NCBI RefSeq assembly: GCF_000004825.1
Contig: NW_008805068.1
Span: 434,001 to 498,000, forward strand
Source of the DNA: Heterostelium album PN500
Taxonomy: Eukaryota > Evosea > Eumycetozoa > Acytosteliales > Acytosteliaceae
Length of the DNA stretch: 64,000 nt
Direction of reading: 5' to 3'
The position numbers and the translations under genes were made by a program. Positions 1 to 64,000 of this stretch are shown here, piece after piece. Under the pieces are notes generated by a model. That model was not told the DNA's origin, did no database searches, and saw only the letters and a program-made list of their open reading frames with translations. Numbering within the stretch: the stretch's first letter is position 1; the number at the start of each line of letters is the position of its first letter.

Positions 1-629
1 GAGACAACCATACACTCAACCAGGAATACACTGCCGACGTCGGACTTACCAATAGAGTATTCCTACTAGATATTCACACAATAGGTCAACAACTAGATAC
101 ACTCAAACTCAAGGGAGTTACACCATTTCAATCACTGCTGACATCGATCAACCATCTAAGCAGACTTCGTCGTCTATCGATATCAGATTACCTCGAGAAA
201 CATCATGTCGATTCGATTCTCAGTTGCGAATCACTGATAAGGCTATCTGTTAACTTTAAATTCGGCAATGTATTATTATATTTCTTGAAAAACAACAAAC
301 ATATTAAAATAATTAAAGATAACAGATTCTCTGGCTGCGATACCAACTCTTTAATCGAAACTCTAGGTGCTATCAAAACAAACAACAAAGATAATAATAA
401 TCAAACAATAATAGAAGAACTTAAATTGATTTGTCACCCTGATGATTATAATACAATACAACAACAACAATTGAACCAACTTGCTACCAACTACTTTGTA
501 ACAACCAATTTTAAAATATCAATCATTAATCATCAATATTATAAACAACCAAGAAAAATGAATCAATCACAATACTTTATTAATCCTGTACCACTAAATG
601 ATCCTAATGAAAGTATTATATTACTTTAA
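1..629 (+). CDS. F-box-like/LRR family protein, C-terminal part (cut by window edge)
   Basis: Frame 3 is open from the left edge to the TAA at 627-629, so this is the 3' part of a gene that starts outside the window. The stretch IGQQLDTLKLKGVT matches the block IGHNLHTLKLKGRT of the family members at 12541-14169 and 52551-54125. It is followed by leucine-rich segments and a Gln/Asn-rich tail. The family is an expanded dictyostelid group with an N-terminal F-box-like helix pair and LRR-like repeats. The N-terminal domain is not visible here. Family membership is seen from sequence; an adaptor role in ubiquitin ligases is only inferred. Confidence 0.75.
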   Translation, partial: DNHTLNQEYTADVGLTNRVFLLDIHTIGQQLDTLKLKGVTPFQSLLTSINHLSRLRRLSISDYLEKHHVDSILSCESLIRLSVNFKFGNVLLYFLKNNKHIKIIKDNRFSGCDTNSLIETLGAIKTNNKDNNNQTIIEELKLICHPDDYNTIQQQQLNQLATNYFVTTNFKISIINHQYYKQPRKMNQSQYFINPVPLNDPNESIILL

Positions 630-1129
630 TCTTAACATTTACAATAAAAAAAATTGTTTTAAACCCAAAGAGATAGATTCCATTGTTCTTTAAGTTTTAA
701 AAGATAAAAGAGCGAAATATCTGTATAACAATAAGATCTTATCTTTCCAGAATATGAAACTAGTTGTTTGAGAATAAGAGTATTACCTTTACTTTTCACA
801 ATTATTTATTCTAAGATAAGATTTTAGTTTTTTTAAAATTTAAAAAGATATTTAATTCTGTTTGTTTCAATTAAAATAGTTAGATTTTTTTAAAAAAAAA
901 AAAATTGTTTGATCAATTTTTTGATCGATTTAGGGGTTTGAAGATTCTTCCTATGTTCTGGAACACCTTTTTTTTTATTCATGAATAAAACTTAAAAAAA
1001 TGGAACATATAGGATTTTATATAAATAGAATGAAAAAAAAATGATATTTCATTCAATCAACAATTAAACAAAAAATTAAATAAATAAATAAAAAATTTTA
1101 TTATTAATATAAATTCATATATTTTCAAA
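630..1129. other. Intergenic spacer with GST promoter
   Basis: About 500 bases of A/T-rich DNA between the left-edge gene and the GST gene. It holds A and T homopolymers and one good TATA element. No further coding or RNA gene is seen. Confidence 0.7.
1018..1028 (+). promoter_or_regulatory. TATA-like element upstream of the GST gene
   Basis: TATATAAATAG lies about 100 bases before the GST start codon, and A/T runs lie between them. This is the usual layout of dictyostelid promoters. Confidence 0.5.
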
Positions 1130-1789
1130 ATGATTACCTCTCAAATTCCAACTTTACATTATGTATGTATTAATAATAATTTTCAAATAATTTTTTATAT
1201 TAAAAAAATATATTTTTAGTTTAACGGACGTGGAAGAGCTGAAACTAGTAGAGTATTATTTGTAGTGGCAGGAGTTGAATTCAACGATGTAAAAAATCCA
1301 TTTGATAATGCTGAAATCAAACAAAGAGCAACCTACAAACAACTTCCTTACTTGATCGATGGTGATTTCGAAATTTCTCAATCGATTGCGATTGAAAATT
1401 ATATTGCCAACAAATATAATTTGGCTGGTGATTCATTGGTGGACAGAACCAGAATTCTCTCTATTGCTCAGGCATCCTATGACATTTCCATTCCAATCTT
1501 CACCAATGATACAGATGAAAAGAAAGCGTTATACAAGAATGAAACACTTCCTCGTTTCCTTAGTGCTTGGGAGAAGATTTTAACAGAAAATGGTGGAAAA
1601 CATTTTGTTGGTTCAAAATTGAGTGCTGCCGATGTCAGTGCCTATACAACTCTTGAGAATCTATATTCCAAAAACTATAAAGAAGTTGTTGACAAATATC
1701 CAACATTGACCAATTTTAAATCAACTTTTGAAGCCATTCCATCAATTTCCGATTATTTGTCAAAGAGACCAAAAGATTTATTTTTCTAG
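1130..1789 (+). CDS. Glutathione S-transferase (sigma-like)
   Basis: Cytosolic GST that conjugates glutathione to electrophiles or peroxides. Two exons: 1130-1162 and 1220-1789, with donor GTATGTAT and acceptor TTTTTAG, giving 200 residues, the normal length for the family. Exon 1 ends in LHY and exon 2 opens with FNGRGRAE, which rebuilds the N-terminal GST motif with the catalytic Tyr at about residue 11. QLPYLIDG (the cis-Pro site of the thioredoxin fold) and SQSIAIENYIA (glutathione gamma-Glu contact) follow at about residues 48-75. The rest is the all-helical C-terminal domain. The start is the only ATG that gives the motif. A TATA element lies about 100 bases upstream. Substrate preference cannot be read from the sequence. 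Confidence 0.93.
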
Positions 1790-1904
1790 AAGAACTTTTC
1801 ATTCAATGTAGTTTAAAAAATGAATAATATAATTGGAAAAAAAGAAAAAAAAATATTAAATAAAAAAGAATTACCAAATTTTTAAAAGCAATATCATTTA
1901 TTCG

Positions 1905-3932
1905 TTATATTTTCAAACTGTTGATTATTGCAAGTCTTGAATTGTATCCAATACAAAGGCTATTCTGTTCAACTCTATATGAATCTGTATGGCTTTTTTG
2001 AATAACAAAGTTGTTTTCTTTGAGATATTTAATCATTTGAATGTCACCTCGATTGATTGCATTGTCCATCGCATGAATCGTGAGTGATTCCGTTCGATTT
2101 CGATGGAGGTAAATGAGCATCGGTAGATCAAATGCTTTGTCCATTGGGAATTCTGGGAATGGTGCTCCAACTTCATTGAGATATTCAACAATTGGAAGAC
2201 AACCGCTGGAAATTGCTCTGGTTGTGTTTACATTGGTCACTTGATGTGTTGTGTTCTCATGAAGCCATTGGAATACAACCTTACTCTTAACATCGATTGC
2301 AATATTATATGCAATACCTGAGAATTGAAATCCACGCTCATTCAACCAATTGAAAACAGTTGGATCGGTCTCTTCACGAACGAAATTTTCTATTTGGAAA
2401 TTGGCAGGTTCAATATTGAAATTACCTGATGCCACTGCAATCTCATAGAGATATTTGAATATTGGAAAACTTGTACTATTAGAGAACCTATTGATGATTG
2501 ATTGATCGATATCCATATGTCTTACCTCCACAAGGAATCGGACAACATCAAGATGCTTATTAGCTATTGCCAAATGCAATGCACGTAGAGAACAGCCTTC
2601 AGTTCGATTGAAGTGCAAAAATTTGATCACATCCAAGTGTCCCATTTCCGCAGCTTTATCCATTGCATCGCTTCCACACTGTGCGGTGGTATTCTCGTGA
2701 AGGAATTGAACGATTTCAAGTCGTCCGAATTGGGCAACTCTATCCATCACCGTATTGTCTATCTCATAGAATTGACTGTATCTCTCTGATAGAAATAACT
2801 TTAACATTTCAAGATTACCTGTACGTGCCGCCCAAAAAAGAGAATCCGATGGCGGTCTCTCTGTTCTATTGGTCAAGAGGAATCTAACAACTTCAATATG
2901 ATTTCCTCTGATTGCACCTAGAAATGCGTAATCAGATATAACTTCATGAGTTAGATTGTTATGGATAAAGATAAGCACATCTAGATGTCCAAAACAAGCC
3001 GCATTCATGGTATGGGTAATAGAAGAACCTTCTGTTCGATGATGGTGAAGAAATTTGATTGTATTTAAATGTCCGTTGGTCGCTGCAAAATCATATGCAT
3101 CGGTTGAACAACCTTCAGTTCGATTGAAGTGCAAAAACTTTAAAATATCCAGTTGTCCATATCGTGCTGCGACGTCCATTAAATGTGGTTGAGTTGAATT
3201 CTCTCTAACTATCTGATCGAAAGGTGATCCATCTTTGACATTGTTATGAAAGAATTCGACAATCGGAAGATGACCATGTTGAACAGCTATTTCTAAAATC
3301 GATCTGATATTCAACTCATCTGGGAATACTTTGAATACACATTCAATGAGATCTAATGCACCAATACGAGCAGCATCTCTCAAAGAATGAAAATATAGTT
3401 GTTTGAATAGAACATAGGTACTAGTTTCGAGTGACCCAGCATCGCTATGAAAATCACTTTCATTGTAGTCTTGGAATCGCGCTATTTTTCTGCTCATTGG
3501 CTTAGTGATTGAAGAATATCTACTGATCTCTAGTTGTACCTGTTCTTTCTGCTCCTGCTCATATCGAATCTGTCTATCATATTGTTTCCTTTGATGGTAA
3601 TACAGATAGTTCATATAGAAACGGTGATACCATCGACGAAGTAAACCCGGTCGTTGATCTCTAATGACAGTATTGAATATCTGTTTGTATCTCTCGTGAT
3701 AACCATACTTGATAAGTTGATCTGGGTAACATCCAAGGTCATTGTAATCACAGAGTAATCTTCGCTTTTTGCACAGGTATGCTGTTCTAATACTTAATTC
3801 ATCAGCATTTACACATTCTTGTCGATTGATGATCTTCACAAAACTGAATATTTGATTCCGAATAAATTGTAAATGTAATAATCTCTTAAATAATTTACTT
3901 TTATAATTATCATATTCTATTATCATTTGCAT
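1905..3932 (-). CDS. Ankyrin-repeat protein, tandem copy 1
   Basis: A dictyostelid-type ankyrin protein of 675 residues. About a dozen degenerate repeats carry the recurring block FLHxNRTEGCS (around residues 170-640), preceded by a charged, aromatic N-terminal region. No other domain or membrane segment is seen. The open frame extends 20 codons upstream to 3992, but that extension is encoded by a poly-T tract. I chose the ATG at 3932 (MQM...) because the neighbour at 4058-6085 starts with MQ at the same point and then has the same length, 675. The two genes are tandem duplicates on the same strand. Partner and function are unknown; ankyrin repeats usually bind proteins. Confidence 0.88.
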   Translation of the reverse strand: MQMIIEYDNYKSKLFKRLLHLQFIRNQIFSFVKIINRQECVNADELSIRTAYLCKKRRLLCDYNDLGCYPDQLIKYGYHERYKQIFNTVIRDQRPGLLRRWYHRFYMNYLYYHQRKQYDRQIRYEQEQKEQVQLEISRYSSITKPMSRKIARFQDYNESDFHSDAGSLETSTYVLFKQLYFHSLRDAARIGALDLIECVFKVFPDELNIRSILEIAVQHGHLPIVEFFHNNVKDGSPFDQIVRENSTQPHLMDVAARYGQLDILKFLHFNRTEGCSTDAYDFAATNGHLNTIKFLHHHRTEGSSITHTMNAACFGHLDVLIFIHNNLTHEVISDYAFLGAIRGNHIEVVRFLLTNRTERPPSDSLFWAARTGNLEMLKLFLSERYSQFYEIDNTVMDRVAQFGRLEIVQFLHENTTAQCGSDAMDKAAEMGHLDVIKFLHFNRTEGCSLRALHLAIANKHLDVVRFLVEVRHMDIDQSIINRFSNSTSFPIFKYLYEIAVASGNFNIEPANFQIENFVREETDPTVFNWLNERGFQFSGIAYNIAIDVKSKVVFQWLHENTTHQVTNVNTTRAISSGCLPIVEYLNEVGAPFPEFPMDKAFDLPMLIYLHRNRTESLTIHAMDNAINRGDIQMIKYLKENNFVIQKSHTDSYRVEQNSLCIGYNSRLAIINSLKI

Positions 3933-4057
3933 AATAAAATAGGTAGAATTTTGAAATAAAAAAAAATGATCGTAGAAACCCATTTCGACCATTTTTGGAA
4001 TTATTTGATGATACTAACGTGATGGTTATGAGAATTTTCGAAAAAGTAATAATTTAT

Positions 4058-6085
4058 TTATATTTGCAAACTGTTGATTATTGCAAGTCTTGAATTGTAT
4101 CCACTACAAAGGCTATTCCAATCAACTCTATATGAATCTGTATGGCTTTTTTGAATAACAAAGTTGTTTTCTTTGAGATATTTAATCATTTGAATGTCAC
4201 CTCGATTGATTGCATTGTCCATCGCATGAATCGTGAGTGATTCCGTTCGATTTCGATGGAGGAAAGTGAGCATTGGCAGATCAAACGCTTTATCCATTGG
4301 GAATTCTGGGAATGGTGCTCCAACTTCATTGAGATATTCAACAATCGAATGAGAACCTATGGCAATTGCTGCCTCGGTGTTCTCAACGGTAAATGGATGT
4401 GTTGTGTTCTCGTGAAGCCATTGGATTGCCACTTTATTATTAATATTGGTTGCAAAATAATATGCAGCGCCTGAGATTTGAAATCCATGTTCTTGGAACC
4501 AATTGAAAACAGTTGGATCGGTCTCTTTACCAAAATAACTATCTATTTGGAAATTGGCTGGTTCGATATGTAAATTCTCTAATGCCACTGCAATCTCATA
4601 GAGATATTTGAATATTGCGAAACTTGTATTAAACGCTAACTGACCTACGATCGATTGATCGATTTCCCAATGTCTGACCTCCACAAGGAATCGGACAACT
4701 TCAAAGTGTTTATTATCTATAGCCGACCCCATCGCTTCTGGAGAACAGCCTTCCGTTCGATTGATATGGAGAAATTTGATCACATCCAGGTCACCCATTT
4801 CCGCTGCGAAATCCATTGCATCGCTTCCACACTGTGCAGTGGTATTCTCGTGAAGGAACCGAATGATTTCTAACTGGCCGTTACCCGCAGCATACTCCAT
4901 CACCGTATTGTCTATCTCATAGAATTGACGGTATGGCTCTGATAACAGCAACATTAACATATCAAGATGACCGTAACTCGCTGCCAACATAAGAGATTTC
5001 AGTGGAGGTCTCTCTGTTCTATTGGCCAATAGGAATCTAACAACTTCAATATGATTTCTTCTGATTGCATATTTATATGAGGATTTGGAAATAGTTTCAT
5101 GAGTTCGATTGTTGTGGATAAAGATAACAACATCTAGATGTCCATCACCAGCTGCATCCATGCCGTGGGTATTGGCGTTACACTCTGTTCGATGATGATG
5201 AAGAAACTCTACGATTGGTAAATGTCCATTATATGCTGCGGCATCAAGCGTAGAAGTTGAACAACCTTCAGTTCGATTGAAAAGTAAAAACTTTAAAATA
5301 TCCAACTGTCCATATTTTGCTGCGATATCCACCAAATGTGGTTGACTACGTTGTCTACGAGCTAAATCATCCAACTTTTTATCAAAAACACTTCCATCTT
5401 TGACATTGTTATGAAAGAATTCGACAATCGGAAGATGACCATGTTGAACAGCTATTTCTAAAATCAATCTGATATTCAACTCATCTGGGAATACTCTGAA
5501 TACACATTCAATGAGATCTAATGCACCGATACGAGCAGCATCTCTCAAAGAATGTAAATAGAGTTGTTTGAATAGAACATAGGTACTAGTCTCGAGTGAT
5601 CCACCATCGATATGAAAATCACTTTCATTGTAGTCCTGGAATCGCTCAATTCTTCTTTTGATAACCAAAAAGGAGGTAGAAGATCTACCAATCTCTAGTT
5701 GTACCTGTTCTTTCTGCTCCTGCTCATGTTGAATCTGCCAATCATACATTCTCCTATTAACGTAATACAGATAGTTCAAAGAGAAATAGTGATTCCATCT
5801 CTGTAGTAAACCCGGTCGTCGATCTCTAATGACAGTGTTGAATATCTGTTTGTATCTCTCGTGATAACCATACTTGATAAGTTGATGTGGGTAACATCCA
5901 AGGTCATTGTAATCACAGAATAATCTACGATTAGTTGAAAAGTAATTGTTAACTGTAACTGCACACTGTCGGTTGATGATCTTTACAAAACCAAATATTT
6001 GATTTCTAACAAATTGTAAATGTATTAATCTTTTAAATAATTTACTTTTATTGTTGTTGTTATAATCTACACTATTTACTTGCAT
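4058..6085 (-). CDS. Ankyrin-repeat protein, tandem copy 2
   Basis: Single-exon gene of 675 residues, paralogous over its whole length to the gene at 1905-3932. It shares the N-terminal block KSKLFKRLIHLQFVRNQIF, the same sequence of repeats and nearly the same C-terminal tail. The last roughly 190 coding bases differ from the neighbour at only a few positions, whereas the middle repeats are clearly diverged. Upstream lies an A/T-rich promoter. No catalytic domain is visible. It probably acts as a protein-interaction scaffold; this is inference from the repeat class only. Confidence 0.88.
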   Translation of the reverse strand: MQVNSVDYNNNNKSKLFKRLIHLQFVRNQIFGFVKIINRQCAVTVNNYFSTNRRLFCDYNDLGCYPHQLIKYGYHERYKQIFNTVIRDRRPGLLQRWNHYFSLNYLYYVNRRMYDWQIQHEQEQKEQVQLEIGRSSTSFLVIKRRIERFQDYNESDFHIDGGSLETSTYVLFKQLYLHSLRDAARIGALDLIECVFRVFPDELNIRLILEIAVQHGHLPIVEFFHNNVKDGSVFDKKLDDLARRQRSQPHLVDIAAKYGQLDILKFLLFNRTEGCSTSTLDAAAYNGHLPIVEFLHHHRTECNANTHGMDAAGDGHLDVVIFIHNNRTHETISKSSYKYAIRRNHIEVVRFLLANRTERPPLKSLMLAASYGHLDMLMLLLSEPYRQFYEIDNTVMEYAAGNGQLEIIRFLHENTTAQCGSDAMDFAAEMGDLDVIKFLHINRTEGCSPEAMGSAIDNKHFEVVRFLVEVRHWEIDQSIVGQLAFNTSFAIFKYLYEIAVALENLHIEPANFQIDSYFGKETDPTVFNWFQEHGFQISGAAYYFATNINNKVAIQWLHENTTHPFTVENTEAAIAIGSHSIVEYLNEVGAPFPEFPMDKAFDLPMLTFLHRNRTESLTIHAMDNAINRGDIQMIKYLKENNFVIQKSHTDSYRVDWNSLCSGYNSRLAIINSLQI

Positions 6086-6818
6086 AATTAATCGATCGAT
6101 AGATTCAATGACAATTAAAAATCATTAAAGAAAAAAAAACTGTCAAAGACAAGTCTATGTCCCGACTCAATCAAAAAAAAAAATTGAGAAAAAAAAAAGA
6201 ATTTACATATATTTATTTATTTTTAACTCAATCAATACATTCATAAATAAATAATGAAAAAAAAACAAAAATTATAATAATTTAAATGTTTATAAATTAT
6301 AATTTGAACCTATTCTCAATATAAACAGATTAGCAACCATGATCTTTATTTTGTTTTATTAACCCAATTTCCGATGAATGTAACTATTTCGGAGTGTTTA
6401 ACAAATAAAAAAAAACTGTTAAATTGTTGTTATCCAGAATACTTTTTTATTCTACTTTTAAGTTAAAATAATAAATCTCTGACTGAACATGGTAAAAATT
6501 TGATCTCAGATATTTTTTTAGTTTTTTAAATAATTATAAAACAATTGAGAGTCGAAATCAAAGCGAAATTTCTCACACGATCACTTTAGAAAATTCAAAG
6601 TAAAAATCAAAAAAGGTAATAGATATAATCATATACACTCGGTTCTAAAATAAAAACTCGGGTTCAATCCTCATTTTTTTGTTCATCAAAAAAAATACAT
6701 AAAAATTAAAAAATTATTTATTTTTAAGATTAGTATAAATATAAATAGCTATTTATATTTCAAAGGTAATGATGCAAACATAATTAATTAACCATCAAAT
6801 AATAACATTGTTATAAAA
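6086..6818. other. Intergenic spacer upstream of the BPI gene
   Basis: Divergent promoter region between the ankyrin gene (minus) and the BPI gene (plus). It is A/T-rich with long A runs. Bases 6373-6473 recur, with differences, at 12206-12307; they mark the left part of the duplicated block. A TATA element for the BPI gene is listed separately. Confidence 0.7.
6734..6748 (+). promoter_or_regulatory. TATA element of the BPI-family gene
   Basis: TATAAATATAAATAG lies about 70 bases before the start codon at 6819. It fits the dictyostelid core promoter pattern. Confidence 0.5.
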
Positions 6819-8396
6819 ATGGAACAAAAAAATATTATTATATTATTACTGTCATTACTTTTCTCTACTCAAATTTGCTATTGCCAACCAGGAAACTATA
6901 GTGCAGCCGGTGTATATGTTGGATTTTCTAATCAATTTATTTACGATTTTAGTTTAACTGTATTTATTTATCATTATTTTAAATATTAAATATTTTTATG
7001 TCAATCAACTAACTTTTATTTTAAATTTTTTTTTTTTTTTCCTTTCCCAAACAATTTTTATATCTATAAATAGTATACTGCTAAATTAGTTGATTATATA
7101 AATAGTTATCATATACCAGATATTTCCGGTACTTCTGGATCGATATCATATACTTTTTCATCTGTTACCATTAATTTGGATTTAGATGGTTTCTTTTTCA
7201 ATCAGGATCCAACTTCTTTTTTTATTGGTTGGGCCGACACTGAATTTAAGATTACATTCAACTATCACGTTTGTGAAGTTATATGTGAAAGTGGTTATGT
7301 TAATATTTATACTACCTCTGAGAATATCACACTTTCCACTGAGTTAATTCTCGACTACTCCACTTATATTGCAAATTTCAACTTAACTCAGACCACCATC
7401 GATTCTGACAAAGGTGATATTGTAATAGAAGCGCATTGTACCGATACCATTTGTCTCATTCCAGTCGGTGACATCTCCAATGCCATCTCCAATAGTTTTG
7501 TACCGACCCTCACCAATGGTATTACCAATGGATTGAATGAATACCTTGAAGCCCCCCAAAATTATATCTACACTTTCATCAAACTCCCCGAGTCTTTCAA
7601 TGACGTCACCTTCCAAATAGATTGTACCGGACAATTGGTCGAAGCTTCCAACTCCCCCTCATACTATCCTCCGCAAATGACCGCTGAGTTCATGGGTACC
7701 GTATTTGCCAGTATCAATGAAACCGTAGTTCCAGTTCCATTTAGTCCAAACTATATTCCCGATACCAGTTATCTCGAAAACATAGACGCTCCAATAGTCG
7801 TGACACTCACACCCTACATCTTCCAAAGTGTCGTCTACACTGGATTGGCAGTACTATTGCCAGTTACTGTTCAACCAAATGAGATTCCAGCTGCCTCGCC
7901 AATTAAATTGAATACATCTGATTCTTTCTTCTCATCGATTGCGCCAGGTCTCCTTCAATACCCAAATCTAGGTTTACTCCTCAATGTCTCTTCCAATAAC
8001 TATATCCCAACGGTAACAATCAACGCCACTGGAATGACTGTAGAGGTTGCCGTCGAAGCAGACTTTACCATTCTTTCACAACCACTCCAATATGCATTCG
8101 GTGTAAAGATTGACTTGCAAGTGGAGATTGTTAATGATGTAACCGTTTTAAATTCAACGACCATCGAACTAAGTTCAAAAATTTTGAATATTGTTCCAAG
8201 TTCAAGTATCACCTATTCCAATGTAGGTCAAGTAGATCCAACTGGATTCAACCAATTAGTTCAAATGGTTGAAGGTTTCATTAAAGTTCCTTCTTTCAAT
8301 ATCACCTTACCATCACAAATTCAAATTTCAAATACCACCATCAACTTTTATGATAATATCATTCAAATTCCAATTCATGGTACTATTTCTCCATAA
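6819..8396 (+). CDS. BPI/LBP-family secreted lipid-binding protein
   Basis: Predicted secreted protein of 487 residues in two exons, 6819-6959 and 7074-8396 (donor GTATTTAT, acceptor AATAG, phase 0). Residues 1-22 are a signal peptide (short polar start, LLLLSLLFS core, cleavage near CYC). The mature protein has the two-barrel plan of bactericidal/permeability-increasing proteins: DISGTSGSISYTF early in the N-terminal barrel, a proline-rich middle, and a C-terminal barrel ending in the typical pattern of a hydrophobic helix, LPSQIQISNTTI and a final strand. The length is typical. In animals such proteins bind lipopolysaccharide. For an amoeba feeding on bacteria, a phagosomal antibacterial role is a reasonable inference. 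A vestige of a second copy lies at 12206-12432. Confidence 0.87.
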
Positions 8397-8867
8397 TCAT
8401 TCATCCGACAAAATATTAAAGATTAATACTATTGCTATGGATTAATTGTATTTTAATTAAATAAAAAACGCTGTCATAATATTAAAATATGATTGTACTT
8501 ATAAATTTCTTGTGATCTATAATCCCTTTACAAACCACTTCATTGTAGTGATGAAATCGCAGGGTCATCTTCTCATTTGTATACTGGTCGAAAGTTTACT
8601 ACTCTAGTTCTACCTTGTGTAAAAATACTGATATTTTATAAAGAATTAGTGATATCTATACTTGTAGCATCAAAGATTACTATACATCTTATAGTCAACA
8701 AAGATTACTGTTATACTCTACACTATTTATTTGTCCAATGATAAAGGAAAAAAACTGGGGAAGATAAATTTTTTTACAAGGTGAAAAAAAAAAAAAAAAA
8801 ATTTTTTATTTATTTATTTTGCTTTTTTTTGTATATGTTTACTTAGTTTATCTGTAGACACCTTTAC
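8397..8867. other. BPI 3' flank and spacer
   Basis: The first about 110 bases are the conserved 3' flank shared with 12308-12432. After that the sequence has no counterpart in the right copy. It holds two near-identical short blocks, CAAAGATTACT plus ATAC, near 8670-8720. No gene is seen. Confidence 0.6.
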
Positions 8868-8968
8868 GTTAATCTGTTATCAAAGCTTTTTAACAGCAGG
8901 CCCGAGAGCTGTATAGCGGTTTGAGGCTTACCTGCTGACGGAGCTTTGTTAGTTGTATATCGATTAGC
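8868..8968. other. Three-tier inverted repeat, candidate structured RNA or element end
   Basis: Three nested 7-base stems can form in a GC-richer island. They are GTTAATC (8868-8874) with GATTAGC (8962-8968, one G-U pair), CAAAGCT (8881-8887) with AGCTTTG (8942-8948, perfect), and CAGCAGG (8894-8900) with CCTGCTG (8931-8937, perfect). The 30-base apical part has no strong pairing. It does not fold as a tRNA and I do not recognise the RNA family. It lies just before the decayed exonuclease-like gene and inside the segment that only the left copy has. Confidence 0.45.
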
Positions 8969-8998
8969 ACACTACTCCTTTTTTAAGCATTGTGAACA

Positions 8999-10488
8999 AT
9001 GAACGAATATAGATGTCCTAGCAGAGAAGACTGGGTTAAACTTGCAAATATATTTAGTTTAGAGTATGAGAGTTGTAGTATTAATGAAAACAAGGACTAT
9101 AAAAAGTTAATGCATAAGTTTTCAGAAGATTCTCCTGCTATAGATATTCAGTTTAATATCGACCAAACAATATTCTTAAATGTCTCAAACTACCTAAAAC
9201 TCAATCATTATTAATGCTAATTGTAAGTATGCCTTTTAATCTATATCTATTATATTTTTATTTTAAATGTTACCCAAAGGAACAAAAAGAAACTACTTGC
9301 TATGGAGATTGTAATGTTCAAGCGGTATTGGAAAAGTTTCATGAATATATCGAGCTTTATAGTGAACGAGAAGTCAGTATTTTTAAGAAAATATACTCAG
9401 ACTCACAACAAACAATTGAATCGTTGGATATCGTTGATGCATCAGCTGATGAGGATGATGGCGATGATGACGAGCTGGACGCCGATGACGATTTAGTGGA
9501 TCTAGACACTGGAGATCTCGTCGACACTGCCGTACAGCAGTCAGACAAGCCATCGATTCACAACCAAAGTTTTGGTTTCACTTCCGAAATGTCTCTTGAT
9601 GAAAGTACAAAGCTATCACTCGTATATTCTACCTGCGAAGAGTACTCTGTATCCGCCAATTGTCATGCTACAAAGACTCCATTAGAGCCAAGAAGGATAT
9701 ATTCTTTAATATATGTCTGAATGATGGATGCCAACAAGTTTTTGCGCAGGCTGCCGCTTACAATGCTCACAAAAACACCGCTCACGCGATCCACTCAGTA
9801 GTAGATCCTTCAAAATTGGAATGGGTTATCAAACAGAAGAATGGGTTTATGGCTAGGTTCATTGCCTTGCCAACTATCAGACCTCTTCTACGATCTCATC
9901 TCGATGAAAGTGAAAACCCGGCAGTAATTTTGGTGTTGGATACCGAGACCACTGGCAAATCTATATTGAAATTGAGATTACCATTGTTAACATATCCAAT
10001 GGTGATACCTTTTACCAAAGAATCAATCCTACCATAGTTATAGACAAAGAAGCATCAAACGTACATGGTATGACGAATCAATCTTTAGCTGGACATCAAT
10101 ATTGGAATGCAATAGAGCCTTCCCTATCATTCTATCACATGTATATGATAATCAATCTCTGTGCCCACTCAGCCTATACAAGTTTTTACGATATGTTGTC
10201 CAGTACCCAAATACCAAGGAATCCCCATACGTCAAGAAATTCTCTTTAATGGACACCCTACGCAAGAAACAAAAGGTGCAAGATGATTCATTGGATAACC
10301 AGATCAAGAAGTACACAGTTCCAGTTCTGACTGAATTGTGTGCGAAACTTAATATTGGTATTCCAAAGAAATCTTTGAAACAAGATGTCATCTTATTGGT
10401 GCTGGAATACATCAACTCCCAACCTGAAGACCAGCTAGGAACCACTTTACATACTGTTTTTTCTCAACTCGATAACATTAAAGAATAA
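8999..10488 (+). pseudogene. Decayed DEDD 3'-5' exonuclease-like gene
   Basis: Several overlapping open frames in the same direction together resemble one protein. They show an N-terminal region of unknown type, an Asp-rich acidic stretch near 9440-9530, a C2H2-like zinc finger (C-x4-C...H-x3/4-H) near 9715-9790, and the exonuclease motif DTETTG at about 9938-9955. NVHGMTNQSL, typical of the second part of DnaQ/RNase-T-like domains, follows in another frame. The last part (10102-10488) has a DTLRKKQ block and a SAP- or exonuclease-like LTELCAKL helix pair. At least three frame changes are needed, and no intron explains all of them. I call it a pseudogene. It lies in the segment absent from the right duplicate copy, so it may have been inserted there. 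Confidence 0.6.
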
Positions 10489-10612
10489 CAAAATAATAAA
10501 AAAAAAGTTCTTCCCTCACTTCGAATCATCCCCTGTTGAAAACTAACTTTCAAAAAACTTTTTTGTAAACATTGTAAAAAGAAAAATAGGAACATAGAGG
10601 AGAGATAATAAA

Positions 10613-11786
10613 ATGGGACAATCTACAAGCACTTTAAATAGTGGTATAATACGTAATAATCAAACTATATTACCGGATTTAATATGGAGAAATGTTATTG
10701 AGTTACTATCAGAGAATGAATGTAGAAAGCAACGACATCAATGGAATCCATTGTCATTGTCATTGATATCACACTATTGGTTAGTTAATATCATTGCTAA
10801 ATCAACACTTAGAATAACAACACTCAACAGTAAATCACAATTTATTATCGGCTTTCCATTGACTTTTCAAAGATCATACCATCAACTTAATAACAACAAC
10901 AATAATAATAATAACAATATAGATAGAAAGTTTAATATCTCTAAATTCACTTTGATCTACAAAGGAATCACCGATGGTACAACTAAAATAGATACTAGCT
11001 CTTTAATGTTCAAATTGAAAAGCACGGTCGGTAAACAACCGTTCCAATAATGTACCGTTGAAACTTGCAGCTTGGTTCCCAAACGTTGAAAAGCTGACAC
11101 TTAATCATGTCTATCATCGGCTGGTGAACACCCACGCCAAGGAACCTGGCGACCAACCGGAATCGCTTCTTGGCGGTATGAAACAACTGAGATATCTAGC
11201 GATAACCAATCAACCATTCGATCACCAGGAAGACAATCATGACAATCTCTTTAGGGAATATAGAAATGGTCCGACCGGTAAAGTCTTTCTCAAGGATATC
11301 GATGCTATCGGACACAATCTCCACACTCTCAAGCTTAAAGGTCGGACGATGCCTCCCAATCTACTAGGTTGGAACACTCTTGAGACAATGGTTAATCTCC
11401 GTACACTATCGATTCATAGTAACGTAAAGATGGATACCGATTATCTAGGTTTGCTATTGGAATCGTTTAGACTGAAGAAACTCTCTATTCACATGGATGA
11501 GCAACTACTCATTGGCTTTCTTCATTACAACAAAAACGTTCAACACTTGAAAGCACGTAGATTGAATTCCTTTGATTTCAAACTGGTCTATTCAGCTTTC
11601 GAGAGAGCTTTGACAATACCCAAAGATATAACAATGTTCTTCAGAGACGCCTTAATAAGAAGTGATCAGGAAATAGCATATCAACTGCCAATAGCTTTTA
11701 AGAACTCCAAAGACTGTATCATATCCTACCGAACAGAACACGAAAACAAACTAGACAAACTAAACAATCTTTTGACATTGGAATAA
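10613..11786 (+). pseudogene. F-box-like/LRR gene broken by internal deletion
   Basis: Bases 10613-11030 match the first 138 codons of the whole copy at 12541-14169, including the MGQSTSTLNSGII start and the ILPDLIWRNVIELL F-box-like helix. Homology then jumps. Bases after about 11031 correspond to 13359 onward, so about 404 bases (LRR region) are missing. Because 404 is not a multiple of three, the upstream frame ends at 11050 and the rest is open in another frame (11058-11786). The left breakpoint lies in a short GGT-containing repeat, which suggests microhomology-mediated deletion. A 145-residue N-terminal protein could still be made. Confidence 0.85.
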
Positions 11787-12080
11787 ACATTTGTCAATGT
11801 CAATTCTTGAATCTATAAAATCTATTGGTATAGAGCAACTGGTTCTACATTAAACAATATTTAAATTAGATAAATAGAAAACATTTTTTTATACTGTTAA
11901 TCACTTATCATTATAAAAAGCAGCAATCATTGGTCAATATGTATAAATAGAATGTTTAATTAATGCTGTTTTTCAAGAGAATAAATCAATTCTTTTATTG
12001 TTATTACAAATGATTATTAATAGTTAATTTTTGTTTGCTTTGTTTTGTTTAGTTTTGTTTAGTTTTGTTTTGTTGATTGT
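11787..12080. other. Spacer between the broken F-box-like gene and the CGL remnant
   Basis: This sequence is nearly the same as 14170-14421 in the right copy, with TTTTG-rich repeats (GTTTTGTTTA units) near 12040-12075. It is the 3' flank shared by two convergent genes. No gene is seen. Confidence 0.7.
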
Positions 12081-12145
12081 TTAGATCTTGTCCAATGCTT
12101 GTGAAAGATCAGCAATCAAATAGTTAACATCTTCAATACCAACTG
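12081..12145 (-). pseudogene. Vestige of a second cystathionine gamma-lyase gene (last 21 codons)
   Basis: The reverse strand reads [20 protein letters not shown] and a stop. It corresponds to 14422-14486 of the whole gene with one amino-acid difference (N-D-L becomes N-Y-L). Directly upstream of it on the minus strand, at 12147-12190, the sequence matches 15938-15983, which lies beyond the start of the whole gene. About 1.45 kb containing the rest of the gene has therefore been deleted. It is not functional. Confidence 0.85.
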
Positions 12146-12205
12146 CGTATGCTGAACTAGTAAAAAAAAAAAAAAAGTAAAATAAAAAATTTTTTTGATC
12201 ATCCA

Positions 12206-12432
12206 GATGAAAGTAACTAAATATTTCGGAATGATTTAACAAATAAAAAAAAACTGATAAATTTTTATCTAGATTACTTTTTTATTCTACTTTTAAGTTA
12301 AAATAATGGAAATTCTCCATAATCATTCATCCAATAAAATATTAAAGATTAATACTATTGCTATGGATTAATTGTATTTTAATTAAATAAAAAAAATACT
12401 GTCATAATCTTAAAATATGATTCTTTGTTCAA
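12206..12432 (+). repeat. Vestige of a second BPI gene: upstream flank fused to 3' end
   Basis: Bases 12206-12307 match 6373-6473 (BPI upstream) and 12308-12432 match 8384-8505 (last codons and 3' flank of BPI). The whole coding region between them, about 1.9 kb, is missing. This shows that the duplicated block once included the BPI gene. Confidence 0.8.
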
Positions 12433-12540
12433 ACCACCAATCAGGTTTACAAAAAGTTTTTTATATCAGACTTTCAAAAATTTTAAAACTTTTTGTAAAC
12501 ATTGTAAAAATAAAAATAGGAACATAGAGGAGGTAATAAA

Positions 12541-14169
12541 ATGGGACAATCTACAAGCACTTTAAACAGTGGTATAATACATAATAATCAAACTATATTA
12601 CCGGATTTAATATGGAGAAATGTTATTGAGTTACTATCAGAGAATGAATGTAGAAAGCAACGACATCAATGGAATCCATTGTCATTGTCATTGATATCAC
12701 ACTATTGGTTAGTTAATATCATTGCCAAATCAACACTTAGAATAACAACACTCAACAATAAATCACAATTTATTATCGGATTTCCATTGACTTTTCAAAG
12801 ATCATACCATCAACTTAATAACAACAACAATAATAAAACAGTTGATAGAAAGTTTAATATCTCTAAATTCACTTTGATCTACCAAGGAATCACCGATGGT
12901 ACAACTAAAATAGATACTAGCTCTTTAATGTTCAAATTGAAAAGCACGGTCGGTGTTAAGCTTGGTGTAGACCGCTGGTTAGAGCTGTACAATGAAGCAC
13001 TGCTTTCTTTCTGGTCGGTGGAATCGTTCGCCGCTGTAGGATTGCCTCTCAACCAGAATATAGATTGTCTCTCGATAAGCAACCAACTGAGGAATCTAAC
13101 TGTCTATGCCACTCACGGACATCTTTTCAAACTAAACAATCTAAGCTCGTCTTTTCCTCTGCTGCAGAGACTGCATCTCTGTGCAAACGAAAACTTTGGT
13201 ATTATGACCAACCTGATTCTACCACAACTGCACCGCATGAAATCGCTAACGAATCTTTCGCTTGGCGACTACTTCACTGTGATACCGATGATAGATCCAC
13301 AGCCGCTAACCAACATTAAGACACTGTCGCTGAACTACATCCACAAAACCCAATGGGTAGATAACCGTCCCAATAAAGTACCGTTGAAACTCGCAGCTTT
13401 GTTCCCAAGCGTTGAAAAGCTGACACTCAATCATATCTATCATCGGCTGGTGAACGCCCACGACAAGGAACCTGGCGACCAACCGGAATCGCTTCTTGGC
13501 GGTATGAAACAACTGAGATATCTAGCGATAACCAATCAAACACCATTCGATCACCAGGAAGACAATCATGACAATCTCTTTAGGGAATATAGAAACGGTC
13601 TGACCGGTAAAGTCTTTCTCAAGGATATCGATGCTATCGGACACAATCTTCACACTCTCAAGCTTAAAGGTCGGACGATGCCACCCGATCTACTCGGTCG
13701 GAACACTCTTGAGACAATGGTTAATCTCCGTACACTATCGATTCATAGCAACGTAAAGATGGATACCGATTATCTAGGTTTGTTATTGAAATCGTTTAGA
13801 CTGAAGAAACTCTCTATTCACATGGATGAGCGACTACTCATTGGCTTTCTTCATTACAACAAGAACGTTCGACACCTGAAAGCACGTAGATTGAATTTCT
13901 TTGATTTCAAACTGGTCTATTCAACTTTCGAGAGAGCTTTGACAATACCCAAAGATATAACAATGTTCTTCAGAGACGCCTTAATAAGAGGTGATCAGGA
14001 ATTAGCATATCCACTGCCAATAGCTTTTAAGAACTCCAAAGACTGTATCATATCCTACCGAACAGAACATGAAAACAAACTAGACAAACTATACAATCTT
14101 TTAATGTTTATTCCAATTCCAATGTCAATACTTGAATCTATTGGTACAGAGCAAATGGTTCTACATTAA
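12541..14169 (+). CDS. F-box-like/LRR family protein (whole copy)
   Basis: Single-exon gene of 542 residues. Residues about 19-70 (ILPDLIWRNVIELL, then LSLSLISHYWLVNIIAKST) have the helix pattern of a divergent F-box. An Asn-rich linker follows at about 97-103, and then about ten irregular leucine-rich repeats up to the C-terminus. The relatives are 52551-54125, the left-edge fragment 1-629 and the broken copy 10613-11786. The start follows a purine-rich leader shared with the broken copy. F-box proteins recruit substrates to SCF ubiquitin ligases through LRRs. That role is inferred here, because the Skp1-binding consensus is weak. The gene lies tail to tail with cystathionine gamma-lyase. 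Confidence 0.82.
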   Translation: MGQSTSTLNSGIIHNNQTILPDLIWRNVIELLSENECRKQRHQWNPLSLSLISHYWLVNIIAKSTLRITTLNNKSQFIIGFPLTFQRSYHQLNNNNNNKTVDRKFNISKFTLIYQGITDGTTKIDTSSLMFKLKSTVGVKLGVDRWLELYNEALLSFWSVESFAAVGLPLNQNIDCLSISNQLRNLTVYATHGHLFKLNNLSSSFPLLQRLHLCANENFGIMTNLILPQLHRMKSLTNLSLGDYFTVIPMIDPQPLTNIKTLSLNYIHKTQWVDNRPNKVPLKLAALFPSVEKLTLNHIYHRLVNAHDKEPGDQPESLLGGMKQLRYLAITNQTPFDHQEDNHDNLFREYRNGLTGKVFLKDIDAIGHNLHTLKLKGRTMPPDLLGRNTLETMVNLRTLSIHSNVKMDTDYLGLLLKSFRLKKLSIHMDERLLIGFLHYNKNVRHLKARRLNFFDFKLVYSTFERALTIPKDITMFFRDALIRGDQELAYPLPIAFKNSKDCIISYRTEHENKLDKLYNLLMFIPIPMSILESIGTEQMVLH

Positions 14170-14421
14170 ACAATATTTAAATTAGATAAATAGAAAACAT
14201 TTTTTTTATACTATTAATATTAATCACTAATCATTATAAAAAAGCAATCATTGGTCAATATGTATAAATAGAATGTTTAATTAATACTGTTTTTCAAGAG
14301 AATAAATCAATTCTTTTATTGTTATTACAAATGATTATTAATAGTTAATTTTTGTTTTGCTTTGTTTTGTTTAATTTTGTTTTGTTTTGTTTAGTTTTGT
14401 TTTGTTAATATTATTGATTGT

Positions 14422-15774
14422 TTAGATCTTGTCCAATGCTTGTGAAAGATCAGCAATCAAATCGTTAACATCTTCAATACCAACTGACAAACGAATCAAA
14501 GTATCGGTAATACCCAACTTGATTCTCTCCTCCAATGGTACAGAAGCATGAGTCATCAATGATCTGGAAATAATTAATAGAATGATTATTATTAGTAATT
14601 TGAAAAAACATTTGAACTTGATGATGATGGTAATTCAAATTTGAAATGTTTCAACTTACGGTAATTCAACCAAACTTTCAACACCACCCAAACTTTCGGC
14701 CAATGCGAATACCTTGAGGTTCTCCAAGATCTTCTTTGATTCGTCGAGTCCACCCTTGCAGAAGAAAACGACCATACCACCGTAACCCTTCATTTGACGC
14801 TTGCAAATCTCGTGTTGTGGATGCGATGGCAAACCTGGGTAGATGACACGATCGACCTTTGGATGTGACTCTAGGAATTTGCAGACGGCGAAAGCGTTCT
14901 TCTCGTGCTCTCTCATTCTGACGTGGAGAGTCTTGATACCACGAATGGCGAGGAAACAATCGAATGGCGATGGCACGGCACCGATTGAGTTTTGGAGGAA
15001 TTTGAGCTTGGCGTAGAGTGCCTCGTCGTTGGTTGCCAGACATCCCATGACGACGTCAGAGTGACCGTTGATATACTTGGTGATGGAGTGCATGACGATG
15101 TCGGCACCCAAGTCCAATGGATTCTGGAAGTATGGCGACATGAAGGTGTTGTCGACCACCAAGATGGCGTTCTTGCTGTGTACAAAGTCGGCGACCAACT
15201 TGATGTCGGCGACCTTCAACAATGGATTGGTTGGAGTCTCCAACCATACCAACTTGGTCTTCTCTGTGAAAGCGGCAGCCAATTGATCCAAATTGGACAT
15301 ATCGACGAAACTGAACTTCATACCAAAGTTGGCGGCAACACGTGACATGTAACGTCTGGTTCCACCGTAGACGTCATCGACAGAGATAACCTCGTCACCC
15401 GATTGGAGTGAGTTGATAATGGTAGTCAAAGTAGCCAAACCACTTGCAAATGTTAAAGCATACTTGGCATTCTCTGCAGCTGCCAAACATTCCTCCAAAG
15501 CTTTTCTAGTTGGATTACCTGATCTTGAGTAATCATATCCCTAAACAATAGTAATAGTAATAACAATAATTATATATTAGTTTTGATCTTTTCTCTCTCT
15601 CTCTCTCTCTCTCTCTTTGAATATTAGTAATATACATACACCTGGCAATACATTTGGTGATGGTTGCAAGAAAGTGGTTGACAAAGAAATTGGGAGGATG
15701 ACAGCGCCTGAAGTTGGTTCAGCTGGTTGACCAGCATGAATAACCTTTGTTCCGATTCTATAGTTATTGGCCAT
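14422..15774 (-). CDS. cysA: Cystathionine gamma-lyase
   Basis: PLP enzyme of reverse transsulfuration that cleaves cystathionine to cysteine, 2-oxobutyrate and ammonia. Three exons on the minus strand: 15640-15774, 14660-15540 and 14422-14563. Total 385 residues, matching the family. Diagnostic blocks are [11 protein letters not shown] after the first splice, [21 protein letters not shown], and [12 protein letters not shown], whose Lys (about residue 202) forms the Schiff base with PLP. The C-terminal block [16 protein letters not shown] spans the second splice and [11 protein letters not shown] ends the protein. No organelle signal is seen, so it is probably cytosolic. Introns are 99 and 96 bases; the first holds a (TC)n tract. 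A deleted second copy is at 12081-12145. Confidence 0.95.
15592..15616. repeat. (TC)n microsatellite in the first CGL intron
   Basis: An unbroken TC dinucleotide run of about 25 bases. On the coding strand it reads as a purine (GA) tract shortly after the 5' splice site. Confidence 0.9.
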
Positions 15775-16362
15775 CTTTATTTATATGTATATATATATGT
15801 GTAAATGTTAAATATGTAAAATATGTAATTTTAAATTTGTTTAATTGATGATATTATTGGTGGTTTTTGAATGATATTTTTTTTGTTTAAAACAAATTTG
15901 TTGTCAAAAATATTGGCATAGAAATCAACGCTTATAATATGCTGAACTAGTAAAAAAAAAAAAAAGTAAAATAAAAAATTGGGAAAACAGATGATTCTCA
16001 TTCGATTAGAGAATACTTCTTTTACCTCAGCACAACACAATCCCAAAAAAAGAAAATTAAAAATAATTTTTCTTTTTTTTCTTTTTTTTTTTTTTCTTTT
16101 TTGTTTTTATAATCTGATCTTATCTTTCTTTCTTTTAATTAATAAAATATTCTGGAATGGAAACTGGGGAATTCAATTCGTTTTAAGACATCTGGTCACA
16201 ATAATAATTGTTACCATCAACTTTTATTTTAAAAACAAAATATGTTGTTTTTAAAAAGAAATATCATAACTATGCAAAAAAAAAAAAAAAAAAATGAAAA
16301 ATGAAAATGAATGAAAAGTAATTTGAAAAAAATACAAAAGAAATAATATATTCATTTAAAAA
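15775..16362. other. Divergent promoter spacer between CGL and BLOC1S6
   Basis: A/T-rich sequence. Bases 15938-15983 recur at 12147-12190. A pyrimidine-rich tract (mainly T with C) spans about 16068-16105. The open frames here are low-complexity and not credible genes. Confidence 0.7.
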
Positions 16363-17328
16363 ATGACAGAAGTAGATATTACTACTAATAATAATAATAC
16401 ATCTACAAATGATGATGTAAATAATAATAATAATGATAACAATGTAGAAGATAGTAATAATAGTGTAAATAGTAAAAAACAAGATTCATCGAATAATGTT
16501 AATGTCACCACTGGTGAAATAGAACAACAACAACAACAACAACAACACCCAGTAGAACAAACACATAACAATATATTAACATCACAACAAGCATTGCAAT
16601 TGGAGATGAATGAAGTAAGCAATGAAATGAATAAAGCTATTCCACAGCTAACAGAGGGTATCTTGCTAATGACAAAGATCCCTCTCGACGCACTCACTAT
16701 GAAACTATTGGAGTTACAAAAAGAACAGACTGCACTACTCTCACTGATGTCAAGTGAGAATCAAAAACTACAAAGTGTTAAGGGTGTAGATATTATTTTT
16801 GAAAATGTAAGTGTGCATTTCAGCCAGCCAGCAATCAATTGAATTATTATAAATGTATAGAATATCATTATATTTATATCATTAGTATCAGTCAGTTCAT
16901 TATCTAGATAGAATGAGCTAAATATAATGATATTTTTATATATTTATTCATCATTTTTGAAATCTGTATCTTATCATCTAATTATCATAAAATATAATGA
17001 TTTTTATATTATCGTTATTCTTTCTTTTTTTTTTTTTTTTTTTTTTAGTTTTAAGAAGATCAATGAATATCTATTAAAAGTTCAGACAATGAAGAAAGAG
17101 ATGTCGAATGTCAAGGAGAGAATGACTAAACTTCAAAAGAGAGCAGTCAACTTGAAGGAAAAGAAACAACAGCATATCAATAATTTAAATGAGCGTGTCG
17201 AAAAAGCATTGCAAAGAGAGAGAGATCTCACTGTAAAACCATCACCACAACTTGTACAACAGCAGCAACAACAACAACTTCAACCACAAAAGTCTAAAGA
17301 ATCTTTAAACACGAATGTTAATTTATAA
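16363..17328 (+). CDS. bloc1s6: BLOC-1 subunit 6 (pallidin) homologue
   Basis: Likely subunit of the BLOC-1 complex, which acts in traffic to lysosome-related organelles. Exons 16363-16806 and about 17056-17328 give about 238 residues. The N-terminus is Asn/Gln-rich (residues 1-65). LTEGILLMTKIPLDAL (about 98-113) and then long coiled coil follow. The block MTKLQKRAVNLKEKKQQ and the tail ERDLTVKPSP match the end of pallidin. The donor is GTAAGT. The acceptor next to the T-tract (AG at 17047-17048) would give an immediate stop, so I use the next AG (17054-17055), with a further AG three bases later. The acceptor choice is uncertain by one codon. Identity rests on the coiled-coil pattern, which can mislead, but the tail match is specific. 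Confidence 0.7.
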
Positions 17329-17729
17329 ATAAATATATTATTATTAGTTTGACAAACAAACTTGGCTTGACTTTGAAGTTTCTACTTTAAATAATAACGT
17401 TATTTAAAATGCATTGCAAAATAACTTTTATTCAACAACTTTTCAAAAAAACAAAAATAAAAACCGTCAGATTTTTATTTTTGGGTGTTTCATCTCAAAA
17501 AGTCTTTGAATCAAGTTTCTGTTTTGGGGGTGAATTATTTCGAAATTAGTTGAAAAAAATAGAATCACAGAAAAAAATGATTGATTATGAAACAACAGAT
17601 TTTTGAAAATAGCACAGATCAAAATAAAAACAAAATTTTAAAAAAAAAAAGAACTGTTGTTCACACACGATCCGATATGTTATTAATAATAATTAATATA
17701 ATTTTATTAAATTAAAAAAAAAATAAAAT
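17329..17729. other. Convergent intergenic spacer
   Basis: About 400 bases between two converging genes, with A/T runs. Nothing else is recognised. Confidence 0.6.
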
Positions 17730-18411
17730 TTATTTAGTATTATTGGTTTTACAATATATATGGTCATTCACTGTTTTTGTTGAGATAGCATATTTACCAT
17801 ACTCAAATTCTACTGTCACAGTGTTAAAAAGTGAGTTGATTTTAAAGCTAATTGATTCAACCACAAATCTTGCAGCAACTCCTGATTTAAGGGTATCTCT
17901 GAACCACCAGTCGTTGGTAATCAATTTTGGATACTTGAAACTTCTCTCTCCATTTGGGTCAAGTAGAGTGCACTTGTAGTGATGTATAATAACTGACATT
18001 TTGGTATCAAAAGAAATAGACGGAGCTACTTGAGGTGAATGAGAAAGTTGTGAAATGAATTGCATAGGAGATGTTTCAAAGCCATCTTTAGTCACACCAG
18101 TGATTGTTTTGTATGAACTAAATTTGACTTTTCCATCTGTCACTATTCCTTTTCTTTTTCTACCTCTGGTATGATATAGTTCAGTCGCTACTGGGGAAGT
18201 TGGTCCACCTGTAGTCAGAGCGTTTGGCACAGCTTCAATATGGGTTGTTGTACTAACGGTTCTTGGATTTGACCCAACTGGTGTAGGTGGATTTAACTCG
18301 GTCGTTGTTGGCTCTCGACCTCTTGATCCTGGACTGAGTCTTCTATTAGTGTATTTTTTGGCATAACTGTTCTCACCTACTTGATTGTTTGATAAAGTAA
18401 AAGATCTATTT
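17730..18411 (-). CDS. Hypothetical protein, 5' exon not found
   Basis: The frame is open from 18411, where an acceptor (TTTTAAAG on the minus strand) seems to end an intron, down to the TAA at 17730: 226 codons and the stop. The N-terminal half is basic, with Ser/Thr/Pro (RRLSPGSRGREP, GRKRKG). The C-terminal half (about residues 130-226) looks like a compact mixed alpha/beta domain with NDWWFRDTL and a TVTVEFEYGKYAIST strand pair. I do not recognise the family. The start codon should lie in a 5' exon within 18420-18660, but no ATG with a matching donor and phase stands out. It converges on the BLOC1S6 gene. Confidence 0.5.
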
Positions 18412-18871
18412 CTTTAAAATAAAATAAATAAAATAAATTGTATTTATTAATAAATTACAATTCAATGAATGTGATTCACAACAAATTTTAATTATTAATT
18501 TATTTTTGTCATCTTTTTGTTATAAATATTTATAAATATAAGTATTTTGGAATAAACTTATGTCATTCTCTTAAACTATAGTGAAAAAAAATAAAATAAA
18601 ATAAAAATAAAAAAACAATTAAAATTGATTGATTGGAAGATTTTTGTTGATGTTTAAATAAATCAAAAGTGTGAGTGGGGTTCAAAAATGGGCCAAGGTT
18701 ACCTGTTTTTGTTTTGTAAAAATTTTTATTTTTGTATTGTTGATTGTTCTTTGATTTTTGAAAACAAAATAAATAATAATATTGATACTATTTCATTATT
18801 TATTTTCTATAGATTTAATTGTATTACAAAATATTTTTTAAGAGAAAAATCAACTATTTTAAAAAATAAAA
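18412..18871. other. Divergent spacer, probable 5' exon region of the minus-strand gene
   Basis: A/T-rich DNA that must contain the promoter of the glycosyltransferase gene and probably the missing first exon of the gene at 17730-18411. A pyrimidine-rich acceptor-like motif (TTTTTTCACTATAG on the minus strand) lies near 18580. Confidence 0.5.
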
Positions 18872-19874
18872 ATGCTGTTGAGGAATAAATATTCCATAGT
18901 AGTTTTATGTGCTTTTTTAATAACGGTTGGCTTTATATTGTTTGATAGCTACCAATTGGAATTGGTGCCAAGCAATAATAATAAAGAGAATCGTGATGTA
19001 ACAATTGGATCGGTAGAGGAAGAGGAATTCGAAAGTACAGAGGAAGAATTCGAAGAACCGGAGGTAACAGATCCACCACCCACAACAAAACCACCACTGC
19101 CGACCACACAGAGCGGTCCTTATATTACTTTTGTTCTTTTGACTGCCGACGGTTTCAAAGAGACAAGAACCAAAGCTATCAGAGAAACATGGGCAAAGCG
19201 AGCGGTTGCCAAAGGTTGGAGAGTGTTCTATTACTCAGAAACCGATATGGGTTCACCAAACGACACTATCCCAACACTCGAAGAAGATAAATCAGGATAT
19301 GGTAACGACAAGAAACAATGGAGAGCATGGGGACATGCCAACAACGAACAAGTACAATCCACTTGGTACATCAAAGTTGATGACGATGCATACCTCCACG
19401 TCGATCGTCTTGAAAAAACTCTAGCAAAATTAGACCCTGAAGGTGTCAAAGTTTACGGTAGATGTAAGTAGATCAACTATTACAATTGTCAGCAGACAAT
19501 CATTCAATCAATCAATATAATATCAGAAATTGATTTATTAACAAATGGTTATTAACTTTTTTTTTTTTTTTTTAGGTGATAATTTTACATGGGAACCAAA
19601 ACCATTTTGTGATGGTGGATCGGCTATTATTTTAACAAGAGGTGCTTTAGCAGCAATGATGAAATGGTATTATGAAGGAAAATGTAAAGATACAGGTCAT
19701 AATGATTTAAGTACTTCATGGTGTTTTGTTGATAATGGTGCTTATCTTACACCAATTCCAGGTTTACATGGTGAGCCACCAGCCAACTGGCATGAATTAT
19801 CCACAGATATTACATGGCATCATCTTGATCCAGATGGAGTTCGAAGAGTGGATAATATATTTTATTATAAATAA
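18872..19874 (+). CDS. GT31-like (fringe/core-1 type) glycosyltransferase, type II membrane protein
   Basis: Probable Golgi beta-1,3-glycosyltransferase of 296 residues. Exons 18872-19463 and 19576-19874 (donor GTAAGT, T-tract acceptor TTTAG, phase 1). Residues 7-27 are a signal-anchor helix after the short basic start MLLRNKYS. A Glu- and Pro/Thr-rich stem follows (about 45-85). The catalytic domain begins PYITFVLLTADGFKETRTKAIRETW. The metal-binding DxD motif is in WYIKVDDDAYLHVDRL (about residues 167-182), and FCDGGSAIILTRGAL after the splice is the fringe-like CGGAG equivalent. The family is clear from these blocks. The acceptor and donor sugars cannot be told. Confidence 0.85.
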
Positions 19875-20339
19875 ATCTTTGATAATAATAATATACAATT
19901 TATAATATTACAATTATCATCAAGTACAACACTTAGGTTTTCATGTAGAAACCCCTCGAAGAAAAAAAAAAAGTTAAATAAAAATTGGATTTTTTATTTT
20001 AATCAATAAATATTCAGAACAACCAAGTTTTAATTCAATTTTTTCTACTCCCCAAGAACAAAAAAGAAAAAAATAAATTGTCAAATAAATAAATACCAAA
20101 AAGTGATAGATTGTATTAAAAGTTAATTATCATTTACGTTTATTGGTAGAATTTTTTGAAAAATGAAATTGTTGAATTATTACTATCAGATGTATAAATT
20201 TCTAAAACTTGGTTAGATGAGCATAGATTTTCATGTGGTATAGTATCAGTACAATCATCATTGTAAGTAACATTTGGCAAGTTTGTTTGTAAATTGGCAG
20301 GTAATCCATGTGTCGATGTTCTAACTCTTTTTTGTTTTG
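19875..20339. other. Spacer with a short minus-strand open frame
   Basis: A/T-rich. It contains a 68-codon minus-strand frame (20140-20346) with a plausible amino-acid mix (QKRVRTSTHGLPANLQ) that may be the last piece of the decayed gene to its right. It is not convincing alone. Confidence 0.4.
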
Positions 20340-21420
20340 CTACCATAGGTGAGTAGTGTTGGAACTTGTCGAGTTGGGCAATACTGAAGGTGTTAAGTCA
20401 GGTCTGAAGCATTTGAAGAAGAGTTTGGTACAGGTATAGCAGTTAGAGCAGGAGTAACAGATAACGCCAGTGTTAATATCGGTGACTATCAGGCTCTTAC
20501 GTTTCTCGGCATATGCTAAATTCCGATTGACGCATTAGAATATACCTTGTCACAGTTGTTGACTCTGTTCGTAAAATGCTATGGTTGGTCGCGACCAGTA
20601 TCAAGATCACAAGACAAGGAGAAGAGCGATCTCTCTGACCACCAATGGTGTTTGATGAGCCTTGAGCCAGTGAAATCCATATATCTCCCAAGTACAAAAG
20701 AGACCATAAATGTTGAAGACAACCCTTTCTTCCTGTATAAGCCAGGAGGAGATCCACGTTTAATAACAAACCAGCCTCCAGAGTCTTGTAAAATGTTTCA
20801 GCAGCAAAATGAAAGTTTGGACAGGAAACAATAAGCTTGATGAACTTGTGCCTTTTTTCAATTCCAAAGTTTGCCAAACGCTCCAACGATCCTCCAAACC
20901 TTTCTAAGATATCACCAAGATGAGCGATGAATAAATGTAGGTAGGATATGATATTCTTATTAAAAAGAGTACAGTATTGCTTTCCAAATTCTGTTGATAA
21001 TTCTAACCATTTTCATTTGTTACTATCACATCATCGCTTTTACAGATTTCAATTAGATACACAAATAGATCCCACAATTGAATAAGTTTTCTTTTCTACA
21101 TCCTTGCAAATGATATATATAATGGTATTTCGACAGTTCGTCAACTTGATACACTCATCGTATCCGTACTCAAGTCTGTCTACTAGATCGGCCACCGATT
21201 CACCCTTATGGTTGGTGTAAAGTATAATGTTCAGTTTTTTTTCTGATTAGATCAACAAATTGCTTTTTGGCTCCTCTGTTGGACGACTTTGCTTGTTGGC
21301 CTTCTTAACTTCCTTGGCCTTCTTTAACACATTCTCATATTCGCTCTCCAATGCCAGATTTGCCAAAATAGACTCTCTCAGGTCGTATACTTTCTTGTAC
21401 TTGACTGTTAATAAAGAATA
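20340..21420 (-). pseudogene. Decayed minus-strand gene of unknown family
   Basis: Base composition is higher in G/C than the spacers, and coding-like pieces follow each other on the minus strand in changing frames. They are a Lys-rich helix (LRESILANLALESEYENVLK, about 21330-21395), a piece with GESVADLVDRLEYGYDE (about 21150-21210), a piece with IQLWDLFVYLIEICK (about 21040-21085), a frame at 20497-20886, and a Cys-rich piece (CYSCSNCYTC, about 20440-20470) that looks zinc-binding. Stops and frame changes interrupt it several times. I cannot name the family; it could be a former host gene or an old transposon gene. Confidence 0.5.
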
Positions 21421-21538
21421 GTTATTGTTGAAGAAAAAAAGGGGGGTTTCTGCATGTAGACCAAAATGCTGTGTAAAAATAAAATGGACAATACAAAAAC
21501 AACAACAAAACAATCTATTTTATTTTTAATTTTAATAT

Positions 21539-24500
21539 TTATTCAAATAGATTCTCTTGATCGGCAGCTTCATTATCTTCATTGATTTCAGATGAAACTT
21601 GAGTCCAGTTGTGGAAATGAGATGGACGATGTGCTTCGTCGTAGAAATTCTTTGGATAATCGAGTTTCAAACCGTAGGTCATGTTGGCAGAGTGTTTGAC
21701 ACCCATAAAGTTGTAATTCCAACTACCACGATCTGGAATCATGTAGAAACCTAGGAAACGGTCAGATAGCAACATTTGAACCTTTTCATAGTGAGATGGT
21801 TGGAATCCTTGGTAAGCCTGTGAGTCTTTGTTGGCCTTACCCCATTCGTATCCGGCTGGTGTAAGTTTGTAAGCGGTGAGTGTACATGGCCATGAGACAG
21901 ACACCGAGATGATGATTGCTTTCTCGCCGTCCCACGATTTGTTGTCAGACATAATCTTGGAGTGAGTGATACACTCTTGAGGAGACAACTGAGGTAGTTC
22001 CGTTGGTTGAGTGTGAATCCAACCGAGTGGTTCGAGATCTTTGAGATATTCGTGCTCTGGCATCTGATTGGGAACGTTGACAAACACTGGTGTTCCCCAT
22101 TGTGGAACCATTACAATACAACGGATCTCCTTGACTTGAGGATTGTCGGGTGGACTGATACCGTAGATGTAACCGGCGATTTGAGTACGTAGATCTGCGA
22201 TGGTAATGAATTTCTTCAAGATGTTCTTGGGAACGACATAGGTGTAGCCTGTCTCCTTGACAAAGTCAGAGTTGACGTAGATCTGATTGGTACGCATATG
22301 CAAGTTGGTAGCAGAGATGGCACGAACACGCCAGTCTGTCTTACTGGAGAATACTTTTTGTTCGTGTGGCGATGTCGCTGTGGAAATGATTTCCTCACCG
22401 TGGATGTTGGTGGTACGAACAGTGACCGCAGTCAACTGACTGGCCTCCTGTTTCTGTTTATCGATCTCAGCGATTTGGTCTTCACGTTGTTGCGATGGAG
22501 CAGAGATCTCCATACCGAGAATGATATCTCTAATCTCTGATTGAGTGAGCGATGCAACATTGACATTGTTCTTCTTACCGAAATCGGCAAGAATCAAATC
22601 CTTGAGGGCAACTTCAACCTTGATCCACTCTTGATCGGTGAGGGTTGGCCAAATGTGATGTGGTTGGGTAATTGTGTTCTTGTCGGGTTTGAGGATGATC
22701 TTGGTTCTCTCGTTGTTGACGTGGAGCGCACGAAGAATCAAAATGAGACGTGAGAATGCAGTGTACGAAGGGATGGTGTTCAACCAATCGTCGTAGATGT
22801 TAAAGAGAACCATCTTTGGTTCTGTCGCCTTGAGAATCAAGTCACCGAACTTCTCAATCTTTAGACACGATTGGAATGGCAGTTGAAGCTCACTACCTTG
22901 GATAACGATATTGGGGAAATCGAGCAAATGAACTTCCAGTGGATCCAACATACCTTTTCTGGTGACAACGATTTGCTTTGGTTGTTCTTCTACTGGGAGC
23001 GAACGAATGAGAGCAGCAACTTCTTCTGCAGTCTTCCACTTGGCCAGCTGACCAAGACGCTTCTGACCAAGCCAGACATCGGTGTGAATGATCTTGAGGA
23101 ACAACTGACCGGTTCTTGGATTAAAGATAAAAATGGCACCGTTGATTGGCTTGGTAGCAAGATTACCCTCGAATGTCTTGTGAATGGTGACACGATAGAC
23201 ATTGGTGTCATCGACGAACCCAGATGATCTTGTTGGAGAACAACTCACCATAGTTTTGTGACGAGAGATATGGCTCGGTTGGCTCCGAAGAGTAGAGTTG
23301 CAAACCCTTACGAATACGCTCACGCAACACATAGAGCGCAGGATTGGACTTCATAATCTTGTCCATTGCACGTTGAACCAGCGGTTTGACACCGGGGAAC
23401 CAGTTACCGAAGGAACTGTAGATGTTGTATGCCAGATCGATACCGATGAGACAACCGGTCGGCGATGGATAGAAAGACATCTGATCCATGGTGTAATCGA
23501 GGAATTTGGCACGACTGTAACGCTCGATGTCGTGTGAATCAAAGTCACCCCACTTCAACTGGACGTCGAGCCAATATTGAGTGGTGGATCCGTCGTAGGT
23601 GTCACGAGTGTCCTGGAGAATCGATGGACGTGACACTTGCCATTTGTGAGCGGCACGCAACAAGATGTCGGCACACGATGAATTCATCTTGTACGACTTT
23701 CTCGGGTGAATAGCTTCTTTGTTTACGACGGCAATCTCGAGATTATCGAGTTCCTGATCAAACACCTGACACAAATCCATTACGATGGACTCATGAATCT
23801 TTTGCCAGAGATGTGCTCTGAAGATCTGAATCAACGAGATCTTGAGTGTCGGAATCTTACCGTGCATGAAAATACCGGTCAAATCCAGCTGCACTTGGAA
23901 ACCAACGTAGACATTCTTACGATTGATGGTTGGTGACCACCAGAGTGTGAAACGACGATTCGGAATCTGATTCAAACCGGAACGTTGTGCATGTGTAAGT
24001 TTCTTGTATTTCATCGACTCTTCGAAACCGGATGCCTTCTCCCAGAACAGACCTTCCCAAGTTGGGAAGTAGGTTCCCTTGAAGAGTGTGTGCTCTAGGA
24101 TACCTTCGACACCACCCAATGCCTGAATCATATCGGTACGGTAGTTGTTGAGATTCCACAGCTTACCGTCATGACGTTGATTGGTCCACCAGAACGGATT
24201 GGATTTGAGCACCTGGTACTGTTTCCAGTCGGTACGAACACGCCAACCTTTGTCATAGGCAAGAGTGTGTCTGCTCTTTTGGAACAGTGTATTGATACGT
24301 GGAATACCACGATCCCAACTGTCTTCGAGATCCTCGAGTGCGAGATTCTTGTTCTGTGACTTGGCTTCTTCGTATTTCAGAGCGTACTCTGCCCAGACAC
24401 GTTGGGAATCCTTGATCTCTTGTTCCCATGGCTGGATATAACGGTAGAGATTTGGAATCAACTGATCCTCGTCGTGTGACATACCCGATGTGAAATGAGT

Positions 24501-27500
24501 GATTCCAGTGTCGGTCTGACGCGAATAACGAAGGTCGGACTGTGGAATCAAGACGTGACCCATCGACAACATACCGAGTCCACCCAGCTCCTTTGGAGTG
24601 TAAAAGACAACCGGCGGGAATCTGTTGGGCATCTTTGAGTTGAGACCGATCTTGACACGTGTCTGAATCTTGTTTTCACAACGCACCAGCATGTCGAGCA
24701 TCTCACGCGTCACGACAACCGCCTCACGATAGTAAGTCATCAAACCGATCAGAGCGGTATTCCACTTGTTGACAATCTTTGTAAAGGTAGTCGATCCCGA
24801 TGCCATCAAGATCATTCTGATACGATTTTCGAAACGCTCCATAGAGTCGCGATCCACACGCAAATAGGCCTGTGCGGTTCTCTCACGAGTGTTCATGTTC
24901 TGTAGACTCCAAACACTGTCCTTTGGTATCATTTGTTCGTTGGTTGCACGACACTTTGGAAGTATTCTCACTTCAAAACCAGACATGCTGAACAACAAGT
25001 TGGGATTGTCACGTGAGTAGACAGACACGAATGACTCGTCCCACTCGATAGTGGTCAACGAACGTGGAAGACGATTCTTGATGTTCCAGAAGACGGCACG
25101 ACCCAAGTTGACGTCGTGTTTCATCAAACGCATACGACAATCTCTTGGCCAACATTTCTTGTTGTTGTAGCCAACGACGTTTTCATTGTTGGGATCGGGA
25201 TGCTCCGACATGTACTTTTGAATCAACTCTCGCGATTCGTCCTGTGTGAATTTAAAGAGGATGTGAATACGATCGACGTTTCTTGTGTAGAGTCTGATCG
25301 GGTGGTTAGTCTCTGTCTCGACATCCTTGTAGGTCAAGAATGGATTGGGGAGATTGGGAGGACCGGCTATTTCAGCAGCACGATTCAGACCGAGAATCAA
25401 AAGATCCAACACCAATCCATAGTACTGGAAGATGAACGATGCAAACTGTAGACCACGAATCAAACCGTAGGAGTTGGTATGATTCATGTCCTTGAAGTTG
25501 ATAACCACATTGTTCTTACCGGACATGTAGTCAGCGAGATTCTGGTCGACAATCAAACGAAGCAAACGATTCATCAAAGTGAGATCCATCTTCTCGTAGA
25601 CTTTGCTCAGCTGTGTTTCCATCATAACGACACATTCTCCGTCGGATGTATCCCAGATGGAATCCAAGTTATTGACACCCTGGCACCACTTGTGGACGAG
25701 AACAGGGGCTGGCTCATTGTCGGATGGCTTCACCCAGTTGGGGAACAACTGACGCTTGTCCGCCTCATACCAGAGATACTGATCCAAGTAGGCATCGGTG
25801 ATCTTCTCGAATGGCTCCACATCGTACACTGGAGTCAAGTGAGTGTAAAGATCCATAAATTCGATTCCAACCTCCTTGAAAGTTCGCTGTGTCAGGAGAT
25901 GTCGCTTGATACGTGCGAGTGCTTCATGAGGATTCTCATAGGCTTGTTCGATGAGAACGAGTTCCTCACGTTGCGATTGATTTAGACGCGACTTGACACT
26001 GTACGCTTCCTTGAGACGCTCAAGTGCCAATGTCAAAATCTTGATGTCATGCTTGTAGCTTGTCTGTGGGAATGGAATCGATGAGAAACGACGTTGTTCA
26101 AGCCAATGGACAGTGGTGGTGTAGATGGCGACACCCTCCTCTGCAGAGACATAGGGACCGTCCTTCAAGTAGTTGTGTTGACGCTCCTGTTCCGCCTTGA
26201 GCGAAAGACGTGTCAAACGACCGAGATTCTTCTTGCAAACGGTCTTGTCGACGGTAGCACCACGACGGATACGCTCACGATTATACTGCGCCACGTTTGT
26301 CCACCAATCTGCCTTGCTCTTTACGAAACGCAGAATCATATTCTCAATGGGAATCGGTAGACCCGGAACTTTCCATGGAATATTGGCTTTCCAGCAACGC
26401 CACGACTCTGAAAGATGTTGGAGGATGATACGTGTCTTGTTCTCCTTGACGCCCTCGGGCATCATATCGAGGATATCAATGACGACGGCAGCACGCAACT
26501 TCACGTCGTGGTCAGACTCGACACGCTGCTTGGTCTGTGTCTTGACAGTGTCGTTCTGTCTACCCTCGAATTGACGCGCCAAAAGATTACCAATCCAACG
26601 CTCCAGCAGCGGAACGATTCCACGCAAGAAGAACAGCCAGACACGCCACATCGGTGCCCAGAATCCGCAACCGGGACCCTTTCCAACTGGACCAGTATTG
26701 AATCGGTAGTAGATCAGATGTTTCAAATCCTTACACATACGAATCTGTCGCATCAAACGATACTTGTAACGGAACATACCGGTGAGAAGACCGATATGCG
26801 AGAAGAGATATTGTAGACCGTCTGCCAACTGGAATGCTTCGGCAGCACCCAGACGATACTTGACATGCGTATCAACAACCAACTTGGTCATTCTCAGAAT
26901 TTCACGACACAAATGGAAAGCATTACCGAAACGCGACTTCTTACGCTCCTTGGTGGTGAGTGTCTTGATTGGTTTGAGATAGAAATTGTAATCCAAATGC
27001 AAGTAGTTTAGATTCTTACGATGAATCAAGAGATTCAACATGTTGTAACCTTGTCGACATATTTGTAGACCGGCTTCGACCCAGTCGATTTCCGTCGATT
27101 GGAAGAACTTGGTTGCCTTGAGCGAGCGGAACAGGTATTTCTTGTTGAGTGATTTCGGTGGACGATGATGCAACTTGTTCAGCACGTAGCATTTGAGCAA
27201 CTTTTGGTAGCTGACACGTACTTTCACCGGGTGTCCAGGTGGGCAGTGCTCCTTGTACCAAGTCTGCACCAATGGGATATCTTGAGCACGACGAGTCAAT
27301 CCCGAGCGTTGATTGAATGGTTTCGGTGCCCAATACAACTGGATTCCAGCTGGTGTTGTCTCTGTATCGAGCTCTGTCTCCTGGAGGAATGGATCGACTT
27401 GTTCTGGAAGCGCGAAATCGTCGTCCTCATCGCCATACGCTGTTTGTGGCTGCGACTTGTCCAGTTTGTACGAGGGAATGGGGTGGAGCAGTACCGGATC

Positions 27501-28683
27501 GAAATAGAATCCCGGAAGATCGGGATCTGTCGATTTGGCATAGCAGATATTCGGTGCGTGATAGAATGGGATGGCTACCTTACGTGGACGATTATTATAG
27601 AGATAGGGGAAAGCTACCTTGTATTCCGTACGAATCTTGTGACGAATGATAATCTTATTGATATCGTTGAACTCATTCCAGTCCTCGTCGTCATCCTCCA
27701 TATCACGGAACAACGGCTCAAACTTTGGACCACCTGGAATCGCCATATTCAACGCCTTGGCAGTGAAGAACGACTTGTCATCAAACAAATAGAAATAGTT
27801 GTTATCAGTCAAATCCGACAACAAAGGTGATGCCAATCTCAACAAATTCGATAAGATAGGTAAATCCAATTTCCATTTCCTAATAAATAATAGTCAAGAA
27901 GAAAGAGTTAAGTAAAGTTAGTAAATGATGATGATGATGATGATAAACATATTTGACAAGTTAAACAAACAAAACAAAAACTTACTTATAAGATGGACCA
28001 TTTACATATTTGGTGTTGGATAATGGCTTGGAATCGTAGAACCAATCGATGACGGCGGCATCTTCAGTCTCGTCGAGATCCATCTGAATGGAATACTCGA
28101 CTTCTTCGTCGAGGATGTTCTCAGAGTAGTCGAGGGGTGGCTCTTCGTCGTCGAACAACGGGAATTTGATACGTTTGAAATGCTTACGATCACGTTTCTC
28201 ACGCTTCATCGTCACCCACATACTACCCCACTGTGCAGTGTAGACCGGCTCGATCACCAGCGGTATCTCATTGACGAATGTGATGGCACCGGTGATGTGA
28301 TAGAGCACCTTTACGTTGCGAACCTGTTCCCATGGCATCGGCATGTTCTCGAGCAGCTTGAACACTGCATGCGGCATATACTTGAGCGCACCGAGATAGA
28401 CACGTTTGTCGTGTCGGAACTTCTTGCTCGACATATCACCGTGATCCTTGATGATCTTTCTCAGATGCTCTGGTGGCATATCTTCTTTCTGTGGTTCGAC
28501 ATATCCAAACTTTCGTTTATCACTATATCTTTTATTATTTAATTGTTTCCATTTCTTGGCTATAAATAAATTAGTAAAAAAAAAAAAAAATTTAAAAAGT
28601 AGTTAGTAATCATATGTTATGTTTTAAAACTATATTAATATTAATACCTTACCTTTTTCTTGTAATTTATCAACATCTGACAT
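21539..28683 (-). CDS. prpf8: Pre-mRNA-processing splicing factor 8 (Prp8)
   Basis: Core scaffold of the U5 snRNP and the spliceosome active site, nuclear. Exons 28653-28683, 27986-28559 and 21539-27879 give about 2314 residues (human about 2335). It is collinear with Prp8 throughout. The N-terminal block [17 protein letters not shown] lies in exon 2, then come the PROCN region, the reverse-transcriptase-like core, the endonuclease-like and RNase-H-like domains, and the C-terminal Jab1/MPN domain ([20 protein letters not shown]), ending DQENLFE. The first coding exon encodes only [10 protein letters not shown]. One surplus base (C-run 23219-23221, coding strand GGG) shifts the frame between LFSNKIIW and VDDTNVYRV. 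Removing it restores perfect collinearity, so a consensus error is likely. Introns are 106 and 93 bases. Confidence 0.97.
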
Positions 28684-29887
28684 TTCTGTTAGTTGTATTT
28701 TAAATTGAGTTTATTATTAAACTCTATATTTTATATATCGACTATATCTTGTTTGTTCTTTCTGTTTTTTTCTTTCTGTTTTTTTTTTTATATACTACTA
28801 CTAATACTACTAATATACATATAATATTTGAAATATGATTGTTATGTTATGATATCTGTTCTGTTCGATTCAATGATAATGATTGATGATATCGAGTTTG
28901 TTTATTGTTCTATAAGTTTACTAGTATTGTTTAGATATTGTTTATCTTTTATATTATAATTTTAATTCCAAATAACTAAAGTTTGATTTGGTCGGTTGAA
29001 TCAAAAACTAAACACCAGTAAACTCACTAATAAACGAAACAAATAAACATTCAATAAATGAACTTAAGAGTTTGATCGAAAAAATGATATTCTTTTTTTC
29101 TTATCAGAGTCAAAAAAAAAAAACTTGAAAATTTTTAAAACTCATTGTCGAATTTTTAACAGCTACAACAAAAAGAGATAAAGATAACAATTGTTTGATT
29201 CAATCAAGTAATTTTTTGATTAAATATATTATCCTTTAACACTTTATAACAAGACAAATAGTAATAGAAAATATTTCAATTTCAAAAAAAAGAAAAAACA
29301 AATTCATGACGAACTTTTGTAATTTTTTTGAGAATATATAAATATAAATAAAGTTAGTTTGAAATAGCAAAATAGGTAAAAGTAGTAAAGATATTAACTA
29401 TTTTTAGGAAATAGTAGTTGTTATCTCTTGTTTGTTTTGTTAATCTTTATAATTGCATATCATTTTTTATATTTGTTTCAAAAATGTTGAAGTTTTTAAT
29501 TTTTTTTAAAAATAGATCTCTAAAAAAAATACTTGTAAAATTTGAAGATTTGGAATTGGTCTGAAAACAGTTCAATGCCTACAATGAAAACGGAATTAAA
29601 AGTGTTTTTTTTTTATCCACCCAAGCATAAAACTCACCCAATATTGATATCAAAGTTGGCATTCTCTTTTTAGAGAATGCAAGATAACTGTTTTTGAGGA
29701 CTGACCAAACAAAACATTCACTATTTTATTTTATTTTTAAAATTAATTTTTATTTTATTTTAATTTGATTGGTAATAATATCAATTGAGTCTTCTTTTAT
29801 TATTTATATATTTAAATATAAATATTCACTGACTTTAGATAGCCTATTAATAAGTTATTATTAAAACATAAAACAAAACAAAACAAA
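28684..29887. other. Divergent 1.2-kb promoter spacer
   Basis: A/T-rich region between prpf8 (minus) and the EF-hand gene (plus). It holds T and A runs, a TATA-rich stretch near 29797-29826 before the EF-hand gene, and a perfect 9-base hairpin (listed). No gene is seen. Confidence 0.7.
29659..29680. repeat. Perfect 9-bp hairpin
   Basis: GCATTCTCT (29659-29667) and AGAGAATGC (29672-29680) are perfectly complementary around a TTTT loop. It stands out because it is mixed-composition in an A/T-rich spacer. It could be a protein-binding dyad or part of an unrecognised transcript. Confidence 0.6.
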
Positions 29888-30650
29888 ATGGGTGGTGGAT
29901 CATCGAAATTAAGTAAACACGATATTGAATATCTATCTCAACAGACATGTCTTTCAAAGGATGAAGTTGGAAAGTTGTTCCAAGAGTTCAAGGTAATAAT
30001 GATAGCAAGCAATGTGTTATTAATTCAATTTCAAATTAACTTTTCTTTTTATTATTATTATTATTATTTAATTAATTAGAAATATGATACTGATGGTAAT
30101 GGTTCACTTGATAGAAATGGTTGGTATTTTTACAATTTAGATTGGTTTGATTTTGATTTTGATTTGTTTTGATATTTAATATTTACATGTTATGCTTTTT
30201 TTTTTGTTGTTGTTGTTGTTGATAGAGTTTATTGCATTCTTCAAGAAGAGAATGCCAAGTTATCCATCGGATCAGTTGGTTTCACTGTTTGAGGAATTCG
30301 ATAGCGATAAAAGCGGTACAATCGATTTCAAGGAGCTGACTGTTGCCATGTCGGTGATTGGTAAGGGTACCGCCGAGGACAAGTTGGGATTGCTCTTTGA
30401 TATCTACGACAAGGACAACTCTGGAACACTCGAGAAGAACGAAGTCGACCAGATCATAACATTGATGGTCGGTGTCGGAAAGTCACTAGGAAAGCCAGAA
30501 CGTGACGTCAGCGTGTTCGTGCGTAAACTCTTTGAGAAACTCGACGTCGACAAGAACCAAATGATTAGCAGAGCAGAGTGGATTCAACAAGGTTCATCAT
30601 CACCATCCCTTCTTCTTCTACTTGGTATCAACAATGAATATCAACCTTGA
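29888..30650 (+). CDS. EF-hand calcium sensor, myristoylable (NCS/calcineurin-B-like)
   Basis: Calcium-binding protein of 189 residues in three exons: 29888-29992, 30080-30119 and 30226-30650. MGGGSSK at the start fits N-myristoylation (Gly2, Ser6), so membrane attachment is likely. Four EF-hand loops are seen: DTDGNGSLDRNE (about 38-49), DSDKSGTIDFKE, DKDNSGTLEKNE, and DVDKNQMISRAE, which is poorer. The first loop is rebuilt across the second splice. The PSLLLLL tail resembles the hydrophobic tail of neuronal calcium sensors. The precise subfamily (recoverin type or calcineurin-B type) and target are not resolved. The middle exon is only 40 bases. Confidence 0.85.
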
Positions 30651-30838
30651 AGCGGGCAGCCAGCCAGTCAGCAAGCGCAAGGTTAAATTAAGCCAAACCC
30701 AACCATCTCCAAAACCAAAACCAAAACCAAACCAAAACCATATGGGCAGCATGACCATTGTTTAAAATTATTTATATTATATTTACATTTTTATAAAATA
30801 AATTTTGTTGATATATTAATATGTAACTAACTCTTATC

Positions 30839-31432
30839 TTAGAGTGTATTTTCATTTGCTTCCCATTCTTCAACTAATATTGATATCAAGTCGGGTAGTG
30901 GTACTCGTTTTGAAAATACACCATTCTTATTGAGAAGTTCATCGATCACTTGAATGGCATCTACATTTCTTATATCGTTGGCAGTGTTGTTTCTGTTATT
31001 AGTTGTACTACTATTATTATTACTACTGATATCACCATTGATATCATTACTATTATTATTATTGTTATTATTATTGACTGTTGCTGTTATTCCTTTATTC
31101 TTATTCTTACTCTTCCATTTATCATTAACTAATTTATAATTCTCAACACCTAATGTTAATTGATTGATTGTTTGATTGATTAGTTATTTCAAATCTCATT
31201 CTAACTATATATTCTATTCTAATGTAATCTAATGTAATCTATACACACCTTCATTTACCCAATTCTTAAACTTCTCAGATGGATCAAAACTGTAATTGTA
31301 CTCTATATCGTTGGTATTACAATCGACCTTTGTAACTTTGATACCAATATTCATCATCGTATTATTATTAAAACCTGAACTACTATTGACAACAGAGTTA
31401 TTTGAGGTAGTACTATTTGAGGTAGATGTCAT
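30839..31432 (-). CDS. Small protein resembling the Gag1-like clamp domain (DUF4050)
   Basis: Two exons, 31249-31432 and 30839-31149, give 164 residues (donor GTGTGTAT, acceptor ATTAG, phase 1). The N-terminus is Ser/Thr/Asn-rich. EKFKNWVNEGVENYKLVNDKW and, after an Asn-rich insert, RVPLPDLISILVEEWE resemble the two conserved blocks of the plant and fungal DUF4050/Gag1-clamp family (a W-containing first block and a closing PLxEMVxFLVDIWE block). I recall the match from family pattern only; it is moderately supported. It converges on the EF-hand gene with about 190 bases between the stops. Function is unknown. Confidence 0.6.
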
Positions 31433-32566
31433 TCTTTTGGTCTTATAATTTCAAATAGAACTGAATGCAAATGATTAATTTTTTTTGTTAAACTTTTTTT
31501 TTTTTTTAATTTTAATTTTTTGAAAAACAAATTGTGTTATGTGTTTATTTATATGTCGTCTATCATGAAAAAATCACTAAAGAAATGAAATATTATTATA
31601 GGAATATATATATATTTAAAGGATTTTGTTTCGATGATATACCATTTTCATTGTTGTTTATTATAAAATTTACAATCCCATAAAAAAGTGTTCCAAAATT
31701 TTTGCAATAAGCAAAGGTTTTACACTGAAAACAGTACATCGTAAAAAATCCTTTTTTGAATTTTATTGTGAAATGAGACTTATTTCATTTTGCTTTTATC
31801 ATTAAAGTAAGATAAAATATTAGAAATTATGCTGGCTAACGCTATTGGTATTACCAATGGATCGTTTTTCAGCGCGCTTATCTAATGAAATTATATTAAA
31901 TTACAACAAATAAAAAAATAAACTAAAAATAAAAATAACATAATACATTTTTCATTAATTTTAATATGATTGTGTACATTTTTCACAGGTATTTTCTAAT
32001 ATATCTACTTTATTCAATTCACCATATTGCACATCACCATCTTCTTCATTGAGATTCAAAATGAAAACAATGATAATAATAGTATTAGGTATTGTCAATA
32101 AATAAATCTTAATAAACAAAAAAAAAAGATATAATAAAGAAAAAATAAATAATTATTTAAAACAACGATATTTATTTCGGTATTGGAAATATCGTCGCGT
32201 CGTTGTTGTATTAACGAATAAATTTTTTATACTTGGAGATCTCCTATTTTAAATTAAATTATTGGTTTTGTGACTGGTTGTACAAAAATTCAATCTTATC
32301 TTAACGATGTTGGAGTTATCGTGATTGGGTATGAAAAAAAAACAATAACAACATTTTGACCAATTAATTAAATTAAACACGTTTAATTTTGTAAACAAAA
32401 AGATTTAAAAAGTAGTACTATTTTTTACATTTAATGTTATTTAAAACTATTATTAGAAGAAAAGATTAACTTATTTTTAGAAGTATAAGTAGAAGAAGAA
32501 GTAGAAGAAGTAGAAGAAGAAGAGAACTTATATAGATATAAACAAAAAAATAGAAATAAAGAAAGA
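31433..32566. other. 1.1-kb divergent spacer with several dyads
   Basis: No protein gene is seen. There is a 15-base palindrome, ATTGGTATTACCAAT (31844-31858), and a hairpin ACGATATTT (32165-32173) with AAATATCGT (32187-32195). Overlapping that hairpin is the alternative pair AACAACGA (32161-32168) with TCGTTGTT (32200-32207), and a perfect GGAGATCTCC lies at 32235-32244. The region 32160-32340 is less A/T-rich than its surroundings and could hold a small RNA gene, but no known box motifs are clear. Confidence 0.5.
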
Positions 32567-33589
32567 ATGGGTATTTATTATGAGGATAATAATATATTTT
32601 ATCAAGAAGGTAATATTCCTGTAGTGTATGTATTGCTATTATTATTATTATCAACAGTTTAAAACTCTATAGAAATATAACATTAACAATTTGTTAATTA
32701 TATATATATTATTATTATTAGTATGACATTTCCACATAGTGGTCTTAGTTTGATAGATGGTGTTGAAGTCAGAAAGAAAGGGATTATAGATGGCGATTGT
32801 TTCACCGATTTATTTGCAAACTATATGGTGCAGATGTTCAATTGTATTGGTTGCAACTGTTGTATGAAAGATGTAGATAATTGCGGTGGTTGTACAGATG
32901 CGACTGCTTGCTGCTGTGACAGCGTTGCAGGCATACCCGACTACAATACATTCGAGTTCAACTCACAGTGCTTGCGACCATTCATCATCTACTCAAAGAT
33001 CGATCGTAAGCACTGTGATTTCAATCGCGCCAAGGAGGTGGCATACGAAGATCAGCGATTGGCCGATATCTACGACCAGTATCACCGTACGATCAACGAG
33101 TTTGTTTCCAAGGCAACCAAGCTGGTTGGTGGTGATCACACTCGTGTTCTGCTGATGGACATGCATGGCCAGTCGGATTTACGCGGTCATATTCTCAGAG
33201 GAACACGTAATCTCAAGACGGTGCAACCGATGCTGAAGCGATTCGGAGTGCAATCGCTGATCGGCGAGCACAGTCTGCTCGGTTACATTCACAATCGTGG
33301 CATTCCCGTGTTTCCAACACTGGTGCCACTGGAATACGACAACAACCAAAAGCCAATAGAATCACCGAAATCCTCAAAGCTACAGCTCGATCCATACCTG
33401 GAGCATCCACACTACAGCGGTGGTTACACAGTTCACAATTACTCACAGAAACAACCAATCAATTGTATACAACTTGAATTTGGATTTAATTTGCGAAACA
33501 AAGATGATCAACGAATGAAAGCTGCCAAAATAGTTAGAGATGCTGTTTTCGAATTTTATAATCATTATTTAAAGAATGAAAAAGAGTAG
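32567..33589 (+). CDS. N-formylglutamate amidohydrolase-like protein with Cys-rich insert
   Basis: Predicted hydrolase of 308 residues; exons 32567-32625 and 32722-33589 (donor GTATGTAT, acceptor TTATTAG). The splice joins IPVV to MTFPHSG, rebuilding the FPHSG motif. Other family motifs are KIDRKHCDFNRAKE (about residues 113-126, conserved D-x-N-R), LLMDMHGQ (metal-binding His) and LEFGF near the C-terminus. Together they support the zinc-dependent FGase fold. Between FPHSG and KID is an insert with nine Cys in 25 residues (about 60-85, CIGCNCC...CGGC...CCC). I do not know this insert from other members. In bacteria the enzyme acts in histidine breakdown. The eukaryotic substrate is not known to me, and a different N-acyl amino acid is possible. 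Confidence 0.82.
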
Positions 33590-33719
33590 TAAAGTATTAT
33601 TTCCTTTTTTCTTTTCTAATTTCTTTACAAAGTCTATCTTTAATAAATAAATTTTATTTAAAATGTAACAATTATTATAGTTCTATAATTTAGTTATTAG
33701 TTATTAGTTATTATTATTA

Positions 33720-36700
33720 TTATTTCTTTGAAGGATCGGGTATTAATGATATTTCACTATTAGTTTTAAATGGATTCATTAAGAAATCATGATCATCCAA
33801 CATCGATGATTCAGCTCTAGTTTTTGGACTGATCGATTTAATATAGGAAATTGGATCCATTTGTTTGTTGTTATTATTATATTCCTGTATCCTATTGATA
33901 TGTTTCTCTTTTGGTTTACTGTTGTTTCTGTTACTATTATTGTTAACTTTATTTTCATCTTCTTCTTGGTTATCTTTAACAGATGGTTGATTTACAAATA
34001 CTTGTGGTGCAGGTGGTGGTGGTACAGCAGTCGGTTCCTTCTTTCTTTGTTCTTCAATGACTTGGAGTATCTTTGAGGTTATAGGTGAAATGAATGTATT
34101 ATAACTGATATGATTGTTTTGTATTATTTTTGGTTGTTGCATTTCGAAATGATTATTTAAATTATTTCCATTGTGATTATTATTACTAAAAGCACTACTG
34201 AGGTCGTCTGGCACTGGCATTGAATCGGTTAGTGTTGGTGAAGTTTGAAGTTTATCATGTGCCTTTCTAATATCTAACTTTTGTTGTTGTTGTTGTTGTT
34301 GCTGTTGTTGAGGTAGTTGTTGTTCTAGAGGTTTAGGTTGTGGATCGGCACTACTAGGTTTAATATTATTTATAGGTGGTGTTTTAATTATTTTTATACA
34401 AGGTTGTGTTGTGAATGATGTTAAACTAGTAGATGTTGAAGGTTTACACTCTTCATCATCATCACTTTCTTCATTATTATCTTCATTATTATTGTTATTT
34501 TCATTATCTGTATTATTGTTATCATTACAAATATAAAAGTTACTATGTTTTCTAAAATTATTATTTACATTATTATCACTAGTTGTTGCTGCTATTGACA
34601 TATTATTATTATTATTATTGTTATTGTTATTGTTATTATTTGGTGAAGTATTATCATTATTATTATTATTATTGTTTATCGATTTCAAACTTTGGAAATG
34701 TGATTTCTTTGGTGATGCAAATGTTTGGTCAATGTTGAGATATTCTATTCCTCGCGGAAATTTGGGATCCCAGTCATGGTAGTGTGGCGATCCGGCAGAG
34801 TCGATCGATTGTCTGAGTCGGAGAAACTCTTTCTTGGCAGAGGCGTTGGCACAGTCTTTTTTGTGCAAGAGGAACCAAGTCTTCATTTTACCTTTACCCT
34901 TGACATGAACAATGTCCGGTTGCTCACAGAATTCAAACTTGTCTTGGGTGAGTTGGTAGACACGATCCGATACGTGAACATGACACGGTATTCCGGTGGA
35001 TTCCATGCGACTTGCTACATTGACGGTATCGCCCCAGACATCGAAATGTGGCTTCGAGCAGCCAGAGATAACACCGGAAATAACCGGTCCACAGTGAATG
35101 CCGATTCTAACCTTCAAACCGAGATGGCTAGACAACTCTCGCTGGATAGTCTCCAGAATGTCCAAACTAAACTCAAGCATTATTTCGGTGTTTCGCTTGA
35201 GATTGCTGCTGGTCGATGACTTTGGCGATAGTCCTGTTGCCGCCATATAGGCATCACCAATCGTCTTGATCTTCTCGACGCCATACTTTACACAGCGTTC
35301 GTCGATCAAGTTGAAAATCTTCTTTAGTACCTGAATGATTTGCTCGGGTGTGTGAATCGATGAGAATCGAGTGAAACCGGCGATATCCAAGAAGAATACA
35401 CAGGCGTTGTTCGATCGCTCCGCAACGACATCCTCGCCAGACTCTAGCTTCAGAGAGACTTCCTGCGGTAGAATTTTGTTCAACAGCTGCGATCGCTCTT
35501 TGATGATTCTCTCGTTGTTGTTCTTTCTTCGCTTCTGCTCCAATATGTACAAAAATATAAATATATTCAAAAAAGTTAAGGTAAATGCAACAAGCATCGG
35601 TGAAGAGGTTCGCTTTTCGTTCTCAAACATCTGATTTGAGAATGCAACCATTTTAAACTCTCTATTGGCAATAGTAAAAGATAAATCTATTTTAATAGAA
35701 CTTTTGTTATGTATTTGGAATAAATAAAGTGTTAGTTAACATTTATGTTATATATATATATTTCAACTTAATAAATACAGCAACTTACTTATCAAATAAT
35801 TCAGAATAATAAACATCATCTATATAATTATAGTCAAAGTCATCTTGTTGATAAAAGATGGAACCATCTTCGACCGCCATGAATATTGTGAACCATTTAC
35901 CATCGTCTACGTTCATACGAGCGGATGCAAACATTTCGTCGGGTTCAAAGATACCTAGCGATACACCAACATTGTCTCGTACACGTTCAAGTGGAGTCGA
36001 GGGTGGAATTATCGATTTATAGATCGGACTTGTCACCATGAATGCCATACTCTGGTTTAAATGCTTACAGATGATAGGATCGTTGAAATCTAAAGTCATT
36101 TCATTCTGCTCTATTGAATAGCCTATCGATTTAAAATAGTTTGATGACTTTACATCTAATCCAATGAATTGTGTTTTCTAATAACATAAAAGTTGATAAA
36201 TATTAATACTAAAAAGTTGGAACTGTGTATTACAAAAGAATTTATAAATAGATATAGATATATCTTACATTTGAAATTGGTGGATAATAAAATTGAATTG
36301 GATAATAGTAATCTTTATCAGATGACTTTACCATCTCGTTTAGGTTGTAATCCCATTCTTTGATTTCGGTTGCTTGAGTTCGCTCGAAATGTGCTCTGTC
36401 TTGATGCGAAACCTTTGGTATCCAATAGGTGTTTTTGATTCCGTTGTAGTTTGACTGGAATGTCGATATAGTTGAAAAGTATTTTGTGAAATCTGAATCA
36501 TTGAATTCAGGTAATGAATAATATAATCCCTATTTTTGAATAAAAAACAAAAAACAAACAAACAAATATTAGTTAAAAAATATTTTTTATAAATTCATTC
36601 ATAGCATTCAAACTTACTTTTAATGATTCAACGGCATAGAATAAAGATAGAGATGAAACTTCAACGTTGTGAATAATCTGTTTACAAGCACGATCCATAT

Positions 36701-36953
36701 CGAGTTCGATGAGGTTGTTCTCCTTTTGGATGTAATGTTGGTATGAGACGTAACTGGTGAGCATACCGGTGAACAGAAAGGAGAATAGCAAGAACAAAAA
36801 CATAAAAGAGAATCCTTCGATCGGCTCTATCTCTGAGAATTCTATTAGATTGGTCAGAGCTGACCTTCTCTTTTTTGATCTGTTCATTGTAGATCTATTA
36901 CTACTATTGTTATTTTTATTTTTGTTTTTATTTAAATTGAAAACAAATAACAT
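33720..36953 (-). CDS. acgA: Adenylyl cyclase, germination type (ACG)
   Basis: Membrane adenylyl cyclase making cAMP; in D. discoideum ACG is an osmosensor controlling spore dormancy. Exons 36618-36953, 36269-36529, 35789-36177 and 33720-35661 give about 975 residues. There is a basic N-terminus, TM1 (about 50-72, FSFMFLFLLFSFLFTGML), an extracellular CHASE-like domain of about 250 residues, TM2 (VAFTLTFLNIFIFLYIL) and one class III cyclase domain. That domain has FFLDIAGFTRFS and KIKTIGDAYMA (metal Asp residues; the Lys that selects ATP) and FDVWGDTVNVASRM (the adenine-selecting Asp, and Arg). The C-terminal half is Asn/Gln-rich. The first ATG (36953) is used; Met23 (MNRSKKRRS) is an alternative start. 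The catalytic set looks complete. Confidence 0.93.
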
Positions 36954-39403
36954 AATTTTTGTTAATTAATATTTTTAAATTTCTTTATATACAAAACAAA
37001 CAAAACAAACCAAATCAAAGAAGATGATAGTAAATAGAACTATCTAATCCAATGTTTAATTGATGATTGTTAACATTAGGAAAAGGAAGTGATATCAAAC
37101 GTATATTTTAAAATATATATAAATATATAACCAAGATAGATTTTCTTGGCGTTGTTGTTGTAATATTTAATTATAATCGTCCAGAAAATGGAATGATTAA
37201 AATAAGTATGTCTTCATTAAAAATGATGATGATGAAGATGATGATGATTTTATATTTATATAGATGATGAAGATGTTATTTTTTTTAAAGTCAACCAACA
37301 ATGTATCGGAATGGACCTTGTTTTGTTTTTACTGCAGTTTAGAACTGCAAGAATATTGATTTGCGGGTAAGAAAAGTCAAAGACCAATATGAAATGAAAA
37401 GTCTGGTGGTCATTTGTTTGCAGTAGAGTATGTGTGTTGGGGGTGTGTTTTGTGTGTGTTTAGTGGTGCGTGTGTGTGTGTGTTTGTGTTATAATATGTT
37501 TGTTATTGTCAAACTTCTAAAACAATGAAAATATCCATTGGTTATTTGAAAAATTTGAGGTTTAGATTGTGTTTTTTTATTTTTTTAAAATAACAATGTC
37601 GAGTTAATGAAAAACCGTTGCGATGTTTACTGAATATTTGCAGTGTTTGACTTATTTTACTGAAAAAACTAATTTCATTGCCCACACCAACACTCTCTGT
37701 CTCTCGTTCTCTCTTTCTCCTAATCAAATTGAATCTGTAACAATGTGATGATGTCGATGATTTTATAAATCCTGGTTATTTTTATTATTCACTTCAACGA
37801 TATTTTTTATATTAATTAAACATTAGATTTTCATCTATTAGACTCAAAAAAATTTAATTATAATAATTAATTATATCACAAGACAAAAGATGTGTTTGTT
37901 TGTTTGGGTTTTAAAATAAAATATTGTTAATATTACTTTTGGGTTGGAATTTTTCTTTTTGTTGTAGAAGTATTTAATGTTTCATTTATTAAAATAAAAA
38001 TTAAAAAAAAAAGATAAATAAAATATATTTATAAAGTCCTGGATCTATCTATGTTTGTTTGTATACCATTAATAATAATAAGTATAAAAAAATAAAATTA
38101 TTGAAATATAAAATAATATTGAAATTGGAATAATGAATTAATTATGATTATGTGTGTGTGTGTGTGTAAGTGGCTAGTCTTTATTATTTTCTCTTATTAT
38201 TGTAAATTATTATATTGTTGTAAGTGATTTTTTTTTTCTTTTTAATAATTATAAAAAAATTAAAAAAAATTTGTGAAATTTAAGATCCTTGGAAAAATGT
38301 GGTTGAAGTTGTTGTTTTTTTTATTGCAACAAGATGTTTTGTTGCTCGTCCAAAATTGGAAATAAACAAACTAATTTAAGTGGTTAGAAAAAAAAATGTC
38401 GTTTTTTTTTATATTGTCAATTTCAATTGAATTTTAAAACACTTTATTACTTTTGTAAGTTGTTTTTTTGTTTTTTTATTTGTTTTTTTTTTTAGGTATT
38501 AATTTTTTTCATTGGTTGTATGGAGGTCGAATTTTTTGCGGTTATATCATCGATAGAATATATTTATTGAATGTTTGTTATTTTCTTTCCCTACATCCTT
38601 CCTTAGGTTATAAAAAAAAACTAGCAAACCTTGTTTTTAGTTAGTTTGTAAGTTGACATTGGTAACAATCATTTTGTGGAATCTCAAATTAGAATTGGAA
38701 ATCTATTCCAAATGGAATTGAAAAACGGTTTTTAGTTGTTTTTTTTGTTTAGTTGTTTGTTTTGTTTTTGTTCAAACAATATGTTGATCTTAATACATCC
38801 ATTTACCTTTTGACTTTCAAATTTGGTGATTGTTATTTTTATTTATAAAAGATAATTTTTTTCATAGCACTATAACAACAATGGAATGGTTTAAATTTCA
38901 GAAATTTAGATTGAATGATTTTGATTTTGTGTCGAATCAATCAAGAAAAAACAAAGTTGACAAATCTAATCGGAGCTGAATAGATATCACTTTTTTTAGA
39001 ATAATTATTGTTGATTTGCAAAACAAAAAACTTGAAAACTTCTTATAAAACTTCTATAAATGTTTGGAAGACATGATCCCATTTTGAAAGTAAATTTCCG
39101 AATCCGAATTTTATTTTTAATAAAAATCTTTTAATTTTTGAATCGATCGATCAGTTCTCCTCGGTATATCGAACCAAATATGAAACATTGTACAGGAAAG
39201 GAAAATACAATTTTTCAATAAAAATAATCATCACTTGTTTTTTTTTTGATTTGCTTGATTAATTTTTTGCTATTCTAGAATTATTTATTCCAGAATATTA
39301 AAAAAAATAACAACAACAACAATTTATTGATTGTTGGTTTTTTTTTTATTGTTATAGTATTGTTTGGATGTATATAGTTTTACAGATTGAATTGCAACAA
39401 TTA
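36954..39403. other. 2.45-kb spacer upstream of acgA
   Basis: The longest gene-free stretch. It contains (GAT)n-like repeats near 37220-37270, GT-rich microsatellites at 37430-37500 and 38152-38167, many T tracts, and the dyad TGCAGTT (37333-37339)/AACTGCA (37343-37349). A TATA-rich stretch lies at 37110-37130. The size suggests a complex promoter for acgA and a 3' region for the ankyrin gene. No open frame here looks real. Confidence 0.6.
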
Positions 39404-42400
39404 TTAATTTCCAAATATTTTCAATGATTTCTTTGGTTTGATATTCTTTAAATAGGCTGCCGTGTCGATATGTCCAGATGCCATCGCTGTATCATAAGCA
39501 GTATCTCCAGAAATATCTTTAATATTTGGATTGGCGCCATTATTAATTAAATATCTTGCACATCTAAATATGTATAATCGATTATTGTTTGTTTTGTTTT
39601 TTTTTTGTTGTTAGTCGATTTGGATTTTATCATGAAATTAAATTAAAAATATTATTATTATTATTATATTTCTAAACTTACATTAAATGACCGGCAGATG
39701 CACTCATATGTAGAGGTGTCCATTGTTTTGCATTTTTTAGGTCAATTGGAATCTGGTTTGTTTGTAACATGAATGAGATTGAGTTGACATCGCCTGCGAG
39801 TGACGCGCAGTGCAGTGGGGTGTTTCCATTACGGTCGCATTTCGCACAGTTTGCTCCTTTCGACATGAGTACTTCGACAACTCTTGAATAGCCAGATAGC
39901 GATGCCACATGCAGTGGTGTCACTTGGTCTTTGTTGGTTCTATTTACATCGGCACCCATCGTTATCATCATATCGACAAGGTCTGCGTTTCCACTGAAGC
40001 ACGCACCGTGAAGCGGAGTATTTCCATAGCACTCTGACTCGTTTATGTCTGCGCCAACTCCGAGTAGCGCCAGTACGCAGTCGGAGTATCCAGCCATCGA
40101 CGCCGCGTGAAGCGCGTGCTCACTATAATTATTGGGGCGCAGCATTGGCGACACCAAAGGCGACTCTCCCACCTCGCCAGAGAATGAATCGCGATCCCTA
40201 ATTTGCTCTGTGAACTCTATCCTACCGCCTTGCACACCCCAACGAATCAGAGCGAGAGCAATCTCTGTGAATCCCTTACGCAGCGCCACCATGAGCGGAA
40301 TGTCGCCCTGAGCATCTGGCAAATGTGGAGTGGCACCCTTTTCGAGGAGCAACATTGTCAGCTCGATCGAGCCGTATGTACATGCATAATGCATCGGTGT
40401 CTCACCATATTTATTACAGATATCGAGTGGCGCGCTCTTCTCGATGAGAAGCTGCGAGCAGTCGGAAGCACCCTTTCTCACGGAGATATGCAGTGGTGTT
40501 TCACCCTCGTAGTTGTCGGCTGCCAATCGTGCTCCCATGCCAATGAGCAGTTCCAGCACGCGACTGTGATTCTGATAGACCGATTTATGGAGTGGCGTTT
40601 CGCCCCAGCAATCTTTCGCCTCGAGATTGGCGCCACGACCAATCAGCGCCTGACCAATGTCGGTCAGCCCGTAGTACACCGCGAAATGAAGAGGTGTTTC
40701 ATAGCAATCGTTGGGAATGTTGGGATCGGCTCCACGCTCCAGCAACGCGCTAATACACTGCAGACTATTCTCCCGAGACTCCGATCCACTCGCGCCAATT
40801 GTCGCTTTCAAGAGTGGCGTGCTTCCGTCTTCGCCCTTGGAGTTTACCTCTGCGCCACCCTGCGAGATGAGTGCCGATATGCATTGAGTGTGTCCGTGGA
40901 AAGCGGCGACGTGTAGCGCTGTCAGTCCTTGGTCGGAACGGATACGACTGTCGGCACTCATCTGCAGCAGATAGCGCACCATCTCGACCGATCCAACTGA
41001 CGCGGCGTAGTGGAGTGGCGTGCCAAAGTACGATCGAGCATTGACGTTGGCGCCGTTGGCAACGAGCAGAGTGAGTGCACGGATATCGCCACAAGATGCC
41101 GCTTCGTGAAGCGGTGTGACACCGTGCTCCTTTCGTAGCTTTGGTGCGTTGATTCCAATGGCTGCTGCTGGCGGGATATACTCACTGCTACTGCTTGCCA
41201 AACTAATATTTACAATTGCGCCGTATTGAATCAGTATTTTCATTGACTCGATCTTGCCGGCATACGAAGCGTAGTGCAGAGGTGTTCGTCCACTATTATC
41301 CTGTATATTTACATTCATACGCAGCTTGTGTATCAGAGTGTGAATTACATCGACACGATCATACATTGCACAGATATGCAACGGTGAGATTCCATTCTGA
41401 TCTTTTAGCCCATTATAATTGATACCATCTTGAAATTGAGGAATCTCTCCTCTTTGTAAAGATGATAATATTTCTTGTGATATTTCATCTGTCATAACAG
41501 ATGTTGATGATATTTGTTGTTGTTGTTGTTGTGATGGTGAAGTTGAAGTTGAAGTTGAAGTTATTTGTGATATTAAAATCGGTGATACAACTGTTGGTGT
41601 TGTATTATTAGATTGTTGTGATGTTGTTGGTGTTGTTACAACTGAACTACTGTTGCTATTACTATTTGGTTGTATTTGTTGTGTTTGCTGTTGTTGTTGT
41701 TGCTGCTGTTCATAATCATCTCTAATTAACATTGCTTCACCTATTTCATTGGCCAAAGTGAAATGATAAGAGTTCATTGCAAGTTGTTGTGCAGTCTGTC
41801 CTTGTTTTGTCTTTAGTGAGAGAATGGCACGCTTTTCAATGAGCATAGTAGCAAAGTCATTGTGTCCACGCCAAGCACATATATGTAGCGGTGTCCAATT
41901 ATCATTTGTCAAACAATTGATATTCACCTGATGTTGAATCAACAGTAATGCACAATCAATTCTATCAAACAATGCAGCATCTAAAATGATAATCAACAAC
42001 AACAACAATATATACTACTAATTAGTAAATGATTATTATTAAATTAATCAAATAGTATTATTAATATAATTACAATGAAAAGGTGACCAATCATCTTTAT
42101 CTTTATGATTGATATCGATTACCAGTGATGATTGACATGAAAGGAAGATGTCAAGCGATGCATATGCATCGTATTCGATACAGTAGTGAATGGGTGTTCT
42201 ACCGTCGGTGTCTCTGAAATCCAGCTTTGTCAGACCACGCGGGTTACTCTTGCAAAACTCGACAATAAAGTCTCTGTCATCTTTTTTTATGGCTTGTAGT
42301 AATGAACTGAAATTTCCACCCACAGATTTTCCACTATTATTATTATTGTTGTTATTTAAATTATTAACATTATTTTTATTATTATCTTCAATATTATTAG

Positions 42401-42599
42401 TTGTTGTTGTACTATTATCAAATATTGCCATTACAACATTATTATTATTACTATTATTGTTATTATTACTATTGCTACCGCTGTTTTCAACAATAATGTT
42501 GGTGGTTTCTTCCTTTGGTGTTAGAGACAACAATGCTGTTGAATTAATTAAGGATGAAGCTTTTGGTGATGTTGAAATTAGAGTGGGTGGTGTCTCCAT
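39404..42599 (-). CDS. Large ankyrin-repeat protein
   Basis: Protein of 994 residues in three exons: 42074-42599, 39682-41980 and 39404-39563. The first about 100 residues are Ser/Asn-rich, then ankyrin repeats run almost to the C-terminus, about twenty in all. Many are near consensus (GETPLHxSVRKGASDCSQLLIEKSA). A Gln/Ser/Thr-rich insert of about 110 residues (about 295-400) splits an N-terminal set from the main array. Both introns interrupt repeats and splicing restores them (FHYAALFDR, GHLICARYL). No kinase, SAM or membrane segment is seen. These repeats are canonical and unlike the NRTEG type at 1.9-6.1 kb, so the families differ. A scaffold role is inferred. Confidence 0.9.
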
Positions 42600-43438
42600 G
42601 ATTGATCATTCATCCTTACTATAGTGACTTTGGTGGTGACCCTTCTTCCCTCTTTTTTTTCTAAATTATATTAATATATGTTGGGTTGTTTTTTTTTTTG
42701 TTTTTACCGATGATGGATGAATCAGATATTATTATGAATAGGTGTTGTTATTATTGTCAACAATAATATTATTTAAAAAGTTTTTTATCATAAAAAAAAT
42801 CTTAATCAATATTTTGGGGAATCGAATTTGATTTTCTTGATTTTTTTGATGGTTTTTTTTAAAAAAAAACCAAAATTTTTTATTTTAAAAATAAACATAA
42901 CTTTTTTTGGTTAACTATTGGTCAGTCTGACTTGCCAGTAATATTATTTGTATCAATCAATAATTTCTATCTTTTTAATTAATATGTTATTATTATTTTC
43001 TAGATTTTTTTTTGTTTTTATTGTGAAGAGAATGATGAAGGAAATGTTTGTTAAAAAAAAACAAAAACAAAAAAACAAAAATAATATAAAATAACATATT
43101 TATTTATTTATCTATCTTATTCCACTGAGTAAATTCATGAAACTAGTTTTTCATAATTAATTTGATGTTACTTTCAATAGATAGTAATGGCCACTATTAG
43201 TGTTCCATAAAAAAACTGAACTACATATTCGTTAGGTTGTTTTGAAAAAAAATAAAATCAAAAAAAAATAATAAAAAAATGAAGTTTAAACTTGAGAAAT
43301 TTTTGAAATACTTTTTTTTTTTTTTTTTTTTTTTAATTGATAATTGTTATTAAGAATACTTTGATATCAAACAGTTCAATCAATCGTTATATAATACATA
43401 TATTACATCAAATTATATAGAGATCGAAACAAACAACA
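42600..43438. other. Divergent promoter spacer with a T24 tract
   Basis: About 840 bases between the ankyrin gene (minus) and eif3G (plus). A run of 24 T at 43312-43335 lies about 100 bases before the eif3G start, as is common at dictyostelid core promoters. Nothing else is seen. Confidence 0.7.
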
Positions 43439-44642
43439 ATGGCAACTGTTGCAATTCCACAAAAAGAGAGCTGGGCTGAAGTACCAGAGGAAAAAGTTAT
43501 AGAGATCTTTGTCAAGAATGATAAGGGTGAAGATGTTAAAGTACGTTATAGATTAATCTTTGTTTGGATCAAGCAACAAAACAAAACAAAACAATAAGAA
43601 ACAACAAATAATCGTTTGGAGATCAACAAAAATAAGACATTTACGTAGAAGTTTAATAAAAAACTATTGTAATCAATGTTTTAGTAATAGTAGAGTTACA
43701 GTAGCATTGGCATTATCTTTCGATTTGGATCCACAATAATAATGGAAATATAAATATGAGAATAGGAATAAGAATTAAAGTAGGAATATAGGAACAGCAA
43801 GAATTATGATTGATATAACGTTTTGTTATTGTTGTTTTTGTTATTGTTGTTTTATGTTGTTGTTGTTGTTATTGTTGTAAGATTAGATTGTTAACTAATA
43901 ATATTATTATTATTATTATTACTTTTTGTAGATTATTAAAACTTTCAGAGAATATCAAGTACCAGTAAAGAGAAATAAAAGAGTAGACGAAAGAAGAAAG
44001 TGGGAAAAGTTTGGTGATTGTGCTGGAACTAATGGAATGTCGAATACATCATCTGGTGAAGAAGTATTTTTAACTTTATCAAGAAACACTGTCTCTGAAG
44101 AGGAGAAGAAGGATGTCATTGTATGTAGAAACTGTAAGAGAAACCATTTCACTTCAAAGTGTCCATACTACGAAGCCATAAAGATGAGTAAGTTTATCAA
44201 AACAAAAACAAAAACAAAGCGTAAAGATATTAAACTCCTCCTCTTATAATTATTATTTATTTAATTATCAACATTGATTTGATTAGCTCAAATGTCAATG
44301 AACAAGCCAGAGAAAGAAGAAAAAGTACAAGAAAACAAATACGTTTTACCATCACAAAGAGGTGGATATTCACCAGCTTCACCAATTGAAGTACCAAGTC
44401 TTATTGTATCTAATCTTTCAGAGAATGCCAACGAGAAGGATCTTCGTGAGTTGTTTGGTCGTTTCGGTATGGTTCAAAAGGTCAACGTACCAAAGCAAAA
44501 CGATGGTAAGCCAAGAGGTTTCGCCTACGTCACCTACGCCGATCTTAAATCCACCGAAGAAGCTATCAAACATCTTGATGGTCATCGTTACGATTACCTC
44601 GTTTTGAGTGTCAGCATTGCTCAACGTAGAAAGAACAACTAG
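43439..44642 (+). CDS. eif3G: Translation initiation factor eIF3 subunit G
   Basis: Subunit of eIF3, which binds the 40S ribosome and promotes scanning; cytosolic. Exons 43439-43540, 43932-44187 and 44287-44642 give 237 residues, the usual size. Exon 1 encodes MATVAIPQKESWAEV, typical of the eIF3g start. Exon 2 has VKRNKRVDERRKWEKFGDC and the zinc-binding CRNCKRNHFTSKCPY (about residues 101-115). Exon 3 carries one RRM (about 155-230) with RNP2 LIVSNL and RNP1 KPRGFAYV. Splices use GTACGT and GTAAGT donors with phases 0 and 1. Identity is firm. Confidence 0.95.
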
Positions 44643-44839
44643 ATTGATGTTTACACTAAAGAGTTGGTTCTATCTCAAAATGCAAAAAATTAAAAATAAA
44701 AAAAAAAATAATATATACTTTATATTAAAACAAAAAACAAAAAACCGACCGATAAACTAACCTTTATGTTAAAAGTAGAGTATAAATAATTTGTTCAATA
44801 ACTGTATTATTACTTTTTTGTTTTTTTTTAATAATTTAA

Positions 44840-46107
44840 TTAGTTAGTTTGTTTGTTTGTTTGATCATCTTTATGAATATCATTGTTGTTTTTGTTGTTG
44901 TTGTTGTTGTTGTGGTTGTCATTGTTTGGTGGAATAGATGATAATATTTGAAGTGGTGGTACCATTTGTTCGACTGCCATTAAACCTGTTGTAGAGGGAC
45001 ACAAGAAAGCAATCTTCCAATCTAATTTGGCAATGTCTACTACAACTGTATCGTTATCTGAACTCTCTGGTAAAGTAGCATGCCATATAGCAGAGGATAT
45101 CAATCTTTGGCAACTCTCTTCTTTAAATTGATTAACTCCCATTGTTCCTGATAAGTTGAATATGAATTCATGATATTAGTATTGTAATTTAACTGATTAA
45201 CTAATCATCAGATCACCTATTAATCATACATACCATCGATTGTATAATGTATTGAAATAAATAGATTACTACCGAATTGCTGTAGTTTTGTACGTTGTGC
45301 ACTTTGAATTTGATCGATGTTCACTTTGAATTGCACGGGATTTGTGAAGCGTAGAGATTGCGAGAGACACTCGATGATTGGTCCTATCGTTTTGTTGAAA
45401 TAGTAGTCGGTACACAGTGATTTGATATGTTGTGATTGTGAGGGTGTTGCAGTGAAGTTCGAGAGCGATGACATAAGGTCGAGAAACTTGGCAGTGGTGA
45501 GTTCGATCAGTTGGTTGTCGTTGTCGATGATCTCTGCGATCTGACGTGATCGACTACGACGCATCGTTGAATTCCACACCTTTTGGAAGGCGACAAGCGG
45601 TGGTGACAGTGTTGCATATATCGTCTTTGGATAGACCAGTGACATAAAGGGTGAGCACGATGTCAGTGCCAAGTGTGTTTCGTAATCCCAAGGCAGTGGC
45701 GAATCAGCAAACTTTGGAATCAAATCGAGATGTGCTTGTTCGATACAACTCATCACTTGACCTTCGATCTCCTTGAAAATATCATGTTGTATAGTCTCTG
45801 GTGAATCATCTCTTTTAATAATTTCTTGTTTATATTTATTATTACTGCTATTGTTATTACTACTACTATTATTATTTAAAGTTGTTGTTGTTGTTGTTGA
45901 AAAGTATGATGATAAATAAAGATTATTATTATTTTGAACATTTTTAAATAAACTTTTGTTATAACTATATAGTGATGTTGATGTTGATGTTGTCTTTAAT
46001 ATTGTATTGTTATTGTTACTATTATTGCTATATAGTTTGAAACTGTTACTACTTAAATTGCTTTTGCCGCCAAGCTGCAGTAATTTAGATGAATTAAATC
46101 TCAACAT
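44840..46107 (-). CDS. Hypothetical protein with mitochondrial-type N-terminus
   Basis: Two exons, 45234-46107 and 44840-45147, give 393 residues (donor GTATGTAT, acceptor TTATCAG, phase 1). The N-terminus MLRFNSSKLLQLGGKS has no acidic residues and looks like a mitochondrial presequence. A long Ser/Asn/Thr-rich stretch follows to about residue 95. The conserved-looking part (about 100-360) has PLPWDYETHLALTSCSPFM and STMRRSRSRQIAEII, and exon 2 has SSAIWHATLPES. It ends in an Asn-rich tail. I cannot assign a family; a Tim44/mL45-like domain was considered, without enough support. It converges on eif3G with about 200 bases between the stops. Confidence 0.7.
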
Positions 46108-46456
46108 TTTAGTAAACTATAATTAACTAAAAATCTAAATTAGCTAATTTACTAGAGTATTGTTAAAAATGATTGGATTGTTCTTTAAAAACCTATTCCT
46201 GCATATGTCATTAATTAATCAAAAAAATAAATAAACACATAATCATTATATTTTTTTCGTTTTATTTCGCTTTAATTTGGCACCCCCTGTGAGATTAAAA
46301 ATTGTTTTTAAAAGATAAAAATAAATAATGGATGATTTGTTTTTTTTTAATAAAAGAATTGATTTTATAATATGATAAATTAAAAAATTATAAAATAAAG
46401 GGGGTTGATTTTATTTTTATATAATTTTTTAAAAGTATAAAAAAATAATATTCCTA
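46108..46456. other. Intergenic spacer
   Basis: A/T-rich DNA with A runs and a GGGGGTT-like interruption near 46400. No gene is seen. Confidence 0.6.
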
Positions 46457-46691
46457 TCAAAAGATAAATATTTCTATCCTCCCCAATTGAATGGATTTAG
46501 TACTTTTCCAAATAGTTGATTGGTTGTTCCTGTGGTGTTTTAAAATTAGTTTACAAGGAACTACCAGGTTTATAATATCTTCTGGATTATAAGTTTGGCC
46601 GGATAAATATAAAGAACGATTAGGACCTATTAATATATAAAAATGATTAATAAATAAAGAATGTTTCTAAATATTAATGAAACTCACGCAT
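46457..46691 (-). CDS. Possible very small two-exon gene
   Basis: A four-base coding exon ATGC (46688-46691) is followed by a good intron (GTGAGTTT ... TTAATAG) and an exon from 46626 reading RPNRSLYLSGQTYNPEDIINL. The frame runs to a TGA at 46457 (57 residues), but the last about 20 residues look poor. The other two frames there also read plausible short ends (for example LFGKVLNPFNWGG and a stop), so a missed intron or a base error may change the tail. The splice pattern is the same as in the next gene at 47197-47427. I do not recognise the product. Confidence 0.35.
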
Positions 46692-47196
46692 TTTTTTTTG
46701 TAAATTTTAAAAAAGGAAAAATGATGACTAGTAGATTTTACATATTTATATCTTGTTTTTAATATAAGAAAAATAATAAAAAATTGAATTTATTAAAAAA
46801 AAGTCTAAACTTAAATAAGGATGATGCAATTACAATCTATTTTTCCGAAAGGTCAAAATAATTTCAAAGTTTACTAAGAACATTACCTCTATTTTATTGT
46901 GTTTTATGTCAAGTAAGTTTTTAGATCATAAAAAAAATTTCACTTATTGAATATCCAACTTGTCAATTTTAAAAAAAATCTAATCAAAAACCATTCTGAA
47001 CCAGGGAACCAAATGAGCTAAATTAATTTTAAGGTTTTTGCTGGTTCTTTACTATACACAATAACAACAACTTAACATTGATTGAATTTTAGATTTAAAT
47101 GAAAAAGAAGACAATATTATATAAATTAATGTACATTGATGAACCCAAATCATATGGTGGGATTGGATATTGTTTATTTGTTATTGATTCTTTCAT
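46692..47196. other. Intergenic spacer
   Basis: About 500 bases of A/T-rich DNA. Nothing is recognised. Confidence 0.6.
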
Positions 47197-47427
47197 TTAG
47201 GCACCCCAACCTGATCCCTGTGTTTTCTGTCCAAATCCGGTACCATTTCTTGGTGGAGTAGCTGAACCTCCTCTACCACCAGTATTTGGAACTCCCGGTT
47301 TTGAATGAGTGCCTCCTGAATTTCCTCGTCCTCCTCCAAATGCTACAAAGTTTATCTATTAATGAAATTGGTCTTTTAAAAAAAACAAAAACACAAACTT
47401 ATGTGTATTCTATATTTTCATACCCAT
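47197..47427 (-). CDS. 49-residue Gly-rich protein with a four-base first exon
   Basis: The coding exons are 47424-47427 (ATGG) and 47197-47342. Intron donor is GTATGAAA, acceptor CTTTGTAG, phase 1. The product starts MAFGGGRGNSGGTHSKPGVP and ends GFGQKTQGSGWGA. It is basic, Gly/Ser/Thr/Pro-rich and probably disordered. The exon stands out by its G/C content in A/T-rich DNA and uses the frame fully. I do not recognise the family. The start is forced: no other upstream ATG joins this frame through a consensus intron. Confidence 0.55.
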
Positions 47428-47830
47428 TATATTATTATCTTTACAACTACTGTTATTTATATAAGTACTACACTATGACTAATATTTTATTATTATATTA
47501 TAAATATTTATTTATTATTTTTAGAAGATTTGTAAATAAAAAGTAAAATAGTAACTCTAAAAGATCAACTCGCAAATCAATCAACAAACAAAAATAAAAT
47601 ATTGGTCACAAAAAAGATTTGGAAAAGTTAAAATCTCTAAAATATCTATGGAAGATATTTTTTCAAATGGAATTACTTGAAAAAAAATATGAAATTTGTA
47701 AATTGTTGTTGCTAATTTAATATTATAGTTTATTGTTTGTTGTTGTTTTTACTTTATTCTTTTTTGATGATGATGATGATGATGATTGAAATACATTACA
47801 TTAAGGATCGATCTTATCGAAATGAATCAA
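47428..47830. other. Intergenic spacer
   Basis: A/T-rich, with a (GAT)n run near 47766-47786. No gene is seen. Confidence 0.6.
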
Positions 47831-49949
47831 TCAATCATCATCTTCAGTATTTTTCATTAGTTTCAAAAAACCTTCTTGTGATAACTCTACACAACCCATT
47901 TGTTTCATTCTCTTTTTACCTTCTTTTTGTTTGTCGAGCAGCTTTCTTCGACGTGTGATGTCACCACCGTAACACTTTGCAGTGACGTCTTTACGCATCG
48001 CCGAGATGTTCTCTCGAGCGAGCACATCGTTTCCAACGGCAGCCTGAATGGCAACGGCAAACATCTGTCGGTCGATGATCTTCTTGAGACGCTTTACTAG
48101 CGAACGAGCGTGCGGTGCCGCTCTAGTTTTATGTACAATCGATGATAAAGAGTCTACTTCCTCGCCGTTCAACATCACCTTGACCTTGACGACGTCGGCA
48201 GTCGCATAGCCGTTGTCCTCGTAGTCGAGCGACGCATAGCCACTTGAGATTCGCTTGAGATTATCAAAGAAATCAGTGATAATCTCAGAGAGCGGGAATT
48301 GAAACGATAGCTTCATACGACCACCTTCGAGTGATTCGTGGTCGACCTGCACACCACGGTGATCGATACAAAGTTTGAGTACACCACCGAAATACTCGTT
48401 GGGCGCGACAATCTTTCCGATGATCATGGGCTCCTCTGTTCGCAAGATGAATTCACTCGCTGGATATTCAGCGGGATTAGAGATTAGCTTCTCTGAGCCG
48501 TCTCTCATAAACACCTTGTAGGGAACGGTGGGTGGCGTTGCAATGACGACCTGACCGTACTCTTGTTCCAAACGCTGGAGAATGACGTCCATGTGCAGCA
48601 GACCGAGGAATCCACAACGGAATCCCATGCCCAGTGCAACCGACGTCTCTTTCGACGTGCATATCGAACTGTCTGTTAGCATTAGCTTCTCAAAAGATTT
48701 CCTTCAGTGGAACGTAATCGAGATTATCGATCGGGTAGACACCGGCGAATACCATTTGTTTCGCAGGTTTGAAACCGGGTAGTGCTTCTACCGGTGTTTC
48801 CTTCTTGAAGAAAGTATCACCGACTCTTGCTTCCTGTGTTGTTTTCATGCCTGGTGTGATGTATCCCACTTGTCCGGTACGTAGTTCACCCGTGGACTCT
48901 TGCTCGGGGTGCATCACACCCAAATCCAGAACTTCATAGGTCTGTCCACTGGCAGCCGATTGAATTACGTCGCCTTTCTTAATGGATCCGTCCACTACAT
49001 TGATAAGACAAATGACACCACGGAATCGATCGAACCAACTGTCGAAAAGCAGTGCTTTGAACGGTGCTTTCGTATCGCCCTGTGGTGGCGGAACACGATC
49101 GATCACCGCCGGCAGAATATCGGTGATTCCAATACCCGACTTGGCACTCACACAGATAACATCGTTCGGGTGGAATCCAAATGTATTCTTTAGCTGTTCT
49201 TTCACCATCTCCACATTGGCAGTGGGTAAATCGATTTTGTTGATCACCGGCACCACTTCCAGACCGCTGTCCAACGCCAGGTAGTAGTTTGCCATGGTCT
49301 GAGCTTGCACACCTTGACAGGCGTCGACGACCAATAACGCACCCTGACACGCCATGAGCGAACGAGAAACCTCGTAGTTGAAATCGACATGTCCCGGTGT
49401 GTCGATCAAGTTGAGAAGATAGCGTTTGCCATCCTCACGATTCCTGTAGATCATCGAACACGACTGTGCCTTCACAGTGATACCACGTTCTTTCTCCACC
49501 TGTAACTTATCGAGATACTGCTCTCTCCTATTGTCATGCTTGATCTGCTTACTCTGATCCAAACTGTCTTCACCGCTACCATAGATATTCTTTGGCAGTG
49601 TTCCAGTCAGCGAGAGTAGCTTCGTACTCAACGTTGTCTTTCCATGATCGATATGAGCAATGATACTGAAATTTCTAACTTTATCCACTGTATATTCTGC
49701 TACATCAACCTATTCATTATATATAGATAAGTTAACAAGTGTGTGACATAATAATAAAATCGATCCATCGATATATAAGATAATAATTACTTTTTCTTTA
49801 TCTTTTTCAGTTGAATAATATCTATTGATTGATCTACTCAAAACTTTCAATGCTTGTGATTGATTAATCAATGAAATATGATTAATACTACTATTGCTAC
49901 TACTTGCACTTCTACCAAGATTGGCACAGTGTTTAAGTAGACCAAACAT
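47831..49949 (-). CDS. guf1: Mitochondrial translation GTPase GUF1 (LepA/EF4)
   Basis: Ribosome-associated GTPase of the LepA/EF4 family, acting in mitochondrial translation. Exons 49791-49949 and 47831-49709 give about 678 residues. Exon 1 is a Ser/Asn-rich, basic targeting peptide ending RYYSTEKDKEK. Exon 2 begins with the GTPase domain: AHIDHGKTT (P-loop), RGITVKAQ (switch I), DTPGHVDF (G3) and NKIDLP (G4). The LepA-specific C-terminal part follows, with AKCYGGDITRRRKLLDKQKEGKKRMK near the end. The frame is interrupted once by one surplus base in the A-run at 48692-48695 (coding strand TTTT), between LKEIF and EKLMLTDSS. Otherwise it is collinear with GUF1, so consensus error is likely. 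Confidence 0.95.
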
Positions 49950-50266
49950 TTCACATAAATCTACGATAATATTGTCATATCATTTAAATTGTCATTCGTT
50001 TTTTTTTTTTTTTTACCAAATTTAAATAAAAATAAATACAAAAAAACCTGATCATAATGATCAAATTGAACATTTAACATTAAAATGGTACCAATGGAAT
50101 TAATGTTGGAACTTACTTAACTTTACCTTTTTTGTTATATAACAATTTGGTTTGAACAATCATGATCGGTTTAATAATGTTTTTTTTTTTAAAATTGATA
50201 TCATTATTTTGATTTAGGCTTTGGTTTATTGAATTTAAACAATTAAAATTTGTGAATGTGGAAAAA
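49950..50266. other. Intergenic spacer
   Basis: About 320 bases between two minus-strand genes, holding T runs near 50000 and 50180. It should contain the guf1 promoter. Nothing else is seen. Confidence 0.6.
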
Positions 50267-51579
50267 TTAACTACAACATTTCTTCTTTTGATTGGTATTG
50301 AGACTTAATCTCTCACCACCAGTTCCTTTTGATAATCCCGTTGGTAGCTTATATATTTCGTTTGCGATAGTCAAAAAAATCTGCTCTACATTAAATCCTG
50401 TCTTGGCACTGGCTTCTAAAAATGGAATACCAAGAGAATCTGCATATTCCTATAATTAATTAAAAACAAAGCAGGTTAGTTATTGTTTGTTTGTTTTGCT
50501 TTTAAAATAAACAATAAGATTGATTGTGTGGATTGTTATTGCTATTGTTATTGTTACTGCTGTGTTGTTGTTGTTGTTGTTGTTGATTGTTTGATTAATT
50601 AGTTTTAAACACTTACTTTAACCATGGTAGTTGAAACTACCTTTCTGTCATCAAGATCGAATTTATTACCAACCAAAACTCTACTAACACCAGCAAAAGC
50701 GTATCTGTGAATCTCTTGCATCCATAACTTTACATTGTTAAATGAAGCCTGGTCGGTCATGTCATAGACAACGACGACACCGTGAGCACCTCTATAGAAT
50801 GATGATGTAATTGTTCTAAATCTCTCTTGACCTGCTGTATCCCATATCTGAAGAGCAATTGTCTTTCCGTCAATTGTTACATTATGTACTTTCTGTAAAT
50901 TATTATTATTATTATTATTAATCTAATTAGTAACAACTACTATTATCATCATTATCACAGCATTTACACCTTGTCATTATCATCATCATCAGCATTATCA
51001 TTATCATTATCAGATAATTAACACAAAACAAAACAAAACAAAAAACAATAATAATAATAATAACTCACATTATCGACAGCAGTCATGCTAACTGAGGTTT
51101 CTTGAAAAGTACCATCCTGTTATAAAAAAGGTAATGTGTTAATATATATTTGCGCTTTTCTTAAAACAACACCACTAACAAACATAAAACAAAACAACAA
51201 ACAATAAATAACAACAACAATTGTATTGTTTTATGTTATCTAGTTTTGGTTTGTTTGTCTGTTTGTTGTTTGTTTGTTTTGTTCTAAATTTAATAATAAT
51301 TACAGCAAATCTTAATAAAAGTGAGGTCTTTCCAACGGATGAGTCACCTATTAATAATAATTTAAACATTTCTCTATAAATATATAATAACAAACATTAA
51401 TAACTTTTATTTTTAATTTATTTTTTTAAATCAAATCAATAAATCAAGACAACATTTTAAACCTGTAGCTTTAATTAAAGTATGTCTTGATTTATTGTTT
51501 ATTAGAGAGAGGTATCATCAGATCTCCGATGATGATGATCATGATGATGATGATGATTAAACACTTACGGTTCTGCCAT
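50267..51579 (-). CDS. Rab-family small GTPase with divergent switch I
   Basis: Membrane-traffic GTPase of 195 residues in five exons: 51569-51579, 51304-51373, 51069-51116, 50617-50892 and 50267-50449. The first coding exon is 11 bases (MAE plus two bases). Motifs are GDSSVGKT (P-loop), [20 protein letters not shown] (switch II, Rab1/Rab8-like), NKFDLDD (G4), EASAKT (G5) and a C-terminal KKKCCS, suited to double geranylgeranylation. The switch I / effector segment reads [11 protein letters not shown] where Rab1 has ESYISTIGVDF; the spacing is the same, so the Mg-binding Thr aligns with Met. The nearest class is Rab1/Rab8 by switch II; no specific dictyostelid Rab is assigned. Confidence 0.9.
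51530..51557. repeat. (GAT)n microsatellite in the first Rab intron
   Basis: Imperfect GAT/ATG trinucleotide repeat within the intron that follows the 11-base exon. Confidence 0.8.
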
Positions 51580-52474
51580 GGCTTTTTATTTTATTTATAG
51601 CTGTAGTAATAATCTAATTGATCTAGTATGATACGATCTAAATTTATATGATTGATAAATATATATATATATAAATAGTGAGGAGTGTGGATGTGATGTG
51701 TATGAAAACAAAAAAAAACAAAAATAAAAAAAAAAGTTACAATTTAACAGTGAAGATAATAAAGAATCTATACAACTATCACCAATAAACAAATAACTGT
51801 TCACTACTGTAATGCAAAAAATTAAAAATAAAAATAAAATAAAACAAAAAAAAAACAAATTAATCTCTTATTTATTGAAATCGGTGATTGATTAATCTTC
51901 TTTTTTTTTTTTTTATTGCTAACAAGCTATTTTTTAAAAAAAAAACAAAATTTTTTTGTGATTTATTATTATTTTTTTAATTATATGTATAAAAAAATAT
52001 ATTATATTTATAATTTGATCTTAAACAAACTACTACAGATTGGTTAATCTTCCTCTTTAATTTTGATGGTTAAATATTTATATATAAATAAAGATTTTTC
52101 TTAACAATATTGTTTATTTTAAAATAGAATTTTTTTTATTGTTTTTTTTTGCTTAAAAAAATTTTGTGATAAAAAAAGAACAATAAAAACACAATCAACC
52201 AAAAAGAATTGTGTTGTGTAAAATTTTAATTCAATCAACTTTTTTTTTTTTTTTAATAGATATCAATTATTGTGTTTTAAAATTGATAAAAAAATAAAAA
52301 AAAAAATAAAAAGTGAAATTGAAAGTGAAAGAATAAACAACATAGTTCCTATTTTCTTTTATATTACTATCTTAAAAACAAAACAATCAATCAATCAAGT
52401 CAGATTTGATATATATATATAAAAATATATTTGTTTTTTTAATATTAATTATAATTAATTTGAAAATTAATTAA
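51580..52474. other. Intergenic spacer
   Basis: About 900 bases of A/T-rich DNA with several A and T runs and a purine-rich patch near 52310-52335 (GTGAAATTGAAAGTGAAAG). It holds the Rab promoter. No gene is seen. Confidence 0.6.
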
Positions 52475-54125
52475 TTACTTGACTTGCATGGTGAAAGAAG
52501 CACTAGTTCTTACAAGTTCATCAAGCTGACTGCTCGGATGTGGTAAGAGTTCATAGGATTGTTTTTTGTTTTGGTTGTTTTTGTTGTTGTTGTTGACTGT
52601 CGGTAATGAATGTCACTGTTTGATTGATGTTGGAGTAGCTGGTAGGAGGTGCTGTGCTCTTGAGAGATTGATCGATGATGAGTCGGACTTCTTCAAGTAT
52701 CGGACTGGCTTGTTCGAGTAGATCAATCAGCAGTGTTTGTCTGTCACGCTTACCGATATCCGTGAGTTCACGAACTTTCAAATGTCTGACACTCTGATTG
52801 TTCCTGAGGAAGTGGTGCAATGCATTCTCGTCTGATCGATGCTCGTTGAACTTGGCAGAGAGTCTGACCAAGTCGGTCAGCTTCACCAACTGATTGACAT
52901 GACCGACATCCAGTGCTTCGGTCAGCGACAATCGCTTCAGATTGACAAGTTGTCCAATCACCGAAAACAACTGACACGTCAAAGTATATTTACCTTTCAG
53001 TTTGATGGTTTCCAGTTGGTGACCGATCGATGTGATATCCTTCATGAACACCTTTGAAGTGATATTCTCGCTCATCGTATATTCCATCATGAGCAGAATG
53101 TTCAGTTCTCTGTCTCGATCGTCAGAGCGATTCTCGTTGGTTATGGAGAGATGTCTGAGATTGGTCAGTCCCGCTAGGAAAGACTGCGGTTCTTCACCGG
53201 GATGCGAGACAGAAGCATCGATCATTCTATGATACAGATGATTCAGTTTCAGTGTTTCAACATTGGGAAACATCTTCTCGATGTTGATCGGTATTTCCTC
53301 GCCGTTGCGACGACCCCATTCCGCGCTGTGGTAATGACAGAGCCGGAGTGACCGAATGTTTTCGAAGCTCCGCACGTCCGTATTGAACACCTGCTTGTTT
53401 TGGAATGGCAGCGAGAGTGAGAGTGATCGGAGCGAATCGAGTGCTGCGTCGCACTGGTTCGGTAGCAACATAGATTGATAGGCAACAAGTCTTCTGGTGA
53501 ATACCGAATACTTTTCGAGCTTGGGGAATTCCGACCAGATGATTGGATTATGCAGGTCAGCGCTGTAGACTCTTAGCTTGCGGAGTTGACGTGCAACCGA
53601 GAGTTTAATCAGGGGCAGTGAGTATGGTGAGTCTACAAAAGTCAGCGAATCTAACGACCAATTGGTTGCCAATGCATTATTATAATTATCAAACCACTGA
53701 CCTGAATTGCTTATTTTTGTATTGTTTTTTCTACCAAATTTCAATGTAAGTTTGCCAATATTAAACTTGTTCTCTTCTTTGTTATCATTGTTATTAGTTA
53801 TTGTTGTTTTATTATTATTATTATTATTATTTAATTTCTTTTGTGATCTTTGAAATGATTTAGGATAGTTTATTAAGAATTTACATTTATTGTCAAGTGT
53901 TGTGATTTTAGGTGATGATTTAGCAACGATATTCACTAACCAATAATGAGATATCAATGATAATGATAATACATTGAAATCGTGTCGGTGATTTCTACAT
54001 TGATCATATGATAATAGTTCAATGATCGATCTCCATATCAAATCTGGTAGTATTGTCTGATTGCTATTGACAACTTCAATATTATAGTTTGATTGTAAAC
54101 TATTATTACTTAAAGATTGTCCCAT
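52475..54125 (-). CDS. F-box-like/LRR family protein
   Basis: Same family as 12541-14169. It starts MGQSLSNNSLQSNYN, has the F-box-like block ILPDLIWRSIIELL at about residues 22-35 and LSLSLISHYWLVNIVAKSS, then an Asn-rich linker and LRR-like repeats with VFMKDITSIGHQLETIKLKG. The frame that contains the start ends at 52551 (524 residues) within a Gln/Lys-rich stretch. A neighbouring frame continues with coding character (SYELLPHPSSQLDELVRTSA) to a TAA at 52475. A one-base length difference in the A-rich tract near 52555-52570 would join them, so the true end is uncertain. Function as substrate adaptor is inferred only. Confidence 0.8.
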
Positions 54126-54615
54126 TATTATTGTTTATTATTTATTGTCAAAATTATTAATATTATTATAAATAAATATAAAAATATATTTTATTTACAA
54201 CTCTACAAAATTAATGTTTAATAAATAGATCGACTAAATGAAACTCCATCTATCTTTCATTCATTTAAATACTGATAAAAAAACATCCATGGTTTAAAGT
54301 ACTAAAAACAATGAAAAATTTTCAAAGTATGAATCAAGAAACTGATTCTCTTAGTTATTTTTGCAAAAAAAATAGAAAAATAAGATGAAGATTGTTTTTT
54401 TGACCTGATTAAATTGAAAAATTAACTTACACCCAGTAATTTGTAAAATTCTTTATTGAGTTTCATAAAAATACAGTACTCAATAAAATTAATGTGATTC
54501 TCCTCCTGACTTGTCATTGATCACAATCAACTTTATTAAGAGAAGAACATATTTAAAGTATAATAATGAGTAACATATCGATGTAGTAATTTAAAAGTAT
54601 TTAGTATCTTCTTCT
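54126..54615. other. Intergenic spacer
   Basis: About 490 bases, A/T-rich: promoter of the LRR gene and 3' end of the next gene. Nothing else is seen. Confidence 0.6.
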
Positions 54616-56308
54616 TTAATGGTATATCGTATTATCCGAAAGATATCTAATTACTGCATTGTTATCTCTATGTTGAATAAGTCTATCGATTGGGTCGTAT
54701 GTAGTAAACTTGAAATCAATATTGTTCTCTTTTAATGTTGGTATAAATTCATCGAGGAAATCGATTAAAAAATCAAGATCCTCCATATCAAATGATTCAC
54801 TATTGATTAATATTGATTTTAGTGTCTTTGAATGGTAATTCAACAGTGATGATAGGAAGTCTATGTTGTTATAGTCAGGGCAACAATTCCAATCTTTTCG
54901 CATGTCAATTGTGAATCGTTCGATACCATGTCCATCGATATTGGGTGTGCTAACAAACAGATCTTTCAGAAAATTACTGTAGTTTTCTTCGAATCCATGA
55001 TACCCTAAAACAATGATCTCTTTGAGGTTTGGCATTGGTGGTGGACGTATTAAGTATCCATCCTTAATAATTGCTGCACGGTAAGCTTTCTTAATGTCGT
55101 CAGGTTCGTAGTAATCAATGTATATATCTTCCGATCTAGAAATTCCACCATTGATCGAATGATCATATTCATCTGATTCCATTACGAATGTTTCAACTCT
55201 TGACAACAATTGATTGGCATATTCTATGCCTTGATCATATGGAATGTATTTGATTGATTCATAATCGAAATACAGTGGTGATGATTTGATTAAGTTGTAA
55301 TCACTTTGGTTGTTGATATCGATAAATGAATTCCAATAGAATAGATTGTTGTTGATGATCTTTGAAACAACTCTGAAGAATTGTTTCGATATTAATGCAA
55401 AATTCATTACATTTTCGCCATCTATGAGATAAGGTATAAAGAATAGCAGATTTTTGAATTTATAGTCTCGAGAGGTTCTTTCATCCTTATCATTATCAAA
55501 GGCAACAAAATTTGAAATGATTTTGCAAAGTAATATATCTGATAATTTGGAAATACTATTGTCGGTGGTTATTGTATCTGTTGTTGTTTCTGTTATTGTT
55601 GTTATTAATGTTGTTGCTGTTGTTGTTGATGTTTCTTCTCTTATTGATTCAACATTATCATCTTCTTCTTCATCAATACTCTTGTCATTATATACGATAT
55701 CATAAAGATTATTATAGGTGAAAAAGTCAAGTGGTTCACTCCTCTCTTCTTCGAATGTATCACAAACTCTCGATATCTTTGATTTCAATTGAGTTTCATC
55801 TGATTCATTCAACTCTTTAAAGAAAGTGTTGAACTTAATAGCAAACTATTAGTATTATTAAATAAATGAAGATTAATTGTAATTCAATACATACTCTATT
55901 ATCTTTGACAATCCTGTAATAAATATCTTTTAATACATTGTTTTGTCTTACACTTTTTAACATTAGAATTTCATTGAATACATCTGCAGATCGATCAAAG
56001 AATACATCAGCAATGAACTTAGCATAACCTTTGACATCGAAGTAATGTGGGAATTTGTCATCGTTGTGATAATCAACAAAGAATCTAACACATTTCAATT
56101 TTGTTTCTGAATTCAAATCGTATTTATCATCTTTTGATTTAAAATATTGATCATAGATTTTGATAAGATCTGAAAGTGAATTATTTCCTTCATAAACATA
56201 TCTCTTTCTATTCTTTCTTACTGTCCGTCCTGTCTTTCCTCTGCCTCCTGTTGCATTATTACCTTGATCTTGATTAATCTCATCAAACGTCCTCTTTTCT
56301 GAATTCAT
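54616..56308 (-). CDS. Two-exon F-box-like family protein, paralogue A
   Basis: Exons 55895-56308 and 54616-55845 give 547 residues (donor GTATGTAT, acceptor TACTAATAG, phase 0). The N-terminus is basic. A conserved domain of about 90 residues follows, with IKIYDQYFKS and HYFDVKGYAKFIADVFFDRS. An F-box-like segment lies after a Thr/Ile-rich linker (LSDILLCKIISNF ... FALISKQFFRVVSKIINN). The C-terminal half has leucine-rich blocks, with DYESIKYIPYD, RPPPMPNLKEI and GHGIERFTIDM shared by the three paralogues. The others are at 56769-58469 and 60042-61678. I know no characterised member. Ubiquitin-ligase adaptor function is a guess from the F-box-like helices. Confidence 0.8.
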
Positions 56309-56768
56309 TTCTATTAATTCTATTTAATAAAAGAACTACCGCAGATCAAAGGTTTAAAATGAAAATCTAAGATAAAACACAAAAGTGTTATTTTTTTATT
56401 ATTTTTATTGCAAAAAAAAAAGGAGCTTTCCATAAGATTGTATCAATACCGAAGTTTTCACCAGAGTCATCATCTTCACTACCTTCAGTAATGTTTGCAT
56501 TGGTGAACATAGTAAAATAGTTCAATATTAGAGAGAGCAAAAACTTAAATTATTATTTTCATCATTTTGTTATTGTTTTTTTTTTTTTTAAAATAGAGGT
56601 TTTTATAATAAATGTTTGGTCAATTGAATCAAATTTAGTTATATATATTATAAAAAAATATATAAATAAATATTATTTTAAAATATAATAAATTGAGATT
56701 AAGATAGGAGATTATTTATTTTACAAAATTAATTCCTAAACTTACACTCCAATGTTTTTATTAATTAA
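56309..56768. other. Spacer between paralogues A and B
   Basis: A/T-rich DNA containing one short coding-like frame (listed). TATA-rich repeats lie near 56640-56680. Confidence 0.6.
56388..56510 (-). CDS. Possible 40-residue open frame
   Basis: It begins ATG at 56510 and reads MFTNANITEGSEDDDSGENF then GIDTILWKAP, ending in homopolymer-coded residues. The first 30 codons have a balanced composition, unlike the spacer around them. It may be an isolated exon or the remnant of a family gene. No homologue is recognised and no splice partner was found. Confidence 0.25.
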   Translation of the reverse strand: MFTNANITEGSEDDDSGENFGIDTILWKAPFFFAIKIIKK

Positions 56769-58469
56769 TTATTCATTAAATTCTGAAATTTGTAGAAGGA
56801 ATTGAAATACATCTTCTGATCGTTTTACTTTTTGAAATTTTTTTTGATCAAGTTTGATATTCCACGAAAATTTAATTCCGTGATCATTCAATTTCGGAAG
56901 TATAGTCTTCAAGAGTCCATCTAGATTCCTATAGTCAGAATCATTGAATTTCTTTTTAGGGTATAATAATCTAATGGATTTCAAAGTAGTTGAATGTAGC
57001 TTTACCAGTGTTCTGATGAAATCAAAATAAATAGTGGAGGGTCTGCCTTCAAAATTTTTTTTGACTTCCATGGTGAATCGTTCAATTCCATGACCATTGC
57101 CACTTGGTGTGCCTTGGATGATGTGCGATAGCAATTTGTCGTAGTTAACTTTGTATCCATGGTATTGATAAACATAGATCTCTTTGAGATTTTGCATTAC
57201 TGGAGGATATACCAAATATCCATCTTCCACCATACTCTGACGATATTGTTCTTCGATAGTTTCATGATCATTAAAACTGTTCTTGTAAACTGATTCCCTC
57301 GCAACTGAAACATCGGGATCTGTTGTATCTGAGTAACAGAATGTATCCACTGAATGATCGAATTCATCGGATTTCACTGTAAAGGTTTCAACTCTTGAAA
57401 AAAAACGGTTGATATGGTCAACACCTTTGTCATATGGAATATATTTGATTGATTCATAATCGAAATACATTGGTGGTAATCTAAATAAACTGTATTCATT
57501 ATTATTATTGTTGTTATTTTTAAGGTTATTGTTGTTGTTATTGTCAAAGTTGAAATTGAGATATCCTGTCCAAGATACTAATCGGGTATTGGTTGCCTTT
57601 GCAATGGCCTTAAAGAACTGTTTCGATACCAATGCATAATGTAATAGATGTTTTCCTTTAATGATCTTTGGTGACTCATTTGTAAGATTTTTGAAATTTA
57701 CAAAAACATTATTGGTACTGATAATATACGCAATGATATTATCCAACATTATATCTGAAAGTTTGGCATTGACAGGATGAACGATATCATACAACTTTTC
57801 ATAGGTGAAAAAGTTCAGTTTGTATTCCTGCTCTGGTTCAAACAAACCTTCTAATCTCGCAATTTTAAATTTCAAAAGATTGATATTTGATTCATTTAAA
57901 TTAATAAACCATTCTTTAAACTATTTAAATATATAAGTTAGTTAGTTCTTTAAATCAACTATTTAATAATAAATACATACTCTTTTGTCATCAATAATTG
58001 CTTGATAAGTAGGCTTAACAACACCAGTGTTAAATAACTTAAATTCAGCAGTTAATACCTTTAGAGCATCGAATACATCATCCGATGGATCAAAGAATAC
58101 TTCAGCAATGAATTTAGTAAAACCTCTGACATCGAAATAGTGTGAATACTTTGAGTCATTATGGTAATTAGCAAAGAAACCAACACATTGTTCTCTTACT
58201 GATTCTGTAGAATCACTATGACTACATCTAAAATAGAGATCATAGATTCCAATAAAGTTTGTAAGTGTATTGAAATCTTTGAAATTAAATGTTGAGTGTA
58301 ATGATTCTATTATGTTGTTTTTATCTGTTTGATTATTATCATCTGATTTAGTGCTATCTATTTTCTTTAATTGTTGAGATGAGAGTGATTCATCGAGAAG
58401 TAAATCTTCATGTGTTCTCTTTTGTCCTATAACATTTTCTTTATCTTTAACTTTATCTGAAGGTATCAT
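56769..58469 (-). CDS. Two-exon F-box-like family protein, paralogue B
   Basis: Exons 57981-58469 and 56769-57920 give 546 residues. The intron sits at the same place and phase as in paralogue A: the codon for the Arg in DDKR or DNR, then FKEW or FAIK. The N-terminal domain has IGIYDLYFRCS and HYFDVRGFTKFIAEVFFDPS. The F-box-like part is LSDIMLDNIIAYI ... YALVSKQFFKAIAKA. The C-terminal half has FDYESIKYIPYDKG and HGIERFTMEV. An Asn-rich insert lies in the middle. The start ATG (58469) follows an A/T-rich leader. Confidence 0.8.
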
Positions 58470-59019
58470 TATATTTATATCTTATTGGTCTTAAAAAAAA
58501 TCAAAAAAATTGATGATCATTTTTGATCTTACCCATAAAAAATTGCTCCAATCAACTGACCATGTTTCTTGTCATTTTTAAAAAAAAAATGATTATTATT
58601 TATGATCATTTAAACTAATCTGTTTTTATTTTTATTATTAATTTATAATTTATGATAGCTTAATGTTGAATTCAAGTTATTTGAAAAACAAAAGAGCGAT
58701 ATATATTTCAAAGAATTATCATTTTCTAGAAAACATTAATAGTTTAACTAAATCATTTTAAATATGAAATCAATTTACAATTTAATTTACTCTTTTCTAC
58801 TTAATTTTTATTAGTACATTTAATTTTAAATTAATATATTAGATAAAGGTCAAAGATCAGACTATCAGTTAGTTAGATAAAGGAATAATAAATTTAATAG
58901 TCTTGATATCTTTACAAATTTAATTAAGATAAATTAAAATAAAAATTAGAAATAATTTATTGTTTATAAAATAAAAAATATATTATTAATAAATATGTTG
59001 TTGAAGAGATAACAAAAGA
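58470..59019. other. Intergenic spacer
   Basis: About 550 bases of A/T-rich DNA. No gene or strong dyad is seen. Confidence 0.6.
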
Positions 59020-59628
59020 TTATGATGAAGAATGAGAAGAGAGAATGGTATCTCTATAAAAAGAGACCAAATCAATTGTCCACGAAGGATAATCATTTAG
59101 TATTTTGAAACCTTCAGGCCATTCCAATCCAAGTTGACTGACCACAAATGCTGAATATTTATGGCAATTGGTATCTGAGCACCATTTAAAATTGCCATTA
59201 CAATGCTCTTGAATGAATTGTCTTTCGAATCTTTTGACAAACCATGTTCTCAGTTCCCTAAGATTTTGAACTTTGTTTGGAAATGTGGCTATTCCAAGAT
59301 AGATTGATCTTAGGAGTAGATCTGATTTCTTGTTGTATCTATGAACAGCACAATCTACCAATTGATTCTCATCCCTTTTCGGAATGACTAGGTGTACCAT
59401 TAGACCAATTGGATGTTCTTCATCAGTTGTTTCGTTTCCAACATCCAAAACAATTGAGTGGTGTCCAACCTCTGTTCCAAATGAATCTAATGATGTTTTA
59501 TAAATATTTAAATATGCTTTTACATTCTGAAGAGAGAAATTTGTAAAACTAATAACTCCATCATCCATTGTTTCTATATCTGTATCTTTAAAATAACAAA
59601 TATTTGTTTTTGAAATAAAAGAACCCAT
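59020..59628 (-). CDS. Hypothetical protein, possible permuted papain-fold peptidase, myristoylable
   Basis: Single-exon gene of 202 residues. MGSFISK fits N-myristoylation. In the N-terminal half GHHSIVLDVG supplies a His before a beta-strand. In the C-terminal half CSDTNCHKYSAFVVSQLGL has an NC motif followed by a helix. The order His-then-NC is that of permuted papain-like proteins (PPPDE/DeSI, LRAT and some NlpC/P60). I see no closer match, and the overall similarity is weak. It lies between F-box-like paralogues B and C on the same strand with its own spacers, so a shared function is possible but unproved. Confidence 0.6.
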   Translation of the reverse strand: MGSFISKTNICYFKDTDIETMDDGVISFTNFSLQNVKAYLNIYKTSLDSFGTEVGHHSIVLDVGNETTDEEHPIGLMVHLVIPKRDENQLVDCAVHRYNKKSDLLLRSIYLGIATFPNKVQNLRELRTWFVKRFERQFIQEHCNGNFKWCSDTNCHKYSAFVVSQLGLEWPEGFKILNDYPSWTIDLVSFYRDTILSSHSSS

Positions 59629-60041
59629 TTTCTGATCTTTAAATAATCTTGTAAAATAATTTTAACAAATAATTATAAATAAAAAAAATTGATATATGTT
59701 TCTTTCTTTGAGTACCAATTTAAAATTAACAAAGTGACATTTTTTTTAATCAAGTTTGATTATTTTTAAAATATTTAAATTATTTAATTTATATATTGCT
59801 AATAACAACAAACTAAAAGTATAATTTAATTTCAAAAGAAGAAAAGAATTAATCAATTAATTATCACCCAAGCTTAATTATAATAAATAAATTGAAATAT
59901 GTTATTTTTTTACCTAAAACCAGTAATCCCTGCAAAGATACTATGAAATTAAGGTTAAAGTGGGAAAAATGTTGAAAAGTAACAAAAAAAACCAATAATT
60001 TTAACGAAATTCAATGTTTTTATATGATTTATTTATAAATA
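59629..60041. other. Intergenic spacer
   Basis: About 410 bases, A/T-rich, promoter of the preceding small gene. Nothing else is seen. Confidence 0.6.
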
Positions 60042-61678
60042 TTATTTATTAATTATTTGGATAGTGTCTACTAAGAATTGATTAATCTCAGGTGAATCAT
60101 CATCATCAAAATAAGCTGCTAATGGTTCAGATGATTTCTCAACCACCATAGTCAAATTGATATGATTTTCTTTGATTTGTGGGATTATATCACCCATTAG
60201 TACATAAAGATGAGTATAGTCTTCTCTATTTAATAAACTATAAGAAATATCAATTGATTTGAGTGTCTTGGAGTGATAATCAAAGAGAGGTTTGAGGAAA
60301 TAAAGATAACTACAATCCGGATCATCACTTGAATCTTTGATAATGTTAACAGTGAATCGTTCAATGCCATTTCCATTGGCATTCGGTGTGGTTACCATGA
60401 TGTGGGTGAGTAACTTTGTATAATTTTGTTCGAATCCAAGATACTTGGTAATGACTATCTCTTTGAGATTTGGCATTGGCGGTGGATAAACCAAATATCT
60501 ATCGGTTACAACGTAGTATCTATAGTTTGATTCTATATTATCCAAATCTCTGTATTGCTGGTCAAAAATAGATTTTCTAACTTGGTCTCCATTTGAATAA
60601 CCACCTTCATCTGATTGAATCACGAATGTTTCGACTCTTGACATCAGTCGATAGGCATAACCAACACCTTTATCATATGGAATGTATTTAATTGATTCAT
60701 AATTGAAATATAATGGTGCTGATTTCACTAGACTGTATTCGTTGCTGGTGTTGTTGATATTGAGAAATCCATTCCAATCGAAATGCTTGTTATTGACCAC
60801 CTTTGAAACATATGAAAAGAAATGTTTCGATACCAATGCAAAGTTTAAGATCTGTGATACATCGACAATATCTGAGAGATTGGTGTGTTCATTTCTGAAT
60901 GCTGAATAGCTTGATTCCTTATATCTTTGCTCCGAGAAATCATTAAATACAATTGAATATGAAACGATCTTTTCCAACAATAGCTTCGATAATATAATGT
61001 TGTTGTTTGATTCCACTTTGATGTAATCATTTGCTACTCGTGTCTTTGTTTCAGTCTTGCTAATCTGTTGACATATACTCTTGTTATTGTAAACTATATC
61101 GTATAGGTTTTTTTTTTTGAAAATCGCTATTTTCTTTAGACGATCTTTTTCTATCCAATATCTGAATTGTCCAATTCTGTATTTCAATCGAGTGACGCTG
61201 TATTCATTCATTTGACGGAACCAAGGTTTAAACTATATTATTTTAGAAGTTAATATTGAATGATCATTTTGTCTAATTAATAATCTTGTTTCTTTTTGTT
61301 GTTACTTACTCTATTATGGCTAATTATTTTATAAAAAACGGTTTCAAGTAAAACACTGTTTTCTTCAAAATGTAATAATAATAGCTGATCGAATACCTCT
61401 TGAGATGGATCAAAGAATACTTCGGCAATGAATTTAGTATAACCATCTGGGTCGAAGTAGTGTGAATACTTTGCATAATGATACTCAACAAAGTGGCTAA
61501 CACATTGGATTCTAGTTGTAGTTGTATTGCTACGATGATTGAACCTAAAATATAGGTCATAGCATTCGATAAGATTTGAAAGTGAGTTCGTATCTTGAGA
61601 ATTAAATGTTGCTTGCTCTACATTGCCACTCTCGTTCAATGAAGAACTACTGGTATCAACATTGCTATCTGTAGACAT
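60042..61678 (-). CDS. Two-exon F-box-like family protein, paralogue C
   Basis: Exons 61310-61678 and 60042-61232 give 519 residues, with the intron at the same position and phase 0 as in A and B (SHNR / FKPW). It has a short Ser-rich N-terminus, the shared domain with IECYDLYFRFN and HYFDPDGYTKFIAEVFFDPS, and the F-box-like LSKLLLEKIVSYS ... FALVSKHFFSYVSKVVNN. The C-terminal part has FNYESIKYIPYDKGV, YPPPMPNLKEIVI and GNGIERFTVN. It completes a three-gene tandem family on the minus strand. Confidence 0.8.
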
Positions 61679-62043
61679 TCTGATGATGTTTGTATATGTA
61701 TAATTCTTGAAACGAAAGCATATTCAAAAAAAAAAAAGATATTTTATTAGATTTTTCAAACAGTAGAAGAAAACTACAAAAAAAAAAAACAATTCTAATG
61801 TATCATGTGATCATCTAAAAATAGTCACAAAGCTCAAGTAAATGATAAAACATTATTATAGCAATCCTTTTTATCTATTAATATCATTGGTATAGAACTT
61901 ACTAACTAAAGTGTGAATTAAATGTAACAATTTAGCCAAGTTTAATGATGTATCTATTGGTCTCTAGAGATCGCATATAATACTGATCTTGATCAAAACA
62001 AAACAAAACATTGTTTTTATGAAATAAATAAATAATAACAGTT
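61679..62043. other. Intergenic spacer
   Basis: About 365 bases, A/T-rich, with A runs. No gene is seen. Confidence 0.6.
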
Positions 62044-63641
62044 TTATTCGGTGGTGATGATAGGAACCGAAGAAGATGAAGATGATCTTGATAAACAACT
62101 ATATCTACTCTTCTGAGTAGTTAATATCGAGGTGAGTGAGTTGCCAAGTGAAGATTGTAATAAAGCTTTTCTATTTGAAACTGCATACGATATGAAATTC
62201 CAAAAACCTATTAATTTTAAATTTAGATGATATTCGAAATTAATAATCTAATGAACCGCGCTATTTATATTGATATTCAATGTTACCTTGTAGAGGAGAT
62301 AAGAAATTGGATAGAAATTCCAAGTAGAAATTCTCACAACTATGTCCGAAGAGATAGACCAAAAAAGATATTAAATTGAATGTCCAACAAACTATGAAAC
62401 CAACAACAAACAGATTCAATCTTAAAACGATTCTATTTTGTATTGAATTCAATTCTAAAATAATAAAATAATAACATTAATAGAGGAGAATATGTTAATA
62501 TTAATGTGATGCGAAAGCTGCTATTCTTTTACTTACTTGTTATAGATCTAGAAAGTGAATCTAAATGTTTCTTAACTTTATAAGATAGGATGATACAGGT
62601 TATAATCGTAAGTACCAATGGTATATAAAAGAGAACGAGTAACGTCCATCTGTTCATTGTACACCAAGACATATTGTGTGCATGTGTAATACTGGCCGAC
62701 GCCATCAATCCAAAACCAAATGATAGTGGTAATAACCAACATACTAAATAATAAAATATCATAAGATAACGTCTATTGTTGTTATTGTTGTTGTTTTCGT
62801 TAAGTTGTTAACAGATAAAGAAAATCGGGATTATTAATATTAATATTTAGATTACAGATTGTTGTTGATAAAAGTTGTGTTCATTAATTGCTTACTTTTT
62901 CTCACGAGAAATAAATAATCGGTGTATATGAAATGCTATAACCGATGTCCAGAAACAACTGGCTAGAAAAGAGAATCCGATGGCACCGGAGAACGTGCTG
63001 CAGAGAGTGACATCTTTGAAGCTACCGGTTGATTTTACAAAGTGTTCATTGTACTTGATGAAAAGGACACGCGAGAACATCACAAACAACGAGGAGAGCA
63101 AGTCGCTTAGCGCCAGTTGGTTTACCAATCGCGATACTTTGCGATCTTCGCTGCTGTTTGGTCCTTTCACCTTTTTGAGCAGCGGCACGAAAGTGGTTCG
63201 CACCTCGACCGACTTCTCGCCGAACGCTGCTGGCGCGACACCGCCTGCCGTTTGAATGGTGTCGCCACTGTTGATTCTAGTTGGCGCTATGTAATTACTA
63301 AAAGAGGAATGTGGAGATCCACGTGGTGAAATCGGGTAGTAGTGTCCCGATGAGTTGGGTGAAGACGGCACCGAGCTGTCGGTCGGTAGTTTTGCCGATC
63401 GGTTCTTTATGAAAATCATTAATACAGTGCCGAGCGCGCCAATAATCGATAGTATCGCACTAACTATACTGCCATATCCCAATGTAATTCTATCTTGCAC
63501 TGTTAAAACGCATGAACTTCCGCCTAGAGAAAAAGGATCGTTACTACTACTATCTATACTACTACTGCCACTACTACTATTAATATCGCTTGAACTAAAC
63601 AATCCATGATCACCATTGAAAGGTGATATTATTGGAAACAT
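62044..63641 (-). CDS. cAMP-receptor-like (Crl type) G-protein-coupled receptor
   Basis: Seven-transmembrane receptor of 437 residues in four exons: 62896-63641, 62537-62772, 62287-62454 and 62044-62207. The N-terminus is Ser-rich and outside. TM1 (ITLGYGSIVSAILSIIGALG) is followed by a long, Ser/Pro-rich first intracellular loop of about 85 residues. TM2 and TM3 are in exon 1, TM4 and TM5 in exon 2, TM6 and TM7 in exon 3. The splice to exon 4 gives LQ-GFWNFISYAVSNRKAL, the TM7-tail block typical of the dictyostelid cAR/Crl family. A conserved Cys in the second outer loop (NMSWCTMNRW) fits the disulfide with TM3. The Ser-rich tail may be phosphorylated. The ligand is unknown; the long first loop sets it apart from the cAMP receptors. 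Confidence 0.85.
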
Positions 63642-64000
63642 TATTTATAAATTCTATTTTTAAAAAATGATATATAATATATATAGATCTAAAGTATATA
63701 ATCTATTCTAAACATATATATATATATTGACATGAGTTTTTATATACAAACAACTTATAGATAATTAACAATTTCTAAATTAAATGGGTCCATATCAATA
63801 ATAGAAAATGCAATAATAATTAATTACTTATTATTTCTCCACTACACTTTCTTTTTTCTTTTTTTTTGGTGATTGGTCGCAAACTTCATTGATGGGGTGG
63901 GTGCTGTGGGAATCAGTGAAAAAAAAAAAGAAATTTCATTTGAAAAGATCTCGAAACCAGGGATTCTTTTAAGTTTTTAACAAAAAAAAAAAAAAAAAAA
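63642..64000. other. Promoter region of the GPCR gene, window edge
   Basis: A/T-rich with an alternating TA tract near 63710-63730, a T-rich pyrimidine run near 63850 and a run of A at the edge. No gene is seen. Confidence 0.6.

Follow-up and report, generated by a model that had tools for sequence, protein, structure and literature searches.

A tandemly duplicated three-gene block with complementary gene remnants in the genome of Heterostelium album

Background

Duplicated genes can follow several fates, some of which have been given names of their own. Divergent resolution, in the strict sense, denotes the retention of different copies of a duplicated gene by different lineages, while birth-and-death evolution is the concept applied to clustered gene families. 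Loss of one duplicate with a return to the single-copy state is stated to be the most common fate in PMC9252495. Reciprocal loss of duplicates leading to hybrid incompatibility is described for the rice pairs S27/S28, DPL1/DPL2 and DGS1/DGS2 in PMC7870705, which also covers incompatibilities of closely linked genes, a phenomenon of another kind, and for Mimulus in PMC5896889.

The locus examined here lies in the genome of Heterostelium album PN500 and comprises a BPI-like gene (BPI), an F-box-like gene and a cystathionine gamma-lyase-like gene (CGL). The original prediction, made from the nucleotide sequence, held that two copies of this three-gene block lie head to tail, that each gene survives once and that such a case of divergent resolution could create incompatibility between strains. 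Among the papers listed by the literature searches, none describes this locus in its title or in the opening of its abstract.

Methods

The window, i.e. the whole stretch of 64,000 nucleotides that was analysed, corresponds to C7:434001-498000 in a genome of 32.9 Mb distributed over 39 contigs; positions refer to the window unless a contig is named. Identities of the matches obtained by self-comparison are BLAST values in which gaps are counted. A genome-wide protein search for the F-box-like family listed 26 matched stretches. Twenty family loci were taken, three of which are the two blocks, and the alignment combines the right copy with ten full-length open reading frames (ORFs). L034, which has an internal stop, and L036, L037 and L039-L042, which are fragments or second pieces of the same genes, were left out of the alignment, as were six further stretches, among them long open frames on contigs C28 and C29. 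The start of L035 was set at its MG, its ORF extending further upstream.

Results and discussion

Organisation of the duplicated blocks

Self-comparison of positions 4001-18000 displays the parallel diagonals expected from the original prediction, in the form of five direct matches that are collinear and delimit two blocks, arranged head to tail, at approximately 6361-12191 (left) and approximately 12206-15985 (right). Order and orientation are the same in all five matches, hence the layout is a tandem one and the proposed pair of BPI / F-box-like / CGL copies is upheld. Segment A, the upstream flank of BPI, lies at 6373-6472 (+) in the left block and at 12206-12307 (+) in the right (86.7% identity). 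Segment B pairs the final BPI codons, stop and 3' flank of the left block (8387-8494, +) with 12313-12422 (+) of the right block, which holds the last two codons and the stop of the lost BPI followed by the 3' flank (93.6%). Two longer matches pair 10554-11032 with 12485-12954 (96.0%) and 11030-12145 with 13356-14486 (91.8-91.9%), and segment D, situated upstream of the lost CGL gene in the left block (12148-12191, +), pairs with 15938-15980 (+) at 97.7%. The joint between the blocks (12192-12205), examined by eye, has a clear match to neither parent side.

In a DNA search of the 32.9 Mb genome, segment A (120 bases), segment B (114 bases) and a word of 16 bases taken from segment D (reversed control, zero) were each seen at two places, one per block, counts that are not absolute since the search skips very common words. 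As these flanks were seen at the two copies only, the diagonals are attributed to a local tandem duplication, and an origin by chance or from dispersed repeats is ruled out. Neither the window nor the adjacent upstream 10 kb (locus L053) contains any N. Searches of the window for tRNA genes with ARAGORN (bacterial code) and for known RNAs with Rfam at gathering scores returned none. Elsewhere in the window, at 54812-61611, lie several direct repeats, approximately 120-600 bp long, that have diverged to 68-78% identity.

Complementary remnants of the three genes

BPI is open in the left block (6819-8396, +) and would encode 487 aa with a hydrophobic N-terminus, the intron being taken as 6960-7073, which gives the longest product among the nine frame-keeping choices listed. 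Its 406-aa ORF (7176-8396) matches the Pfam model LBP_BPI_CETP_C (E 2.5e-06), and one paralogue (47%) was found elsewhere, on contig C3. In the right block the gene is reduced to flanks, as had been claimed, with the last two codons and the stop remaining within segment B; the C3 paralogue aligns across these codons, yet extends 13 residues beyond them. About five extra bases are present at the deletion joint, which, by eye, also yields a chance short reading frame from an ATG (12306-12371).

The F-box-like gene and CGL are both open in the right block, in agreement with the original prediction. The former is an intact ORF of 542 aa at 12541-14169 (+). Its left counterpart (10613-11786, +) is broken: 404 bp corresponding to 12955-13358 of the right copy are missing, the frame is shifted and the first ORF stops at 11050, with GGT shared by the two ends of the deletion. 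CGL (14422-15774, -) would encode 385 aa and has introns at 15541-15639 and 14564-14659; the 280-aa ORF of its main exon matches the Pfam model Cys_Met_Meta_PP (E 1.5e-116), and a relative with 41% identity lies on C29. The left CGL remnant (12081-12145, -) comprises 62 nt (the final 20 codons plus two bases) and the stop, differs from the right copy by one substitution in 65 aligned sites and has two extra bases at its deletion joint. The gene content of the left copy is in line with the original prediction.

Each of the three genes is therefore open in one block and a remnant in the other, so that each survives once, as predicted. The remnants show loss and not gain, because 20 terminal CGL codons persist on the left and the last two BPI codons with the stop, to which the C3 paralogue aligns, persist on the right.

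DNA between BPI and the left F-box-like gene

The original prediction did not set apart positions 8800-10506 (+) of the left block, which the genome search identifies as an interspersed repeat with broken reading frames lying outside the duplicated unit; the whole of 8495-10553 as part of that unit is ruled out for this portion. The search returned 28 matching stretches including the repeat itself, located on C38, C27, C10, C11, C5 and C25 besides C7. The main copies, on C38 (two), C27, C10 (two) and C11, are 92-96% identical, and shorter pieces on C5, C10, C25 and C27 are 74-100% identical. The first approximately 460 bases are common to most copies and the 3' end to some, while the interiors differ.

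The adjoining stretch 8495-8775 (-), absent from the right block, where about 62 bases stand in its place, is probably the decayed 5' end of an ankyrin-repeat gene. Its local scores of 40 against 5300-6250 and 41 against 3150-4030 were reached by none of 500 shuffles, and both control stretches were negative; under another scoring the signal was weaker, ank2 lying above all 300 shuffles and ank1 within them. A genome-wide DNA search with this stretch listed itself alone. The two tandem open ankyrin-repeat genes whose 5' ends this stretch resembles lie to its left, at 1905-3992 and 4058-6085 (-), encoding 695 and 675 aa with 82.5% DNA identity, and belong to a large family (213 matched stretches). 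If 8495-8775 is the relic of a third ankyrin copy, as seems probable from these comparisons, either the right copy underwent a further deletion or the left copy gained DNA.

The F-box-like family and a neighbouring block

The name F-box-like, carried over from the original prediction, is without Pfam support, as none of the 11 family members matches any F-box model at E up to 1. PDB sequences offered no useful match for the family (one weak match, E 0.24). All 11 aligned rows, i.e. the right copy and members within L025-L038, carry MG at the start and S at position 6, an arrangement which we take to resemble an N-myristoylation signal. Clusters of the family containing intact as well as broken members are found on C7 and C3, from which it follows that loss of copies is usual for this family.

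Another tandem block was observed just upstream, at C7:428033-434626 (window -5967 to 626; L053 and the window start), comprising an F-box-like gene and a gene termed P450-like from the look of its translation. The P450-like part is 91.9% identical over 1786 bp; the left F-box-like copy is fragmented and the right one open. Frame breaks occur in both P450-like copies, and the block was accordingly rejected as a second instance of reciprocal loss.

Divergence between the copies and the age of the F-box-like break

Noncoding substitutions between the blocks number 6 in 97 sites for segment A, 5 in 108 for B, 2 in 56 for the upstream flank, 3 in 225 for the 3' flank and 0 in 43 for D, a pooled divergence of 16/529 (3.0%). 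With these small samples, homogeneity across the five segments narrowly escapes rejection (chi-square p 0.10), and the values are compatible with one duplication event. The F-box-like pieces differ at 8/414 sites and, up to codon 520, at 32/739 sites; the final 69 coding sites carry 13 differences and may be partly misaligned. A codon-by-codon comparison of the left and right copies over 402 codons gives a dS of 0.079 and a dN/dS of 0.46, the dN/dS values of two young intact pairs being 0.86 and 1.04. When 31 amino acid differences were polarised against the ten paralogues, they fell 5 to 5, with 21 unclear.

No stop interrupts the 383 codons of the left F-box-like gene up to codon 520, an absence that is uninformative given its probability under neutrality (0.56 with 20 substitutions, 0.30 with 41). 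The 24 amino acid differences in 41 substitutions over the same 383 codons agree with neutral evolution of the left copy all along (simulated P 0.54 and 0.34 for a right-copy omega of 0.2 and 0.4, respectively). Dating of the break by dN/dS is thus not decisive, simulated neutral loss fitting equally.

The gaps weakly favour a late break, an argument whose force depends on the control used. Apart from the 404-bp deletion, none of the gaps in the 1153 sites aligned up to codon 520 alters the frame on balance, one being of net 6 bases (4 plus 2) and one of 3 bases; a 4-base gap follows at right-copy codon 522. The noncoding segments, in DNA that is here homopolymer-rich, have 10 non-triplet gaps in 529 sites, and this difference suggests, without proving, that the left F-box-like gene broke after the duplication. 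In a control, the exon-like parts of the broken P450-like pair, 1278 sites carry 14 non-triplet gaps and 47 substitutions, from which the probability of zero gaps on the left copy is 0.002, or 0.17 without the ten of the 14 that lie in one cluster and possibly reflect an assembly error. That the break is so recent that wild isolates may still differ as to the copy that is intact, the locus being caught in mid-resolution, is a doubtful proposal; were it true, a single locus would provide a natural series of intermediate states.

Proposed history and alternative explanations

The locus is best explained by a single tandem duplication of an ancestral block followed by separate deletions, a reading to which we assign a probability of about 0.88. 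The ancestor would have been a single block in the order A - BPI - B - F-box-like - CGL - D. After its one tandem duplication, a separate deletion would have removed BPI from the right copy, while the left copy would have lost the greater part of CGL and, in the F-box-like gene, 404 bp; in each case end joining with scarcely any or no homology would have sealed the break. In the left copy, an interspersed repeat would have inserted into the stretch that separates BPI from the F-box-like gene. We infer both the single-block ancestor and the order of the losses, which we regard as neutral pruning of redundant copies.

The three deletion joints differ from one another (GGT shared in the F-box-like gene, two extra bases in CGL and about five in BPI), in favour of separate deletions. 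Joints of this kind, with at most 3 homologous bases or with a few bases added, are also in keeping with a single-step origin, in which one replication accident with several template switches would have built the mosaic and the reciprocal loss would be as old as the duplication. A single fork could plausibly traverse the necessary path, skipping forward past part of the F-box-like gene and CGL, jumping back and skipping forward past BPI, and the left F-box-like gene carries substitutions consistent with neutral evolution from the duplication onwards. We nevertheless consider such an accident improbable in view of the lack of a net frame-changing gap up to codon 520 against 10 in 529 noncoding sites, an argument tempered by the stricter P450-like control, which is not significant (P 0.17). 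Display of two alleles or misjoined reads as tandem copies by the assembly is very unlikely, as a divergence of 3 to 4% is spread across the segments, each copy has distinct deletions and N is absent. The compact joint in the right block might also be taken to mean that this block never lost BPI and that the left one gained it by insertion once the duplication had taken place; the last two BPI codons and stop retained in the right block, through which the C3 paralogue aligns, leave this idea with hardly any credibility. Duplication followed by separate deletions remains the preferred reading and accounts for the locus in few steps.

Comparison with known systems

Tandem duplication with complementary loss within this genome is well supported. 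The name divergent resolution would apply in its strict sense if a second strain or species kept the other copies. The extension to incompatibility between strains, which presupposes such a second lineage and copies that assort, finds no support and is weak: less than 10 kb of one contig holds both copies, so independent assortment is not expected, and alternative resolutions would presumably seldom be separated by recombination. Neither is the reciprocal pattern surprising, since random loss of one of the two copies of every gene leaves genes in both blocks in six of the eight outcomes possible for three genes. The locus is a clear but ordinary example of the pruning of duplicated genes and alone shows neither a new mechanism nor a speciation effect. 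Its value is that of a compact, readable teaching case of a multi-gene tandem duplication returning to single copy, with a footprint for each loss, and it could be used to order the deletions in time, given sequences from other isolates.

The rice and Mimulus cases resemble the present locus in that different copies are kept at two places. However, they compare species or strains, and their duplicate copies are reportedly unlinked, whereas here both copies lie close together in one genome. The mixture of intact and broken genes in the F-box-like clusters of C7 and C3 is reminiscent of birth-and-death evolution, although BPI and CGL stand outside any expanding cluster and were carried along. 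The likeness to a tandem (segmental) duplication returning to single copy lies in the deletion of one copy of each gene, and the present locus departs from the ordinary course of that process in that the losses are split between the copies and their remnants are unusually readable.
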